Assembly: GCA_902780505.1 (NCBI GenBank)
Contig: CACZFN010000012.1
Location: 1 to 51,875, forward strand
DNA length: 51,875 bases
Direction: 5' to 3'
Origin: an uncultured Ruminococcus sp.
GTDB taxonomy: Bacteria > Bacillota > Clostridia > Oscillospirales > Ruminococcaceae
Position numbers and translations under genes: made by a program. Under the pieces are notes generated by a model that saw only the letters and a program-made list of their open reading frames with translations, was not told the DNA's origin and did no database searches. This document shows, piece by piece, positions 1 to 51,875 of this stretch (the first letter of the stretch is position 1; the number at the start of each line of letters is the position of its first letter).

Positions 1-138
1 CTCATATTCGGGTTTCATCGGCACTTGTTTGCCGATTGCTTCAATAGCTATCGGCAGTATAAGTCTATTATCAACTACATCTATCAACCCTTCGACCTCT
101 ACCCTTTTCAGCCTTATATATGCGTCTTTGTTTGTCAT
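1..138 (-). CDS. Phage hypothetical protein (partial, 3' end outside window)
   Basis: An open frame of 46 codons starts at ATG 138-136 and runs off the left edge. The product begins MTNKDAYIRLKRVEVEGL and contains no motif I recognise. A G-rich ribosome binding site (GGGGGTAGAC) lies just upstream. It is the most distal visible member of the leftward early operon and starts 5 bases after the stop of the Cys-rich gene at 143-361. It has the spacing and orientation of its neighbours, so I take it as real, but no function can be given. Confidence 0.6.
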   Translation of the reverse strand, partial: MTNKDAYIRLKRVEVEGLIDVVDNRLILPIAIEAIGKQVPMKPEYE

Positions 139-142
139 TTGT

Positions 143-361
143 CTACCCCCTCTTAAACTCCGGGCATTCTATAACACAGTAGCTTTCGAGCCGTTTGCGT
201 CCTTTCCTGGGGTGGGTGGCGAAAACATCACTTCTTACAGCCCGCCACCCTTTCACGGGACAGCCATATCGTGACCAGTTGCAGCCTGTTATGTATCTCC
301 CAAAGATATCTCTTTTGGGTGTGGCGTTTGCACACCTCCAGCATAGTGTCATCTGCGGCAA
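143..361 (-). CDS. Small Cys-rich phage protein, probably zinc binding
   Basis: The 72-residue product has Cys7 and Cys10 in a CWRC knuckle, Cys27 and Cys34 in a GCNWS..GCPVKGW segment, and Cys62 and Cys66 in SYCVIECPEF. This Cys arrangement recurs in small proteins of clostridial phages and integrative elements that are annotated only as hypothetical. It is likely a zinc-binding protein; its partner is unknown. Its start overlaps the end of the small membrane gene at 349-468 by 13 bases, which indicates translational coupling in the early operon. Confidence 0.65.
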   Translation of the reverse strand: MPQMTLCWRCANATPKRDIFGRYITGCNWSRYGCPVKGWRAVRSDVFATHPRKGRKRLESYCVIECPEFKRG

Positions 362-468
362 TTGTCATCACCGTCCCCGCGCTTGTTTTGTCCCGCCGCC
401 ACTACAAGGCAGGTGATGAAGAACCCGGTTATGCCGCCTGTTATAAAGCTCACTGTAAAACTAATCAT
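349..468 (-). CDS. 39-residue membrane protein, DUF3789-like
   Basis: A 39-codon frame from ATG 468-466 to TGA 351-349. The product is a single hydrophobic, glycine-rich segment (about residues 2-25, with GGITGFFITCLVVAA) followed by a short charged tail. Length and layout match the DUF3789 family of tiny one-helix membrane proteins common in Clostridia phages; that match is from memory of the pattern. It overlaps the upstream gene by 8 bases and the downstream one by 13, as expected for a coupled phage operon. Function unknown. Confidence 0.6.
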   Translation of the reverse strand: MISFTVSFITGGITGFFITCLVVAAGQNKRGDGDDNCRR

Positions 469-691
469 TGTTTATCTTCTCTTTCTTGAATTTATCTATC
501 CTGTCGTGCCCGATCATTTGTATCACACATATCCATGCCTCAAAAGCGCTGTCGGGTTCTGTCATATCAGCGTTATATAAACTGTAAAACCGCTTTATCG
601 CCCGTGCCGCTTCCACAGTTGAAGGTATAAGCTTGTATATCCCATCATAATAACACAGTGCCGCGCCCAAAGCTGTGTAATCAGATTTCAT
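461..691 (-). CDS. Phage hypothetical protein
   Basis: I chose the ATG at 691 (MKSDYTALGAAL), because an AAGG lies about 9 bases upstream and it overlaps the preceding gene by only 11 bases. A longer frame from 709 is possible. The 76-residue product has a hydrophobic, Tyr-rich start and a basic tail (HDRIDKFKKEK). I recognise no domain. Position and overlaps with both neighbours support a real gene of the leftward early operon. Confidence 0.55.
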   Translation of the reverse strand: MKSDYTALGAALCYYDGIYKLIPSTVEAARAIKRFYSLYNADMTEPDSAFEAWICVIQMIGHDRIDKFKKEKINND

Positions 692-896
692 TATGGTGTA
701 CCTTGGCATTGCATAGGCGTTTGTAGTTTTCTTTTACTTTTGATAATTCATCATCATACAGCGCTATCTGCATATTAGCACTCCAATGCTTGTCCGTCTG
801 CTCGGTGAGTTCCTTATTCAAGCGGGCTTTGTCTAAATAAGTATAGACCATGAAAATTAAGCCCGCTATTTCAAGTAAAGATCTTAAATATCTCAT
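681..896 (-). CDS. Small phage protein with one membrane segment
   Basis: A 71-residue product with a hydrophobic stretch at about residues 7-21 (LLEIAGLIFMVYTYL), then a charged helical region likely to form a short coiled coil. This would suit a small membrane-anchored protein with a cytoplasmic tail, but no family is recognised. It lies one base after the stop of the 164-residue gene upstream and overlaps the next gene, consistent with a single polycistronic transcript. Confidence 0.55.
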   Translation of the reverse strand: MRYLRSLLEIAGLIFMVYTYLDKARLNKELTEQTDKHWSANMQIALYDDELSKVKENYKRLCNAKVHHNEI

Positions 897-897
897 T

Positions 898-1392
898 CTA
901 TAACCCCCTGTAAATCTCTTCTAATGCCGCTTTATACTTTTGATCGGGTGATTGCGGTAAAACATATCCATCTTTTATAAAACCTCCGACAGCAATAATT
1001 TCACCGTCATCGCAATCAATATATTCATACAAGGCTTCTTCATCGAAAGGAGAAAGGTATTTAGGATCCACTGCTATTATTTTGCCGTTTGCATCTAAAA
1101 AAGTGTGATCGTAGCCGCGATAATTGATTGTAATGTATTTTCTGTCTGCCGGTATACCGTCATTTCTTGGCCTGCAAATATTCGGGATTTCTCCGATGTT
1201 GAATGTGTGCTTTTTCATATCATCAATACCGAGTATGGCCGCTAATTCTTCTTGAGTTTCTATAAATGGCCAGCTGCTTACGTCATATGCTGCATATCCA
1301 TTAGAAAGCAGTTGTGTACCGGAGGATTCATCACGCCAAAGTGATATACTCGGACTTCTCTTGATTATGTTAAGTGCCTTTTGCAACTTCAT
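898..1392 (-). CDS. Phage hypothetical protein
   Basis: A 164-residue soluble protein with no recognised domain. The middle part (GRPRND..KYITINYRGYDHTF region) and acidic C-terminal half suggest a compact alpha/beta protein. The start overlaps the end of the coiled-coil gene at 1370-2350 by 23 bases. Codon use resembles the neighbouring phage genes. Function unknown. Confidence 0.6.
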   Translation of the reverse strand: MKLQKALNIIKRSPSISLWRDESSGTQLLSNGYAAYDVSSWPFIETQEELAAILGIDDMKKHTFNIGEIPNICRPRNDGIPADRKYITINYRGYDHTFLDANGKIIAVDPKYLSPFDEEALYEYIDCDDGEIIAVGGFIKDGYVLPQSPDQKYKAALEEIYRGL

Positions 1393-2350
1393 TCACCACA
1401 CCCCCGATATCAAGCATTACAATAAGTGCCTTTATTTTATCATCATACAGTGCCTTATGTTCGCTGTCCTCGTGTTCATTATAAAACTCTCTTAGATCGC
1501 TGACACTTCGCAGTGCCGCCTTAAAGTAAGCTTTGAAGATCTCGATTTCATCACGGATGACTGCCTCGGGCTTCTGCACATTTTCAAGTTCACGGCTAAG
1601 CCCTGAGATCTCTTTTTCTTTCTTTTCGATTTCGTCTTTAAGACGCTTTATCTCCGATTCATCAGTGACAGTAACTATTTCCTTTTCGGGTTCGGCGCTC
1701 TGAATCTTATTAAGCTTGTCTTCAAGTCTTTTCTTTATGGATTTATAGTTCCTGAGGTCTTTTTCGATTTTTTCTTTTTCGGCGGATATCTTCGCCTTGT
1801 CTTCAGCCGCCTTAATAAGCTGTGCTTTTGCATCAAGCGCTTGTGTTCTGAAGCTTTCAAGACTGTCAAATGTCAACTGGCTTTCTTCTTCAAGCTTTTT
1901 GTTCTTTTCTTTTAGTTCTTTAATTTCAGCTTCCATTTCAGACTTTGAAAGCCCGTCTATGTCCTCGTGATCTTTTAGAAATTTGTCCCTTTCTTCGTCA
2001 TCAAGAGTTGTCAGCAGATAAAGCTTTGATATCTCTATTTTTCTTCCCGGGGAGAAAAATTCCTCGGGAAGTCTTTCCTTGTTATCGAGAACGGTGATGT
2101 ATTTGCTTGCCTGACCGTCAGATATTTCAAAATACTGCTTGGTGTACTGGTCAAAGCTTTCAAAGCCGAGCTCAATATAATATCTGTTATCCCTTATTTT
2201 TTTAAGCTCTCCTGCGTAATCAATAAAGCTTTCAACCGCAAGCCTGGCCGCTTTCATCACCCTTTCATGACATTCATGCGCTGCCTGCTCTCTGTAAAGC
2301 GTGATCTCATTTCCTTCTTCAATGCCCGCTATCATTGTTTGTTCTGTCAT
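1370..2350 (-). CDS. Phage coiled-coil protein, DUF3102-like
   Basis: The 326-residue product has an N-terminal helical domain (about 1-130, with ESFIDYAGELKKIRDNRYY and a segment like an HTH, GQASKYITVL). A long Lys/Glu-rich coiled coil follows from about 130 to 265, then a helical C-terminal domain. The N-terminal pattern resembles DUF3102 and other ParB-N-like phage proteins in which a small DNA-binding or adaptor head precedes a coiled coil. It overlaps the upstream PcfJ-like gene by 4 bases. A role in element replication or DNA organisation is inference. Confidence 0.6.
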   Translation of the reverse strand: MTEQTMIAGIEEGNEITLYREQAAHECHERVMKAARLAVESFIDYAGELKKIRDNRYYIELGFESFDQYTKQYFEISDGQASKYITVLDNKERLPEEFFSPGRKIEISKLYLLTTLDDEERDKFLKDHEDIDGLSKSEMEAEIKELKEKNKKLEEESQLTFDSLESFRTQALDAKAQLIKAAEDKAKISAEKEKIEKDLRNYKSIKKRLEDKLNKIQSAEPEKEIVTVTDESEIKRLKDEIEKKEKEISGLSRELENVQKPEAVIRDEIEIFKAYFKAALRSVSDLREFYNEHEDSEHKALYDDKIKALIVMLDIGGVVNEVAKGT

Positions 2351-3936
2351 GCTGTTTTCCTCCTGTTATTTTTTGATTTCTTAGCTTCCTCGGCGCGTTT
2401 TGCGTATACTTTCAAAAGGTGTTCCTGGTATAGCTTTTCAAACTCTGTGATCTCTTCAGGCTTTTCACACCCGCCCACAGATATAACATTGTTTTTATAT
2501 CCTCTGCACTGTTTTATAATACAGTCATTTCCGACCTCGATCGTATAATAGGGCTTGTCCGGCTCAGTCTTCCGGCGGAGGAACATGATCGACAGCTTTC
2601 CGTTAACGTGTCTGTCGGCATATCCTCCTACACAATGGCTCAGTACCTTGCCTTCATTAACGATATCGGCTTTGCTCTTAGGCGAGATAACACATAAGTC
2701 ACCATGCTCAAACTCCAGATCCTTTCTGCCGCTTATGATCACATAGCTGTCAGGATTTTCTATCATAGCCCTGATCTTTGCAATCCTGTCATGTGCCGCA
2801 TAGAAGTTTTTGGGAAAGTATATGCCTTTATCCCTTACATTGTATTTTAGCCTGATACAGTCGCTTATATAGTCACTGTAGTCTCTGAGCCCTGCACTAT
2901 TGATATCAATGCCCGCTTTCTTCATGTATGATATAAGCTTGTCTATTGTTATTCCTGTCGCCATTATTACCTTGTCAAGTATATCATATGTATCATGTAT
3001 TCCTGCAAGGCGATTATACTCGATGATTTTGTCTATATGCTTGTCGGGATATCTTTTTCTCCATATTTTGAAAGCCTCAAGCGATATCTGCCCATTTGCA
3101 ATAGGTTCAAGCGCATCCTTAGTAACGCCAAGCATTTTATGGGGTTCATTCTGTTTCCAGTCTATATCGGGCTTAGGTTTTTGAGTGTAATAGCCATAGT
3201 ACCCGCTGTATGTATGGGAAACGCTGTCTGCAACAAGCGTCATAAGTCCGCATTTAAGCAATCTCTCACAGCCGCGGTGTTTTTGATAGAATTTTAAATA
3301 CTCTATCGGAAATTCGCCTGAATACATTTCAAGCATCGAGTATTTCATGCAGGTCTTTTTTACATTCTCACAGCCTATCAGATTATAAGCGTTAAAGCCC
3401 TGCCTTTTAAACTGCGGCTCGGTAATCTTGGTTCTTGCCTTCCATTCATCACCAAGCCTTCCCGTATAATATGTGCATCCACCTAAAACGCACTTATCCC
3501 AAACCTTATCTCTGCCATATCTGAATGCCTGCTTATCTGTGAATATATAGCGCTGCGTCTCCGTCACTGTTACCCTCGGTTTAAGCTCGTTTTTATACAT
3601 ATACTGCTGATAGTTAAAGCAGCTGATATATAGATTATCGTCCTTGCTGCTGTTCTGCAAGACCACAAAGTTATCCTCGCTTTCAAGCGTAACTCCGTCA
3701 AAGCGGTAATAATTCCTTAGGACCGTACCCTCCTTATGACAGTTCGGGCACTCGCGGCGCTTACGATGTATGTAGTATAGTTTATCGTCAATGTCAGAAC
3801 TCTTACAAGCAGTACAATGTGCGGTTTTTCCGTCACATATTATCCAGCTTGCTATACTCTGCTCCATTTGCTTTCTGAGATATGCTTTCAGCTTTGGAAA
3901 GCCCTTTAATAATTCCTCTGCCCTTTCCTTATTCAT
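2347..3936 (-). CDS. PcfJ-like protein
   Basis: The start is ATG 3936, preceded by a good site (GAGGTGA, 7 bases away); a longer frame from 3984 is less likely. The 529-residue product carries an N-terminal zinc-finger region with paired cysteines (CTACKSSD, ECPNCHKEG). Its C-terminal half has the hallmark segment LSHCVGGYADRHVNGK followed by IMFLRRK and YYTIEV. This is the pattern of the PcfJ family, named after a gene of the enterococcal plasmid pCF10 and widespread in phages and conjugative elements; its biochemical role is not established. The PcfK-like gene lies directly upstream, the usual pairing. Confidence 0.75.
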   Translation of the reverse strand: MNKERAEELLKGFPKLKAYLRKQMEQSIASWIICDGKTAHCTACKSSDIDDKLYYIHRKRRECPNCHKEGTVLRNYYRFDGVTLESEDNFVVLQNSSKDDNLYISCFNYQQYMYKNELKPRVTVTETQRYIFTDKQAFRYGRDKVWDKCVLGGCTYYTGRLGDEWKARTKITEPQFKRQGFNAYNLIGCENVKKTCMKYSMLEMYSGEFPIEYLKFYQKHRGCERLLKCGLMTLVADSVSHTYSGYYGYYTQKPKPDIDWKQNEPHKMLGVTKDALEPIANGQISLEAFKIWRKRYPDKHIDKIIEYNRLAGIHDTYDILDKVIMATGITIDKLISYMKKAGIDINSAGLRDYSDYISDCIRLKYNVRDKGIYFPKNFYAAHDRIAKIRAMIENPDSYVIISGRKDLEFEHGDLCVISPKSKADIVNEGKVLSHCVGGYADRHVNGKLSIMFLRRKTEPDKPYYTIEVGNDCIIKQCRGYKNNVISVGGCEKPEEITEFEKLYQEHLLKVYAKRAEEAKKSKNNRRKTA

Positions 3937-3946
3937 ACAGTTCACC

Positions 3947-4333
3947 TCAGAAATCCAGCAGGCCGTCGAGGTCAAACTTGACACTTTTACTCTTGTTATC
4001 GCTCTTGCTGCTAACCCCGCCGTCGCCTAAATCAAGGCTCATCGTAAGTTTTACATCAGCCCCGGGGAAGTAGAACTGCACTGCCTTTTTAAGTGTAAGC
4101 AGGTCGGACAGGCTCTGCTTTGCGTCCTTTACTATTTCGGAAAGGCAGTCGCAAACGGTCTTGTCCTGCTGCATAACAGCCTGTGCGAACTCGTCATTAT
4201 CCTCACAAAGCTGCTTTAAGGCTGTCAGAATGTTAAAGCCCTCGCCGCCTTCATTACTGATCGCAAGCGCATATCGGTTAAGCTTGCCCTTGCCCTCCTT
4301 GTATTCCTTGTCAAGCTTTTCAAAGGCTGTCAT
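3947..4333 (-). CDS. PcfK-like protein (possible AcrIIA9-family relative)
   Basis: I prefer ATG 4333 (MTAFEKLDKEYKEG), with AAGGGG upstream, over a GTG at 4342. The 128-residue protein has a central segment DEFAQAVMQQDKTVCDC followed by a helical stretch and AVQFYFPGADV. The order matches the PcfK-like family (FA..V...KS...C.......AVHYY). It sits next to the PcfJ-like gene as PcfK usually does. The anti-CRISPR AcrIIA9 belongs to the PcfK-like family, so a Cas9-inhibitor role is possible, but I cannot establish it from the sequence. The C-terminus is acidic (DLDGLLDF). Confidence 0.5.
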   Translation of the reverse strand: MTAFEKLDKEYKEGKGKLNRYALAISNEGGEGFNILTALKQLCEDNDEFAQAVMQQDKTVCDCLSEIVKDAKQSLSDLLTLKKAVQFYFPGADVKLTMSLDLGDGGVSSKSDNKSKSVKFDLDGLLDF

Positions 4334-4628
4334 CAAGCTCACCCCTTCCCCTCATAAACAGTGCGAACGCTTCCCCTAAGTCCCATGCCCGCTGTTCCGC
4401 TTCGGACATATTGTTATACACTGTCAGCATAGTACGGCAGCCTTCTATCAGCGCCTCTTGACATTTTCCTAAAAGTATGCTATCCTTATCTTGTGAATTA
4501 ATTTCATTTGTTGAGCTCGTATCGGTGGCAGCCGGTGCGGGCTCTTTGCTTTTTGCTGTCACGCTCTTACCGTCAATAGCTGTAAATGCATGACAATGCT
4601 CGCTGAATTTGCATTCGTTATTATTCAT
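4320..4628 (-). CDS. Phage hypothetical protein
   Basis: A 102-residue product with a Cys/His pair near the N-terminus (CKFSEHCHAF), a Ser/Thr/Ala-rich low-complexity linker (about 25-50) and a helical C-terminal half. No family is recognised. The stop overlaps the PcfK-like gene start, and its start shares an ATGA overlap with the stop of the gene at 4625-4969, so it is firmly embedded in the operon. Confidence 0.55.
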   Translation of the reverse strand: MNNNECKFSEHCHAFTAIDGKSVTAKSKEPAPAATDTSSTNEINSQDKDSILLGKCQEALIEGCRTMLTVYNNMSEAEQRAWDLGEAFALFMRGRGELDDSL

Positions 4629-4969
4629 TTACTATTTCCTCCGTTTACTCGGTGATATTTCTGTCGCCTGTTCCTCATATCTATGATCTCATCATCATAT
4701 TTGACATATATGCATTCTCCGCCCTTAAAGCCTTCTATGCTGAAGCTGTTAAAAGAGTGTATCTCGGTCACAAGCCAGTTTGCTTCGCCCATTATGGCGC
4801 CCAGCCATACCGCAGGAACAGTCAGCCCTTTAAAGTGATCCCCAAAAATGCTGATGATCTCTTCCTCTTTTACCTGAGCTTTAAATTTCTTGTATGTCTC
4901 AGTCCCTGCATCAACGCTCATCCCGAAGGTGGTGCCATCAAACTCGATTGCTTTAAGCGCTTTATACAT
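4625..4969 (-). CDS. Phage hypothetical protein
   Basis: A 114-residue soluble protein beginning MYKALKAIEFDGTTFG. It contains a beta-rich N-terminal part and a conserved-looking ECIYVKYDDEI segment. I recognise no domain. Its ATG overlaps the stop of the small membrane gene upstream, which supports this start. Confidence 0.55.
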   Translation of the reverse strand: MYKALKAIEFDGTTFGMSVDAGTETYKKFKAQVKEEEIISIFGDHFKGLTVPAVWLGAIMGEANWLVTEIHSFNSFSIEGFKGGECIYVKYDDEIIDMRNRRQKYHRVNGGNSK

Positions 4970-5138
4970 TTATATCGCCCTGTCCTTTCATTTCAAGTTC
5001 ATGCATTTTTCTCTCAAACCTGCGCTTGATGTTCATTCTGCGCTGACGCTCGCGCCACTCCCTCTCTTTTTGCGACTCTACCACCTGCGCAAACAAAAAG
5101 CCGCAGAAAAACATAACTATCATTGTTATTGCTATCAC
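4962..5138 (-). CDS. Small single-pass membrane protein of the phage operon
   Basis: A 58-codon frame from a GTG at 5138-5136 to TAA 4964-4962, overlapping the next start by 8 bases. The product has a hydrophobic segment (IAITMIVMFFCGFLFAQVV) and then a very basic, Arg-rich helical tail (WRERQRRMNIKRRFERK). A shorter start at ATG 5123 is possible but would cut the membrane segment to about 14 residues. No function is recognised. Confidence 0.5.
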   Translation of the reverse strand: MIAITMIVMFFCGFLFAQVVESQKEREWRERQRRMNIKRRFERKMHELEMKGQGDINV

Positions 5139-5142
5139 TTTG

Positions 5143-5418
5143 TCATTCTTCTGTCAGTCCCAATGATCTGGCTGTTTTGTATCTCTTTTCGAGGTTCTTA
5201 AAATCAATGCCCCATAAACTGTATGCAAATGCACAATCGACACCGTTCGATACGAATATCGGTATACCCTCCTTGATCTGTTCGGCACGCACCTGTTTAA
5301 GGTAGTGCCCGGCCGTGGTTCTTGATACCCCGAACAGCTTCATTACTTCCTGAACTTGCAGTACCGTGTGGGAAAGGTATATCTTCAAGGCCGTTTCAAT
5401 GTTCACTATGTTTTTCAT
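5143..5418 (-). CDS. Phage HTH protein
   Basis: The start at ATG 5418 follows a strong site (GGAGGG). The 91-residue product contains a helix-turn-helix-like stretch (VQEVMKLFGVSRTTAGHYLK, about residues 22-41). It is probably a small DNA-binding protein, possibly an early regulator or excisionase-like factor; I cannot tell which. It overlaps the preceding gene by 23 bases. Confidence 0.6.
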   Translation of the reverse strand: MKNIVNIETALKIYLSHTVLQVQEVMKLFGVSRTTAGHYLKQVRAEQIKEGIPIFVSNGVDCAFAYSLWGIDFKNLEKRYKTARSLGLTEE

Positions 5419-5674
5419 TCGGTTTTTCCCTCCTTCTGAAATCAAAGGAAAAGTCAATTGTAGATTTTTCCCTTTCAATGTCTTTCTGCTCAGCTATTTC
5501 GGCAAGCAGCTTGTTAAGCTGCGATTCCGCCTGCGCTTCGGCAGAATGGATCAGACTATATGCTTTGCCAATATCGTCCCGTTCAATACTAATCGCCGCC
5601 CACCTGAGAGTCTTGATGATCTCTCCGAGCCATATTACAAGCTTCTCGCTGTCCGAAATATTTAGTTTTGCCAT
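5396..5674 (-). CDS. Phage hypothetical protein, helical
   Basis: The start at ATG 5674 is fused to the repressor-like gene's stop in a TAATG overlap, and its binding site (GGGGTGAG) lies in that gene's last codons. The 92-residue product is helical and Ala/Glu rich with a basic tail (FRRREKPNEKHSEH). No domain is recognised. Tight coupling to the HTH gene suggests they are made together. Confidence 0.55.
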   Translation of the reverse strand: MAKLNISDSEKLVIWLGEIIKTLRWAAISIERDDIGKAYSLIHSAEAQAESQLNKLLAEIAEQKDIEREKSTIDFSFDFRRREKPNEKHSEH

Positions 5675-5675
5675 A

Positions 5676-5873
5676 TTACTCACCCCATAGCATATCATCA
5701 ACTGTTGTTCCTAAGACTTTGGCAATTTTACCCGCCACTGTAACGCCCGGCTGCTTGATATTCAGCTCATACTGTCCTATAGCTCCCTGAGATATGCCTA
5801 CAAGCTTGGCAAGTTCCGCCTGAGATAGCTCTTTTTCTTCTCTTAGTCTCTTTAAATTTTCACAAAAGCTCAC
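5676..5873 (-). CDS. XRE-family HTH regulator (Cro-like)
   Basis: A 65-residue single-domain protein with a complete Cro/CI helix-turn-helix: LRLREEKELSQAELAKL-type first helices, then VGISQGAIGQYE as the recognition region, ending VDDMLWGE. It has no C-terminal dimerisation domain. As first gene of the leftward operon and so short, it is best read as the Cro-like or early regulator opposing the larger repressor at 7236-7592. The upstream region 5874-5985 contains the divergent rightward promoter. Confidence 0.8.
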   Translation of the reverse strand: MSFCENLKRLREEKELSQAELAKLVGISQGAIGQYELNIKQPGVTVAGKIAKVLGTTVDDMLWGE

Positions 5874-5912
5874 TTTACTGCCCCCTTTTCTGTACTTTAA
5901 TTACTGCGGTTA

Positions 5913-5941
5913 TTGACAAGGTATATAAAATAATGTATAAT
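5913..5941 (+). promoter_or_regulatory. Sigma-A-type promoter
   Basis: TTGACA at 5913-5918 and TATAAT at 5936-5941 with an exact 17-base spacer. It drives the rightward gene starting at 5986. A small dyad (GATAT-N5-ATATC, about 5951-5965) lies just downstream and could be an operator. Confidence 0.8.
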
Positions 5942-5985
5942 ATTGGTGAAAGATATGGTAAATATCATGTATTGGAGTTGATCCT

Positions 5986-6330
5986 ATGATATTAGCACAT
6001 GAAGATTTTTCTTTTATAGATAAGGCGCTTGAATATATTACCAATCATCATGTGAAAGGTATTCCCCGTAAAGAGGAAGCCTCCGTCAGCGCTCAAGCCG
6101 CAGAGCTTCGTAAAACTATCAAACGTAACGAATTCGAGTTAGACGTTGATGATCATTTAACTCTGGTCTTCGCTCTATCGGCTTACGCCGATAGCCTTGC
6201 AAACAACGTTCTATATACCGACTATGCGACAATAGACCATTTATATAGTCTCGCAGAGTTATTTGATACTGCTTTTGATGAAGATATTGACAGTATCCTT
6301 TCTGAACCCGATAGCGAGACTGACGGCTGA
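5986..6330 (+). CDS. Phage hypothetical protein
   Basis: A 114-residue acidic protein beginning MILAHEDFSFIDKALEY, preceded by GGAG 8 bases from the ATG and by its own strong promoter. Largely helical, with an acidic C-terminus (EPDSETDG). No family is recognised. It is transcribed against the leftward early operon and lies between the two HTH regulators, a position often used by superinfection-immunity or lysogeny accessory genes; that role is inference. Confidence 0.6.
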   Translation: MILAHEDFSFIDKALEYITNHHVKGIPRKEEASVSAQAAELRKTIKRNEFELDVDDHLTLVFALSAYADSLANNVLYTDYATIDHLYSLAELFDTAFDEDIDSILSEPDSETDG

Positions 6331-6398
6331 AAGTGCTGATATATAATTCGCCCATGTTCCTCACCCCTCTCTGCGCCCTTGTCAATTACCATAGTTAT

Positions 6399-6427
6399 AT
6401 TATATCTCGCAAAATACGAGTTGTCAA
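6399..6427 (-). promoter_or_regulatory. Leftward promoter with repressor operator in its spacer
   Basis: Read on the minus strand, TTGACA (6427-6422) and TATAAT (6404-6399) are separated by 17 bases. The spacer holds the dyad CTCG-N7-CGAG at 6406-6420. A bound repressor would block RNA polymerase directly. It would send transcription leftward across 5986-6330 in antisense and on into the early operon starting at 5873. Confidence 0.7.
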
Positions 6428-6435
6428 TATAATAA

Positions 6436-6450
6436 CTCGTAAATTACGAG
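6436..6450. promoter_or_regulatory. Repressor operator copy (CTCGTAAATTACGAG)
   Basis: A perfect 15-base dyad of the same family as those at 6406-6420 and 7197-7211. It is adjacent to the leftward promoter and probably acts with the 6406 copy for cooperative binding. Confidence 0.65.
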
Positions 6451-6503
6451 TTATTTGTATATCTGCATAATTTTATAACCTTGCAATTATGAATTTTGCA
6501 TAA

Positions 6504-6532
6504 AAAAATAAGCCTACCCCGTAGGGGTAGGC
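6504..6532 (-). terminator. Intrinsic terminator for leftward transcripts
   Basis: A perfect 9-base-pair stem (GCCTACCCC at 6512-6520, GGGGTAGGC at 6524-6532) with loop GTA. On the minus strand it is followed by a T-run (TTATTTTTTTA). It would end the leftward transcript from 7191 after it has crossed 6551-6931 in antisense. It also lies in the 5' leader of the rightward gene at 6551, just ahead of its ribosome binding site. Confidence 0.65.
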
Positions 6533-6550
6533 GGAAAGGAATGATGTTTA

Positions 6551-6931
6551 ATGAAGTTGAATTATGATTGTGTCCGTGATTTATTACTTACATTGGAAGA
6601 CTGTATATATTTTAAAGAAAACTTAGAGTATGCACATCTTTCCTTTGATGATTTATGCAAGCTGTTACCAAAGTATACTAAGTCTGATATCGCTTACGCT
6701 ACTCTCAGACTAAAAGAAGCGGATTATATTAATGTAAATATATTTCGAGGAGAAAACAGATTTAGCGGAGCTATTTATAGTTCTATAACATTCTCCGGAC
6801 ACCAATATCTTGACACAGTACGAAATCCTAAAATATGGAGTAAAATTAAAGAAAAAGCGGGATCTTTATCTTTTAATATAATACTAAAAATGTCAGAAAG
6901 CCTTATTATAAGCCATCTTTTAGAAGGATGA
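6551..6931 (+). CDS. DUF2513-family protein
   Basis: The 126-residue product has the typical N-terminus MKLNYDCVRDLLLTLED, the central SITFSGHQYLDTVRNPKIW segment, and a C-terminal helix (AGSLSFNIILKMSESLI). These mark the DUF2513 family, common in phages and integrative elements of Firmicutes and often beside the repressor gene; its function is unknown. The ribosome binding site AAAGGA is right after the hairpin at 6512-6532. Its 3' end overlaps the convergent gene at 6920-7159 by 12 bases. Confidence 0.8.
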   Translation: MKLNYDCVRDLLLTLEDCIYFKENLEYAHLSFDDLCKLLPKYTKSDIAYATLRLKEADYINVNIFRGENRFSGAIYSSITFSGHQYLDTVRNPKIWSKIKEKAGSLSFNIILKMSESLIISHLLEG

Positions 6932-7159
6932 AATACTTTTATCTATCATAATCTTATTATATTTTTCTGCCTCAGCCATTACATAATCAGTTAAAAGCCC
7001 AGCTATTCGTTCAGCTTTCCATATTGTCCATTCTGCAACTTTTTCTGTATATTTTGCATCTAAACATTCCTTAACATAAGATGAGATTGCAAGAGTTATA
7101 TCAGGCAGAACCTTATCAAGTATAATTTGATTACATTCTTTTCCTAAATAATCGCCCAT
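6920..7159 (-). CDS. Phage hypothetical protein under repressor control
   Basis: A 79-residue helical protein (MGDYLGKECNQIILDK...) without a recognised domain. It is the first gene behind the leftward promoter at 7191-7218, whose spacer carries a repressor operator, and it converges on the DUF2513 gene. The promoter geometry argues that it is a real gene switched on when the repressor is lost. Confidence 0.6.
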   Translation of the reverse strand: MGDYLGKECNQIILDKVLPDITLAISSYVKECLDAKYTEKVAEWTIWKAERIAGLLTDYVMAEAEKYNKIMIDKSISSF

Positions 7160-7190
7160 TTACTCACCCCCATTCGTATTCGTTAATTAT

Positions 7191-7218
7191 ATTATACTCG
7201 CAAATTACGAGTTGTCAA
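7191..7218 (-). promoter_or_regulatory. Leftward promoter with operator in its spacer
   Basis: On the minus strand, TTGACA (7218-7213) and TATAAT (7196-7191) have a 16-base spacer containing CTCG-N7-CGAG at 7197-7211. The repressor gene begins on the other side at 7236, so one operator can control both the divergent gene at 6920-7159 and the repressor itself. Confidence 0.7.
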
Positions 7219-7235
7219 TAGAAAGGAGAATAAAA

Positions 7236-7592
7236 ATGTCAAAAATACCAAATTTATTCGTTATTATGAATGAAAAAGGCATATCCCAAAAGCAACTTGC
7301 TGATTTTATCGGCGCATCTACAGGGAATGTTTCCGACTGGAAAAGTGGCAAATCAGCCCCAACTATTGAAAAGTTACCTCTTATAGCTGACTATCTCGAT
7401 GTTTCTCTCGATTATCTACTTGGACGGGCTGAAACATCAAAACCTGCTGATGAACTGAATGATGACGAGAAGGAACTTCTTGACCTCTACCGTCAGCTCC
7501 CAGCCGAACAGCACGAATTTATTAAAAATGCAATTAGGGGGCAACTTACAGCTATTGACGAACAAGCCATCGAAAAAAAGAAAAAAGCTTAG
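7236..7592 (+). CDS. CI-like repressor, XRE family
   Basis: The ATG at 7236 follows GAAAGGAG by 7 bases; an in-frame TTG at 7212 has no such site. The 118-residue product has an N-terminal HTH (KGISQKQLADFIGASTGNV, then SDWKSGKSAPTIEKL) and ends this domain with YLLGRAE. A helical C-terminal part follows (about 72-118) with a Lys-rich tail. It is the likely lysogenic repressor: it lies beside three copies of a CTCG-N7-CGAG operator that overlap early promoters. It lacks a visible LexA/CI-type protease domain, so induction probably does not use RecA-stimulated self-cleavage. Confidence 0.8.
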   Translation: MSKIPNLFVIMNEKGISQKQLADFIGASTGNVSDWKSGKSAPTIEKLPLIADYLDVSLDYLLGRAETSKPADELNDDEKELLDLYRQLPAEQHEFIKNAIRGQLTAIDEQAIEKKKKA

Positions 7593-7615
7593 GATAATTA
7601 GAAAGGGTGTTTAAT

Positions 7616-8047
7616 ATGGAAATAACATTTTCTAAAGACGGAATTACAAAATCATATAGTAATTATGATAAGCTTGCTGAATTGACCGAGCTGGAAAAGA
7701 AAGCTGACCATATTATAATGTCTGGTTTTAAAGATGCCAATGTAGATGCTTCTCAAATTATCGCAAAAAGGCATTCTGAAAGTTACTTGTCATATTTTAA
7801 TAGATTTGATATTGATTTTTTAAGAGTAAAAGCAGGCGAAAAGTCTACTTGGATATCGTTAGATTCGTATCGAATGTCAGATAGTTTAAGAGACAATGAA
7901 ATATTTGACGATATAAAAAACAAGCGTATTCGTCATTGGAAAATAGCTTTTGAAAAAACAGATGATATAAAAGATGCTATTGATATTATTGTAAAATGCT
8001 ACTTAAGTTCATTAGAATATGGAAATAAGAGTAGAAAGATTATATAA
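7616..8047 (+). CDS. Hypothetical protein of the integrative element
   Basis: The ATG at 7616 follows AAAGGGTG; an in-frame GTG at 7607 is less likely. The 143-residue product (MEITFSKDGITKSYSNYDKL) looks like a soluble alpha/beta protein; no family is recognised. It lies between repressor and integrase, a place where element-specific cargo or immunity genes are frequent. AT content is higher than in the host genes to the right. Confidence 0.6.
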   Translation: MEITFSKDGITKSYSNYDKLAELTELEKKADHIIMSGFKDANVDASQIIAKRHSESYLSYFNRFDIDFLRVKAGEKSTWISLDSYRMSDSLRDNEIFDDIKNKRIRHWKIAFEKTDDIKDAIDIIVKCYLSSLEYGNKSRKII

Positions 8048-8124
8048 AAACTTCCCCGGGTAAAAACAAATGCCCCGACGCATAAGCGCCGAGGGCGGGG
8101 AAACTACAGAAAGGAGTCAAAGTC

Positions 8125-9270
8125 ATGCCGATATATGCAGTAAAAAATGTCAAAAAAGACGGCCAGCAGAAATACAGGGTGGTGTATAACTATACTGACC
8201 ATAACGGCGAATATAAAACTATAGAGCGCACAGCATACGGAAAGGCCAATGCCAAGCTCAAAGAGGAAGAACTCCGTATCATGACAACTAAGGGCAGCAG
8301 CACCGGCAGCATGATGACTCTTGATGAACTCTTTAACGAATATATAAAGGCTAAAAGCTATGAAGTAAGAGAAAGCTCACTCGATAAGACCGAGAGAATA
8401 CTTAAAGGCCGTGTTCTTGATACTCTCGGTAACAAGAAAATAGATAAGCTATTTCCTTCCGTCCTACAGGAGTGGAAAGCAAATATCGAAGAAATTGATT
8501 CTATAAAATCAGTCTCCACAAAGCGCGGGATCTTCAAGGAATTTCACGCAATGATGAATTATGCTGTAAAAATGGATTATATTATTGTCAATCCACTTGA
8601 TAAAGTAGGAAATTTCAAAGATGCCTATGCATATAAAAAAGAAATGCTGTTCTACACACCGGAAGAATTCAGAAAGTTTATAAGCGCGGCAAGGCAGTGC
8701 CGTGACGAGCGAGCCGCCAAAGGAGACTACACAGTACAGTATTATTATATGTTCTTTATGATCGCCTTTTTCACAGGAATGCGAAAAGGGGAGATCAATG
8801 CGCTCACATGGGAAGATGTCAACAATGGTATGATCAGTGTGAGAAGAAGTGTGAACCAGAAGCTTAAAGGCGGTGATCGAATCACACCGCCTAAAAATGC
8901 AAGCTCGGTCAGGGACATTCAGATCCCGAACGAGCTGAAAACGGCTCTCGATCATCATAAAGAGATATGCAGTAAGCTTCCGGGTTTCAGCGAAAAAATG
9001 TATATATGCGGCGGGGATATGCCGATCCGTGATACATCAATCGCAATTATGAATAATAGATTTGCTGATATGGCAGGTGTAAAAAGAATTCGTATCCACG
9101 ATTTCCGCCACAGTCATGCAAGCCTGTTGGCTAATAACGGCATAAGTATTCACGAGATCGCCCGCCGTTTAGGCCACGCCGATATAAAAATGACATTGCA
9201 GATCTACAGCCATTTATACCCTTCCGAAACAGAACGGGCACTGCGGGTTTTGAATGAAATAAAACTGTAG
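8125..9270 (+). CDS. int: Tyrosine-type site-specific integrase
   Basis: A 381-residue tyrosine recombinase. The N-terminal arm-binding domain (about 1-60) is followed by a SAM-like core-binding domain (about 65-165). The catalytic domain shows Arg in FFTGMRKGEINALTW, the H-x-x-R box in IHDFRHSHASLLANNG, GHADIKMT, and the nucleophile Tyr in IYSHLYP. It is full length. Binding site AAAGGAG precedes the ATG, and a GC-rich dyad (about 8072-8100) lies in the gap upstream. The attachment site is within 150 bases of its stop, as is usual. It integrates and, with a partner, excises the element covering at least 1-9422. Confidence 0.93.
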   Translation: MPIYAVKNVKKDGQQKYRVVYNYTDHNGEYKTIERTAYGKANAKLKEEELRIMTTKGSSTGSMMTLDELFNEYIKAKSYEVRESSLDKTERILKGRVLDTLGNKKIDKLFPSVLQEWKANIEEIDSIKSVSTKRGIFKEFHAMMNYAVKMDYIIVNPLDKVGNFKDAYAYKKEMLFYTPEEFRKFISAARQCRDERAAKGDYTVQYYYMFFMIAFFTGMRKGEINALTWEDVNNGMISVRRSVNQKLKGGDRITPPKNASSVRDIQIPNELKTALDHHKEICSKLPGFSEKMYICGGDMPIRDTSIAIMNNRFADMAGVKRIRIHDFRHSHASLLANNGISIHEIARRLGHADIKMTLQIYSHLYPSETERALRVLNEIKL

Positions 9271-9275
9271 TTCTC

Positions 9276-9306
9276 CCATGAAAAATCCATGAAAAATCTT
9301 GAAAAA
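9276..9306 (+). repeat. Tandem repeats, possible integrase arm-type sites
   Basis: Two direct copies of CCATGAAAAAT (9276-9286 and 9287-9297) and a diverged third (CTTGAAAAA) lie between the integrase stop and the attachment site. Tandem short repeats here fit arm-type binding sites of a tyrosine integrase; this role is inferred from position. Confidence 0.4.
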
Positions 9307-9403
9307 AACTTTTTGAGGGTTTCAACCGTTTGCAAATACCCCGTAATTACGTGGTTTCCGCTGATTAATATTTATAAATAATCATAGGTTTTCATTTGAA
9401 ATA

Positions 9404-9422
9404 ATTCCCCTTAGCTCCACCA
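9404..9422 (+). other. Attachment site: stranded tmRNA/tRNA 3' end
   Basis: The sequence ending CCCCTTAGCTCCACCA has the acceptor-stem 3' strand and CCA of a tmRNA or tRNA, but no RNA body precedes it. Immediately after lies an intrinsic terminator, as behind a native RNA gene. This is the expected picture at the distal junction when an element inserts into an RNA 3' end and carries a duplicate of it. AGCTCCACCA fits the tmRNA end of many Firmicutes; a tRNA remains possible. The matching intact RNA gene should lie beyond the left edge. Confidence 0.7.
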
Positions 9423-9426
9423 AAAA

Positions 9427-9458
9427 CCCCCTCACAGTTTTTCTGTGAGGGGGTTTTA
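9427..9458 (+). terminator. Intrinsic terminator of the target RNA gene
   Basis: A perfect 11-base-pair stem (CCCCCTCACAG at 9427-9437, CTGTGAGGGGG at 9443-9453) with a T5 loop is followed by TTTT. A run of A before the stem lets it work leftward for the convergent phosphodiesterase gene as well. Confidence 0.9.
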
Positions 9459-9461
9459 TAT

Positions 9462-9938
9462 CTAAAGATCAACGTGTGCACAGCCTGAGCCGTAAAGCGA
9501 TAACTCAATAAACGCATAACTCGGCGGGAGTTCGTCCTCGGGCTGAGAAGCACTCCCGGGGTTCATAACGTGTATGCCGTTAATGGTTTCGTTGAACCTG
9601 CAATGTGTGTGCCCGAACAGCGCTATTTCCGCACCTGCGGACTTGGCGTTTTTTATAAGGCGGTCAAGACTCTCCTTTACCCCGAGCAGATGCCCGTGTG
9701 TCAGATAGATCTTTGTGCCGTATATCTCTATCACAGCTTCTTCGGGGGCTTCCGCCTTGTCGCAGTTGCCTGCTACACAGTAATAGTGCTTGTCAGGGTA
9801 TTTTTCTTTTATGATATCAAACTCCTGAAGCCCGTCGCCTAAAAAAATGTAATGGTCACAGACATTGAGGTTTGATACCATTATACTGTCCGCCGCCCTG
9901 AAATCACCGTGGGTGTCTGAAAAAACTATAACTCGCAT
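9462..9938 (-). CDS. YfcE/MJ0936-family metallophosphodiesterase
   Basis: The start at ATG 9938 (MRVIVFSDTHGD) has AAGGAGG upstream. The 158-residue protein has the calcineurin-like metallophosphatase motifs in order: D-x-H (FSDTHGD), GD (FLGDG), GN-C-D (VAGNCD), THGH (LTHGH) and GHTH (LFGHTH), then NPGS. These residues bind two divalent metals. Members of this small family hydrolyse phosphodiesters; the physiological substrate is generally unknown. Full length for the family. It is the first host gene right of the integrated element and shares the bidirectional terminator at 9427-9458. Confidence 0.88.
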   Translation of the reverse strand: MRVIVFSDTHGDFRAADSIMVSNLNVCDHYIFLGDGLQEFDIIKEKYPDKHYYCVAGNCDKAEAPEEAVIEIYGTKIYLTHGHLLGVKESLDRLIKNAKSAGAEIALFGHTHCRFNETINGIHVMNPGSASQPEDELPPSYAFIELSLYGSGCAHVDL

Positions 9939-10108
9939 ATATGGGAAGCCTCCTTGAAGGACGCGAAATGTTCTCCTGTTTTGTACTATTGTAACATAAA
10001 TTATAAAAATACACAATATAAAAATCGGAAAATTCACAAATATTTTTAAAATAAATTCTGACGGATAAACCCTTCTTCGACATTTTGAGCAAAATTCATA
10101 ATTTGTAC

Positions 10109-10137
10109 TTGAATTTGTATCAAAAAAATGATATAAT
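10109..10137 (+). promoter_or_regulatory. Sigma-A-type promoter
   Basis: TTGAAT at 10109-10114, a 17-base spacer and TATAAT at 10132-10137, upstream of the gene at 10170. Confidence 0.7.
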
Positions 10138-10169
10138 AATGTGAAGTATCAGGAGGGGAGGGCGTTGTA

Positions 10170-10724
10170 ATGCCGAAATATGCGATCTATAAGTCGGCGA
10201 CAGGTTATTATTATAATGAATACCACGATACGCTCGAATCCCTTAAAGGAACAAAATTTGAAGGTATTATTGAGGAGGATAAACTCCCGGTTGTGATAGG
10301 AAGCGACGGCGGCTATCACCATTTTACCGAAAATGATTATATGTTTGACAGGCTTGTAGAGAGTGACGGCTGCCCGCTTAAACTTGAGGAGATGTTTTTT
10401 AAAAATCAGGAAGGTTTCAAGCTCGGCTGGATGTCCCCCGAGGGTGATACATATTCCTGCGATTATACAAGCCATACCAGGGCCGCCGCAATGATAGCCG
10501 CTAAGTTTTTCCCGAAAACAAAACTGCCCGAGCGTACCCTCGGTAAGGCGGGGTGGCTCAAGATCATAGATTCGTGGGACGGTACTCAGCGTGAGCATGG
10601 ACAGTTTGTATATTCTCTTACGGGTAATATCTCAAAAAAACAGGCGGATAAATTGTTTGACCTCGGACTTTATAATAATCCCGAAGTCCGTCAGATGATA
10701 AGGGACTGTGAAGATAACTGGTAA
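10170..10724 (+). CDS. Hypothetical protein
   Basis: A 184-residue soluble protein starting MPKYAIYKSATGYYYNEY, with a strong ribosome binding site (AGGAGGGGAGGG) and its own promoter. It is Tyr and Trp rich, has three isolated cysteines (CPLK, SCDY, DCEDNW) and no signal peptide or membrane segment. No family is recognised. It is separated from the next gene by a new promoter, so it is probably monocistronic. Confidence 0.7.
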   Translation: MPKYAIYKSATGYYYNEYHDTLESLKGTKFEGIIEEDKLPVVIGSDGGYHHFTENDYMFDRLVESDGCPLKLEEMFFKNQEGFKLGWMSPEGDTYSCDYTSHTRAAAMIAAKFFPKTKLPERTLGKAGWLKIIDSWDGTQREHGQFVYSLTGNISKKQADKLFDLGLYNNPEVRQMIRDCEDNW

Positions 10725-10734
10725 AAATGCCGTC

Positions 10735-10763
10735 TTGACGGACTGAGCGTTTTGTGTTATAAT
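10735..10763 (+). promoter_or_regulatory. Promoter of the TM1266-type regulator and perhaps the maturation operon
   Basis: TTGACG at 10735-10740 and TATAAT at 10758-10763, exact 17-base spacer. It is the last clear sigma-A promoter I see before hydF, so it may drive the whole gene run to 24877 unless the leader at 11270-11343 stops it. Confidence 0.75.
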
Positions 10764-10799
10764 GTGTTTGTAAATCCAGTATCTCAAAGGAGAATATCA

Positions 10800-11045
10800 A
10801 TGTCAAAGCGTGTGGCGGTCATCGCCATTATTGTTGAAAATGAAGAAAGCGTTGCACAGGTAAATGCAATACTGCACGAATACTCCGAAGGCATTATCGG
10901 CCGAATGGGTATCCCGTACAGGGCAAAGGGTATGAATATAATCTCGATAGCTATTGATGCCGGGCAGAACGATATTAACACTATAGCCGGAAAGATAGGA
11001 AAACTTGACGGCGTTACTGCTAAGACCGTTTATGCCCCGGTGTAA
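10800..11045 (+). CDS. TM1266-family ACT-domain regulator of the iron-only hydrogenase system
   Basis: The ATG at 10800 (MSKRVAVIAIIVENEES) follows AAAGGAG. The 81-residue product is a single ACT-like domain: a beta strand VAVIAIIVEN, the segment EGIIGRMGIPYRAKGMNIISIAI, and NTIAGKIGKLDGVTAKTVYA. This matches the TM1266 family, conserved beside hydE, hydF and hydG and annotated as a putative regulator of the [FeFe]-hydrogenase system. The ligand is unknown. The gene precedes hydF here, as in other Clostridia, but a MITE-like insertion and a possible attenuator separate the two. Confidence 0.85.
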   Translation: MSKRVAVIAIIVENEESVAQVNAILHEYSEGIIGRMGIPYRAKGMNIISIAIDAGQNDINTIAGKIGKLDGVTAKTVYAPV

Positions 11046-11057
11046 ACCGAATAATAA

Positions 11058-11231
11058 AGGCAACACCGCACAAAGGTTGTGTGTAAGATACGCCGCCAGG
11101 ATTTTCGTCAGATTGCCCAAATTTGCCGCAGGAATACTAACGTATTTCAAGGTGAATTTGGGTGATATGACGGAAATCCTGCAAGTAGATTGCACACAAA
11201 GCCGTTAGGCGGTCTTTGCGCGGTGTTGCCT
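11058..11231. mobile_element. MITE-like long inverted-repeat element
   Basis: The ends are inverted repeats: AGGCAACACCGCACAAAG at the left (11058-11075), and its near-exact complement ending CGGTGTTGCCT at the right. Internal segments are also complementary across the centre: CAGGATTTTCGTCA with TGACGGAAATCCTG, and CCCAAATTTGCC with GGTGAATTTGGG. The 174-base element would fold into one long hairpin and has no coding potential. A 4-base flanking duplication TAAA is visible. This is the architecture of a non-autonomous miniature transposable element. Confidence 0.65.
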
Positions 11232-11269
11232 AAAATACTTGTCTGACACCGAAAACCTGACTTTGAGGT

Positions 11270-11343
11270 GAAAGTAAGAAACAACAGTGCTTTAAGGACC
11301 TAAGTCTTACTTTTTTCAGGTAAGATGCAGGTCCTTTTATTTT
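11270..11343 (+). promoter_or_regulatory. Possible transcription attenuator upstream of hydF
   Basis: A terminator-like hairpin (AAGGACCT at about 11294-11301, AGGTCCTT at about 11328-11335, with inner pairing GTCTTAC/GTAAGAT) is followed by a T-rich run. Its left arm (TCTTACTTT, 11304-11312) is also complementary to an upstream segment AAAGTAAGA at 11271-11279. The two pairings exclude each other, as in an attenuator or riboswitch expression platform. No known riboswitch class is recognised. The whole gap 11046-11382 holds only this and the MITE-like element. Confidence 0.5.
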
Positions 11344-11382
11344 GGTTAATTTAAGCTAACTTAGGCGGAAAGGAGAAAAACT

Positions 11383-12585
11383 ATGCCTTCACTTAACTCT
11401 GCACCTTCCTCGGAAAGAATACATATCGGCTTTTTCGGCAGGAGGAATGCGGGCAAATCAAGCCTTGTGAATAAGGTCACAAATCAGGAACTTTCTGTCG
11501 TTTCCGATACTGCCGGTACTACTACGGATCCTGTTTCAAAGGCTATGGAACTTCTGCCGCTCGGGCCTGTTGTTATAATAGATACAGCAGGCTTTGATGA
11601 TGAAGGAGAGCTCGGCCTCCTGCGTGTGAAAAAGACATCACAGGTGCTTAACAGGACGGATATAGCTGTCCTTGTTACCGATATCACTCTCCCGCTCGGT
11701 AAGTGTGAAAAGGAACTCGCAGCCCTGTTTGAACAAAAAAAGATACCTTATATAATAGTCGGCAATAAGTGCGATATCACTGATACCCCGCCCGACGGAG
11801 AACGTTTCCCCGTAAGTGCACTTAACGGGATAAATATAAACGAGCTTCGTGAAAAGATAGCCTCCCTTGTGGGGGTGCGTGACCAGACTATGCATATCGT
11901 CGGCGATCTGGTGAAAAAGGACGATATAGCCGTACTTGTTGTCCCGATAGATAAGGCTGCCCCGCGGGGCAGACTTATCCTCCCCCAGCAGATGGTCATT
12001 CGTGACCTCCTTGAAGCGGGTGCCTGTCCGCTTGTGTGCCGTGAAACCGAGCTTTCTTCGGCTCTTGGGAGTATATCAAAAAAGCCCTCGCTCGTCATAA
12101 CCGACAGTCAGGTGTTTGGCCTGGTAAGCAGGCAGACTCCCGAAGATATCCCCCTTACTTCCTTTTCGATACTTATGGCACGCTATAAGGGCTTTCTTGA
12201 ACAGGCTGTAAAGGGCGCATCTGCTATAAAGGAACTGAAGGATAACGATAAAATACTTATATCCGAGGGCTGTACCCACCATAGACAGTGCGGTGATATA
12301 GGAAGTGTAAAACTCCCTGCAAGCCTTGAAAAGACTACAGGCAAAAAATTGCAGATAACCCTTACTTCGGGCAAGGAATTCCCCGAAGAAATGCAGGAAT
12401 ATGCCCTTTGTATACACTGCGGGGGCTGTATGCTCAACGAGCGTGAAATGCTCAGCCGTATGCGTACCTCACTTGATAATGGTGTGCCTTTTACAAATTA
12501 CGGCACAGCACTTGCTTTTATGAACGGTATCCTCAGGCGAAGCCTTACGGTCTTCCCTGATATATTAAAGCTTGTTGATGAATAA
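11383..12585 (+). CDS. hydF: [FeFe]-hydrogenase H-cluster maturation GTPase HydF
   Basis: A 400-residue full-length HydF. HydF is the scaffold on which the 2Fe subcluster is completed and handed to apo-HydA. The GTPase domain (about 1-175) shows G1 GRRNAGKSS, G2 around TAGTTTDP, G3 DTAGFDD and G4 NKCD. The dimerisation region follows, and the C-terminal cluster-binding domain has the CTHH motif and CIHCGGC, whose residues bind the [4Fe-4S] cluster. The ATG at 11383 follows AAAGGAG. hydE starts 12 bases after the stop, so the two are cotranscribed. Confidence 0.95.
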   Translation: MPSLNSAPSSERIHIGFFGRRNAGKSSLVNKVTNQELSVVSDTAGTTTDPVSKAMELLPLGPVVIIDTAGFDDEGELGLLRVKKTSQVLNRTDIAVLVTDITLPLGKCEKELAALFEQKKIPYIIVGNKCDITDTPPDGERFPVSALNGININELREKIASLVGVRDQTMHIVGDLVKKDDIAVLVVPIDKAAPRGRLILPQQMVIRDLLEAGACPLVCRETELSSALGSISKKPSLVITDSQVFGLVSRQTPEDIPLTSFSILMARYKGFLEQAVKGASAIKELKDNDKILISEGCTHHRQCGDIGSVKLPASLEKTTGKKLQITLTSGKEFPEEMQEYALCIHCGGCMLNEREMLSRMRTSLDNGVPFTNYGTALAFMNGILRRSLTVFPDILKLVDE

Positions 12586-12597
12586 AACGGTGATATT

Positions 12598-13638
12598 ATG
12601 GTAAAAAAACTAATAGATAAGCTCGAAGCTGATACCCGCCTTTCAAAAGAGGAATGGGTGTGTGTGTTTGATGATTATTCTGATGATGACCGCGCCTATG
12701 CCGCAGAAAAGGCAAGGGCTGTGGCACATAAGTATTTCGGGAATAAAATATATATCCGCGGTATAGTCGAGTTTTCAAATGTGTGTAAAAACGATTGCTA
12801 TTACTGCGGTATAAGGTGTTCAAACAGCAATGCACAGCGCTACAGGCTTGATGATGATGATATCCTTCTTTGCTGTGATGAGGGGTATGAATATGGTTTT
12901 CGTACTTTCGTTTTGCAAAGCGGCGAGGATTACTCCGCTTACCCTGCTTCACGTATGGCAGAACTTGTGAAAAGAATAAAATCAGCCCACCCCGACTGTG
13001 CCGTTACGCTTTCGCTCGGTGAAATGGAGTATGAAGATCTGAAGCTTATGAGGCAGGCGGGCGCTGACAGATATCTTCTGCGCCATGAAACGGCAACTAA
13101 AGAGCATTATGAGAAACTTCACCCCGCAAAAATGTCGTTTGAGCACAGAATGGAATGCCTTGAAAACCTTAAAGCCCTCGGTTATCAGACGGGTGCCGGT
13201 ATGATGATAGGCGCACCCTTCCAGACAAATGAATACCTTGCAAACGATATGCTCTTTCTGCGGGAGTTTGAACCGCATATGATAGGTACAGGCCCGTTCC
13301 TGCCGCATAAGGATACCCCGTTTAAGGATATGCCCAAAGGCTCCTATGAACTTACACTCTTTGTCCTTAGCCTTTGCCGCCTTATGCTTCCCAGGGTACT
13401 CCTGCCCGCAACAACAGCTCTCGGCACTATCTCACCGCAGGGCAGGGAGCAGGGCGTGCTTTCGGGCGCTAATGTAATTATGCCAAACCTCTCCCCTGCA
13501 CAGGTGAGGAAAAAATATATGCTCTATGACGGCAAGATATGTACTGAGGATTCATCAGATGAATGCCGGCACTGCCTGACTGCCCGTATGAAGCGTATCG
13601 GCTACGAGATAGAAGTTTCAAGAGGTGACTATAAATGA
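12598..13638 (+). CDS. hydE: [FeFe]-hydrogenase maturation radical SAM protein HydE
   Basis: A 346-residue radical SAM enzyme. The cluster motif is C-x3-C-x2-C (CKNDCYYCG), and the C-terminal half has the HydE/PylB/BioB-type barrel with [14 protein letters not shown] and [11 protein letters not shown]. HydE acts on the HydG-derived Fe(CO)2CN-cysteine complex during H-cluster assembly. BioB is excluded by the HydE-specific segments and by the neighbour hydF. No hydG is found in the window. The stop overlaps the next start by 4 bases (ATGA), so translation of the nitrogenase-like genes is coupled to hydE. Confidence 0.92.
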
Positions 13639-14399
13639 TCAAGCTTGCAGTTTACGGAAAAGGCGGTATAGGTAAATCTACCGTTTCATGTAACGTCAGT
13701 GCCGCCCTTGCACGCCGGGGGCTGAAGGTCATGCAGATAGGGTGTGATCCTAAGGCAGACTCTACTTCGCTTCTTCACGGGGGGAAGCGCCTGCCTACAG
13801 TTTTGCAGCTTACCCGTGAAAAAGGGATTGGCAGGGTGTCACTTTCCGATATCGTCTTTGAGGGCGCTTTCGGCGTTAAATGTGTTGAAGCGGGCGGCCC
13901 TGTCCCCGGACTCGGCTGTGCGGGCAGGGGTATCATAAATGCCCTTGAAACGCTTGAAAAGCTTGGCGCATATGAAGTCTACAGCCCTGATGTGGTTATT
14001 TATGATGTCCTCGGTGATGTTGTCTGCGGCGGTTTTTCTATGCCTATGCGCAAGGGCTATGCAGATAAGGTGTTTGTTGTCACTTCGGGTGAGAAGATGT
14101 CTGTCTATGCCGGTGCAAATATCTGTATGGCGGTGGAAAATTTCAAGGGCAGGGGCTATGCATCACTCGGCGGTATCATTTTAAACCGCAGAGGTGTTGA
14201 AAATGAATATGACGCTGTAAATACCCTTGCAAGTGATTTTAACAGCACTGTTATTTCGGATATTCAAAGAAGTGCTGATATTCCCGCTGCTGAAAAGGCA
14301 GGAAAGACGCTTTTTGAAGTCTGTCCCGAAAGCATTGCTGTCAGTCAGATAGAAAAAACCGCACAGGGCATACTTTCCGCCTTCGGGGGTGAAGTATGA
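13635..14399 (+). CDS. Nitrogenase-like iron protein (NifH family), copy 1
   Basis: A 254-residue ATPase-reductase of the NifH/BchL/CfbC family. The P-loop GKGGIGKST is at residues 8-16, with CDPKADST after it. Both cluster ligands are present: Cys95 in PGLGCAGRG and Cys131 in DVVCGGF. These residues hold the [4Fe-4S] cluster between two subunits. It should pass electrons in an ATP-dependent way to the D1-K1 proteins encoded next. It is shorter than true NifH (about 290), and no nifB, E or N is nearby, so nitrogen fixation is unlikely. It overlaps hydE and D1 by 4 bases each. Confidence 0.9.
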
Positions 14400-15712
14400 A
14401 TAAAGAAAAAGGCTTTGACCGCCCGCCGTATATCACGATAAGGGACGCCGATATAAACGGTATCTTTCAGGGCGGCCTTGAATATAACCCTCCTGCCCGG
14501 GGAATGTGGAATATAGTACATACAGGTATGCTTGTACCCGAAGCGCACGAGATATTTGCCTGCGCGCAGGGGTGCCTGCGTGGTGTTATCCTTACTGCCG
14601 CCGAAATGCTTGCCCTTGACAGGCTCAGCTGGATATCGGTATCTGAGCAGGATATGTTTGACGGCACACTTGAACAGGATATAACAGACGGTGTTGATGA
14701 AATACTTTCAAAGCTGAAAAAGCGTCCGCCTGTCGTGCTTTTGTATTTAAGCTGTATACACCTTTTTGCAGGCGTGGATTTTGAAGCGATCCTTCAGACA
14801 CTCAGAGAGCATAATCCCGGTATTTATTTTGTTGATTGCTATATGACACCTACTATGCGTACCACAGTTTCACCTGTCATGAAAATGTCTGCACAGATAT
14901 ACGGCGCTTTAAATCCGCTGCCGCCTGATAAAAAATGTGTCGCCATTGTCGGCAATGACCGCGCAACTGATGAAGACAGCGAACTTGTAAGGATAATAAG
15001 ACAAAACGGCTTTACACTTTTTGATATAGCGTATTGCAAGACCTTTGATGAATACCTTGAAATGGCAAAAAGCTCTCTTAATATCAGCTATATCCCCACA
15101 GGCGTGCTTGCAGGGGACGAACTTGAAAAGCGCTTTGGCATCAGGCATCTGCATATTCCTGCATCTTATGATTTTAATACGATAGAATACAATTACTCGC
15201 TTCTTTGTCAGGCGCTCGGCGTGGAAAAGCCTGATCTTTCAAAGGATATCAGTGAAGCTTCATCAGCGCTTGATGATGCTTTGTCGGTGATAGGCGATAC
15301 CCCTGTGGCTGTAGACTACACCGCAGTAACACGCCCGTTTGAACTTGCAGCACTGCTTTGTAAACACGGATTTAACGTAAAATATGTTATAGCTGACAGC
15401 GCGGGCGGCGAAAGTGAAGCCTTTGAGTGGCTCAAAGAAAACGTTCCCGAACTGATGATATATTCACCTGTGAATGTAAATATGCTCACTTTCCCTGAGA
15501 AGCCGCATGAAAGTATTCTGGCAATAGGTCAGAAAGCTGCACATTACTTTTCAAGCGACAATTTTGTAAATATCATAGTAAACGGCGGCTATTACGGCTT
15601 TAGCGGCATAAAGAAGCTGGCTGTTCTTATGAAGAAAGCATACCTTGCCCCTAAGGACAGAAAAGCCCTTCTGCGGTTAAAAGGTATGGGCTGTGCAAGC
15701 TGCCTGATCTAA
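14396..15712 (+). CDS. Nitrogenase-like component 1, NifD-type, copy 1
   Basis: A 438-residue protein of the oxidoreductase/nitrogenase component 1 family. Visible candidate cluster ligands are Cys56 and Cys60 ([10 protein letters not shown]) and Cys120 (LYLSCIHLF). They sit where NifD has its second and third P-cluster cysteines; the first NifD cysteine has no counterpart. The FeMo-cofactor ligands of NifD are not recognisable. The C-terminus ends in an unusual GCASCLI tail with Cys433 and Cys436. It probably forms a heteromer with K1 reduced by H1. The substrate is unknown. It overlaps H1 by 4 bases. Confidence 0.85.
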
Positions 15713-15733
15713 GGCAGGGACCTATGTTCAGAT

Positions 15734-15770
15734 AAGGAGGAAGCACGCAGCACGGCGTGCGGTAAAAATG
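15734..15770 (+). promoter_or_regulatory. Shine-Dalgarno site set apart from its start codon by a hairpin
   Basis: AAGGAGG at 15734-15740 lies 27 bases before the ATG at 15768, too far for normal initiation. Between them is a perfect 6-base-pair GC-rich hairpin (GCACGC 15743-15748, GCGTGC 15755-15760). Folding it reduces the effective spacing to about 9 bases. No alternative start codon lies in frame closer to the site. This sets the K1 start and may tune its translation. Confidence 0.6.
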
Positions 15771-16883
15771 AAAAATGTTTCACGGATAATCCCATGCTAT
15801 GCAGCGGATACTTCGGGGGTGTGCTCGGCGCTTTACGAGCTTTCGGGAATGACAGTCGTGCATGACGCTTCGGGCTGTAATTCGACCTATGCTACCCACG
15901 ATGAACCCCGCTGGGAGGATAAAAGGTCTGATATTTACATTTCAGCCCTTACCGAAATGGACGCTATCATGGGAAATGACGAAAAATTTATAAATGATAC
16001 AGTAAGTGCTGCAAAGGACAGAAAACCTTTGTTTATGACCGTGTGCGGCTCGCCGATGCCTATGATGACAGGCGTGGATTTTGATGCAGTGGCAGAGGAG
16101 ATAGAAAAAAGAAGCGGTATACGCACTTTTGCTATGCACACAAACGGCACACGTTCGTATATAGAAGGCGCTGACGAAGCATTTGCTGCTGTGGTAAGGG
16201 AATACGCAAGGCCTTTGGAAAAGATAAAAAACGGCGTTGATGTTCTGGGGCTTACCCCGCTTGATTTCAAGCTTGGCAGTGATGTTTCCATAAAAAAATG
16301 GCTTTGTGAAAACGGCTTTGAAACTGTTATGACACTTGCAATGGGGGATACACTCGAAAGCGTGAAAAAAGCCGCAGCTGCCGAAGTGAGCCTTGTTGTG
16401 TCGGCAGCAGGCCTTTCAGCGGCAAAGTATCTGAAAAATGAATATGATATCCCCTATATATGCGGCGTGCCGACGGGCAGGGCTTTTTCAAGAAAGCTTG
16501 CAGACGCGCTTAAAAACGGCGAAAAGATAGCTTACCCGCTTTCTCAGACACCTGATGTGCTTGTGATAGGGGAGAGCATACAGGCGCTTTCCATAGCAAG
16601 TTCGCTCACAGAAGAACTCGGTATAAGCGCAAATGCAGTCTGTACCCTGCCATGTGATGAAGAAATAAGAAACGGCGCATTTAAAGCAGATTGTGAGGAG
16701 GATATCGAAGCCTTGCTTTCAGAACTTTCCCCTGAAACGGTGATCGCAGATCCGTTTTATAAATATATCCTTCCCGAAGATACAAGGCTTGTGGCACTGC
16801 CGCATTTTGCCTTTTCCGGCAGGTGCTTTGAACGGGATCTTAAAGACATAATAAATACAGATATCGGAGAACTGATAAAATGA
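15768..16883 (+). CDS. Nitrogenase-like component 1, NifK-type, copy 1
   Basis: A 371-residue component-1 protein, much shorter than NifK (about 520) and close to CfbD in size. It carries three cysteines at P-cluster-like places: Cys19 (SGVCSALYE), Cys37 (DASGCNSTY) and Cys93 (FMTVCGSP). An R-W-E-D-K-R-S segment and [11 protein letters not shown] follow, typical of this superfamily. It is expected to pair with D1 and take electrons from H1. The gap to D1 is 55 bases and contains the hairpin-spaced ribosome binding site. The stop overlaps the start of H2 by 4 bases. Confidence 0.85.
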
Positions 16884-17644
16884 TAAAAATAGCTTTATAC
16901 GGCAAGGGCGGCATAGGAAAATCCACCTGCACCGCAAACCTTTCTGCCGCACTTGCATCTCTTGGGAAGCGTGTTATACAGATAGGGTGTGATCCCAAAG
17001 CGGATTCAACAATAAACCTTCTCCATGGAGATGCCGTTATACCCGTTATGGATTATATGCGCAAATATGATGAAGAACCCGAAAGGATAGAAGATATCTC
17101 AAAAATAGGCTATGGCGGTGTTCTTTGCATCGAAACAGGCGGCCCTACGCCGGGACTTGGCTGTGCGGGCAGGGGGATAATCACTACATTTTCGCTGCTT
17201 GAGCAGCTTGAGCTTTTTAAAAAGTACAAGCCCGACGCTGTGCTCTATGATGTGCTTGGTGACGTTGTCTGCGGCGGGTTTGCCGCACCTATACGTGAGG
17301 GCTATGCCGAACAGGTGCTTATTGTCACCTCCGGTGAGAAAATGGCACTTTATGCCGCAAATAATATTTTCAGCGCAGTAAAGAATTTTGAAGACAGAAG
17401 CTATGCCAGGGTGCGCGGTGTTATAATGAACAGGAGAAATGTCGAAAATGAAGAAGCGAAGGTGCGCGCTTTTACAGAAAAGGCAGGCATTGAGATAACT
17501 GCCGACATACCGCGCTCTGCCGATATAATAAAGTACGAAGATATGGGTATGACCTGTGTCGAGGGTGATCCTGAATGTGATGCCGCAAAGCGCTTTACAG
17601 CCCTGGCACAGACACTTATTGACGAGGATGAAAAAAATGCGTGA
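16880..17644 (+). CDS. Nitrogenase-like iron protein (NifH family), copy 2
   Basis: A second 254-residue NifH-like protein, same length as copy 1 and with ligands at the same positions: P-loop 8-16 (GKGGIGKST), Cys95 (PGLGCAGRG), Cys131 (DVVCGGF). The sequences differ in the 45-85 region, which suggests an old duplication, each copy matched to its own D-K pair. It overlaps K1 by 4 bases and D2 by 8 bases. It is likely the dedicated reductase of the second triad. Confidence 0.9.
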
Positions 17645-18932
17645 CGCTTATTATATTACCGCCCGTGAGCTTGCCGAAAACGGCTGCGAACACCTCCCCG
17701 AAGAACTTGATTCTTCAAAGCATATGATATATTCTTCCCCGGCGACGCTTGATTTCAATTCCCCCGGGGCAAAGGGCTTTGGTGTGAAGCGTGCGGGACT
17801 TGTGATACCTGAGTCTGTCATGCTGCTTATAGCCCCGGGCTGCTGCGGCAGAAATACAGCACTGCTCAGTGACCTCGGCTATGACGAGCGCTTTTTCTAC
17901 CTTTGCCTTGATGATACTGATATAGTAACAGGTAGGTATGTAAATAAAATTCCTGAAGCCTGCAAAGAGCTTTTAGAAGAACTTGACTATACACCATCGG
18001 TGATAATGCTTTGTGTCACCTGTGTTGATGCACTGCTTGGCACTGATATGGAACGTGTCTGCCGTGCCTGCTATGAACTTACAGGGGTAAAGGCTGCCCC
18101 CGCTTATATGTATGCGCTTACCCGTGAAAAACGCCTGCCGCCTATGGGACTTGTAAGAAAGAGCATCTACTCACTTCTTGAAGCTCAGAAAAGAAGATCA
18201 AATGAATGTAATATACTCGGCTTTTTTTCAGCGCTTGACGATAAAAATGAATTGTACAGTCTTCTTTCATCAGCGGGGATAAAGAAGATTCACGAGATAG
18301 GCAGATGCAAAACATTTGAGGAGTATAAAGAGCTTTCACGGGCAAATTTCAGCATTGTGCTCAATTCCGAAGCCCGCGCCGCCGCACAGGATATGCAGGA
18401 AAGGCTCGGTATACCGTTTATTGAGCTTACAAGAATGTACAGGCTTGATAAGATACATAACCAGTACCGGCTTTTAGGGCAGGCGATAGGCGCTTCGCTT
18501 GATGACAGCGCTTATTATGAAAGCGCAAAAAAGAAAATAGATGACTTCAAAGCCCGATACGGCGCAGTTACGTTTGCAGTTGGGGAAAGCCTTAACGCAG
18601 ACAGCTTTGAACTTTCGCTTGCGCTTTGTGAGTATGGCTTCAGAGTGGCTGAAATATACGGTACTGTCGGCGAGCGCAATTTTGTGTTTGTAAAAAAGCT
18701 TGCGGAGATCTCCCCCGATACAAGGATATATTCAAACCTTTCCCCGACAATGATGAACTACACACCTGCAAAGGAAATACAGGCGGCTATAGGCGCTGAT
18801 GCGTGTTATTATCACAGCGGTATCGCAGGTGCTGCGTTTAACAGCGAAGCGCAGGTCTTCGGCTACCGCGGGGCAGAGGTCTTGTTTGACGAACTGTCAG
18901 AAGCAATAGATAAAAAGGGAGGGGTATCGTAA
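17637..18932 (+). CDS. Nitrogenase-like component 1, NifD-type, copy 2
   Basis: I chose ATG 17637 ([16 protein letters not shown]), overlapping H2 by 8 bases; the frame is open upstream but lies inside H2. The 431-residue protein belongs to the component-1 family. Candidate ligands are Cys69 and Cys70 (IAPGCCGRN) and Cys126 and Cys129 (MLCVTCVD). It therefore differs from D1 in the ligand pattern around the second site (CC rather than C-x3-C), and it lacks the GCASC tail. The C-terminal part has [15 protein letters not shown]. Probably heteromeric with K2, substrate unknown. Confidence 0.83.
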
Positions 18933-20002
18933 TGAAAAAGCTGTTAAAGTATATATCTCCCCTTGCCCCCGATGATTCGGGCGCCTGTTCGGTGCTTTAC
19001 GAAATGGGCGGCATAACCGTTATATGTGATGCGGGCGGATGTGCGGGAAATGTATGCGGTTTTGACGAACCGAGATGGTTTGAAAAACGCTCGGCACTGT
19101 TTTCGGCAGGGCTCAGGGATATGGACGCTATACTCGGCCGTGACGACCTTCTTGTAAAGAAGCTTGCTAAGATAACACAGCAGATAGACGCCCCGTTTAC
19201 CGCAATAGTCGGAACACCTGTTCCTGCGGTAATAGCGACTGACCTAAAAGCTATAGAGCGTATGGCAATGAAGAAAACCGCACTCCCTTGTATCGCACTT
19301 GGAACAGACGGCACAGGGCTTTACGATCACGGCGAGGAAATGGCGTACTACAGGCTTTTCGAGATGTTTGCCACAGAGAAGCTTGATGTTAAAAAGGGCA
19401 AGCTCGGCGTGATAGGTGCCACACCGCTTAATACGGGTGAAACTGACAGCGTGAGGATAAAGGAAACGCTTGACAAAAGCGGTTTTGAGAAAATAGTCTG
19501 CTTTGGTATGGATTCTTCACTTGAAGAAGTAATAAAGGCAAGTGAGTGTGAGCGCCTGCTTGTTATAGCTCCCTCAGGGATAAAGGCGGCAAAGCTTATG
19601 AACGAACGTTTCGGCACGCCTTTTGATGCAGGCTACCCCGATGATTCCCGCGGCGTGCTTCTGCCGGGCGATGATGCGGTAAAATGCACCTGCGGCCTTA
19701 AAGGAAGCCGTGTGCTTATAATACATCAGCAGTTCTATGCAAATGCCCTGCGTGAAAAGTATGAAAGACTTGCAGGGTGTGATGTGACGGTGGGAAGCTT
19801 CTTTATGATGGATAAAGACTATATGCGTGAGGGCGATATCCGTTTCAGGGATGAAGATGACCTTGCAAAAGCTGCGGCTTCGGGCAAATATGATATCATT
19901 TGTGCGGATAAGCGTTTTTCACGTGTGCTCAAAGGCTTTGATATAAAGCATTTCCCGCTTCAGCATTTTGCAGTAAGCGGAACGCTCAACCGTGACATAT
20001 AA
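18932..20002 (+). CDS. Nitrogenase-like component 1, NifK-type, copy 2
   Basis: A 356-residue partner of D2, starting in a TAATG overlap with it. Cys19 (SGACSVLYE) and Cys37 (DAGGCAGNVC) align without gaps with K1. The third position, Cys93 in K1, is Val93 here (FTAIVGTP). A further Cys42 follows the second site. The second pair therefore probably binds a differently ligated cluster, or K2 has become structural. FDEPRW-x3-RS and DMDAILG are shared with K1. hypF starts 14 bases after the stop. Confidence 0.83.
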   Translation: MKKLLKYISPLAPDDSGACSVLYEMGGITVICDAGGCAGNVCGFDEPRWFEKRSALFSAGLRDMDAILGRDDLLVKKLAKITQQIDAPFTAIVGTPVPAVIATDLKAIERMAMKKTALPCIALGTDGTGLYDHGEEMAYYRLFEMFATEKLDVKKGKLGVIGATPLNTGETDSVRIKETLDKSGFEKIVCFGMDSSLEEVIKASECERLLVIAPSGIKAAKLMNERFGTPFDAGYPDDSRGVLLPGDDAVKCTCGLKGSRVLIIHQQFYANALREKYERLAGCDVTVGSFFMMDKDYMREGDIRFRDEDDLAKAAASGKYDIICADKRFSRVLKGFDIKHFPLQHFAVSGTLNRDI

Positions 20003-20015
20003 AAAGGTAATAAAA

Positions 20016-22325
20016 ATGCAGACAGTAAACATTCATGTATACGGGATAGTTCAGGGCGTTGGGTTTCGCCCGTTTACCTCGGTACTTGCAAAGCGTTTCG
20101 GGATAAGGGGGAGCGTTTGCAATAAAGGCTCCTATGTAGAGATAATCGCACAGGGTGAAAAAACGGCTGTAAGGGATTTTGCAGACAGTATAAAAAACCG
20201 CCCGCCCGAACGTGCTGTGATACTTGGACTTGATATGACAGAACTTGCAGGCTTTGAAAAAGTGTTTGATGGGTTTTCTATCATTGAAAGTGAAAAAGAA
20301 TACGGGCGTATCTTTGTATCCCCCGATATAGCCACCTGTGATAAATGCAGGGACGAGCTTTTTGACAAAAACAACAGGCGGTATCTTCACCCGTTTATAA
20401 ACTGCACACAGTGCGGGCCGAGGCTTACGATACTTGATTCAATGCCTTATGACAGAGGGCGCACGAGCATGAAGAAATTCCCCATGTGCAAAAGCTGTGA
20501 GGAGGAATACTTTTCCCCGAAAACACGCCGCTATGATGCACAGCCCGTGTGCTGCAACGACTGCGGCCCGAAGGTCTACATCATAGGTGAGGATACAAAC
20601 GGGCTTGATGCGATAAGCAAGGTAAGAAAAGTCATAATGCAGGGCGGTATAGCTGCTGTTAAGGGCATAGGCGGGTTTCACCTTTGCTGTGATGCTAAGA
20701 ATGAAAAAGCAGTTATGCGGCTGCGTGAACTGAAACACAGGCCAATGAAGCCGTTTGCTCTGATGATGAAAGACCTTGAAACGGTAAAGCGCGAATGTAT
20801 AATAAAGGACGGGCAGGAGGAGTACCTCACAGGCTGGCAGAAACCGATAATGCTGCTTGAAAAGCGGGAAAATATGTCGGTTTGTGATATGATAGCTCCT
20901 GATAATCTTACCGTCGGGGTGATGCTGCCGTATGCACCGCTGCATATGCTGATTTTTGAACTTCCCGACGGTGGGGCTATGACAGATACCCTTGTTATGA
21001 CAAGCGGCAATGCACGCGGTGCACCAATCTGCCGCAATGACGAGGATGCAGTCAGGGAAATAGGCTGCTTTTGTGACATCATTCTTTCACATGACAGGGA
21101 TATTGTGATAAGAGCCGATGATTCGGTCTGCGACTGGGTTTACGGCAGGCCGTATATGATAAGACGTTCACGCGGGTTTGCGCCGCTTCCCGTGATGACG
21201 TCGGGTGCGGTGAAAAGTGTTGTTGGTATCGGCGGCGAGCTTAAAAACAGCTTTTGTATCTCAAAAGACGGTATGCTGTACCTTTCGCCGTATATAGGCG
21301 ATATGGCTGATATCAGAACGCTTAAAGCACTTGATGAATCGCTTGAACGCATGACAGATATGCTTGAAGCTGCCCCGCAGGCGGTGGTAAGTGATATGCA
21401 CCCGCTTTACAATACTGTGTCCTATGCGCAGGAGTACAGTAAAAAACATGATATCCCGCTTGTAAGTATACAGCACCATTATGCTCATATACTATCCTGC
21501 ATGGCGGAAAATGACAGGTCTGACAGGGTGATAGGTCTGTCACTTGACGGCACAGGCTACGGCGAGGATAAGACTATCTGGGGCGGTGAGATACTCCTTT
21601 GTGACTTCAGCGGGTTTACAAGGGCAGGCAGCATTAGACAGTTTGTTCAGACAGGCGGTGACCTTTCCGCAAAGGAGGGCTGGCGTATTGCCGCTTCACT
21701 TATGCGTGACAGTTTTGGTGAGGGCGGCAGGGATATCTGCACAAAGCTTGGCATATGCAATTCAGGCGAATATGACCTGCTTGACAAGATGGCACAAAAG
21801 GGGCTCAACAGTATAGCAAGCACAAGTGCCGGGAGGCTGTTTGATGCGGTTTCTGCGATACTTGGGATAAGGCGGGCATCGACATTTGAGGGTGAAGCAT
21901 CTTCATCGCTTATGTACCACGCGGAGCTTTACAGCAAAACACCGGGCGCGTATGCTTTTGAAAGCGGCTATGACGGCGCACTTATAAGCGGAAATGACAG
22001 CTTTATCACCCTTGAAACAACAGCGCTTGCGGCATATATTGCAAGTGAGCGTATAAAGCTTGGCGGGCAGGATACAGACAGGCTCAGCTATGAATTCCAT
22101 TTTGTTCTCAGCCGTATGCTTGTAAAGGCGTGTGAGATGATAAGGGAGAGGACCTCGCTTGGCACTGCAGCGTTAAGCGGCGGGGTGTTTCAGAACAGAC
22201 TGCTTGTCAAGCTTACAAACGAGGGGCTTAAAGAAAAGGGCTTTGAGGTGCTTCTTCACAGTCTTGTGCCGCCAAATGACGGCGGTATAGCACTCGGACA
22301 GGCAGTGTTCGGTGCAAAAAATTAG
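20016..22325 (+). CDS. hypF: Carbamoyltransferase HypF
   Basis: The start at ATG 20016 (MQTVNIHVYGIVQGVGFRPF) follows AAAAAGG. The 769-residue protein shows all HypF parts: N-terminal acylphosphatase domain (1-90), two zinc fingers (CDKCRDEL, CTQCGPRL, CKSCEEEY, CNDCGPK), a YrdC-like domain (about 195-380) and a Kae1-like C-terminal domain (with QHHYAHI and SLDGTGYGED). HypF uses carbamoyl phosphate and ATP to carbamoylate the C-terminal Cys of HypE, the source of the cyanide ligands of [NiFe]-hydrogenases. It follows K2 at 13 bases. No hydrogenase structural gene of that type is present. Confidence 0.95.
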   Translation: MQTVNIHVYGIVQGVGFRPFTSVLAKRFGIRGSVCNKGSYVEIIAQGEKTAVRDFADSIKNRPPERAVILGLDMTELAGFEKVFDGFSIIESEKEYGRIFVSPDIATCDKCRDELFDKNNRRYLHPFINCTQCGPRLTILDSMPYDRGRTSMKKFPMCKSCEEEYFSPKTRRYDAQPVCCNDCGPKVYIIGEDTNGLDAISKVRKVIMQGGIAAVKGIGGFHLCCDAKNEKAVMRLRELKHRPMKPFALMMKDLETVKRECIIKDGQEEYLTGWQKPIMLLEKRENMSVCDMIAPDNLTVGVMLPYAPLHMLIFELPDGGAMTDTLVMTSGNARGAPICRNDEDAVREIGCFCDIILSHDRDIVIRADDSVCDWVYGRPYMIRRSRGFAPLPVMTSGAVKSVVGIGGELKNSFCISKDGMLYLSPYIGDMADIRTLKALDESLERMTDMLEAAPQAVVSDMHPLYNTVSYAQEYSKKHDIPLVSIQHHYAHILSCMAENDRSDRVIGLSLDGTGYGEDKTIWGGEILLCDFSGFTRAGSIRQFVQTGGDLSAKEGWRIAASLMRDSFGEGGRDICTKLGICNSGEYDLLDKMAQKGLNSIASTSAGRLFDAVSAILGIRRASTFEGEASSSLMYHAELYSKTPGAYAFESGYDGALISGNDSFITLETTALAAYIASERIKLGGQDTDRLSYEFHFVLSRMLVKACEMIRERTSLGTAALSGGVFQNRLLVKLTNEGLKEKGFEVLLHSLVPPNDGGIALGQAVFGAKN

Positions 22326-22339
22326 CTGTATTTTTACAT

Positions 22340-22478
22340 TTGTGTTCCTAAGATGAACTTATGCAATAACAATGCAGGGTGTTCAGTGCACAATGCATTG
22401 CAAAGCATCTTGGCAGTGACACAAGAGTAATAAAAAACGAGGGTAAGACCTCTTTGATATGACATTAAAGGTCAAAGA
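22340..22478 (+). promoter_or_regulatory. Structured leader upstream of hypC (candidate cis-regulatory RNA)
   Basis: The 167-base gap after hypF folds into a long bulged hairpin: TTGTGT 22340-22345 with ACACAA 22419-22424, AAGATG with CATCTT, TGCAAT with ATTGCA. A short dyad (GAGG..CCTC, about 22440-22452) follows. A third hairpin (TCTTTGA 22451-22457 with TCAAAGA 22472-22478) ends just before the hypC ribosome binding site. The last two overlap slightly and may be alternatives. It matches no riboswitch class I know. There is no clear terminator or promoter, so the hyp genes may still be cotranscribed with hypF. Confidence 0.45.
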
Positions 22479-22492
22479 AAGGAAAGATAAGT

Positions 22493-22702
22493 ATGTGTGT
22501 TGGTTTATCGGCTAAGGTAGTAAGTGTAAAGGATCAGACGGCCTTGATAGAAGCAGGCGGCGCTCAGAGAGCGATAAGTGCAGGTGTGCTCGATGACCTT
22601 GAACCCGGGGATTATGTAATGGTACACGCAGGTGTTGCTATTGCAAAGATAACCGAAACAGACGACGAGGAAGCCGCAGACGTAATGGGAGAATTATTAT
22701 GA
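22493..22702 (+). CDS. hypC: Hydrogenase maturation chaperone HypC
   Basis: A 69-residue HypC/HupF-family protein. It starts with Met-Cys (MCVGLSAKVVSV); this Cys becomes N-terminal and helps hold the Fe(CN)2CO unit with HypD. The OB-like body ends in LEPGDYVMVHAGVAIAKI. Length is normal. GGAAAG precedes the ATG, and the stop overlaps hypD by 4 bases, matching their function as a complex. Confidence 0.93.
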   Translation: MCVGLSAKVVSVKDQTALIEAGGAQRAISAGVLDDLEPGDYVMVHAGVAIAKITETDDEEAADVMGELL

Positions 22703-23748
22703 ATGAACAGATGATAAAAGCCCGTGACATAATTACCGGCTACAAAGGCAGACCTTTGCGTATTATGGAAGTATGCGGCACGCATACGCACGAGATATTC
22801 AGGCTTGGCATAAGAAAGCTTGTACCTGAAAATGTTGAGATAATATCAGGCCCCGGGTGCCCCGTATGCGTAACTGCGGTGGGGTTTATCGACGAGGCGG
22901 TATGGCTTGCACTTGAAAAGGGGTGCACTGTCTGTACCTTCGGTGACCTGATAAAAGTTCCCGGGACGGAGATGTCGCTTGCGGGGGCAAGGGCAAAGGG
23001 GGCTAAGGTAAGACCTGTATACTCACCGCTTGATGCGGTAGAGCTTGCAAGGCAGAACCCCGGCGAGCAGGTGGTGTTTCTTGCAGTAGGCTTTGAAACG
23101 ACGACACCTTCAGCCTGCCTTGCGGCAAAGCAGGCAAGGGACGAGGGACTGAAAAACTTTTCACTTCTGACAGCGAACAAGACAATGCCAAATGCATACA
23201 ATGCGCTTGTAGGCAGTGCTGATGCATTTATATACCCCGGGCACGTAAACGCAATAACGGGAAATTCCGCCTGCATAAAGCTTTGCGAAGAAAAGGGCGT
23301 TTCGGGCGTTGTCGCCGGGTTTACGGCAAGCGAGCTTGTTACGGCTTTAGCGGTATGCATAAGGCTTCTTGAAAAGGGAGAGCCGTTTTTCCGCAACTGT
23401 TACCCGCGTGTGGTAAAGGACGAGGGCAATAAGGCGGCGATAAAGCTTATGAATGAAGTAATGCAGCCCTGTGACAGTGAATGGAGGGGCTTAGGGCTTA
23501 TACCAATGTCGGGCATGGAACTCAGAAGTGAGTATGCCGGGTTTGATTCAAGAAAGAAATATAATATGCCTAAGATAACAGGCAGGCCGAACCCTGCCTG
23601 CCGCTGCGGCGACGTTTTGCAGGGCAAGTGCAAGCCGAGTGACTGCAAGGTGTTCGGCAAGGTATGCACACCGCTTCACCCTGTGGGGGCTTGTATGGTA
23701 TCGGACGAGGGCGCGTGTTCGGCTTATTATCAGTATGCCGGTCAGTAG
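22699..23748 (+). CDS. hypD: Hydrogenase maturation protein HypD
   Basis: A 349-residue full-length HypD. Conserved motifs are present in order: CGTHTHEIF, GPGCPVCVT, VGFETTTP, and the C-terminal [4Fe-4S] region CRCGDVLQGKCKPSDC with CTPLHPVGACMVS. With HypC it carries iron while HypE delivers cyanide, building Fe(CN)2CO. All cysteines expected for function are kept, so the enzyme should be active although no [NiFe] hydrogenase is nearby. Confidence 0.95.
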   Translation: MNEQMIKARDIITGYKGRPLRIMEVCGTHTHEIFRLGIRKLVPENVEIISGPGCPVCVTAVGFIDEAVWLALEKGCTVCTFGDLIKVPGTEMSLAGARAKGAKVRPVYSPLDAVELARQNPGEQVVFLAVGFETTTPSACLAAKQARDEGLKNFSLLTANKTMPNAYNALVGSADAFIYPGHVNAITGNSACIKLCEEKGVSGVVAGFTASELVTALAVCIRLLEKGEPFFRNCYPRVVKDEGNKAAIKLMNEVMQPCDSEWRGLGLIPMSGMELRSEYAGFDSRKKYNMPKITGRPNPACRCGDVLQGKCKPSDCKVFGKVCTPLHPVGACMVSDEGACSAYYQYAGQ

Positions 23749-23866
23749 TTTTTTCTTGCTTTAAAGGTAACACGCAAAAGGAAAAATGTCCATTGGCAGA
23801 TTGAATGAATATTGCTTGTGCTGATATGCAACTAAGATAACAGATATATAAACGGAGGAAATAACA

Positions 23867-24877
23867 ATGACTGAAAACACAGTAACGCTTGCACACGGTG
23901 CAGGCGGAAAACAGACAAGTGAACTTATTGAAAAGGTATTCAAGGCGCATTTTGCAAACCCCGAATTTACAGCTGATGATGCGGCTGTACTGCCGAAGGC
24001 CGAAGGACGGCTCGGGTTTACGACGGACGGGTTTATAGTTTCACCGTGGAAGTTTAACGGCGGAAACATCGGCAAGCTTTCTGTCTGCGGGACGGTAAAT
24101 GACCTTTCCTGCATGGGTGCAAAACCGCTTTACATGACCTGCGCATTTGTTATCGAGGAGGGATTCCCGCTTGATGCGCTTGAAGAAATAGCTTCGGCAA
24201 TGGAAAAGACCGCAAAGGAAGTCGGCGTGAAGATAGTAGCGGGTGATACCAAAGTTGCAGGCAAGGGGCAGTGCGACGGGGTGTTTATAACCACTACGGG
24301 TATGGGCGTTATCCGCGAGGGCGCAGATACCTCGGGCAAATACGCAAAACCGGGTGATGCTGTTATAGTAACAGGTGACGTAGGAAGGCATGGGTGCACC
24401 ATTCTTATCGCAAGGGATACCTACGGGATAGAAAGTGATGTTGACAGCGATTGTGCACCGCTTTGGGCGACGGCAGAGAGCGTTTTTGATGCGGCTGACA
24501 ATGATGTACACGTAATACGTGATGCAACAAGGGGCGGTGTCGGCACAGTGCTTTACGAGATAGCCGAGCAGAGTGATGTCGGCATAGCGCTTGACCAGAC
24601 AAAGATCCCTGTAGATGAGCGTGTAAAGGGCGTATGCGGTATGCTCGGGCTTGAACCGTTATACCTTGCCTGCGAGGGCAGGTTTGTGATATTTGCACCT
24701 GCTGACAAGGCGGAAAAAATAGTTGAAGCACTAAAAAAAGGCAAGTATTCGCAAAATGCCGCCATAATAGGCAGGGTAACGGCTGAAAACAAGGGCAGGG
24801 TGATACTTGAGACCGAGATAGGTACACAGACGATACTGCCGCAGCCAAAGGGAGAGCTTCTGCCGAGGATATGCTGA
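23867..24877 (+). CDS. hypE: Hydrogenase maturation protein HypE
   Basis: A 336-residue PurM-like ATPase. The N-terminal AHGAGGKQTSELI and the middle GDVGRHG and DATRGGVG segments are typical. The last four residues are PRIC, the essential tail whose Cys is carbamoylated by HypF and dehydrated to thiocyanate. The gap from hypD is 118 bases without clear terminator. No hypA or hypB (nickel insertion) follows; the next gene is pta behind its own promoter, so this ends the maturation gene run. Confidence 0.95.
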   Translation: MTENTVTLAHGAGGKQTSELIEKVFKAHFANPEFTADDAAVLPKAEGRLGFTTDGFIVSPWKFNGGNIGKLSVCGTVNDLSCMGAKPLYMTCAFVIEEGFPLDALEEIASAMEKTAKEVGVKIVAGDTKVAGKGQCDGVFITTTGMGVIREGADTSGKYAKPGDAVIVTGDVGRHGCTILIARDTYGIESDVDSDCAPLWATAESVFDAADNDVHVIRDATRGGVGTVLYEIAEQSDVGIALDQTKIPVDERVKGVCGMLGLEPLYLACEGRFVIFAPADKAEKIVEALKKGKYSQNAAIIGRVTAENKGRVILETEIGTQTILPQPKGELLPRIC

Positions 24878-24915
24878 AACTTGCCAAAATTGTTTTGCTG
24901 TTAATAAAATACCCC

Positions 24916-24944
24916 TTGAAATGCAGGGCTGAAAGTGATATAAT
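24916..24944 (+). promoter_or_regulatory. Promoter of pta
   Basis: TTGAAA at 24916-24921, a 17-base spacer and TATAAT at 24939-24944, 37 bases before the pta start. Confidence 0.8.
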
Positions 24945-24981
24945 ATACGGGTAATAAATTTTTTGTTGGAGGTTTTTTTCA

Positions 24982-25998
24982 ATGGGAATGTTTGACAAGC
25001 TTATTGCAAATCTTAATGCAAGCAAAAAGACGATAGTTTTTACAGAGGGTGAGGACGCGCGTATTCTTTCCGCGGCTGACAGGCTGCTCAGGGAAGGCCT
25101 TATGGGTGTCATACTCTGCGGAAATGTTGAGGCTGTAAAGGCAGCAGCAGACAAGGGCGGCTTTGATATTTCAAAGGCTGAGATACTTGATCCTGCCACT
25201 TACCCGGAGATGGATGCACTTGTTGCACAGATGACCGAGCTGAGAAAGGGCAAGATGACAGAGGAGGAAGTAAGGGCTGCACTTAAAAAGAGCAATTACT
25301 TCGGCACTATGCTCGTTAAGGCAGGCAAGGCAGATGCTCTGCTCGGCGGCGCAACATATTCAACAGCTGATACAGTAAGGCCTGCACTACAGATAATAAA
25401 GACCAAGAAGGGTTCAAACCTTGTAAGTTCTTCGTTTATACTTTTCAGAGAGAAGGACGGGCAGGAAGAAAAGATAGCAATGGGCGACTGCGCTATCAAC
25501 TTAGGCTATACAGACAGGCTCGACAAGGACGGCAATGTTGTGCTTTCTGCGGCAAGACAGCTTGCAGAGGTAGCAGTTGAAACAGCAAGGACCGCTGATT
25601 TCTTCGGCATTGATCCGAAGGTGGCTGTACTCAGCTTTTCAACATACGGTTCGGGCAAGGGCGGCACAGTACAGCTTTCACATGATGCAGTCATCGAAGC
25701 AAGAAAGCTTGATCCTGAGCTTACAATAGACGGCGAGTTCCAGTTTGATGCGGCTGTATCGGAAGAAGTTGCTAAGACAAAGTGCCCCGATTCAAAGGTT
25801 GCGGGCAAGGCAAATACATTTATCTTCCCGCTTATAGAAGCAGGAAATATCGGCTACAAGATCGCACAGCGTCTTGGCGGGTACGAAGCTTACGGCCCGA
25901 TCCTCCAGGGACTTAACGCACCTATCAATGACCTTTCGCGCGGCTGCAACGCTGATGAGGTTTACAAAATGGCTATCATTACAGCGGGCATGGCATAA
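24982..25998 (+). CDS. pta: Phosphate acetyltransferase
   Basis: A 338-residue Pta of the short class, without the N-terminal DRTGG part of enterobacterial Pta. It converts acetyl-CoA and phosphate to acetyl phosphate and CoA in acetate fermentation. It has the family's conserved segments: TEGEDARIL, ADALLGGATYSTADTVRP, SFSTYGSGKGG and the C-terminal GPILQGLNAPINDLSRGC. ackA is not adjacent. The gene has its own promoter and a strong terminator, so it is monocistronic. TTGGAGG precedes the ATG. Confidence 0.95.
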   Translation: MGMFDKLIANLNASKKTIVFTEGEDARILSAADRLLREGLMGVILCGNVEAVKAAADKGGFDISKAEILDPATYPEMDALVAQMTELRKGKMTEEEVRAALKKSNYFGTMLVKAGKADALLGGATYSTADTVRPALQIIKTKKGSNLVSSSFILFREKDGQEEKIAMGDCAINLGYTDRLDKDGNVVLSAARQLAEVAVETARTADFFGIDPKVAVLSFSTYGSGKGGTVQLSHDAVIEARKLDPELTIDGEFQFDAAVSEEVAKTKCPDSKVAGKANTFIFPLIEAGNIGYKIAQRLGGYEAYGPILQGLNAPINDLSRGCNADEVYKMAIITAGMA

Positions 25999-26026
25999 CA
26001 GGCGTTTAAAACAGAACAGATTATAC

Positions 26027-26062
26027 AAGAGGTATCGCGATTTTGCGATACCTCTTTTTTGT
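26027..26062 (+). terminator. Intrinsic terminator of pta
   Basis: A 12-base-pair stem (AAGAGGTATCGC 26027-26038, GCGATACCTCTT 26045-26056) with loop GATTTT and a T-run. It belongs to a group of terminators in this window sharing the AGAGGTATC core. Confidence 0.9.
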
Positions 26063-26087
26063 GTCGTGAAAAAACCTCTATACCCTA

Positions 26088-26116
26088 TTGACAAACTATG
26101 ATATAAGTGCTATAAT
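26088..26116 (+). promoter_or_regulatory. Promoter of the Rrf2 regulator
   Basis: TTGACA at 26088-26093 and TATAAT at 26111-26116, 17-base spacer. CCTATTGAC overlaps the -35 and ATAGGAATTAT lies downstream (about 26135-26145), resembling half-sites of the operator before the gcs-suf operon, so autoregulation is likely. Confidence 0.75.
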
Positions 26117-26181
26117 ATATAATACTATCATTCATATAGGAATTATATGCAATAAAAATCAGGAGAAAGGACGTCATTTAA

Positions 26182-26628
26182 TTGAAAATATCCACAAAAG
26201 TCGAATTCGGAATAATAGCACTTGCAGATATAGCGATATATCAGAAAAACGGGAAAACTGTTTCTTCGGCGGATATATCGGGCAGGCAGGGGATATCGCA
26301 GAAGTACCTTGAACAGATACTTGTAAGCCTGAGACAGGCGGGGCTGATAAGGGGACACAAGGGCTCAAAGGGCGGATATGTGCTTACACACCCGGCATCA
26401 GCGATATCATTCAGCGACATTTTAAATGCACTTGACAACAGTATACTGTCGGATACATATTTAAGCGAGGAGGAGCCTGCTAACGGGCTCAGAGCCTGTG
26501 TACACAGCTGTGTGCTTGACAAGCTAAATAAAATACTTACACGTTTTACCGCCGATATGACGCTTGAAAGCTTTATTGAATGCTACAATTCCTTACAGAA
26601 CGAAGCAAATGTGATGTATTACATTTAG
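26182..26628 (+). CDS. Rrf2-family transcriptional regulator (CymR/IscR-like)
   Basis: A 148-residue Rrf2 protein started by a TTG codon (KISTKVEFGIIALADIA) with AGGAGAAAGGA upstream. The winged HTH includes SSADISGRQGISQKYLEQIL and GLIRGHKGSKGGYVL. The effector region contains ACVHSCVL and FIECYNS, giving three cysteines near but not clearly in the IscR cluster spacing. It may therefore sense Fe-S status like IscR or cysteine status like CymR. It precedes a probable operon of glutamate-cysteine ligases and sufCBDSU, and the operator-like dyads upstream of that operon make it the likely regulator. Confidence 0.88.
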   Translation: MKISTKVEFGIIALADIAIYQKNGKTVSSADISGRQGISQKYLEQILVSLRQAGLIRGHKGSKGGYVLTHPASAISFSDILNALDNSILSDTYLSEEEPANGLRACVHSCVLDKLNKILTRFTADMTLESFIECYNSLQNEANVMYYI

Positions 26629-26664
26629 TTTAGCAAACGGGCTAATTAATCAGAAGTCTATATA

Positions 26665-26700
26665 ATTCCTATTGACAAAATAGGAAATGCGTGATATAAT
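26665..26700 (+). promoter_or_regulatory. Promoter and Rrf2-type operator of the gcs-suf operon
   Basis: TTGACA at 26672-26677, 17-base spacer and TATAAT at 26695-26700. A perfect dyad TTCCTAT-N7-ATAGGAA (about 26666-26686) covers the -35. A second dyad AATTCC-N13-GGAATT lies about 26707-26731, just downstream of the start. These resemble CymR/Rrf2 sites in Firmicutes (from memory), and similar half-sites flank the regulator's own promoter. Confidence 0.7.
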
Positions 26701-26774
26701 AATTTTAATTCCTACCTTTGAAATCGGAATTTTATATTACAGACCTTACACATACTTACCACGGAGGAATAGAC

Positions 26775-28160
26775 ATGAACGGGAAAGTGCTTGACGAGGC
26801 ATTATTTGAAAAATACATAGCCCCTACGATAAAGCCGAGAAGCAAAAGCGTTGGTATAGAGATAGAAATGCCCTTAGTAAATCTTAAAGGCGATGCTGTG
26901 GACGAGATGACTGTTATTTCGGTAGCAGACAGTTTCCGCAGGCATTTCGGGTTTGTGGCGGAAAGCTATGATGACAACGGGAATGTAAATTCCATGACCG
27001 AAAGGCAAAGCGGAGATAACCTTTCCTTTGACTGTTCGTACTCAAATTTAGAGCTGTCACTCGGCAAGGGTGATGACCTTTGTGTGATACACAGCACTTT
27101 TAAAAAATACTATGAGTACCTTCAGGGGGAATTCCACCGGCATGGCCTGACGCTTACAGGCATGGGAATAAACCCTGCCTACAACATAAACCACAACAAG
27201 CCTGTGCCGAATGAGCGTTACAGAATGCTCTACCACTATCTTCATTCCTACAAGGGGTATGAAGGCGGCATAGGGCACAGGTTTCACGACAGGCCTGATT
27301 TCGGGACGTTCACAAGCGCTTCACAGGTCCAGCTTGATGTCACATATGACAGGCTTATCGACACGCTGAATGTTTTCGGGCTTATTGAGCCTTACAAAGT
27401 GTTTTTATTTGCAAATTCATATCTGCCCGAATACCCCGAATATCTTTGCGCGCGCAATATGCTGTGGGAACACAGTATGCAGGGCTACAATCCGCACAAT
27501 GTGGGGCTGTTCTCGTCAAAGCTGAGCGGCGTTGACGAGCTTATAGAGTACATAAAAAGCCAGTCCGTCTACTGCACTATGCGTGAGGGCAGGTACATAA
27601 ATTTCAAGCCTACGGAAGTGCGTGAGTTTTTTGGACTTGACAAGGTAAGCGGCGAGTATTTTGACGGAAACGCTTACAGGAGAGTGGATTTCTCGCCTGA
27701 GGCAGAAGACCTTAAATACCTTCGCACATTCAAGTTTGAAGACCTGACATTCAGGGGGACGATAGAATACAGAAGCGCCTGCTGTCAGCCGATAAGAGAT
27801 GTAATGACAGTCTCGGCGTTCCACACGGGGCTTGCGGAAAGGTTAGACGAGCTGACGGAGGTTTTGTCGTGCGACAAAGTGATATATTCACACGGGTATG
27901 ATGCAAGTGAGCTTGCGGATATGTTTTCAAAACGCACACTTCCTGCATTTACAGACAAAGCCGCCCTTAAAGAACAGCTAAGGCGTTTACTTGACATATC
28001 GGCCAGCGGGCTGAAAGAAAGGGGCAGGGGGGAAGAAGCGTTCCTTGATGTACTTTACGAGCGTGCTGAACGCCTTGAAAGCCCGGCTGCTAAAATGGTA
28101 AAGGGAATAGAAAACGGAAGCGGCATAGAAAGATTTATAGAGAACTATTCACAGATATAA
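26775..28160 (+). CDS. Glutamate-cysteine ligase family protein (GCS2-like)
   Basis: The ATG at 26775 follows GGAGG by 7 bases; a longer frame from TTG 26718 runs into the operator. The 461-residue protein has the carboxylate-amine ligase core: VGIEIEMPLVNL near the start, an HRFHDRP segment, and TFRGTIEYRSACCQP, where Glu and Arg contribute to metal and substrate binding. The family joins the glutamate gamma-carboxyl to cysteine with ATP. It is the first gene of the operon with a second, different ligase, an amidotransferase and suf genes. The exact substrate is inference. Confidence 0.8.
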   Translation: MNGKVLDEALFEKYIAPTIKPRSKSVGIEIEMPLVNLKGDAVDEMTVISVADSFRRHFGFVAESYDDNGNVNSMTERQSGDNLSFDCSYSNLELSLGKGDDLCVIHSTFKKYYEYLQGEFHRHGLTLTGMGINPAYNINHNKPVPNERYRMLYHYLHSYKGYEGGIGHRFHDRPDFGTFTSASQVQLDVTYDRLIDTLNVFGLIEPYKVFLFANSYLPEYPEYLCARNMLWEHSMQGYNPHNVGLFSSKLSGVDELIEYIKSQSVYCTMREGRYINFKPTEVREFFGLDKVSGEYFDGNAYRRVDFSPEAEDLKYLRTFKFEDLTFRGTIEYRSACCQPIRDVMTVSAFHTGLAERLDELTEVLSCDKVIYSHGYDASELADMFSKRTLPAFTDKAALKEQLRRLLDISASGLKERGRGEEAFLDVLYERAERLESPAAKMVKGIENGSGIERFIENYSQI

Positions 28161-28188
28161 AATACACATAATTAAGGAAACTGCATTT

Positions 28189-29346
28189 ATGAAAGACACA
28201 CTTTTTTACAAAGGCTGTTTTGGGATAGAACGTGAAACTTTAAGGGTTGACAGCAGGGGCAGGCTTGCTATGACGCCGCACCCGTTCGGTGATGACGAGC
28301 AGATGACAAGGGACTTCTGCGAAAACCAGACAGAGCTTATAACGCCTATATGCGATTCTGTTCATGAAGCGGTTATAAAGCTTAAAGAGCTTGACAGGAA
28401 AGCGCGCGGCATACTTAATAAAAACGGCGAAAGTATATGGCTTTACTCAAACCCGCCGCATTTTGAAAACGAGGACGAGATACCTGTTGCAGATTTTAAA
28501 GGAGAGATGTCGGGCAAGAGAGTGTACCGTGAAGCGCTTGAAAGAAGATACGGCAAGCGGCTTATGCTGTTTTCGGGGGTACATTTCAACTTTTCGTTTG
28601 ATGATGAATACCTTTACTCGATAAGCGGCGGCAGGGATCTTGAAGAATTCAGGAATGACTTTTATCTGAAGCTTTACAAGCACCTTGCGGTGAACAGCTG
28701 GCTTATGCTCTTACTTACGGCGGCAAGCCCGAAATATGACAGGTCACTTGACGGTGACGGGCTTGCCGGCGAGGTGACAAGTGAGTATGCGTCGCTACGA
28801 AGCGGCGAACGCGGGTACTGGAATGCATTTGTGCCGCTGTTAAAGTTTGAAAGCCTTGAAAGCTTTATAGGCAGCATAAAGTTTTATGTGGATAAAGGTA
28901 TATTGTTTTCGGCAAGTGAGCTTTACCTGCCTGTGCGGTTAAAGCCAAACGGTGTGAACAGCTTAGAGAGTTTTAAAAACGGCGTGAGCCATATCGAACT
29001 GAGAATGTTTGACCTGTACCCTGAAAATGACGCGGGTGTAAACGAGCGTGACCTTGAATTTGCACACCTGTTTATAATGTATCTTTCAAAGAAGAAGGAT
29101 TTTGAATTTACGGACGATATGCAGATAGAAGCTGTGAAAAACCACAAGAGAGCCGCACTTTACGAGCTTGACGGGGTGAAGATCTCGGGCGTGCCGATAA
29201 TTGAAAAGGCAAATGGCATACTTTCGATGATGAGGGATATGTTTTCTGATGACGAGGCGGCACTTGAGATCATAGACTATGAAAAGGAAAAGCTGAGGGC
29301 GCGGGAAAATGCGGGGGAGTATTTCAGATACACACCTTATGCTTAA
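28189..29346 (+). CDS. Glutamate-cysteine ligase, GshA-type
   Basis: A 385-residue protein starting MKDTLFYKGCFGIERETLRV. GIERETLRV, the TPHPFGD segment, NQTELITP, SGVHFNFSF and SLRSGERGYWN match the GshA/GshF-N ligase family. It is shorter than E. coli GshA (about 518) and the catalytic half of GshF, with no C-terminal ATP-grasp domain. It should make gamma-glutamylcysteine; no glutathione synthetase is in the window. It starts 28 bases after the GCS2-like gene, so the two dissimilar ligases are cotranscribed. Confidence 0.8.
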   Translation: MKDTLFYKGCFGIERETLRVDSRGRLAMTPHPFGDDEQMTRDFCENQTELITPICDSVHEAVIKLKELDRKARGILNKNGESIWLYSNPPHFENEDEIPVADFKGEMSGKRVYREALERRYGKRLMLFSGVHFNFSFDDEYLYSISGGRDLEEFRNDFYLKLYKHLAVNSWLMLLLTAASPKYDRSLDGDGLAGEVTSEYASLRSGERGYWNAFVPLLKFESLESFIGSIKFYVDKGILFSASELYLPVRLKPNGVNSLESFKNGVSHIELRMFDLYPENDAGVNERDLEFAHLFIMYLSKKKDFEFTDDMQIEAVKNHKRAALYELDGVKISGVPIIEKANGILSMMRDMFSDDEAALEIIDYEKEKLRARENAGEYFRYTPYA

Positions 29347-29372
29347 AATTACGAAGAAAAGGCGGTGAAAGA

Positions 29373-30122
29373 ATGTGCGAGCTGTTTGGATTTTCGGGCA
29401 GGAAGCCTGAAAGCCTTAACGGGCAGCTTAGGGAGTTTTTCTCACACAGTGAGGACAATCCTCACGGGTTCGGGCTGATGTACGGCGGAAAGCTTTACAA
29501 GGAAGCAGCAAAGGCAAATGACAGCAAATCGCTGCCGAAGTTTATTTCTTCACTGCCGCCGCAGAAGGTAATGCTTGCACATATCCGTTTTGCGACAGTA
29601 GGTTCTGTAAAAACGGAAAACTGCCACCCTTTTATGGGGAGTGACATAACAGGCCGCGAGTGGACGCTTATACACAACGGGACTATCTATTCGGGCAGCA
29701 GGCTTGTAAACGGCATTTACAGGCAAAAGGGCGACACGGATTCGGAAAGGCTGTTTATATACATAATAGACAGGCTTAACAAGGCGCAGCAGGCTGCTCC
29801 GCTCTGTGCGGCAGAGAGGTTTGAGATAATTGACGACATAATAGTAAAGCTTTCGCCGAGAAACAAGCTTAACCTTATAATATATGACGGCGAGCTTATG
29901 TATGTACACAAAAATATGCGCGGCACCCTTAGTTACAGGCAGACGGGCAGCGGCGTTATTTTTTCCACCAAGGCACTTGATGACGGCGGGTGGAGAGATG
30001 TCCCGCTTGCGAAGATGGTCGCCTTCAAGGACGGGGAAAAGGTGTTTGAGGGGACATCGCACGGGGCGGTATTTGAGCCTGCGCTTTCAAGGATCACAGA
30101 AAATGATGCAATGAATATATAA
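29373..30122 (+). CDS. Class II glutamine amidotransferase (YafJ/EgtC-like)
   Basis: The 249-residue protein begins Met-Cys (MCELFGFSGRK); Cys2 would become the N-terminal nucleophile of an Ntn-hydrolase. HIRFATVGS, NCHPF and LIHNGTIYSG are typical glutaminase-domain segments. No synthase domain is fused. EgtC relatives cleave gamma-glutamyl amides in ergothioneine synthesis. Being placed after two glutamate-cysteine ligases, this one may hydrolyse a gamma-glutamyl thiol compound; that is inference. It lies 14 bases before sufC. Confidence 0.82.
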   Translation: MCELFGFSGRKPESLNGQLREFFSHSEDNPHGFGLMYGGKLYKEAAKANDSKSLPKFISSLPPQKVMLAHIRFATVGSVKTENCHPFMGSDITGREWTLIHNGTIYSGSRLVNGIYRQKGDTDSERLFIYIIDRLNKAQQAAPLCAAERFEIIDDIIVKLSPRNKLNLIIYDGELMYVHKNMRGTLSYRQTGSGVIFSTKALDDGGWRDVPLAKMVAFKDGEKVFEGTSHGAVFEPALSRITENDAMNI

Positions 30123-30136
30123 GGAGAGATGGTAAA

Positions 30137-30889
30137 ATGGCAGCATTGCTTGAAATAAAAGACCTTTCGGCAGCAGCCGAGGATAAGCAGATACTAAGCG
30201 GCGTTTCAATGTCGATAGGCGAGGGAGAAACGCACGTACTTATGGGGCACAACGGTGCGGGTAAATCCACACTCGGTCTTTGCATAATGGGAAGCCCCGA
30301 ATACACCGTAACGGGCGGCAGGATATTTTTTGACGGCGAGGACATCACAGAGCTTTCCCCGGACAAGAGGGCGAAAGCGGGGATATTCCTTTCCTTTCAG
30401 ACACCTGTTGAGATAGCGGGGATAACGCTTTCGGAGTTTTTAAGGAATGCACTTGAACAGGTAACGGGCAGGCGGATGAAGCTGTGGGATTTCAAGAAAA
30501 AGCTCAAAGCTGCAATGGAACTGCTTGATATGGACACTGCATATGCGGACAGGGATCTCAACGTAGGATTTTCGGGCGGCGAGAAGAAAAAGGCAGAGAT
30601 ATTACAGCTGCTTATACTAAGTCCGCGGCTTGCTATACTTGACGAAACGGATTCAGGCCTTGACATTGATGCGGTAAGGACGGTATCGAAGGGTATAGAA
30701 GAATACAAAAAAGCCACAAACGGCACACTGCTTATAATCACACACAATGCAAAGATACTTGAAGCGCTTGAAGTTGACAGGACACATATTCTGTCAGCAG
30801 GCACAAACGCCGACGAGGGCGGCGGTGAGCTTGCACTGAAGGTGCTCGAGCAGGGATTTGAGAATTACAAAGGCAAGGTAGAGGCATGA
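30137..30889 (+). CDS. sufC: Fe-S assembly ATPase SufC
   Basis: A 250-residue ABC-type ATPase. Walker A GHNGAGKST at 37-45, signature FSGGEKKKAEI near 149, Walker B LAILDETDSGLD and a switch His in IITHNAK. The extra-conserved SufC features are present. It powers the SufBCD scaffold that builds Fe-S clusters. AGGAG precedes the ATG, and sufB overlaps its end by 4 bases. Confidence 0.95.
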   Translation: MAALLEIKDLSAAAEDKQILSGVSMSIGEGETHVLMGHNGAGKSTLGLCIMGSPEYTVTGGRIFFDGEDITELSPDKRAKAGIFLSFQTPVEIAGITLSEFLRNALEQVTGRRMKLWDFKKKLKAAMELLDMDTAYADRDLNVGFSGGEKKKAEILQLLILSPRLAILDETDSGLDIDAVRTVSKGIEEYKKATNGTLLIITHNAKILEALEVDRTHILSAGTNADEGGGELALKVLEQGFENYKGKVEA

Positions 30890-32295
30890 AAGAAAAAACA
30901 CAGGTTGATGATATAGACCGTTCTCTTTACGACTTCAGGTATGACGAGGACGAGAGTGAGTTTTTTGACAGCGGGATATCTGATGATATAATAAGAGCGA
31001 TATCAGACGAAAAAAATGACACAGACTGGATGCGTGAATTCAGGCTAAGGTCACTTGCGATATATGAAAGAACGAAGATGACCGACTGGGGACCTTCTAT
31101 TGAAGGGCTTGACCTTGATAATATAGTTACGTACATAAGGCAGTCATCACGAATGAACACCGACTGGGAAAGTGTGCCGGAGGACATAAAGGACACCTTT
31201 GAGCGGCTGGGCATACCGCAGGCCGAACGAGAGAGTTTAGCGGGCGTAGGTGCACAGTATGACAGCGAACTTGTTTACCACAATGTAAGAAAAGAAGTCG
31301 CAGAATCGGGTGTGGTATATACAGACCTTGAAAGTGCAATGCATGATCCCGCTTATGCGGATATGATCAGAGAGCATTTTATGAAGCTTGTTCCGCCGAC
31401 TGACCACAAATTTGCGGCACTGCACGGTGCAGTATGGTCAGGCGGGAGTTTTGTATATGTACCCAGAGGGGTAAAGCTTGATATACCGCTGCAATCATAT
31501 TTCAGGTTAAATGCCAAAGGTGCGGGGCAGTTTGAGCACACGCTTATAATCCTTGAAGATAATTCATCGCTGCACTTTATTGAGGGGTGTTCGGCACCGA
31601 AATACTATGAAGCAGGTCTGCACGCGGGGTGTGTTGAGTTGTTTGTGGGGAAGAATGCAAAGCTGAGGTATTCGACGATAGAAAACTGGTCAAAGAATAT
31701 GTACAATTTAAACACCAAGCGTGCTCTTGTTGAGGAGGGCGGCAAGGTGGAATGGGTATCCGGCAGTTTTGGTTCGCACGTTTCATACCTTTACCCGACA
31801 AGCATATTGAACGGCAGAGGGGCAACAGCGGAGTTCACCGGCATAACCTTTGCAGGCGCGGGGCAGAACCTTGACACAGGCGCGAAGATAATACACAATG
31901 CACCCGACACATCATCATACATAAACACAAAGTCAATATCAAAAAGCGGCGGGATAAGCACCTTCCGCAGTGCGGTCACGGTGGCGAAAAAGGCAGAAGG
32001 TTCAAGATCTTCTGTAAGCTGTGAATCGCTTATGCTCGATGACATATCACGTTCTGACACTATACCTGTAATGGACATAAGGACGGACAAGGCGGATATC
32101 GGGCATGAAGCAAAAATAGGCAGGATAAGCGACGAAGCTGTCTTTTACCTGACTTCAAGAGGGCTTGATGAAGAAAGTGCAAGGGCTATGATAGTAAGGG
32201 GCTTTGCGGACAATGTATCAAAGGAACTGCCGCTTGAATACGCTATGGAGATGAACAACCTTATAGGGCTTGAAATGAAGGGCAGTATCGGCTGA
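30886..32295 (+). CDS. sufB: Fe-S cluster scaffold SufB
   Basis: A 469-residue SufB, full length. It carries FSGD-like beta-helix repeats in the middle, HFIEGCSAP, GHEAKIGRISDEAVFYL and the C-terminal MEMNNLIGLEMKGSIG. SufB forms the core of the SufBC2D scaffold and accepts sulfur from SufS-SufU. It overlaps sufC by 4 bases, and sufD follows. Confidence 0.95.
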   Translation: MKEKTQVDDIDRSLYDFRYDEDESEFFDSGISDDIIRAISDEKNDTDWMREFRLRSLAIYERTKMTDWGPSIEGLDLDNIVTYIRQSSRMNTDWESVPEDIKDTFERLGIPQAERESLAGVGAQYDSELVYHNVRKEVAESGVVYTDLESAMHDPAYADMIREHFMKLVPPTDHKFAALHGAVWSGGSFVYVPRGVKLDIPLQSYFRLNAKGAGQFEHTLIILEDNSSLHFIEGCSAPKYYEAGLHAGCVELFVGKNAKLRYSTIENWSKNMYNLNTKRALVEEGGKVEWVSGSFGSHVSYLYPTSILNGRGATAEFTGITFAGAGQNLDTGAKIIHNAPDTSSYINTKSISKSGGISTFRSAVTVAKKAEGSRSSVSCESLMLDDISRSDTIPVMDIRTDKADIGHEAKIGRISDEAVFYLTSRGLDEESARAMIVRGFADNVSKELPLEYAMEMNNLIGLEMKGSIG

Positions 32296-32338
32296 TGATA
32301 TGCCATATGGTCTGCAAAACAAAAAGGAGAGCATACAA

Positions 32339-33226
32339 ATGGGAAAAATGGTACTTAATAAGCTGCCTGCGCCGACGTTTCGTTACATAGGGGTAAATTT
32401 TACAGAGCGTGAAGCGGAGCCGGCAAAGCAGGCGGAAATAATAGCTTCGGGCAAGGCTGAACCTGTAAGGATAGAGAGAAACACCGAAGAAAGCGCTGAA
32501 TACAACCTGACAGTAAATGCAGGGGAAAGGCTTGATGTGTATATCTACAGCACAGCGGGCGGGTTTTGTGACATAAAAGCTGACATCATGGCGGGCGGTG
32601 AGCTCACGCTGATACAGGTATTTGAAAAAAGCGCAAGCAATATCAGCCGTGTGAAAGCAAATATCGGCGACAGCGGGGCTTTCAAGTCAGTCGTACTTGT
32701 GATAGATGCACAGGATACAGTCTGTGAGGTGGATACAGAGCTTTCCGGCAGGGGTGCGAGGTTTGAATGTGACACGGGCTTTGTTCTTGACGGGGACAGC
32801 CGGGCTGATATAAATGTGATAGCGACACATACGGGTAAAAAAACTGTAAGCGAGATAACCGCCAGAGGTGTACTTTCAGGCAGGGCGGAAAAGATCTTTA
32901 AAGGCACTATCGACTTTAAAAAAGGCGCTAAAGGCAGTAAGGGCACAGAAAGTGAGGAAACACTGCTTTTAAATGACGAGGTCAGGAACAGGACGGTACC
33001 GCTTATTCTTTGTGCAGAGGAACAGGTCGAGGGTTCACACGGGGCATCTATAGGGCGGCTTGACGGAAAAAGTGTTTTCTATATGCGTTCACGCGGGATA
33101 CCCGAAGAAAAGATATACAGGCTTTTAGCTAATGCAAAGATAGAGCAGATACTAAGAAAAACAGATGACTCACAGACAGCAGAGCGTGTCAGGGGAGCCA
33201 TATCGGGCGGTGAGGAAGATGGATAA
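32339..33226 (+). CDS. sufD: Fe-S cluster scaffold SufD
   Basis: The ATG at 32339 (MGKMVLNKLPAPTFRY) has GGAG upstream. The 295-residue product is short for SufD (often above 400) and has the beta-helix and C-terminal HGASIGRLDGKSVFYMRSRGI found in the SufB/SufD superfamily. Short SufD forms are usual in Clostridia. It should pair with SufB. Its stop overlaps the sufS start by 8 bases. Confidence 0.88.
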   Translation: MGKMVLNKLPAPTFRYIGVNFTEREAEPAKQAEIIASGKAEPVRIERNTEESAEYNLTVNAGERLDVYIYSTAGGFCDIKADIMAGGELTLIQVFEKSASNISRVKANIGDSGAFKSVVLVIDAQDTVCEVDTELSGRGARFECDTGFVLDGDSRADINVIATHTGKKTVSEITARGVLSGRAEKIFKGTIDFKKGAKGSKGTESEETLLLNDEVRNRTVPLILCAEEQVEGSHGASIGRLDGKSVFYMRSRGIPEEKIYRLLANAKIEQILRKTDDSQTAERVRGAISGGEEDG

Positions 33227-34436
33227 CATATACAAAAAGGATTTCCCGATATTTGAAAGAGAGAAGGGACTTGTGTACCTTGACAATTCTGCCACGACGC
33301 AGAAGCCGCAAAGCGTACTTGATGCGGCGCAGAGATATTACAGCGAGAGTAATGCAAACCCGCTCAGGGGGCTTTACGGGTTAAGCGTCAGGGCAACGGA
33401 CGTTTACGAAAACGCACGTGAAGCGGCAAGGGCGTTTATAAACGCAAAAAGCACAAGGGAGATAGTTTTCACAAGGGGCGCTACCGAAGGACTCAATCTG
33501 CTTGCATACAGTCTTGGAAGGCTTGTACTTGGGGAGGGTGATGAGGTGCTGATAGGTGTCAGCGAGCATCACTCAAACATTCTGCCCTGGCAGGTGATCT
33601 GCAAAGAGCGGGGGGCAAAGCTTAAATACCTGGAGCCTGACAAGAACGGGCGGTACACCGAAAGCGCACTTACAGAAGCTTTGAGCGAGAGAACGAAAAT
33701 ATTTTCACTTGCACAGGTATCAAATGTATTCGGGCGCAGAAATGACATAAAGGCGTTTGGTGACATCTGCCGCAAAAACGGCACACTTATCATATGCGAC
33801 GGTGCACAGAGCGTGCCGCATATGAAAACAGATGTGAGGGAGCTTGGTGTTGATGCACTGGTGCTTTCGGGGCACAAGATGCTTGCGCCCATGGGCATAG
33901 GCGTTTTATATGCAAGGGAAGAACTGCTTGAAAAAATGCCGCCGTACCAGACGGGCGGCGAAATGATAGAATACGTAACACGTGAGGGTGCTACCTTTGC
34001 AGAGCTACCGCACAAATTTGAAGCGGGAACAGTGAACGTCGGCGGGGCGGCAGGGCTTCATGCGGCGATAGATTACATAAACAGCAAGGGCTTTGACAAG
34101 CTTATAGAACGGGAGAGAGAGCTTACTGCTTTCGCATTTGAAAAAATGAAGAATACACCGTATGTGAACATAATAGGTTCTGACAAGGCACAGGACCATG
34201 ACGGGATAATCGCATTTACAGTCGAAGGTGTTCACCCGCATGATATAGCGGCGGTATTTGATTCTCAGAATATTGCGATACGTGCGGGGCACCACTGTGC
34301 ACAGCCGCTTCATCAGTTTTTAGGGGTGCCGTCAAGTGCAAGGCTGAGCCTTGCATTTTACAATGACGAGGAGGACATAGAGCGTTTTACAAAGACGCTT
34401 GCAACAGTCAGGAGGCTTATGGGATATGACAAGTGA
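33219..34436 (+). CDS. sufS: Cysteine desulfurase SufS
   Basis: A 405-residue class V aminotransferase-fold enzyme. The ATG at 33219 follows GAGG and overlaps sufD. The PLP lysine is Lys220 in LSGHKML, the SNV/HH motif is EHHSNILPW, and the catalytic Cys is Cys360 in RAGHHCAQP, placed as in group II SufS. It removes sulfur from cysteine and gives the persulfide to SufU. It overlaps sufU by 11 bases. Confidence 0.95.
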   Translation: MDNIYKKDFPIFEREKGLVYLDNSATTQKPQSVLDAAQRYYSESNANPLRGLYGLSVRATDVYENAREAARAFINAKSTREIVFTRGATEGLNLLAYSLGRLVLGEGDEVLIGVSEHHSNILPWQVICKERGAKLKYLEPDKNGRYTESALTEALSERTKIFSLAQVSNVFGRRNDIKAFGDICRKNGTLIICDGAQSVPHMKTDVRELGVDALVLSGHKMLAPMGIGVLYAREELLEKMPPYQTGGEMIEYVTREGATFAELPHKFEAGTVNVGGAAGLHAAIDYINSKGFDKLIERERELTAFAFEKMKNTPYVNIIGSDKAQDHDGIIAFTVEGVHPHDIAAVFDSQNIAIRAGHHCAQPLHQFLGVPSSARLSLAFYNDEEDIERFTKTLATVRRLMGYDK

Positions 34437-34857
34437 CAGTTTTTACGGTGAGGTACTTGCAGACCACAACCTGCACCCGCTGCACAGGCACGAGATGCCT
34501 GACGCTACATACACCTGCAAGGGGCTAAACCCCACCTGCGGTGATGATATAGAGCTTAACCTTGTGATAGAGGACGGTATAATAAAAGACGGCTCGTTTA
34601 CGGGTATCGGGTGTGCGATATCACAGGCAAGTGCGGATATAATGCTTGAGCTTATAATTGGCAGAACGCCTGAGCAGGCAGAGCATTTAAAAGAACTTTT
34701 CATGAAAATGATAGGCGGGGAGATATCAGCACCTGAGCTTGAAGAACTTGAAGAAGCGGGGGCTTTACAAAGCATATCAAAAATGCCTGCACGTGTAAAA
34801 TGTGCTACACTTAGCTGGAGGACAATGGGGGAGCTTTTGAAAAAAGAACAGAAATAA
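34426..34857 (+). CDS. sufU: Zinc-dependent sulfur transfer protein SufU
   Basis: The ATG at 34426 follows AGGAGG. The 143-residue protein has the SufU residues: Cys38 and Asp40 (PTCGDD), Cys63 (GIGCAISQAS), and a late Cys (RVKCATLSW) in a SufU-type insertion absent from IscU. These bind zinc, and one Cys takes the persulfide from SufS. Last gene of the operon; a hairpin of the AGAGGTATC group follows. Confidence 0.94.
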   Translation: MTSDSFYGEVLADHNLHPLHRHEMPDATYTCKGLNPTCGDDIELNLVIEDGIIKDGSFTGIGCAISQASADIMLELIIGRTPEQAEHLKELFMKMIGGEISAPELEELEEAGALQSISKMPARVKCATLSWRTMGELLKKEQK

Positions 34858-34864
34858 CAATAAA

Positions 34865-34898
34865 AGAGGTATCGCTTGCTGATGTAAGCGGTACCTCT
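34865..34898 (+). terminator. Hairpin after sufU, weak terminator
   Basis: AGAGGTATCGCTT (34865-34877) pairs with AAGCGGTACCTCT (34886-34898) but the T-run is poor. It shares its core with the stronger terminators at 26027, 35069 and 41601, so it may be an imperfect copy or RNA end-stabilising structure. Confidence 0.6.
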
Positions 34899-34975
34899 TG
34901 TAGCTTGTCGCAAAACCTTGTTTTTATGATACGCGCAAAATGTGATTGCAAATCCAAAGGCTGTTCACGTCCTAT

Positions 34976-35021
34976 TTCGGGGGCTTTCCCTGTCTACGAA
35001 GTAGACAAGTGCCCCCGAACC
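34976..35021. repeat. GC-rich dyad in the suf-DHHW gap
   Basis: An outer stem CGGGGGC/GCCCCCG encloses an inner hairpin GTCTAC-GAA-GTAGAC. It is not followed by a T-run. It lies between two convergent terminators in the 34899-35068 gap, which holds no coding frame. Role unknown. Confidence 0.4.
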
Positions 35022-35068
35022 CCTTCGGATATGCGTTCTTAACAAAATGCTGCTTTATTGACAGACTG

Positions 35069-35110
35069 AAAGAGGTATCGCTTAAAGTAAGCGGTACCTC
35101 TTTATTTTAC
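35069..35110. terminator. Bidirectional terminator between sufU and the DHHW gene
   Basis: AAGAGGTATCGCTTA pairs with TAAGCGGTACCTCTT, with T-rich tails on both sides (TTTATTTT on the plus strand). It probably ends the leftward DHHW transcript whose stop is at 35107. Confidence 0.8.
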
Positions 35111-36945
35111 TGTATTCTTATATTGTTAAGTTCTGTGATATGCGAAGGTGTTGCCATTGAAGTCGTGCTCATGCCGAACAGAAGGTCTGTGCAGCCGACT
35201 TCTTTAAGGAAGTCAATGGCATTGATATTGAAGTATCTGAAATCGCATACATATATCTTTTCAAAGCCGCCCACAAAGAACGGTACAAGCGCATTGCCGA
35301 AGCTGTCCTTATAGAGGACGAGCACTCTGCCGTTTTTAACGTCGGTGTCTATCTCGCATATTTCCTCATCTTGCCCGAGAAATACGGAATACGTATTCAC
35401 GCCTTCGGCAAAATCGAAGAACAATGTGCTTTCGGTCTTGTTCTGGAAATAGGTATCGTAGTAGTATGTGGTATAGTCATTCTTAGGCTTATAGTAGGTA
35501 AAGGTATCGGGGTTCTTTGCAAGGTCTTCATTATAATCGGAATACATATACATGGTTCCGCAGAATTCGTCCTTTACATACTTGCCGTATTCAGAAAGGT
35601 CAGGGTAATTGATGCCTGCTGCTTCGGCAAACATCTTGCCTGCGTAATATGCCCCAAGCGGCTGCCAGTGGTGGTCAGTACGCGAGTAGATATATTCGTC
35701 GGTATGCTTTTCTATTTCCGAATATGCGTCAACGCTTATAACGCCTTCAAGCTTTGAAGCCATATAAGCGATATTATCCTTTTGAGATGTAACGGTATCT
35801 TCAAAGTTCTTAGGCAGGTAGAATGCGGAGGATATCGGGATAGGCATATTATACACATTTACCTTTTTGCCGAGATCCTTCTTCCACTTATTGATAGTTT
35901 CAGCATATTCTTCAGCCCTGTCAAATGTGCCGTAGTATGCCGATACCGCCCTTATATTGCTGCCCTTGCCCGAAACTATGACATTTCCGAAGACCTTACC
36001 GTCGTCCTGAACCTCAACCTTCTTCACCTTTTCGGTAGTTTTGGTAGTTGTAGTGGTTTCTTTGGTTTCCTTTGGCTTCTCGTCATCAGGTTTATCGGGT
36101 TCGGCGGAGGTTTCTTCCGTCTTTGTTATCTCGTCAGCGATATTGATATTAGCGGTAACTGTAGTTATCTTGACATTCTTTTCGTCAAAGATCTCTTTTT
36201 TAACTGTTTTTACAGTACCGGAAACCTTATCCGAGCTTTGCAGGCCATAAAGAGATGTAAGCTTTGCGCTTAACCGCTTTATCTTCTCACGCCCAGGTAC
36301 TGTATCGGTAAAGAATGTAGTAACATCCTTTGCAAAGCTGCCGTCAAGGTAGGAATCTTTTGAAAATGTCGGCATCTGTGCGAGCATTCTGTTTTCGGAA
36401 TTGATAAAGCCGCTTTCCCTCTGTGCAAACAAAAGGTAGAAGAAGATACCGAATATCATAAGCAGGCAGCAGGCTGCATTTATAAAGCGGAATTCTGTTC
36501 TGAACAGGTTAGGCTCTCTTTTCTTAGGCGGTTCAACATGGTAAAGCTCGTCATAAAGCCTGTCGTATTCCTCTTTTGAAACAAGTTCCTGCTCGGCTTT
36601 TTCCTCCTCGCTTATTTCAGGTGGGATAGATATTATTTCCTCGTCAAGTATTTTTGCGGGGGGAGTTTCTTTCTTCTTCGGCTTTTCTTCCTTTTGCACC
36701 TTTGCGGTACTGTCTTTATTCTCTTTCTTCTGTTTTGAATTCTTTAGCTGTTCAAGCGCCCTGAACTGTTCCTCGATATCAGATGTGGTTTCCTGTGCTG
36801 AGGTTTCCTCTACTTTTTCCCAGTGGCCGTCATCTTCATTATCAAGGCCTAACTGCCCTAAGCTTTCCGCAAATATCCGGTCAAGCTTTTCAAGCTGTTT
36901 TGACGGGTTAAAGCTGCCGTCGAGCGAATCTTTATTATTCTTCAT
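35107..36945 (-). CDS. DHHW/AlgX-like SGNH-type membrane protein
   Basis: The 612-residue protein has a long cytoplasmic Lys/Glu-rich N-terminal part (1-150). One membrane helix follows (about 155-180, FINAACCLLMIFGIFFYLLF), then an extracellular domain with a Thr/Lys/Glu-rich insertion (about 275-320). The catalytic-type motifs are SRTDHHWQPLGAYY (DHHW) and YKDSFGNAL. Such proteins work beside MBOAT acyltransferases in O-acetylation of surface polysaccharides. The MBOAT gene lies directly upstream at a 14-base distance, in one operon. The acceptor is unknown. Confidence 0.85.
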   Translation of the reverse strand: MKNNKDSLDGSFNPSKQLEKLDRIFAESLGQLGLDNEDDGHWEKVEETSAQETTSDIEEQFRALEQLKNSKQKKENKDSTAKVQKEEKPKKKETPPAKILDEEIISIPPEISEEEKAEQELVSKEEYDRLYDELYHVEPPKKREPNLFRTEFRFINAACCLLMIFGIFFYLLFAQRESGFINSENRMLAQMPTFSKDSYLDGSFAKDVTTFFTDTVPGREKIKRLSAKLTSLYGLQSSDKVSGTVKTVKKEIFDEKNVKITTVTANINIADEITKTEETSAEPDKPDDEKPKETKETTTTTKTTEKVKKVEVQDDGKVFGNVIVSGKGSNIRAVSAYYGTFDRAEEYAETINKWKKDLGKKVNVYNMPIPISSAFYLPKNFEDTVTSQKDNIAYMASKLEGVISVDAYSEIEKHTDEYIYSRTDHHWQPLGAYYAGKMFAEAAGINYPDLSEYGKYVKDEFCGTMYMYSDYNEDLAKNPDTFTYYKPKNDYTTYYYDTYFQNKTESTLFFDFAEGVNTYSVFLGQDEEICEIDTDVKNGRVLVLYKDSFGNALVPFFVGGFEKIYVCDFRYFNINAIDFLKEVGCTDLLFGMSTTSMATPSHITELNNIRIQ

Positions 36946-36959
36946 AGCTTACCCTTTCG

Positions 36960-38390
36960 TCAGAATCTGAAATACAAAAACGGATTATTGGTGTTATTTA
37001 CAAGCATTATGCTTGACAGTGCAAGTATACCGAGGTTACAGATGACACCTGTTGACTGTGCAAGCACAGCGGAGCCTTTCTGTTTCATAAGTATTTCTTT
37101 AAGCTTTGGCACTACAGGCATGGAGAAAAGCACTGCGATAGCCAGAATATAGATATTGCTTGTAAACACGGTCTTTGTAAGGTGGTCTGTAAGCGGGTTT
37201 GAATTTGCCCCGACAAGTGCCCTGAAGTATTCCCACACGCTCGCTGTTCTGTCTATATGCAGAAGTGCAAAGCCTGCGGCGATTATTATTTTTGTATAGA
37301 TATGTGATATCACACGCGGGCAGGCATTTATGCGTTCCTTGCCGATATATTTTTCAATAAGCAGGAACACGCCGAAGTAAAGCCCCCACAGAACGAAGTT
37401 CCAGCTTGCGCCATGCCAGAAGCCCGTAAGCCCCCATACCACCATTATATTGAAGAAGTTCCTTGCCTTTGAGCAGCGGTTGCCGCCCATAGGGATATAC
37501 ACATAATCACGGAACCAGCTGCCGAGTGATATATGCCACCTGCGCCAGAAATCAGTTATACTTGTACAGATAAATGGGTAGTTGAAGTTCTCATCAAAAT
37601 GGAAGCCGAATATTCTTCCAAGGCCTATAGCTATATCCGAATAGCCTGAGAAATCAAAGTAATACCACAGTGCAACTGCTGCCGCACCAAGCCAGGCGCC
37701 GCTTACCGACACTGTAGCAACAGGGGAAAAATCGTTTGAGCTTTCACCGAAAAGTGATGTTACAACGCCCGACATAGCGTTTGCGATAAGGACCTTTTTG
37801 CCTATACCGAGGATTATCCTTGAAATACCTTCGGAAAGATCCTGCACGGTCGTCCTTCTGTTTTCGATCTCCTCACCGATAGTTGAATACCTTACTATCG
37901 GCCCCGCTACAAGCTGAGGGAACAGTGAAACATACATAAGGAACTTGAAAAAGTTCTTCTGTGTTTTTACCTTGTTCCTGTAGCAGTCGATAGTATAGGA
38001 TATCGTCTGGAACGTATAGAATGAAATACCTATCGGCAGGCTTATCTTAGGAACAGGGAAAGATGTTTTGCAAAGTGCATTTACATTTTCCATTATAAAG
38101 CCCGAATACTTGAAAGTCACAAGCAGCCCGAGGTTTGCTATCAGTGACCAGATGACTGCGAGCTTTGCAAGGGGACGGCCGCGGAATTTATCGATCACAA
38201 GGCCGTTTATATAGTCGATCACCGAAGAAATGATAAGAAGGCTTACCCATACAGGTTCACCCCACGCATAGAAAACAAGTGAAAACACTATCAGCACTGC
38301 GTTCCTGATATGAAGATTTCTCGTCATAAAATAGAATATCAGGCATACAGGCAGGAAAAAATACAGAAAAAACAGGTCTGCAAAAACCAA
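36960..38390 (-). CDS. MBOAT-family O-acyltransferase (AlgI/PatA-like)
   Basis: A 476-residue polytopic membrane protein with about 10-12 helices. The MBOAT signature parts are WRRWHISLGSWFRDYVYIP and the catalytic His in GFWHGASWNFVLWG. It moves acyl groups, probably acetyl, across the membrane to a partner that modifies an extracellular glycan; here the partner is the DHHW protein encoded downstream. It has its own promoter. The glycan is not identifiable, since no other polysaccharide genes are near. Confidence 0.9.
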   Translation of the reverse strand: MVFADLFFLYFFLPVCLIFYFMTRNLHIRNAVLIVFSLVFYAWGEPVWVSLLIISSVIDYINGLVIDKFRGRPLAKLAVIWSLIANLGLLVTFKYSGFIMENVNALCKTSFPVPKISLPIGISFYTFQTISYTIDCYRNKVKTQKNFFKFLMYVSLFPQLVAGPIVRYSTIGEEIENRRTTVQDLSEGISRIILGIGKKVLIANAMSGVVTSLFGESSNDFSPVATVSVSGAWLGAAAVALWYYFDFSGYSDIAIGLGRIFGFHFDENFNYPFICTSITDFWRRWHISLGSWFRDYVYIPMGGNRCSKARNFFNIMVVWGLTGFWHGASWNFVLWGLYFGVFLLIEKYIGKERINACPRVISHIYTKIIIAAGFALLHIDRTASVWEYFRALVGANSNPLTDHLTKTVFTSNIYILAIAVLFSMPVVPKLKEILMKQKGSAVLAQSTGVICNLGILALSSIMLVNNTNNPFLYFRF

Positions 38391-38455
38391 AATAACACGC
38401 CCTTAAACAAAATAATGCTCAATTGTACAAAAAATATGACAATAACACAATTATA

Positions 38456-38484
38456 AGTATACCAACTCTGCATAAAAATGTCAA
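38456..38484 (-). promoter_or_regulatory. Promoter of the MBOAT-DHHW operon
   Basis: On the minus strand TTGACA (38484-38479), 17-base spacer, TATACT (38461-38456). The leader to the MBOAT start is about 65 bases. Confidence 0.75.
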
Positions 38485-38497
38485 TGCCCACAAATCA

Positions 38498-38527
38498 AAA
38501 AATCCGCTGTTTTTCAGCGGATTTTTT
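38498..38527 (-). terminator. Terminator of the membrane protein gene
   Basis: AATCCGCTG and CAGCGGATT form a 9-base-pair stem around a T5 loop, with A/T runs on both sides. It lies after the leftward gene at 38542-39168 and can work in both directions. Confidence 0.85.
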
Positions 38528-38541
38528 TGTATATAATGCCT

Positions 38542-39168
38542 TTAGTCATCAACTATGCTCTTGACAGGGGCGTTGTCCATGATCTGTTTTTTACGCCTGT
38601 AGCGCAAAAACCTGCGCACAAGGCTTATTGCAAGCAGGATACCGCCCAGTGCCAGAAAAGCATATTCGGGGTAATACCTTTTCATATATGTTTTATCAAG
38701 GCTTAAAACAGACGGATCGGTGACATAGTTTTCGTCAAGCAGCTTTCGCACCTTTTCTACAAGAAATACGGCTGTCTTCATATATAATATAGTTCCGAGG
38801 ATATTAAGTAAAAAGCTGACAATATATTTTTTAAAAAACATTAATAGCAGCGACACAAGCAGTATTATTATCCCCGCAAGTATAAATGCAGCATATTTTG
38901 CGGAAACATTATTCACCTGACCGCTATAGATACCTATTACTGTTACAAGCCCGAAGAAAAAGCATGAATACATATATACAGCCGCCGCAAGAAGCTTTAA
39001 TACAAGGCAGTAAACAGGTTCCTTTTTAAGCAGTTTTACTGCGGAAGAACTTATAGAACTGTCAGTTTTTGCCTTAGCCTTTTCGTTTTCTTCTTCAAGC
39101 AGTGCCTGTTTTTTTTGCTCAGCCTGCTTTTGTGCCTGAGCTTTAAGGCGTTCTTTTTTTGATTTCAA
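38542..39168 (-). CDS. Polytopic membrane protein of unknown function
   Basis: I chose a TTG at 39168 (start of KSKKERLKAQAQKQ) because AAAGGA lies about 9 bases upstream; a frame open to 39267 would run through the promoter. The 208-residue product has a Lys/Gln/Glu-rich helical N-terminus (1-45). Four likely membrane helices follow (AAAVYMYSCFFFGLVTVIG, AAFILAGIIILLVSLLLMF, IVSFLLNILGTILYM, YAFLALGGILLAISL), and then a basic tail. No family is recognised. It is monocistronic. Confidence 0.7.
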   Translation of the reverse strand: MKSKKERLKAQAQKQAEQKKQALLEEENEKAKAKTDSSISSSAVKLLKKEPVYCLVLKLLAAAVYMYSCFFFGLVTVIGIYSGQVNNVSAKYAAFILAGIIILLVSLLLMFFKKYIVSFLLNILGTILYMKTAVFLVEKVRKLLDENYVTDPSVLSLDKTYMKRYYPEYAFLALGGILLAISLVRRFLRYRRKKQIMDNAPVKSIVDD

Positions 39169-39202
39169 AATGTTTTGTCCTTTCTTGTGGTATTGTCTTA
39201 AT

Positions 39203-39231
39203 ATTATATCACAAGTTTTTACATTTTGCAA
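39203..39231 (-). promoter_or_regulatory. Promoter of the membrane protein gene
   Basis: On the minus strand TTGCAA (39231-39226), 17-base spacer, TATAAT (39208-39203), shortly before the TTG start at 39168. Confidence 0.75.
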
Positions 39232-39372
39232 TACGAAAAGTGCGGTTATTTTTTGCAGGAATAACATATTAATTCAGCATTTCCAAAGAAAATAATACTT
39301 GCAGCGGTTTTGAATTAAAACCCGCAGGCAGTCAAAAATAAATAATGATAAATGAGAAAGGAAGAAGGAAAA

Positions 39373-40551
39373 ATGAAGAATTTTTTTAAACGGGCCGCCG
39401 TATTTGTCGGTACTGCGGCAATGTCGCTTTTAGCGATAACGGGGTATTATTCCAAAACCTTGCCCGACAGCATAAGCACAAGCGGGGAGGTAGCGCTGAA
39501 TACCTTTTTCAGTGTTACCGCGACTGAGGTATCAGACAAGAGCGCCGAAAAAGCAAACTGCACATTAAGCCTTTTCGGGACAGTTCCTATAAAGGACATA
39601 ACTGCGGCTTACGGGCAGCGCCCTTATCTTGTACCCTGCGGGCAGCCGTTCGGGATAAGGCTCATAACCGACGGGGTACTTGTTGTGGATCTTCAGTCGC
39701 TGTCGGCATTTGACGGGGAAATGGTCTGCCCTGCATCAAGATGCGGCATACACATAGGGGATATAGTAACAAGTGTTGACGGGCAGTCGGTCACATCAAA
39801 TGATGACATAGCCCGTATTGTTGAGGAATGCGGTGGAGAGCCTGTCACAGTGACCTTAAAGCGTGATGATGAAATAAAGACACTTACACTCACCCCCGAA
39901 CTTACAGGCGGAAAGTACCGCGCGGGAATGTGGGTAAGGGATTCTTCCGCGGGGATAGGCACGCTTACGTTTTATGACAATCAGACAGGCGGCTTCGGCG
40001 GGCTTGGCCACCCGATATGTGACAGGGACACAAGGCAGCCGCTGCCGCTTTCTGACGGCAACACGGGTGAAGTTGAGATAACCGGTACAGTAAAAAGTGT
40101 CAGCGGCGCCCCCGGCGAGCTTGTAGGGAAGTTTGTTTCATCAAACGCTGTGGGCGTTCTGACTGCCAACACCCAAAGCGGGGTATTCGGCAGGTATTTC
40201 AGCTGTCCGTCAAAGAATGAAGCCATACCGCTTGCATACAAGCAGGAGGTGAAAACAGGCAGGGCGTATATCTACACGACGCTTTCGGGGGAGGAACCCG
40301 AGATGTATGAGATAAAGATAAACACCATTGACCTGTCGGAAAATGCCGAACACTCGATGGTCGTGGAAATAACAGACTCTAAGCTTCTTGAAACGGCAGG
40401 CGGGATAGTTCAGGGAATGTCCGGAAGCCCTATAATACAGGACGGCAGGCTTGTCGGGGCAGTAACTCACGTTTTCACGGACGAGCCGACAAAGGGCTAT
40501 GCGATTTTTGCACAGACTATGTATGAAACGTTGTCACAGTCACTTGACTGA
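39373..40551 (+). CDS. spoIVB: SpoIVB peptidase (stage IV sporulation protein B)
   Basis: The ATG at 39373 (MKNFFKRAAVFVGTAAMS) follows AAGAAGG. The 392-residue protein has an N-terminal membrane anchor, a PDZ domain (about 95-170, with GIHIGDIVTSVDGQSV) and an S55 serine-protease domain. The catalytic His lies in GLGHPICD and the Ser in GMSGSPIIQDG. SpoIVB is secreted into the space between forespore and mother cell and triggers sigma-K processing. It is directly followed by spo0A, the classic gene order of endospore-forming Firmicutes. Confidence 0.95.
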   Translation: MKNFFKRAAVFVGTAAMSLLAITGYYSKTLPDSISTSGEVALNTFFSVTATEVSDKSAEKANCTLSLFGTVPIKDITAAYGQRPYLVPCGQPFGIRLITDGVLVVDLQSLSAFDGEMVCPASRCGIHIGDIVTSVDGQSVTSNDDIARIVEECGGEPVTVTLKRDDEIKTLTLTPELTGGKYRAGMWVRDSSAGIGTLTFYDNQTGGFGGLGHPICDRDTRQPLPLSDGNTGEVEITGTVKSVSGAPGELVGKFVSSNAVGVLTANTQSGVFGRYFSCPSKNEAIPLAYKQEVKTGRAYIYTTLSGEEPEMYEIKINTIDLSENAEHSMVVEITDSKLLETAGGIVQGMSGSPIIQDGRLVGAVTHVFTDEPTKGYAIFAQTMYETLSQSLD

Positions 40552-40693
40552 CGAAAAATGGTGAAACGGACTGGTTTTTATCGGGATCCGGTGACGAAAA
40601 AGTTTAAATTATATAAATTATATCTATAATATAGATAAAAATACAAAAATATATTACAATATGCACAGTTTCCCCGAAATGTTTTTGGAGAAA

Positions 40694-40701
40694 TTGTCAA
40701 A
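40694..40701 (+). promoter_or_regulatory. Spo0A-box-like sequence upstream of spo0A
   Basis: TTGTCAAA differs by one base from the 0A-box consensus TTGTCGAA and lies about 110 bases before spo0A. Autoregulation by Spo0A~P is known in Bacillus; here the match is short and could be chance. The gap 40552-40808 shows no clear sigma-A promoter. Confidence 0.35.
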
Positions 40702-40808
40702 AATCTATTGCTTTTTGTTTTTGAATGTGATATCATAGTAATTGCAGAAGAACAAAGCATCACGCGCGCAGAAAGCTTTGAAACCAAAAGACGACGGAGG
40801 AAAAAATC

Positions 40809-41594
40809 ATGACAGGAAAGATAAAGATACTGATAGGGGACGACACAGCACAGTACGGCGTGGCAACAGCTTCGGCGCTGAGGAGTATGGGATTTTTTGT
40901 GATAACCAGGCAGAAGGACGGCGCAAAGATATTTGATGCCGTAAGAAACGAACAGCCTGATGTGGTCATCACTGATGCGGTAACGCCCTCGCTTGATGCG
41001 ATAGAGATAATAAGAAAGGCGCAGACGCTTTCAAAGAAGCCGATATTCATTGTAACGAGCAGCTATGAAAACTCGTTTATTGAAAGGCAGGTAATGAATT
41101 CCGGGGCGGCGTACTTTATGCTGAGGCCGTTTGACATAAGGGTACTCAGCGACAGGATAAAGGCGCTTCTTGATATAGACACTGATCTTGGCGAGGGCAT
41201 GACGCCCTCTGCACCGAAAGCACTTGATGATGCCGCACTTGAACTTGTGGTGACGGATATAATCCACAGGATAGGCGTACCTGCACACATAAAGGGATAC
41301 CATTATCTGAGGGAGGCTATAATACAATCGGTAAATGACAAGCAGATGCTTGAAAGTGTTACAAAGCTATTATACCCGACAGTTGCGAAAAAATTTACGA
41401 CGACTTCTTCACGGGTGGAAAGGGCGATACGCCATGCTATAGAGATAGCATGGGACAGGGGAGATATAGACACGCTCAATTCATATTTCGGCTGTACGGT
41501 AAATACGGGAAAAGGCAAGCCGACAAACAGTGAATTCATAGCGCTTATCACGGACAAGATATCGCTGAAATACAAAACAGCGGTAAGTGCATAA
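40809..41594 (+). CDS. spo0A: Sporulation master regulator Spo0A
   Basis: A 261-residue response regulator. The receiver domain (1-120) has Asp11-Asp12 and the phosphoacceptor Asp56 (VITDAVTP). The DNA-binding domain (about 145-261) has the Spo0A hallmark [18 protein letters not shown]. Its position after spoIVB supports the name. Unusual points are Arg106 in MLRPFD, where almost all receivers have Lys, and VTP instead of the usual MP after Asp56, so phosphorylation or its output may be altered. ACGGAGG precedes the ATG. Confidence 0.95.
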
Positions 41595-41600
41595 AAATAA

Positions 41601-41637
41601 CAGAGGTATCAGCGGATGATACCTCTGTTTATATTTT
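41601..41637 (+). terminator. Terminator of spo0A
   Basis: AGAGGTATCA (41602-41611) pairs with TGATACCTCT (41617-41626), followed by GTTTATATTTT. It shares the AGAGGTATC core with the terminators after pta and sufU. The A-rich left flank may also serve the convergent fucO gene. Confidence 0.85.
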
Positions 41638-41654
41638 ACCGGTTATTGATTTTA

Positions 41655-42800
41655 TCAGAATGCTTTTTTGTATATTTCAAGAATGCTTTCAACTGTACAC
41701 GGCCTTGGGTTGCCGCCTGTGCAGACATCTGCCATTGCAGCTTCGGAAAGTGCCTGAAGATCCTCCTCCTTAACGCCTATCTCGTGCAGTTTTTCGGGGA
41801 TACCTACGTCCTTTGAAAGTCGTTTTACGGCATCAACTGCGGCTTTTCTGTATTCTTCCTGTGACATACCCTTTACATCAACGCCCATAGCCTTTGCTAT
41901 ATCACGGAATTTTTCACCCGTGTAAGGTGCGTTATATTCCATAACATAAGGGAGCAGAACAGCGTTTGCTATGCCGTGAGGTGTATCATAGAATGCGCCA
42001 AGCGGGTGTGCCATACCGTGAACTACACCGAGCCCCACATTTGAGAAGCCCATACCTGCGATATACTGACCGAGCGCCATATCCTCCCTGCCCTTTGGTT
42101 CGTTGGCAACGGCCGAGCGAAGCGAGCGTGCTATTATTTCGATCGCTTTGAGGTGCATCATATCTGTAAGTTCCCATGCGGCAAGTGTGGTGTAGCCTTC
42201 TATTGCATGGGTAAGGGCGTCCATACCTGTTGATGCGGTAAGTCCCTTTGGCATTGATGACATCATATCGCTGTCAACCACTGCAACTATTGGGATATCG
42301 TGAGGATCAACGCAGACAAATTTTCTTTTCTTTTCCTCGTCTGTGATAACATAGTTTATAGTTACCTCAGCCGCCGTACCTGCTGTTGTGGGGACGGCGA
42401 TTATCGGCACGCAGGGGCTTTTTGTGGGTGCAACGCCTTCAAGCGACACAACGTCTGCAAATTCCGGGTTATTTATAATGATGCCTATTGCCTTTGCTGT
42501 ATCTATAGGCGAGCCGCCGCCTATTGCGATAAGGTAATCAGCCCCCGCTGCCCTGAAAGCTTCAACGCCTGCCTTTACTACATTGACGCTCGGGTTTGCC
42601 TTTACTTCATCATAGATCTCAAAAGCCATGCCCTCTTTATCAAGAAGATCGGTAACTTTCTTTACTACATTAAACTTAACAAGATCCTTATCCGTTACGA
42701 TAAGAGCCTTTTCAAAAGCTCTGTTTTTAGCTTCGGCGGTGATATTCTCTATAGCACCTGCGCCAAAGTAGGAAGTTTCGTTAAGTATCATTCTTGCCAT
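41655..42800 (-). CDS. fucO: Lactaldehyde reductase / 1,2-propanediol oxidoreductase FucO
   Basis: The start at ATG 42800 (MARMILNETSYFGAGAI) has AAAGGAG upstream. The 381-residue group III iron-dependent alcohol dehydrogenase closely follows E. coli FucO through the protein: GGGSPIDTAKAIG for the nucleotide, TTAGTAAEVTINYVITDEEK, and the iron ligands Asp and His in DALTHAIEG and two His in HGMAHPLGAFYDTPHG. It reduces lactaldehyde to 1,2-propanediol in anaerobic fucose or rhamnose use. No other fucose gene is in the window. It is monocistronic with its own promoter. Confidence 0.92.
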   Translation of the reverse strand: MARMILNETSYFGAGAIENITAEAKNRAFEKALIVTDKDLVKFNVVKKVTDLLDKEGMAFEIYDEVKANPSVNVVKAGVEAFRAAGADYLIAIGGGSPIDTAKAIGIIINNPEFADVVSLEGVAPTKSPCVPIIAVPTTAGTAAEVTINYVITDEEKKRKFVCVDPHDIPIVAVVDSDMMSSMPKGLTASTGMDALTHAIEGYTTLAAWELTDMMHLKAIEIIARSLRSAVANEPKGREDMALGQYIAGMGFSNVGLGVVHGMAHPLGAFYDTPHGIANAVLLPYVMEYNAPYTGEKFRDIAKAMGVDVKGMSQEEYRKAAVDAVKRLSKDVGIPEKLHEIGVKEEDLQALSEAAMADVCTGGNPRPCTVESILEIYKKAF

Positions 42801-42850
42801 AATCAAACAACTCCTTTATAAAATAGTTCACGGGTTTGTCCGTTAAGTAT

Positions 42851-42879
42851 ATTATACAACATTAACTAAAATAATTCAA
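42851..42879 (-). promoter_or_regulatory. Promoter of fucO
   Basis: On the minus strand TTGAAT (42879-42874), exact 17-base spacer, TATAAT (42856-42851). Confidence 0.8.
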
Positions 42880-43106
42880 GGGGGTTCAAAAATTTTACAT
42901 ACTATGCACAGCATATATAAGGTTTTTTTGCATGAAAACTGCTGCAAACTGTCATATCGGCGTCAAATGGCATGAATCAGGCGGCGGTGAAAAATGCTAT
43001 CCGCCGTTTCTTTGTAGGTTAGAAAGCGCTAACTGTTAAAAACAACAAAACAGCAGATATCATATTGTAGTTTTTGCGGAAATTTCGTCAGGAGGTTCAA
43101 AATCTA
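42880..43106. other. Gene-free stretch between fucO and the DivIVA-like gene
   Basis: The 42801-43178 gap of about 380 bases holds two divergent promoters. Between them I see only a dyad (CGGCGG and CCGCCG, about 42983-43007, followed by TTTCTTTG) that could be a weak terminator. No coding frame, RNA gene or known riboswitch is recognised. Confidence 0.4.
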
Positions 43107-43135
43107 TTGACAAAATGTGAAAATAATGTTATATT
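43107..43135 (+). promoter_or_regulatory. Promoter of the DivIVA-like / sensory hydrogenase unit
   Basis: TTGACA at 43107-43112, 17-base spacer, TATATT at 43130-43135, ahead of the gene at 43179 (ribosome binding site AAGGAGG). Confidence 0.8.
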
Positions 43136-43178
43136 TATTATTAGCTATTTGTGTAATATATTCAAGGAGGACTAAATT

Positions 43179-44216
43179 ATGGCAGAAACCAGATTTATCA
43201 AAACGGTCGTGTTCGGAGGGTATGATAAGGCTGATGTTGATAAAAAGCTTGATTTTTTCTATAACCAGTATTATGATATGAAAAACGAACTCAGAGAAAC
43301 AAAGCTTATGCTTGCAAAGCTGCGTGAGGGCAGTGATGAAGCGGCTGCGCATGATTCGGTGCTTGCCAATGAAAGGGCTAAGCTTACGGAGTTTCAGGTA
43401 AAGAATGAAGCTATGTCCGAAAAGCTGAAGAGTACAGATGACGATAATAAGGCGAAGGAAAAGGAGATAGCACAGCTGAAGGCACAGCTTGAGGAAATGG
43501 AGGAGGCCCTCAAGGACGCTTCCTCAAAGATAGCTATGTCATCAAACGGCGGCGACGCCAATATGCTCGGCGTTGTATTTGCTGAGGCACAAAAGAGTGC
43601 GAATATGATATTATCACAGGCAAAGCAGCAGGCTGATACTATGGAAGCTGATTCAAACAAGCTTGCCGAGAATATGGTAAAGGACGCAAACAATAAGGCT
43701 GCAAAGATCATCTATGATGCCGAGGTAAGGGCGGCGGAGATTACAGCACAGGCTGAAAACAATGCTGCCGATATGGAAGTGGCTTCGGGCAATATGAAAG
43801 CGACAATGCTTGATGAAGTGACGAGGATAGGCGCTGAGGTAGATAAGCTCAAAGCACTGTTTGACGAGTTTGAGAATTCGGGATTAAAGATGGTGGAAGA
43901 TTCAAAGAAGATCATCGACGATACCACGGCAGAACTCAAAGCGGGCGGTGTCCCTGTATTCAGGGAAAGCGACAGGGTTGAGGCTAAGAAACCAGAGCCG
44001 CCTGTTTATGAAGAAATAGACAATACCTATGAAACAGGTATGGACGAGGAAACAAAGAAGAAGAACGAAGATCTTGAAAAGCTGAAGGCAATGGCGGCAT
44101 CTATAAGCGGAACTTCGGAAGCAAAGGCTGAGGAGAAGGCTGAAGAAAAGCCTGCGGAAAAGAAGGGCAATGCTGATCTGAGCGAGCTGCTTGCAAAGGC
44201 AAAGGCTATAAAGTGA
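43179..44216 (+). CDS. DivIVA-like coiled-coil protein
   Basis: The 345-residue protein starts with a DivIVA/GpsB-type head: RFIKTVVFGGYDKADVDKKL then DFFYNQYYDMKNEL (about 5-40). It continues as a long Ala/Lys/Glu coiled coil (40-245) containing an F1F0-b-like helix stretch (AKQQADTMEADSNKLAENMV). It ends with an acidic, Ala/Glu/Lys repeat tail. DivIVA relatives mark cell poles or septa and recruit partners. It is 46 bases upstream of the sensory hydrogenase with no terminator between, so it may place that protein in the cell; that is inference. Confidence 0.8.
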   Translation: MAETRFIKTVVFGGYDKADVDKKLDFFYNQYYDMKNELRETKLMLAKLREGSDEAAAHDSVLANERAKLTEFQVKNEAMSEKLKSTDDDNKAKEKEIAQLKAQLEEMEEALKDASSKIAMSSNGGDANMLGVVFAEAQKSANMILSQAKQQADTMEADSNKLAENMVKDANNKAAKIIYDAEVRAAEITAQAENNAADMEVASGNMKATMLDEVTRIGAEVDKLKALFDEFENSGLKMVEDSKKIIDDTTAELKAGGVPVFRESDRVEAKKPEPPVYEEIDNTYETGMDEETKKKNEDLEKLKAMAASISGTSEAKAEEKAEEKPAEKKGNADLSELLAKAKAIK

Positions 44217-44262
44217 TCTTTTATCCTGATTACAAGTATATTACGAGGAGTTGTTTTTGGCA

Positions 44263-45948
44263 ATGAGTGCAAATGAACTTATCATTGTAAAACCCGATAA
44301 GTGTGTGGGATGTAATTCCTGCGTAAGGAACTGCCCTGCACCTGAAGCAAACATAACAAAAATGCTTGATGACGGCAGATTTGTTACAACGGTAAATACA
44401 GAGAAATGTATAGGCTGCGGCGAGTGTGTAAAGACCTGCTCACACGGCGCACGTGACTACATAGACGATACAGAAGCGGCTATGGCGAGAATGAAGCAGG
44501 ATAAGCTTATAGTTCTTGCTACACCTGCGATAAAGACCGTTTACCCGACAAAATGGAAAGGCATACTTGACTGGTTCCGTTCAAAAGGGTGCCTTATATA
44601 TGACGTTTCGCTCGGCGCAGATATCTGCACATGGGCACATCTGAGGGCGATAGAGCAGAAAAAGGTCGGCAATGTCATAACACAGCCGTGTGCTGCAATA
44701 GTAAGGTATATCGAGGTTTATCAGCCGAAGCTGCTCAATAACCTTTCGCCTATACACAGCCCTATCTCATGTGCTATCACGTACATAAAGAAGTATCTCA
44801 GGCGTGATAACCCCATAGCGGTACTGACACCTTGCATAGCTAAAAAGAGTGAGTTTATAGAAACAAACCTTGCTGAGTATAACGTCACATTCAAAAAGCT
44901 TGAAGAATATTTTGATAAGAACGGCATAAAGGTGGCTTCACATTCCGCTAATGACTTTGACTATAAGTTCGAGGAAATGCAGGGACAGGTGGGCGCTGTT
45001 TATCCGCGTCCCGGCGGGCTTAGAGATAACCTGTGGCTCCATGATCCCGAGATCAATATAGCTACGTCTGAGGGTGTTCATAAGGTTTACCCCGAACTTG
45101 ATATGTATGCACAGATGCAGGATTTCAAGCACCCTGAGGTGTTTGACGTTCTTTCGTGTGAGTTCGGCTGTAACGTCGGCCCTGCAACAGGCTCTAACCA
45201 GACGTTCTTTGACGTTATGGCTACTATGCGTGAGATCGAAAAGGACGCTAAGAAAAAGCGTAAGACAGGCGTTTTCGGCGGCGGCGGCGACAAACTGTTT
45301 GAAAAGTTTGATAAAGACCTTAAATTAAGCGATTTTATGCGTACATATAAGGCGGTTGCACCGACACCGATGCCGACGGAAAAGCAGCTTGATGCGGTAT
45401 TTGAGATGATGGGCAAGCATACAGAGGAAGAAAGGAACTTCAACTGCCATGCCTGCGGCCACCGTTCATGCCGTGATATGGCTATTGCTATATGCAGGGG
45501 ACTTAATACAGCGGATAACTGTATTGTTCATGCTAAGGGCGTGCTTTTAGCAAGGCACTCGTCACTTACTACACAGCATGAGCTGTTATCGGAGATCACG
45601 AGCGAATGTCTTACTCTTTCCGATAAGTTAAGGGAAAGCCTGAAGAACATAAACGCAAATATGGATACTATAGGCGAATCCACCTCCAAGACGGGCGAGA
45701 GGGCAAGCGTTGTCAATGACCTCCTTACAAGTGTTATAGCGTTCTGCAATGCCAACAGCACGATGGATGCAGGCAGTGTGAGCCAGCTTGTGGAGATACT
45801 TCAAACGACACTTGATGCGTTCAAAGCACTTGATGATAATGTCAATGCAACAAATGAAAGCTCGGCGGTCATCAGGAATTCTATCTCAGAGATAAGCGAA
45901 CTTGTTGACAGCATAAACGAAAACCTCCGCAAGACGGAAAATACTTAA
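44263..45948 (+). CDS. Sensory-type [FeFe] hydrogenase (HydS/group C-like)
   Basis: The 561-residue protein has two N-terminal [4Fe-4S] ferredoxin motifs (CVGCNSCVRNCP, CIGCGECVKTCS) and the H-cluster domain. The four H-cluster cysteines lie in TQPCAAIVRYIE, LTPCIAKKSEF and SCEFGCNVG. The first motif differs from the TSCCPGW-type sequence of catalytic HydA, as in sensory groups. A further four-Cys Fe-S domain (CHACGHRSC, then DNC) and a helical, MCP-like C-terminal region follow. No PAS domain is seen. It probably binds hydrogen to signal rather than to produce it, and needs the maturases made at 11383-13638. ATG 44263 has GAGGAG 12 bases upstream. Confidence 0.88.
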   Translation: MSANELIIVKPDKCVGCNSCVRNCPAPEANITKMLDDGRFVTTVNTEKCIGCGECVKTCSHGARDYIDDTEAAMARMKQDKLIVLATPAIKTVYPTKWKGILDWFRSKGCLIYDVSLGADICTWAHLRAIEQKKVGNVITQPCAAIVRYIEVYQPKLLNNLSPIHSPISCAITYIKKYLRRDNPIAVLTPCIAKKSEFIETNLAEYNVTFKKLEEYFDKNGIKVASHSANDFDYKFEEMQGQVGAVYPRPGGLRDNLWLHDPEINIATSEGVHKVYPELDMYAQMQDFKHPEVFDVLSCEFGCNVGPATGSNQTFFDVMATMREIEKDAKKKRKTGVFGGGGDKLFEKFDKDLKLSDFMRTYKAVAPTPMPTEKQLDAVFEMMGKHTEEERNFNCHACGHRSCRDMAIAICRGLNTADNCIVHAKGVLLARHSSLTTQHELLSEITSECLTLSDKLRESLKNINANMDTIGESTSKTGERASVVNDLLTSVIAFCNANSTMDAGSVSQLVEILQTTLDAFKALDDNVNATNESSAVIRNSISEISELVDSINENLRKTENT

Positions 45949-45957
45949 TAATGATCA

Positions 45958-46007
45958 AAAGGGCAGCCGCTTTCCCCCGCGGGGAAATAAGCGTGCTGCC
46001 CTTTCAG
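45958..46007 (+). terminator. Terminator of the sensory hydrogenase unit
   Basis: AAAGGGCAGC pairs with GCTGCCCTTT, with an inner CGCTTT/AAGCG extension and a C/G-rich apex (CCCCCGCGGGG). Strong stem, short T-run. Confidence 0.75.
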
Positions 46008-46122
46008 GTGCCGTATGTGCAGTAATTGTAAAATATTTATGTCTATTTTATATAATGCTGAGGGTGCTTCAAAAAAAGCCTGCCGCAAGGCGGATAAAAT
46101 GTATATTTTGTTTAGTTTTTAC

Positions 46123-46151
46123 TTGACATATCAGGGTATAAATGTTATAAT
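46123..46151 (+). promoter_or_regulatory. Promoter of the LRR-kinase-vWA-PP2C operon
   Basis: TTGACA at 46123-46128, exact 17-base spacer, TATAAT at 46146-46151. It separates this operon from the hydrogenase gene before it. Confidence 0.85.
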
Positions 46152-46235
46152 TATACTATATAGGTATGTGTGTTATGTCTGAGGATATTTCATAAAGCAG
46201 CGCTGCTTGTGCGGCGTGGGATTGGAGAGAAATTT

Positions 46236-47285
46236 ATGCAGTGCGAAAGCTGTAAAGCTAATGTGCCGCTCGGTAAAGCGTATTGCCCCGAGTGCAAAAG
46301 CCTTGTCAGGTATAACGTGAAGGGCTTCCCGTATACTAAGGAAGCACAGAAGGCTCTTAGGTGTATAATAGATGAACATTCCGACAGAATAAAGAATACT
46401 GAAAACCTTATCGGCATGGTGCGGGATTATCTGCCCGACTATGATGACGAGCGCAAAGTGATAGTAAAAGCGCTTGAAGGCGGCGTGCTTGATGCCATTA
46501 TAAGAGGAACGGACAGAAAGGCACATTTCAAGTCTGAACGTGAACGTATGATATCAATGCTCGGCTTTGACAGGGCTGAAGCGGAGGTCGCACTTGCGGC
46601 GTTCGGATATATGCTCGGCCTGCCTTACCCCTCTCCGCTTATGGAGGAGGAAAAGAAGGCGGAAAAGGCTGAACCTGTAAAGAAACAGCCGACTGTTATA
46701 AACTTCGATCTGAAGGTGTTCGGAAAGCTTGATTCGCTCAAATACAGGATATCAAAAGCACCGGCAGTTAAGGAAGGGTATACGAAACTTGAAGGGTATT
46801 GCTTTGAGGGCTTCGGGTTTATGAAGACTGTCAGCCTGCCGTCAACACTTCTGATGATAGGCGAGTATGCGTTTACCGACTGCAAAAAGCTTGAAGAAGT
46901 TATTGTCCCGCCGAGTGTCAGGAAGATAGAAAAAGGCGTGTTCAATGCCTGTGTTTCGCTGAAAAAAGTCGTTCTGCCGGAGGGTATGCTCGATATCGGA
47001 GATAACTCTTTCTTCTGCTGTACGGCACTTGAAGAACTCAGGATACCCGAAAGTGTAAACAGCATCGGCGAAAATGCCTTTGAGGGCTGTTCGTCACTTA
47101 AAAGGCTTTACGCTCATCAGAATATCAAATTCATTGATGATAACGCATTTTCGTACTGCCCGCAGCTTGTGGTGCACTGCTATGAAAATTCGTATATTCA
47201 TAAATACTGTATGCAGAATAAAATAAAATTCAAGACCTCCGCTGTCGGATTGCCTCTGACGGGAGAAAATGAAGGGGAGGAATGA
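46236..47285 (+). CDS. Zinc-ribbon and BspA-type leucine-rich-repeat protein
   Basis: The ATG at 46236 (MQCESCKANVPLG) has GGAGAG upstream. The 349-residue protein begins with a zinc ribbon (CESC..CPEC). A helical middle follows (about 35-160). The C-terminal half has about five BspA-like repeats (for example LPSTLLMIGEYAFTDCKKL and VPPSVRKIEKGVFNACVSL). No signal peptide is seen, so it is probably cytoplasmic and may serve as the scaffold or adaptor of the kinase-phosphatase group. It lies 6 bases before the kinase gene. Confidence 0.82.
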   Translation: MQCESCKANVPLGKAYCPECKSLVRYNVKGFPYTKEAQKALRCIIDEHSDRIKNTENLIGMVRDYLPDYDDERKVIVKALEGGVLDAIIRGTDRKAHFKSERERMISMLGFDRAEAEVALAAFGYMLGLPYPSPLMEEEKKAEKAEPVKKQPTVINFDLKVFGKLDSLKYRISKAPAVKEGYTKLEGYCFEGFGFMKTVSLPSTLLMIGEYAFTDCKKLEEVIVPPSVRKIEKGVFNACVSLKKVVLPEGMLDIGDNSFFCCTALEELRIPESVNSIGENAFEGCSSLKRLYAHQNIKFIDDNAFSYCPQLVVHCYENSYIHKYCMQNKIKFKTSAVGLPLTGENEGEE

Positions 47286-47291
47286 TCCGCA

Positions 47292-48635
47292 ATGACGGAG
47301 CTTAGCATAGGACAGGAAGTAGAACTCGAATACGGCGGCAAGGCCACAGTCGCAGGCGTTATAGGCAGCGGCGGACAGGGCACTGTTTACCTTGTTGACT
47401 ATAACGGTATGAAGTGGGCGCTTAAATGGTATGACATCTCAAAGATGAAAGATCCTGCCGCATTCAAGAATAATATAAAGAAGAATATAAGCGACGGTGC
47501 ACCGAGCAATAAGTTCCTGTGGCCGAGATACCTGACAAAGGATATGCCTGACGGCACTTTCGGCTACCTTATGGAACTCAAGCCCGAAAGCTTTGACAGT
47601 TTTGTTGATATCCTGAATACATATCGGCTCAGGGTGGATCCGCTTACGGGCAGGGCTGTGAAGGAACCTGTAAGGTTTACAGACCTGAAGGCAATGGTGA
47701 CGGCCGTTATCAATATAGCAAATGCTTTCAGACAGCTGCACAGGGCAGGAAAGAGTTATCAGGACTTAAACGACGGCGGCTTCTTTATCAATGTTGATAC
47801 CGGTGCTGTGCTTGTCTGCGACTGTGATAATATAGCACCCGACGGCGCAAACTTCGGCATAGGCGGCAAGCCGGGATATATGGCACCTGAGATAGTAAGG
47901 GGCCTTGCAAAGCCTGATGTGCAGACGGATAAGTATTCACTTGCGGTAGTGCTTTTCAAACTCCTGTTCAGGGGCGATCCTATGGAGGGTGAAAAGGTCA
48001 TAAAGGACGTTTGCCTTACCGAGGCGGCAGAGCTTAAACACTACGGCGCAGAAGCGGTGTTTGTATATGATCCCGACAATACAACGAACAGACCTGTAAG
48101 GGGCATACATGATAACGTTATAAAGTTCTGGAGAATGTACCCTGATTATATAAAGGATGCTTTTATCCAGTCCTTTACAGCAGGGCTTACGGATCCTAAC
48201 AAGAGAATAATAGAAAACGAGTGGCAGAAGCTGTTTGTAAGACTTCGTACAGAGATAATCTCCTGCACCTGCGGAAGGACCAATTTCACATCAATGTTTG
48301 AAAAGCAGGACAGCACGACATACAGATGCCCTAAGTGCGGTATGACTTTTGCGACACTTGAATTTTCAAACCGCGATTACCGTATGCCGCTTTATATAGG
48401 CTCAAAATTCTACGAGTGCGAAATAGATGACAACAGTGATGACTTTATCAGCGTTGCGGGTGAACTTGTCGAGAATAAGCTTAAACCCGGCGTGCTTGGG
48501 ATAAGAAACTGCTCGGAGAGATCATGGAACGTCAAGATGCCTGACGGAAAGTATTATGACGTTTTACCCGGAAAGGGCTGCCCGATATGGCAAGGCCTTG
48601 AGATAGACTTCGGCGGTGTAACGGCTAAGATATGA
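47292..48635 (+). CDS. Ser/Thr protein kinase with C-terminal zinc ribbon
   Basis: The 447-residue protein has a kinase domain (about 15-300). Glycine loop GSGGQGTVY at 25-33, Lys45 in ALKWY, catalytic Asp158 in SYQDLNDGGFFIN (HRD is YQD), a metal-binding DCD at 177-179 replacing DFG, and GYMAPE. A zinc ribbon follows (CTCGR..CPKCG), then a beta-rich C-terminal domain. The DFG-to-DCD change is unusual, but the metal Asp remains. Kinases of this make-up occur with a vWA and a PP2C gene in TerY-P-type triads, exactly as here. Confidence 0.85.
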   Translation: MTELSIGQEVELEYGGKATVAGVIGSGGQGTVYLVDYNGMKWALKWYDISKMKDPAAFKNNIKKNISDGAPSNKFLWPRYLTKDMPDGTFGYLMELKPESFDSFVDILNTYRLRVDPLTGRAVKEPVRFTDLKAMVTAVINIANAFRQLHRAGKSYQDLNDGGFFINVDTGAVLVCDCDNIAPDGANFGIGGKPGYMAPEIVRGLAKPDVQTDKYSLAVVLFKLLFRGDPMEGEKVIKDVCLTEAAELKHYGAEAVFVYDPDNTTNRPVRGIHDNVIKFWRMYPDYIKDAFIQSFTAGLTDPNKRIIENEWQKLFVRLRTEIISCTCGRTNFTSMFEKQDSTTYRCPKCGMTFATLEFSNRDYRMPLYIGSKFYECEIDDNSDDFISVAGELVENKLKPGVLGIRNCSERSWNVKMPDGKYYDVLPGKGCPIWQGLEIDFGGVTAKI

Positions 48636-48683
48636 CGGCCGCAAACCTGAAATTACTTTAATTCTGAAAAGGAGCATATTGAT

Positions 48684-49544
48684 ATGAGCAAGAAGAAAAA
48701 GGACAGCAGTCCCGAGCAGGCTGCTAATACACAGGAGACTGCACAGGCTGCTGCGGATACTAAACCTGCTGATGATTTTGATGATATGTTTGATTTTGAT
48801 GACGATCCGCTTGGGGCAACAGGTGTTTCAAGGAAGAGTCTTGTTATATTCTTCCTTATAGATACATCAGGTTCTATGAAGGGTACAAAAATGGGCGAGC
48901 TCAATACCGTTATGGAGGAGCTTATACCTGAGATAAGAAAAGTCGGCGAGGCTGATACAGAGGTAAAGATAGCAGTTCTTACCTTCTCGACAGACGTTAA
49001 GTGGATGTATTCCGAGCCTATCGCTATAGAGGAATTTGAATGGGCAAGGCTTTCAGCTTCGGGCGTTACGAGCATGGGTGCTGCATTTAAGGAACTTTCG
49101 GCAAGAATGTCAAGAAACTCTTTCCTTAACTCTCCTTCACTTTCCTTTGCGCCTGTTATATTCCTTATGACAGACGGCTACCCTTCTGATGATTATAAAG
49201 AGGGACTTAAAGAGCTTTCCTCAAACAGCTGGTATAAGTTCGGCCTTAAAGCTGCACTTGGTATCGGCAACGAGGCTAATGATGATATGCTTGCTGAGTT
49301 TACAGGGAACAAGGATACAGTCGTTCATGCATATTCGGGCAATCAGCTCGCGCAGATGATAAAGATCGTTGCTGTAACAGCATCACAGATAGGTTCAAAG
49401 AGCATGACGCTTTCTGACCAGAATGATGCTGAGCTCAGTGATGAAGATGTTTATGCTGCTAAGCAGAAGATGCTCGGTCAGCAGATCCAGGAGCTTGTAA
49501 ATCAGAACGATTCAGATGACGTTTCCTTCGATACAGGCTGGTGA
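48684..49544 (+). CDS. vWA-domain protein (TerY-like)
   Basis: A 286-residue protein with a charged, Gln/Ala-rich N-terminus. An acidic patch (DDFDDMFDFDDDP, 30-42) precedes a vWA domain (about 50-235). The metal site is complete: DTSGSM at 60-65, Thr129 (SGVTSMG) and Asp164 (MTDGYPSD). TerY-type vWA proteins are partners of kinase and PP2C genes in tellurite-resistance-linked signalling modules. No tellurite genes lie here. AAAGGAG precedes the ATG. Confidence 0.88.
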   Translation: MSKKKKDSSPEQAANTQETAQAAADTKPADDFDDMFDFDDDPLGATGVSRKSLVIFFLIDTSGSMKGTKMGELNTVMEELIPEIRKVGEADTEVKIAVLTFSTDVKWMYSEPIAIEEFEWARLSASGVTSMGAAFKELSARMSRNSFLNSPSLSFAPVIFLMTDGYPSDDYKEGLKELSSNSWYKFGLKAALGIGNEANDDMLAEFTGNKDTVVHAYSGNQLAQMIKIVAVTASQIGSKSMTLSDQNDAELSDEDVYAAKQKMLGQQIQELVNQNDSDDVSFDTGW

Positions 49545-49582
49545 TTGTCACTCAAATTAAATAGAAGGAGCGTTGATATCAT

Positions 49583-50482
49583 ATGTTCAATGGTTTCAGT
49601 CACTCTGTAATGGGTGCAAGCCACGAAAAAAGAGGGATAGTTTGTCAGGACAGCTCGGCTTATAAAGTCGGCGAGGGCTTTGCTGTTGCTGTTGTTGCAG
49701 ACGGTCACGGAAGCAAGAAGCATTTCAGAAGTAATATAGGTTCAAAGGCGGCGACTGAAGCTGCAATAGAAACGATAGAAGCTTTCTATAAAGATCCTGA
49801 TGCGTTTGATGAGAACTTCAAAACACGTCATAAGCAGATAGTAAAATGCGTTGAAAAGCAGATAATAATGCGCTGGAATGAAAAGGTGCTTGACCACCTT
49901 GACAATAACCCCATAACACCGGAAGAGCTTTCAAAATTCGGGCCTGAGGAATTTGAGGAGATACCGCACGAATCATACTACGGCACGACACTTGTTGTGG
50001 CTGTTGCGGGCAGGGGATATACATGGGGCTTCCAGATAGGCGACGGCAGCCTTGTTGCAGTGTTTGAGGATGGCGAGACCTCTATGATAATGGATTACGA
50101 GGAATCAAACCCTGCAAACATAACATCAAGTATGTGCAACGCCATGGCGGCAACAATGTTTGATTCTTTCTATGTTGACAAGAAAAGGCTGCTGTGTATC
50201 TGTGTTTCTACAGACGGGCTTTATACTTCGTTCGGCAGCGATTATGACTTCCTTGATTACCATACGATAATCGCAGGGCAGCTTGCGAACCCTGACGCGT
50301 TTATGCCGTCGCTTCAGAATAATATGAAGAAGCGTTCGCGCTTTGGTACGGAGGATGATATTTCGGTAGCGTGCGTTTATGATGTTGAACTTGCAACTGC
50401 AAACAACGATATCATCAAGGCAAAGATTGCCGAAAACAAGCGCCTTGCAGCTGAAAGAAGATCAAATTTGCTTAAAAGATAA
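49583..50482 (+). CDS. PP2C-type protein phosphatase
   Basis: The 299-residue protein has the metal-dependent phosphatase motifs: Asp23 (CQDSSAY), Asp40 and Gly41 (VVADGHGS), IGDGSL, STDGLY and GTEDDISVA. It belongs to the PP2C_2 type found in TerY-P triads, and probably reverses phosphorylation by the kinase encoded two genes upstream. The C-terminal end is a basic helix (ENKRLAAERRSN). AAGGAG lies before the ATG. Confidence 0.9.
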   Translation: MFNGFSHSVMGASHEKRGIVCQDSSAYKVGEGFAVAVVADGHGSKKHFRSNIGSKAATEAAIETIEAFYKDPDAFDENFKTRHKQIVKCVEKQIIMRWNEKVLDHLDNNPITPEELSKFGPEEFEEIPHESYYGTTLVVAVAGRGYTWGFQIGDGSLVAVFEDGETSMIMDYEESNPANITSSMCNAMAATMFDSFYVDKKRLLCICVSTDGLYTSFGSDYDFLDYHTIIAGQLANPDAFMPSLQNNMKKRSRFGTEDDISVACVYDVELATANNDIIKAKIAENKRLAAERRSNLLKR

Positions 50483-50540
50483 GAAGTGGATCAAGAGGTC
50501 ATAGGTATTGGCCTCTTAATTTCTAAACCTCGAAAAGTGG

Positions 50541-51755
50541 GTGGATATATTGGAATTATCTAAGGTTTACAGCGAGGCTATGAAATACGCCGAAAAGCTG
50601 AAACAGAGAAGGCCGCAGTTTGCAAACAGAAATGCGGCGATACTTATAAACGCCAAAAATGAAGTGTTTGCGGGCGTGGCTGGCACTATGAATCAGGGCG
50701 GTGTGACTGTAGAGATGCCTGCGGAAAAGGCTGCGCTTATGATAATGAAAAACGGCGGGTGTACGGTCGCGACGAATATCGTGGTGTTCAATTTAGGCTC
50801 GGGCGAGATCATGATGCCTTCGGCGGAGTGTTTAGAGCTTATGATGATAGTAAGCCCCGAAAACGAAAACTGTATGGTATGCCTTGGCAGGAATGACGAA
50901 ATGCCGCTTTCTGCACTGAGAGCACCTGTGGCGGAAGCCGATAAACAGATGAGGGAAAAGCAGGCGGCAAAGGCAGCAGAACCGCATTACTCTGACGAGG
51001 ATTACGAGCCTATGGAGGAAATAAGGTTCGCAGACCTTGATGCAAAGGCGGAAAATAAACCTGAAGCTGTCACCGAAGTTCCCGCAGAGGAACAGGCGGA
51101 ACAGTCTGAACCCGAAGCAGCAGAGGATAAGCCTGTAGAGCAGGAAGAAACCGCAAAGGAAGTTTCAGCGGCAGAGGAAACGGCGGAGGAAGAACCTGTT
51201 GAGGAAGAAGTTACAGAAGAAGATCAGGCTCAGACAGGAAAAGCCGGGCAGGCAGAGGAAGAACAGCAGCCCGAACCTGCCGCAGAGGAGGATACATCAG
51301 GCGACGAAGCTGTAGATAAGGCTTTAGATGCGATAGATGCATTTATGGACGGCTTTGATTTTGATATGCCTGAGGAGCCTGCGCAGCTTACCCCGGAGGA
51401 AGAAGCACGGGCGCTTGAAGAAAAGAAAGCCCGCCAGAGGGCTGCCGCAGAAGCCGTAGAAAAGAAGCTTGCACAGAAAGCTGCCGCAGAAGCCGCAAAG
51501 AAGGCGGAATCTATAAGCGGTGTTGAAATAGCAGAGGACAACCCGTTCTTTGAGGCGACGGCAGATGTCAAGCCGCCCGAGGAGGTACTTGCGGTAATGT
51601 CCGAGGTACAGGAGGAGTTTGACAAGAGCTTAAACCCCGAGGACGATGAAAATGCCCCACAGGAACCCATGCTAACCCCTGAGGAGTTATTAAAGCAGGC
51701 AAAGAGGCGCAAGAAAGTTGCGAAATCAAACTTCCTTTTCAGAAAAAGAATGTAA
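50541..51755 (+). CDS. Protein with degenerate cytidine-deaminase-like domain and acidic tail
   Basis: The start is GTG 50541 or TTG 50550. The 404-residue product has an N-terminal domain (about 20-125): AAILINAKNEVFAGVAG, then MPAEKAALMIMKNGG, then CLELMMIVSPENENCMVC. The order copies cytidine deaminase (beta hairpin, C/H-A-E helix, P-C-x-x-C), but the zinc-binding residue before Ala-Glu is Pro, so catalysis is unlikely. The rest (140-404) is Glu/Ala-rich and disordered, with helical segments. It ends the operon of kinase, vWA and PP2C genes and may be their substrate or adaptor; that is inference. Confidence 0.65.
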   Translation: MDILELSKVYSEAMKYAEKLKQRRPQFANRNAAILINAKNEVFAGVAGTMNQGGVTVEMPAEKAALMIMKNGGCTVATNIVVFNLGSGEIMMPSAECLELMMIVSPENENCMVCLGRNDEMPLSALRAPVAEADKQMREKQAAKAAEPHYSDEDYEPMEEIRFADLDAKAENKPEAVTEVPAEEQAEQSEPEAAEDKPVEQEETAKEVSAAEETAEEEPVEEEVTEEDQAQTGKAGQAEEEQQPEPAAEEDTSGDEAVDKALDAIDAFMDGFDFDMPEEPAQLTPEEEARALEEKKARQRAAAEAVEKKLAQKAAAEAAKKAESISGVEIAEDNPFFEATADVKPPEEVLAVMSEVQEEFDKSLNPEDDENAPQEPMLTPEELLKQAKRRKKVAKSNFLFRKRM

Positions 51756-51803
51756 TAATAAAACCGCCGTCGGGATACTGAACCGAACCATAAAAAACGT
51801 ACA

Positions 51804-51848
51804 ATGACAAAAAAGACCTCCTATGGTATAATAGAAACCATAGGAGGT
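51804..51848 (+). promoter_or_regulatory. Promoter inside a perfect inverted repeat covering a ribosome binding site
   Basis: ATGACA (51804-51809), 17-base spacer, TATAAT (51827-51832). ACCTCCTATGGT (51816-51827) and ACCATAGGAGGT (51837-51848) are perfect 12-base inverted repeats around the -10. The right arm holds the AGGAGG of the gene at 51855. RNA from this promoter lacks the left arm, while read-through RNA would hide the site. Confidence 0.65.
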
Positions 51849-51854
51849 TTTGTT

Positions 51855-51875
51855 ATGGCAAGAAGTTACAGACAT
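51855..51875 (+). CDS. Probable transposase (partial, 5' end only)
   Basis: Only seven codons are inside the window (MARSYRH). This start is typical of small helix-turn-helix transposase proteins (IS3-type orfA-like) frequent in gut Clostridia, and the regulated start at 51804-51848 fits an insertion sequence. The family call rests on memory of the N-terminus and is tentative. The left end of the element would lie in 51756-51803, where I see no certain repeat. Confidence 0.45.

What the first reader, a model, noticed from the sequence alone, without database searches (positions are those of the whole stretch)
13635..20002. Tandem pair of nitrogenase-like H-D-K triads inside a hydrogenase-maturation gene run
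Seen: six overlapping genes in the order H1 D1 K1 H2 D2 K2, with intact NifH-type P-loops and both cluster cysteines (95, 131) in each H, and short component-1 proteins (356-438 residues). Known: related NifH-D-K-like enzymes perform demanding reductions, such as chlorophyll precursor reduction (Bch/Chl), F430 synthesis (CfbCD) and methylthio-alkane reduction. Inference: this doubled set, coupled to hydF-hydE in front and hypFCDE behind, is a distinct pathway, perhaps making or modifying an Fe-CN-CO or tetrapyrrole-type cofactor. Nitrogen fixation is unlikely since nifB/E/N and cofactor ligands are missing.
Basis: partly seen in the sequence, partly recalled or inferred. Interest (0 to 1): 0.92.

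Follow-up and report, generated by a model that had tools for sequence, protein, structure and literature searches.

The report
Likely alternative hydrogenase cofactor assembly line
Two sets of nitrogenase-like genes sit among hydrogenase-building genes in gut and acetogenic bacteria, and nearly all the genomes examined lack HydG, the enzyme known to make the carbon monoxide and cyanide ligands of iron-iron hydrogenase, so they probably belong to a second, undescribed way of building that cofactor.

Summary
In detail: hydF-hydE-H1-D1-K1-H2-D2-K2-hypF-hypC-hypD-hypE lie in one direction. The proteins are nitrogenase-like but below the curated Nif, Bch and Cfb cut-offs. The decisive fact lies outside the window: this genome has a complete [FeFe] hydrogenase but no HydG and no [NiFe] hydrogenase. 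A scan of named genomes confirmed 402 related stretches; the best 80 were kept as loci, including Ruminococcus albus, Clostridium ljungdahlii, a spirochaete and a lentisphaerian. Of 50 whole genomes that I chose from these 80, 50 have [FeFe] hydrogenase domains, 2 have HydG and 6 have a [NiFe] large subunit. Two separable modules emerge: H1D1K1 with HydE/HydF, and H2D2K2 with its own HypFCDE clade. Where module 2 is missing, an iron-complex-type ABC transporter usually stands in. Best reading: a HydG-independent route to the H-cluster, with HypFCDE giving cyanide and the two ATP-driven reductases giving or processing the CO-bearing iron unit. Replacement of HydG rests on genome content; the chemistry is inference. 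A 2022 acetogen survey reported missing hydG and HypCDEF without HypAB, and proposed an atypical radical-SAM protein or unknown mechanisms. I found no paper in the held library describing this pathway.

The parts
10800..11045 (+). TM1266-like 'iron-only hydrogenase system regulator'
   Evidence: PF21699 102 bits; beside the cluster in 61 of 80 related loci
11383..12585 (+). hydF, H-cluster maturation GTPase/scaffold
   Evidence: TIGR03918 536 bits, cut-off 326
12598..13638 (+). hydE, H-cluster radical SAM maturase
   Evidence: TIGR03956 540 bits, cut-off 255; CKNDCYYC motif
13635..14399 (+). H1, NifH-like Fe protein of triad 1
   Evidence: PF00142 288 bits; P-loop, Cys95, Cys131
14396..15712 (+). 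D1, component-1 alpha-like subunit of triad 1
   Evidence: PF00148 57 bits; C56, C60, C120 in 52 of 52 orthologues, C-terminal tail C433 in 51 and C436 in 48 of 52; AlphaFold pLDDT 89, nitrogenase-type fold
15768..16883 (+). K1, component-1 beta-like subunit of triad 1
16880..17644 (+). H2, NifH-like Fe protein of triad 2
   Evidence: PF00142 294 bits; P-loop, Cys95, Cys131
17637..18932 (+). D2, component-1 alpha-like subunit of triad 2
   Evidence: PF00148 84 bits; C69, C70, C126, C129 in 38 of 38
18932..20002 (+). K2, component-1 beta-like subunit of triad 2
   Evidence: PF00148 66 bits; C37, C42 in 37 of 37 and C32 in 36 of 37
19992..22325 (+). hypF (its true start may be the ATG eight codons downstream of the listed GTG)
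   Evidence: TIGR00143 721 bits, cut-off 466
22493..22702 (+). hypC, subfamily with MCVGL start
   Evidence: PF01455 74 bits; start compared
22699..23748 (+). hypD
   Evidence: TIGR00075 403 bits; in the triad-linked HypD clade, support 100/99
23867..24877 (+). hypE, C-terminal PRIC intact
   Evidence: AIRS/AIRS_C domains; tail GELLPRIC

Best explanation
The cluster is a HydG-independent route for assembling the H-cluster (Fe, CO, CN-) of [FeFe] hydrogenases. SHOWN by genome content and linkage: triad 1 stands beside hydE/hydF in many loci and triad 2 beside a dedicated HypFCDE set; 48 of 50 genomes examined lack HydG over its cut-off, 50 of 50 hold an [FeFe] hydrogenase domain and 44 of 50 no [NiFe] large subunit. 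INFERRED mechanism: HypF/HypE make cyanide from carbamoyl phosphate and HypC-HypD hold an Fe-CN unit, as they do for [NiFe] enzymes. Triad 2, an ATP-driven low-potential reductase, works with HypCD, most likely generating its CO ligand by reduction of CO2 or another C1 donor, or feeding electrons to HypD. Triad 1 turns that unit into the Fe(CO)x(CN) substrate of HydE, perhaps carried on the conserved C-terminal cysteine tail of D1. HydE and HydF then finish the cluster as usual. In genomes without triad 2 and Hyp, a FecBCD-type ABC transporter probably imports an iron complex that feeds triad 1.
For: (1) Own genome: HydG below cut-off, only HydE rings; no [NiFe] large subunit; a complete HydA (TSCCPGW, IPCSAKKFE, EIMACPGGC) of group A6 with a NuoF-like partner. 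(2) Relatives: 10 of 61 genomes have the triad-type K gene; 0 of these 10, but 26 of all 61, have HydG over cut-off. (3) Whole genomes behind 50 of the 80 kept loci (my choice, to cover both variants and the isolates): HydG 2 of 50, [FeFe] domain 50 of 50, [NiFe] large subunit 6 of 50. (4) Linkage: hydE, hydF or TM1266-like in 65 of 80 loci (hydE 49, hydF 42, TM1266-like 61), hydG in 0 of 80. (5) Modules: 68 of 80 loci hold triad-2 genes, 62 of these hyp genes (the other 6 lie on contigs that end there); 12 show no triad 2, 0 of these hyp, 10 FecBCD genes; in one genome the modules stand apart. (6) Triad-linked HypD is one clade (100/99), apart from [NiFe]-type HypD, second copies in the same genomes included. 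(7) HypD in 39 of 39 triad-2 genomes of the 50; in 2 of 22 HydG-bearing relatives searched, both with [NiFe]-type hits. (8) R. albus 7 makes H2 in pure culture (PMC6776011, passages); the three R. albus genomes searched (8, KH2T6, AR67; not strain 7) have the cluster and neither HydG nor [NiFe] large subunit.
Against: No biochemical or genetic evidence. C. drakei and C. thailandense have both HydG and the cluster. PMC9431212 (passages) proposes an atypical HydG-like radical SAM protein in seven of its eight acetogens, among them C. ljungdahlii and C. carboxidivorans; I could not test that candidate. In C. ljungdahlii nothing but a HydE-like match rang the HydG model, but 23 of the 50 genomes have a below-cut-off match of 174-217 bits that stops before the model's C-terminal part and looks ThiH-like. 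In six Clostridium loci no hyd gene lies within the fetched flank. Single-triad genomes have neither HydG nor HypD, so Hyp cannot be the universal cyanide source. Relatives G014, G026 and G031 have [FeFe] domains but neither HydG/HydE matches nor the triads, so a missing HydG alone proves little. The nearest outside HDK genes (Treponema and Sporomusa plasmids) sit with siderophore-type ABC transporters and no annotated hyd genes. Counted by genus in the relatives the mutual exclusion is not significant (Fisher p 0.11; by genome 0.003). HydF was not searched genome-wide.
Confidence: 0.7

Rival explanations
1. CO and CN- come from an unlinked source: an atypical HydG-like radical SAM protein, or free cellular CO and CN-, used by HydE/HydF. 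The triads only supply low-potential electrons, or regulate or repair the hydrogenase system.
For: PMC9431212 (passages) proposes such a radical SAM protein in acetogens and cites weak HydG-free activation by HydE+HydF with trace diatomics; 23 of 50 genomes have below-cut-off matches to the HydG model that look ThiH-like.
Against: In C. ljungdahlii and in the window's genome only HydE-like matches ring the HydG model; a dedicated HypFCDE clade goes with triad 2; two full ATP-driven reductases are a costly way to give electrons.
Confidence: 0.14
2. Triad 2 and HypFCDE mature a [NiFe] hydrogenase, and triad 1 has an unrelated job.
For: HypCDEF are defined by [NiFe] maturation; five of the six Clostridium genomes searched have a [NiFe] large subunit.
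Against: 44 of 50 whole genomes and the window's own genome have no [NiFe] large subunit; C. carboxidivorans, C. muellerianum, C. thailandense and the lentisphaerian carry a second, different HypC/HypD pair, within a few kb of the [NiFe] hit.
Confidence: 0.04
3. The triads reduce something else (a tetrapyrrole, a siderophore or another iron chelate, a methylated sulfur compound), and the hyd/hyp proximity reflects shared anaerobic or iron control.
For: FecBCD-linked HDK relatives stand with siderophore-type transporters without hyd genes; K1's predicted fold is closest to BchB.
Against: Linkage to hydE/hydF/TM1266-like genes in 65 of 80 loci, HydG in only 2 of 50 genomes and a FecE-TM1266 fusion point to a hydrogenase role; scores below the Cfb and Bch cut-offs.
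Confidence: 0.1

Closest known systems
HydEFG maturation of [FeFe] hydrogenase
   Same: HydE and HydF present and intact in the window; target [FeFe] hydrogenase present in the genome
   Different: HydG, the source of Fe(CO)2(CN) from tyrosine, is missing; two HDK triads and HypFCDE stand in its place
HypABCDEF maturation of [NiFe] hydrogenase
   Same: HypF, HypC, HypD, HypE with key motifs (PRIC tail, GPGCPVC, MC start)
   Different: No [NiFe] large subunit in 44 of 50 genomes; HypD a separate clade and HypC with an MCVGL start; HypA/HypB not seen beside the cluster in the window and not searched genome-wide
DPOR/COR (BchLNB, BchXYZ) and CfbCD
   Same: Two-component ATP-driven nitrogenase-like reductases; K1 fold nearest BchB; few conserved cysteines, as in enzymes with a simple [4Fe-4S] (inference)
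   Different: Scores below curated cut-offs; outside Bch in both trees; no tetrapyrrole gene recognised next to the triads in the window
MarBHDK methylthio-alkane reductase / NifHDK / NifEN
   Same: Homologous H, D, K
   Different: D and K lie outside the Nif and Mar-like rows; no nifB beside them; a Mar-like cluster is separate on contig C23 of the same genome
HDK + FecBCD clusters (Treponema saccharophilum pTS1, Sporomusa termitida pSPTER)
   Same: Nearest outside relatives in the D/K trees; same transporter type as the single-triad variant
   Different: No annotated hyd genes nearby; function unknown to me

Membership tests
HydEFG H-cluster maturation | HydE and HydF present | tested here: met
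   540 and 536 bits over cut-offs
HydEFG H-cluster maturation | HydG present | tested here: not met
   Own genome best 65.7 bits against a cut-off of 312, and that is HydE
HydEFG H-cluster maturation | Genome encodes [FeFe] hydrogenase with H-cluster ligands | tested here: met
   PF02906 339 bits; TSCCP, PCxxK and EIMACPGGC motifs
[NiFe] hydrogenase maturation (Hyp) | HypCDEF | tested here: met
   HypF, HypD, HypE, HypC
[NiFe] hydrogenase maturation (Hyp) | [NiFe] large subunit as client | tested here: not met
   No PF00374 match in own genome
[NiFe] hydrogenase maturation (Hyp) | HypA and HypB | not tested
Nitrogenase NifHDK | Curated NifH/NifD/NifK score cut-offs | tested here: not met
   NifH 300/307 against 394; NifD and NifK models at most 22 and 20 bits against 654 and 427
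Nitrogenase NifHDK | Active-site cofactor ligands (Cys275/His442 in NifD, recalled) | tested here: inconclusive
   No conserved cysteine seen by eye at the corresponding stretch of D1/D2; no superposition made
CfbCD | Curated CfbC / CfbD cut-offs | tested here: not met
   CfbC model 300/294 against 402; no CfbD match listed at E 1e-3 for D1, K1, D2, K2
DPOR/COR (Bch) | Curated BchL/BchB cut-offs; place in tree | tested here: not met
   195/205 against 345 and at most 51 against 490; outside Bch in both trees (one Bch reference set)
MarHDK | Place in D and K trees | tested here: inconclusive
   Outside the Mar-like rows (own C23, Chlorohelix), but these are called Mar-like from gene context and recall; no characterised Mar sequence was in the tree
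Nitrogenase-like two-component reductase superfamily | NifH-type ATPase plus component-1 fold in D and K | tested here: met

The most novel reading that the evidence does not exclude
Nature has a second complete route to the [FeFe]-hydrogenase H-cluster. It joins the [NiFe]-type cyanide machinery (HypFCDE) to two dedicated nitrogenase-like reductases, one of which (triad 2) generates the CO ligand on HypCD by ATP-driven reduction of a C1 compound. This would be an enzyme candidate for anaerobic CO-ligand synthesis and a biochemical bridge between the two hydrogenase classes. A streamlined variant lives on an imported iron complex.
Probability: 0.35. Interest if true: 0.96.

Novelty: categorically new. 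Interest (0 to 1): 0.9.

Why it matters
H-cluster biosynthesis is taught as HydE+HydF+HydG. If bacteria such as R. albus and C. ljungdahlii build active [FeFe] hydrogenases without HydG, a whole enzyme system has been overlooked in well-studied H2 producers and industrial acetogens. It would explain the missing hydG, the HypCDEF without HypAB and the doubled HypCDE of C. carboxidivorans reported in 2022 (PMC9431212, passages). [quoted passage not shown] It would add a new reaction class to nitrogenase-like enzymes and a new route for producing hydrogenases.

Tried and rejected
Neighbour clustering over 29 of the 80 loci found no further conserved partner gene (largest shared family in 4 loci, a FeoB-like GTPase by eye). 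The HypD tree lacks the Proteus sequence because my frame search failed, and several of its [NiFe]-type branches are long. The D/K trees hold one Nif operon, one Bch set and Mar-like rows, with no CfbD or characterised MarDK; some reference branches are long, so the placement of outsiders (Treponema D beside triad 1, Treponema K beside triad 2) is unsure; one row that I labelled Nif (G044) falls with the Mar-like rows. Fold comparison does not single out a function: D1 ties among VnfK, AnfK, BchB and NifN types. In the FecBCD count I left out generic ABC-ATPase hits at 29% identity (FecE2) in L137, L146 and L159. Of the 12 loci without triad 2, L111 ends just after K1, L163 has triad 2 on another contig of its genome, and L152 and L165 are only 4-6 kb long. 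Counts are not all independent: G053 and G095 (L156) agree in contig length and coordinates, L153 is a near copy of L156, and L094, L099, L102 and L107 match contigs of relatives G002, G004, G003 and G006 in length. The 402 stretches are not 402 genomes: K1, K2 and two patterns may each count. Tetrapyrrole synthesis and nitrogen fixation were set aside on scores and trees, a [NiFe]-only role on genome content.
Full report
What is there. The window (contig C12 of a 2.82 Mb, 98.6% complete genome) holds, all on the + strand, a TM1266-like regulator, hydF, hydE, H1-D1-K1, H2-D2-K2, hypF, hypC, hypD and hypE. The coordinates of the finding are right; the only correction is a 55-base gap between D1 and K1. 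Both H proteins keep the P-loop and Cys95/Cys131. D and K are recognisable only as members of the nitrogenase component-1 family (57-92 bits) and score far below the curated Nif, Bch and Cfb cut-offs; the H proteins reach about 300 bits against cut-offs near 400 for NifH and CfbC. HypF, HypC, HypD and HypE keep their key motifs, including the C-terminal PRIC of HypE.

The decisive fact lies outside the window. The same genome encodes a complete group-A6 [FeFe] hydrogenase with all H-cluster motifs, but HydG, the enzyme that makes the Fe(CO)2(CN) unit from tyrosine, is missing: the only match to its model is HydE at 65.7 bits against a cut-off of 312. There is no [NiFe] hydrogenase large subunit either. 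So HypFCDE, the [NiFe] cyanide machinery, has no [NiFe] client in this genome, and HydE/HydF have no HydG.

Spread and mutual exclusion. In 61 genomes (the own one and 60 relatives) the K1 search matched 13; 10 of these (all 7 of the genus, plus G028, G036, G053) are real relatives, and the other 3 (G029, G034, G044) are weak matches (E 1e-7 to 4e-4). HydG is over its cut-off in 26 of 61 and in 0 of the 10. Fisher's test gives p 0.003 by genome but 0.11 by genus, since seven are one genus. A scan of named genomes confirmed 402 stretches, of which the best 80 were kept as loci: mostly Ruminococcus and other Oscillospiraceae, also Clostridium ljungdahlii, carboxidivorans, drakei, muellerianum, luticellarii and thailandense, a spirochaete and a lentisphaerian. 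Of 50 whole genomes that I chose from these 80 to cover both variants and the isolates, HydG is over the cut-off in 2 (C. drakei, C. thailandense), an [FeFe] hydrogenase domain is in 50, and a [NiFe] large subunit in 6 (five Clostridium and, at 41 bits, the lentisphaerian). Against this, 23 of the 50 have a below-cut-off match of 174-217 bits to the HydG model that stops before its C-terminal part; I take these for ThiH-like proteins, without a test.

Two modules. Of the 80 loci, 68 hold triad-2 genes; 62 of these have hyp genes, and the six without lie on contigs that end there. The 12 without triad 2 have no hyp genes; 10 of them carry FecB/FecCD/FecE-type transporter genes (three weak generic ATPase hits in triad-2 loci were not counted; some of the 12 are short contigs). 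HypD is present in 39 of 39 triad-2 genomes and 1 of 11 others of the 50, and in that one (G101) triad 2 with hypFCDE stands on another contig while triad 1 stands with hydE and hydF. So triad 2 goes with HypFCDE, and triad 1 goes with HydE/HydF where hyd genes are linked. In Clostridium the order is H2D2K2-hypFCDE-H1D1K1 and no hyd gene lies within the fetched flank. In G053 the transporter ATPase is fused to a TM1266-like domain, which ties the transporter to the hydrogenase system.

A dedicated Hyp set. The 23 triad-linked HypD proteins in the tree, from Bacillota, a spirochaete and a lentisphaerian, form one clade (100/99), apart from 9 [NiFe]-type HypD, including second copies in C. carboxidivorans, C. 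muellerianum, C. thailandense and the lentisphaerian. The triad-linked HypC proteins listed all start MCVGL; none of the 8 others compared does. Of the 26 HydG-bearing relatives 22 were searched for HypD; 2 have it, and both have [NiFe]-type hits.

Mechanism. Shown: gene content, linkage, mutual exclusion within the limits above, and separate clades. Inferred: HypFE make cyanide, HypCD carry the iron, triad 2 supplies CO by reducing a C1 compound or supplies electrons, triad 1 makes the HydE substrate, and HydE/HydF finish. The transporter in the single-triad variant would bring an iron complex in place of module 2; since those genomes have neither HydG nor HypD, their cyanide source is unexplained.

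Literature. A 2022 survey of acetogenic Clostridium found HydE and HydF in each species but no HydG by known motifs in five of eight, HypCDEF without HypAB in five, and two HypCDE sets in C. carboxidivorans. It proposed an atypical HydG-like radical SAM protein in all species but C. autoethanogenum, or ligand-incorporating mechanisms not yet identified (PMC9431212, passages read). I could not test that candidate; in C. ljungdahlii my HydG search saw only a HydE-like match. [quoted passage not shown] R. albus 7 makes H2 in pure culture (PMC6776011, passages); that strain's genome was not searched here, but R. albus 8, KH2T6 and AR67 were. Searches listed no paper that I recognised as describing nitrogenase-like proteins in hydrogenase maturation; I opened passages of seven papers in all, and the library holds open-licence papers only.

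Weak points. No experiment; HydF, HypA and HypB not searched genome-wide; three relatives (G014, G026, G031) have [FeFe] domains with neither HydE/HydG matches nor triads; some genomes are counted under two handles; trees lack CfbD and characterised Mar.

Noticed in passing
G000 contig C23, L055:5340-12724: NifB-like, NifH, NifD-like, NifK-like and NifX-like genes, next to genes that look by eye like cysteine synthase and a sulfhydrylase: a MarBHDK-like cluster in the same genome; no further component-1 genes (NifEN) were found there.
   Followed up: partly
window 44251-45948: A divergent [FeFe]-hydrogenase-like protein (565 aa) lacking the TSCCP and EMACPGGC motifs, with Fer4 and FeS domains; possibly a sensory type.
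   Followed up: partly
genomes G014, G026, G031: [FeFe] hydrogenase domains (4-5 matches each) but no match to the HydG model (not even HydE) and no triads: another unexplained maturation case.
   Followed up: no
L189:8640-16296 (Treponema saccharophilum pTS1) and L194:3948-11272 (Sporomusa termitida pSPTER): HDK triads beside FecB/FecCD/FecE-type transporters without annotated hyd genes nearby; function unknown to me.
   Followed up: partly
L051:1693-3072: ABC transporter ATPase fused to a C-terminal TM1266-like domain.
   Followed up: yes
window 11060-11240: Stretch between the TM1266-like gene and hydF whose two ends look inversely repeated by eye (gcaacaccgcacaaag ... cgcggtgttgcc), perhaps a small mobile element.
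   Followed up: no
window 26182-34436: SUF-type genes (SufB/SufD by Pfam) after a glutamate-cysteine-ligase gene, a second weakly similar one and what looks like an Rrf2-type regulator, shortly downstream of hypE.
   Followed up: no
window 8125-9270: Phage-type integrase upstream of the cluster.
   Followed up: no
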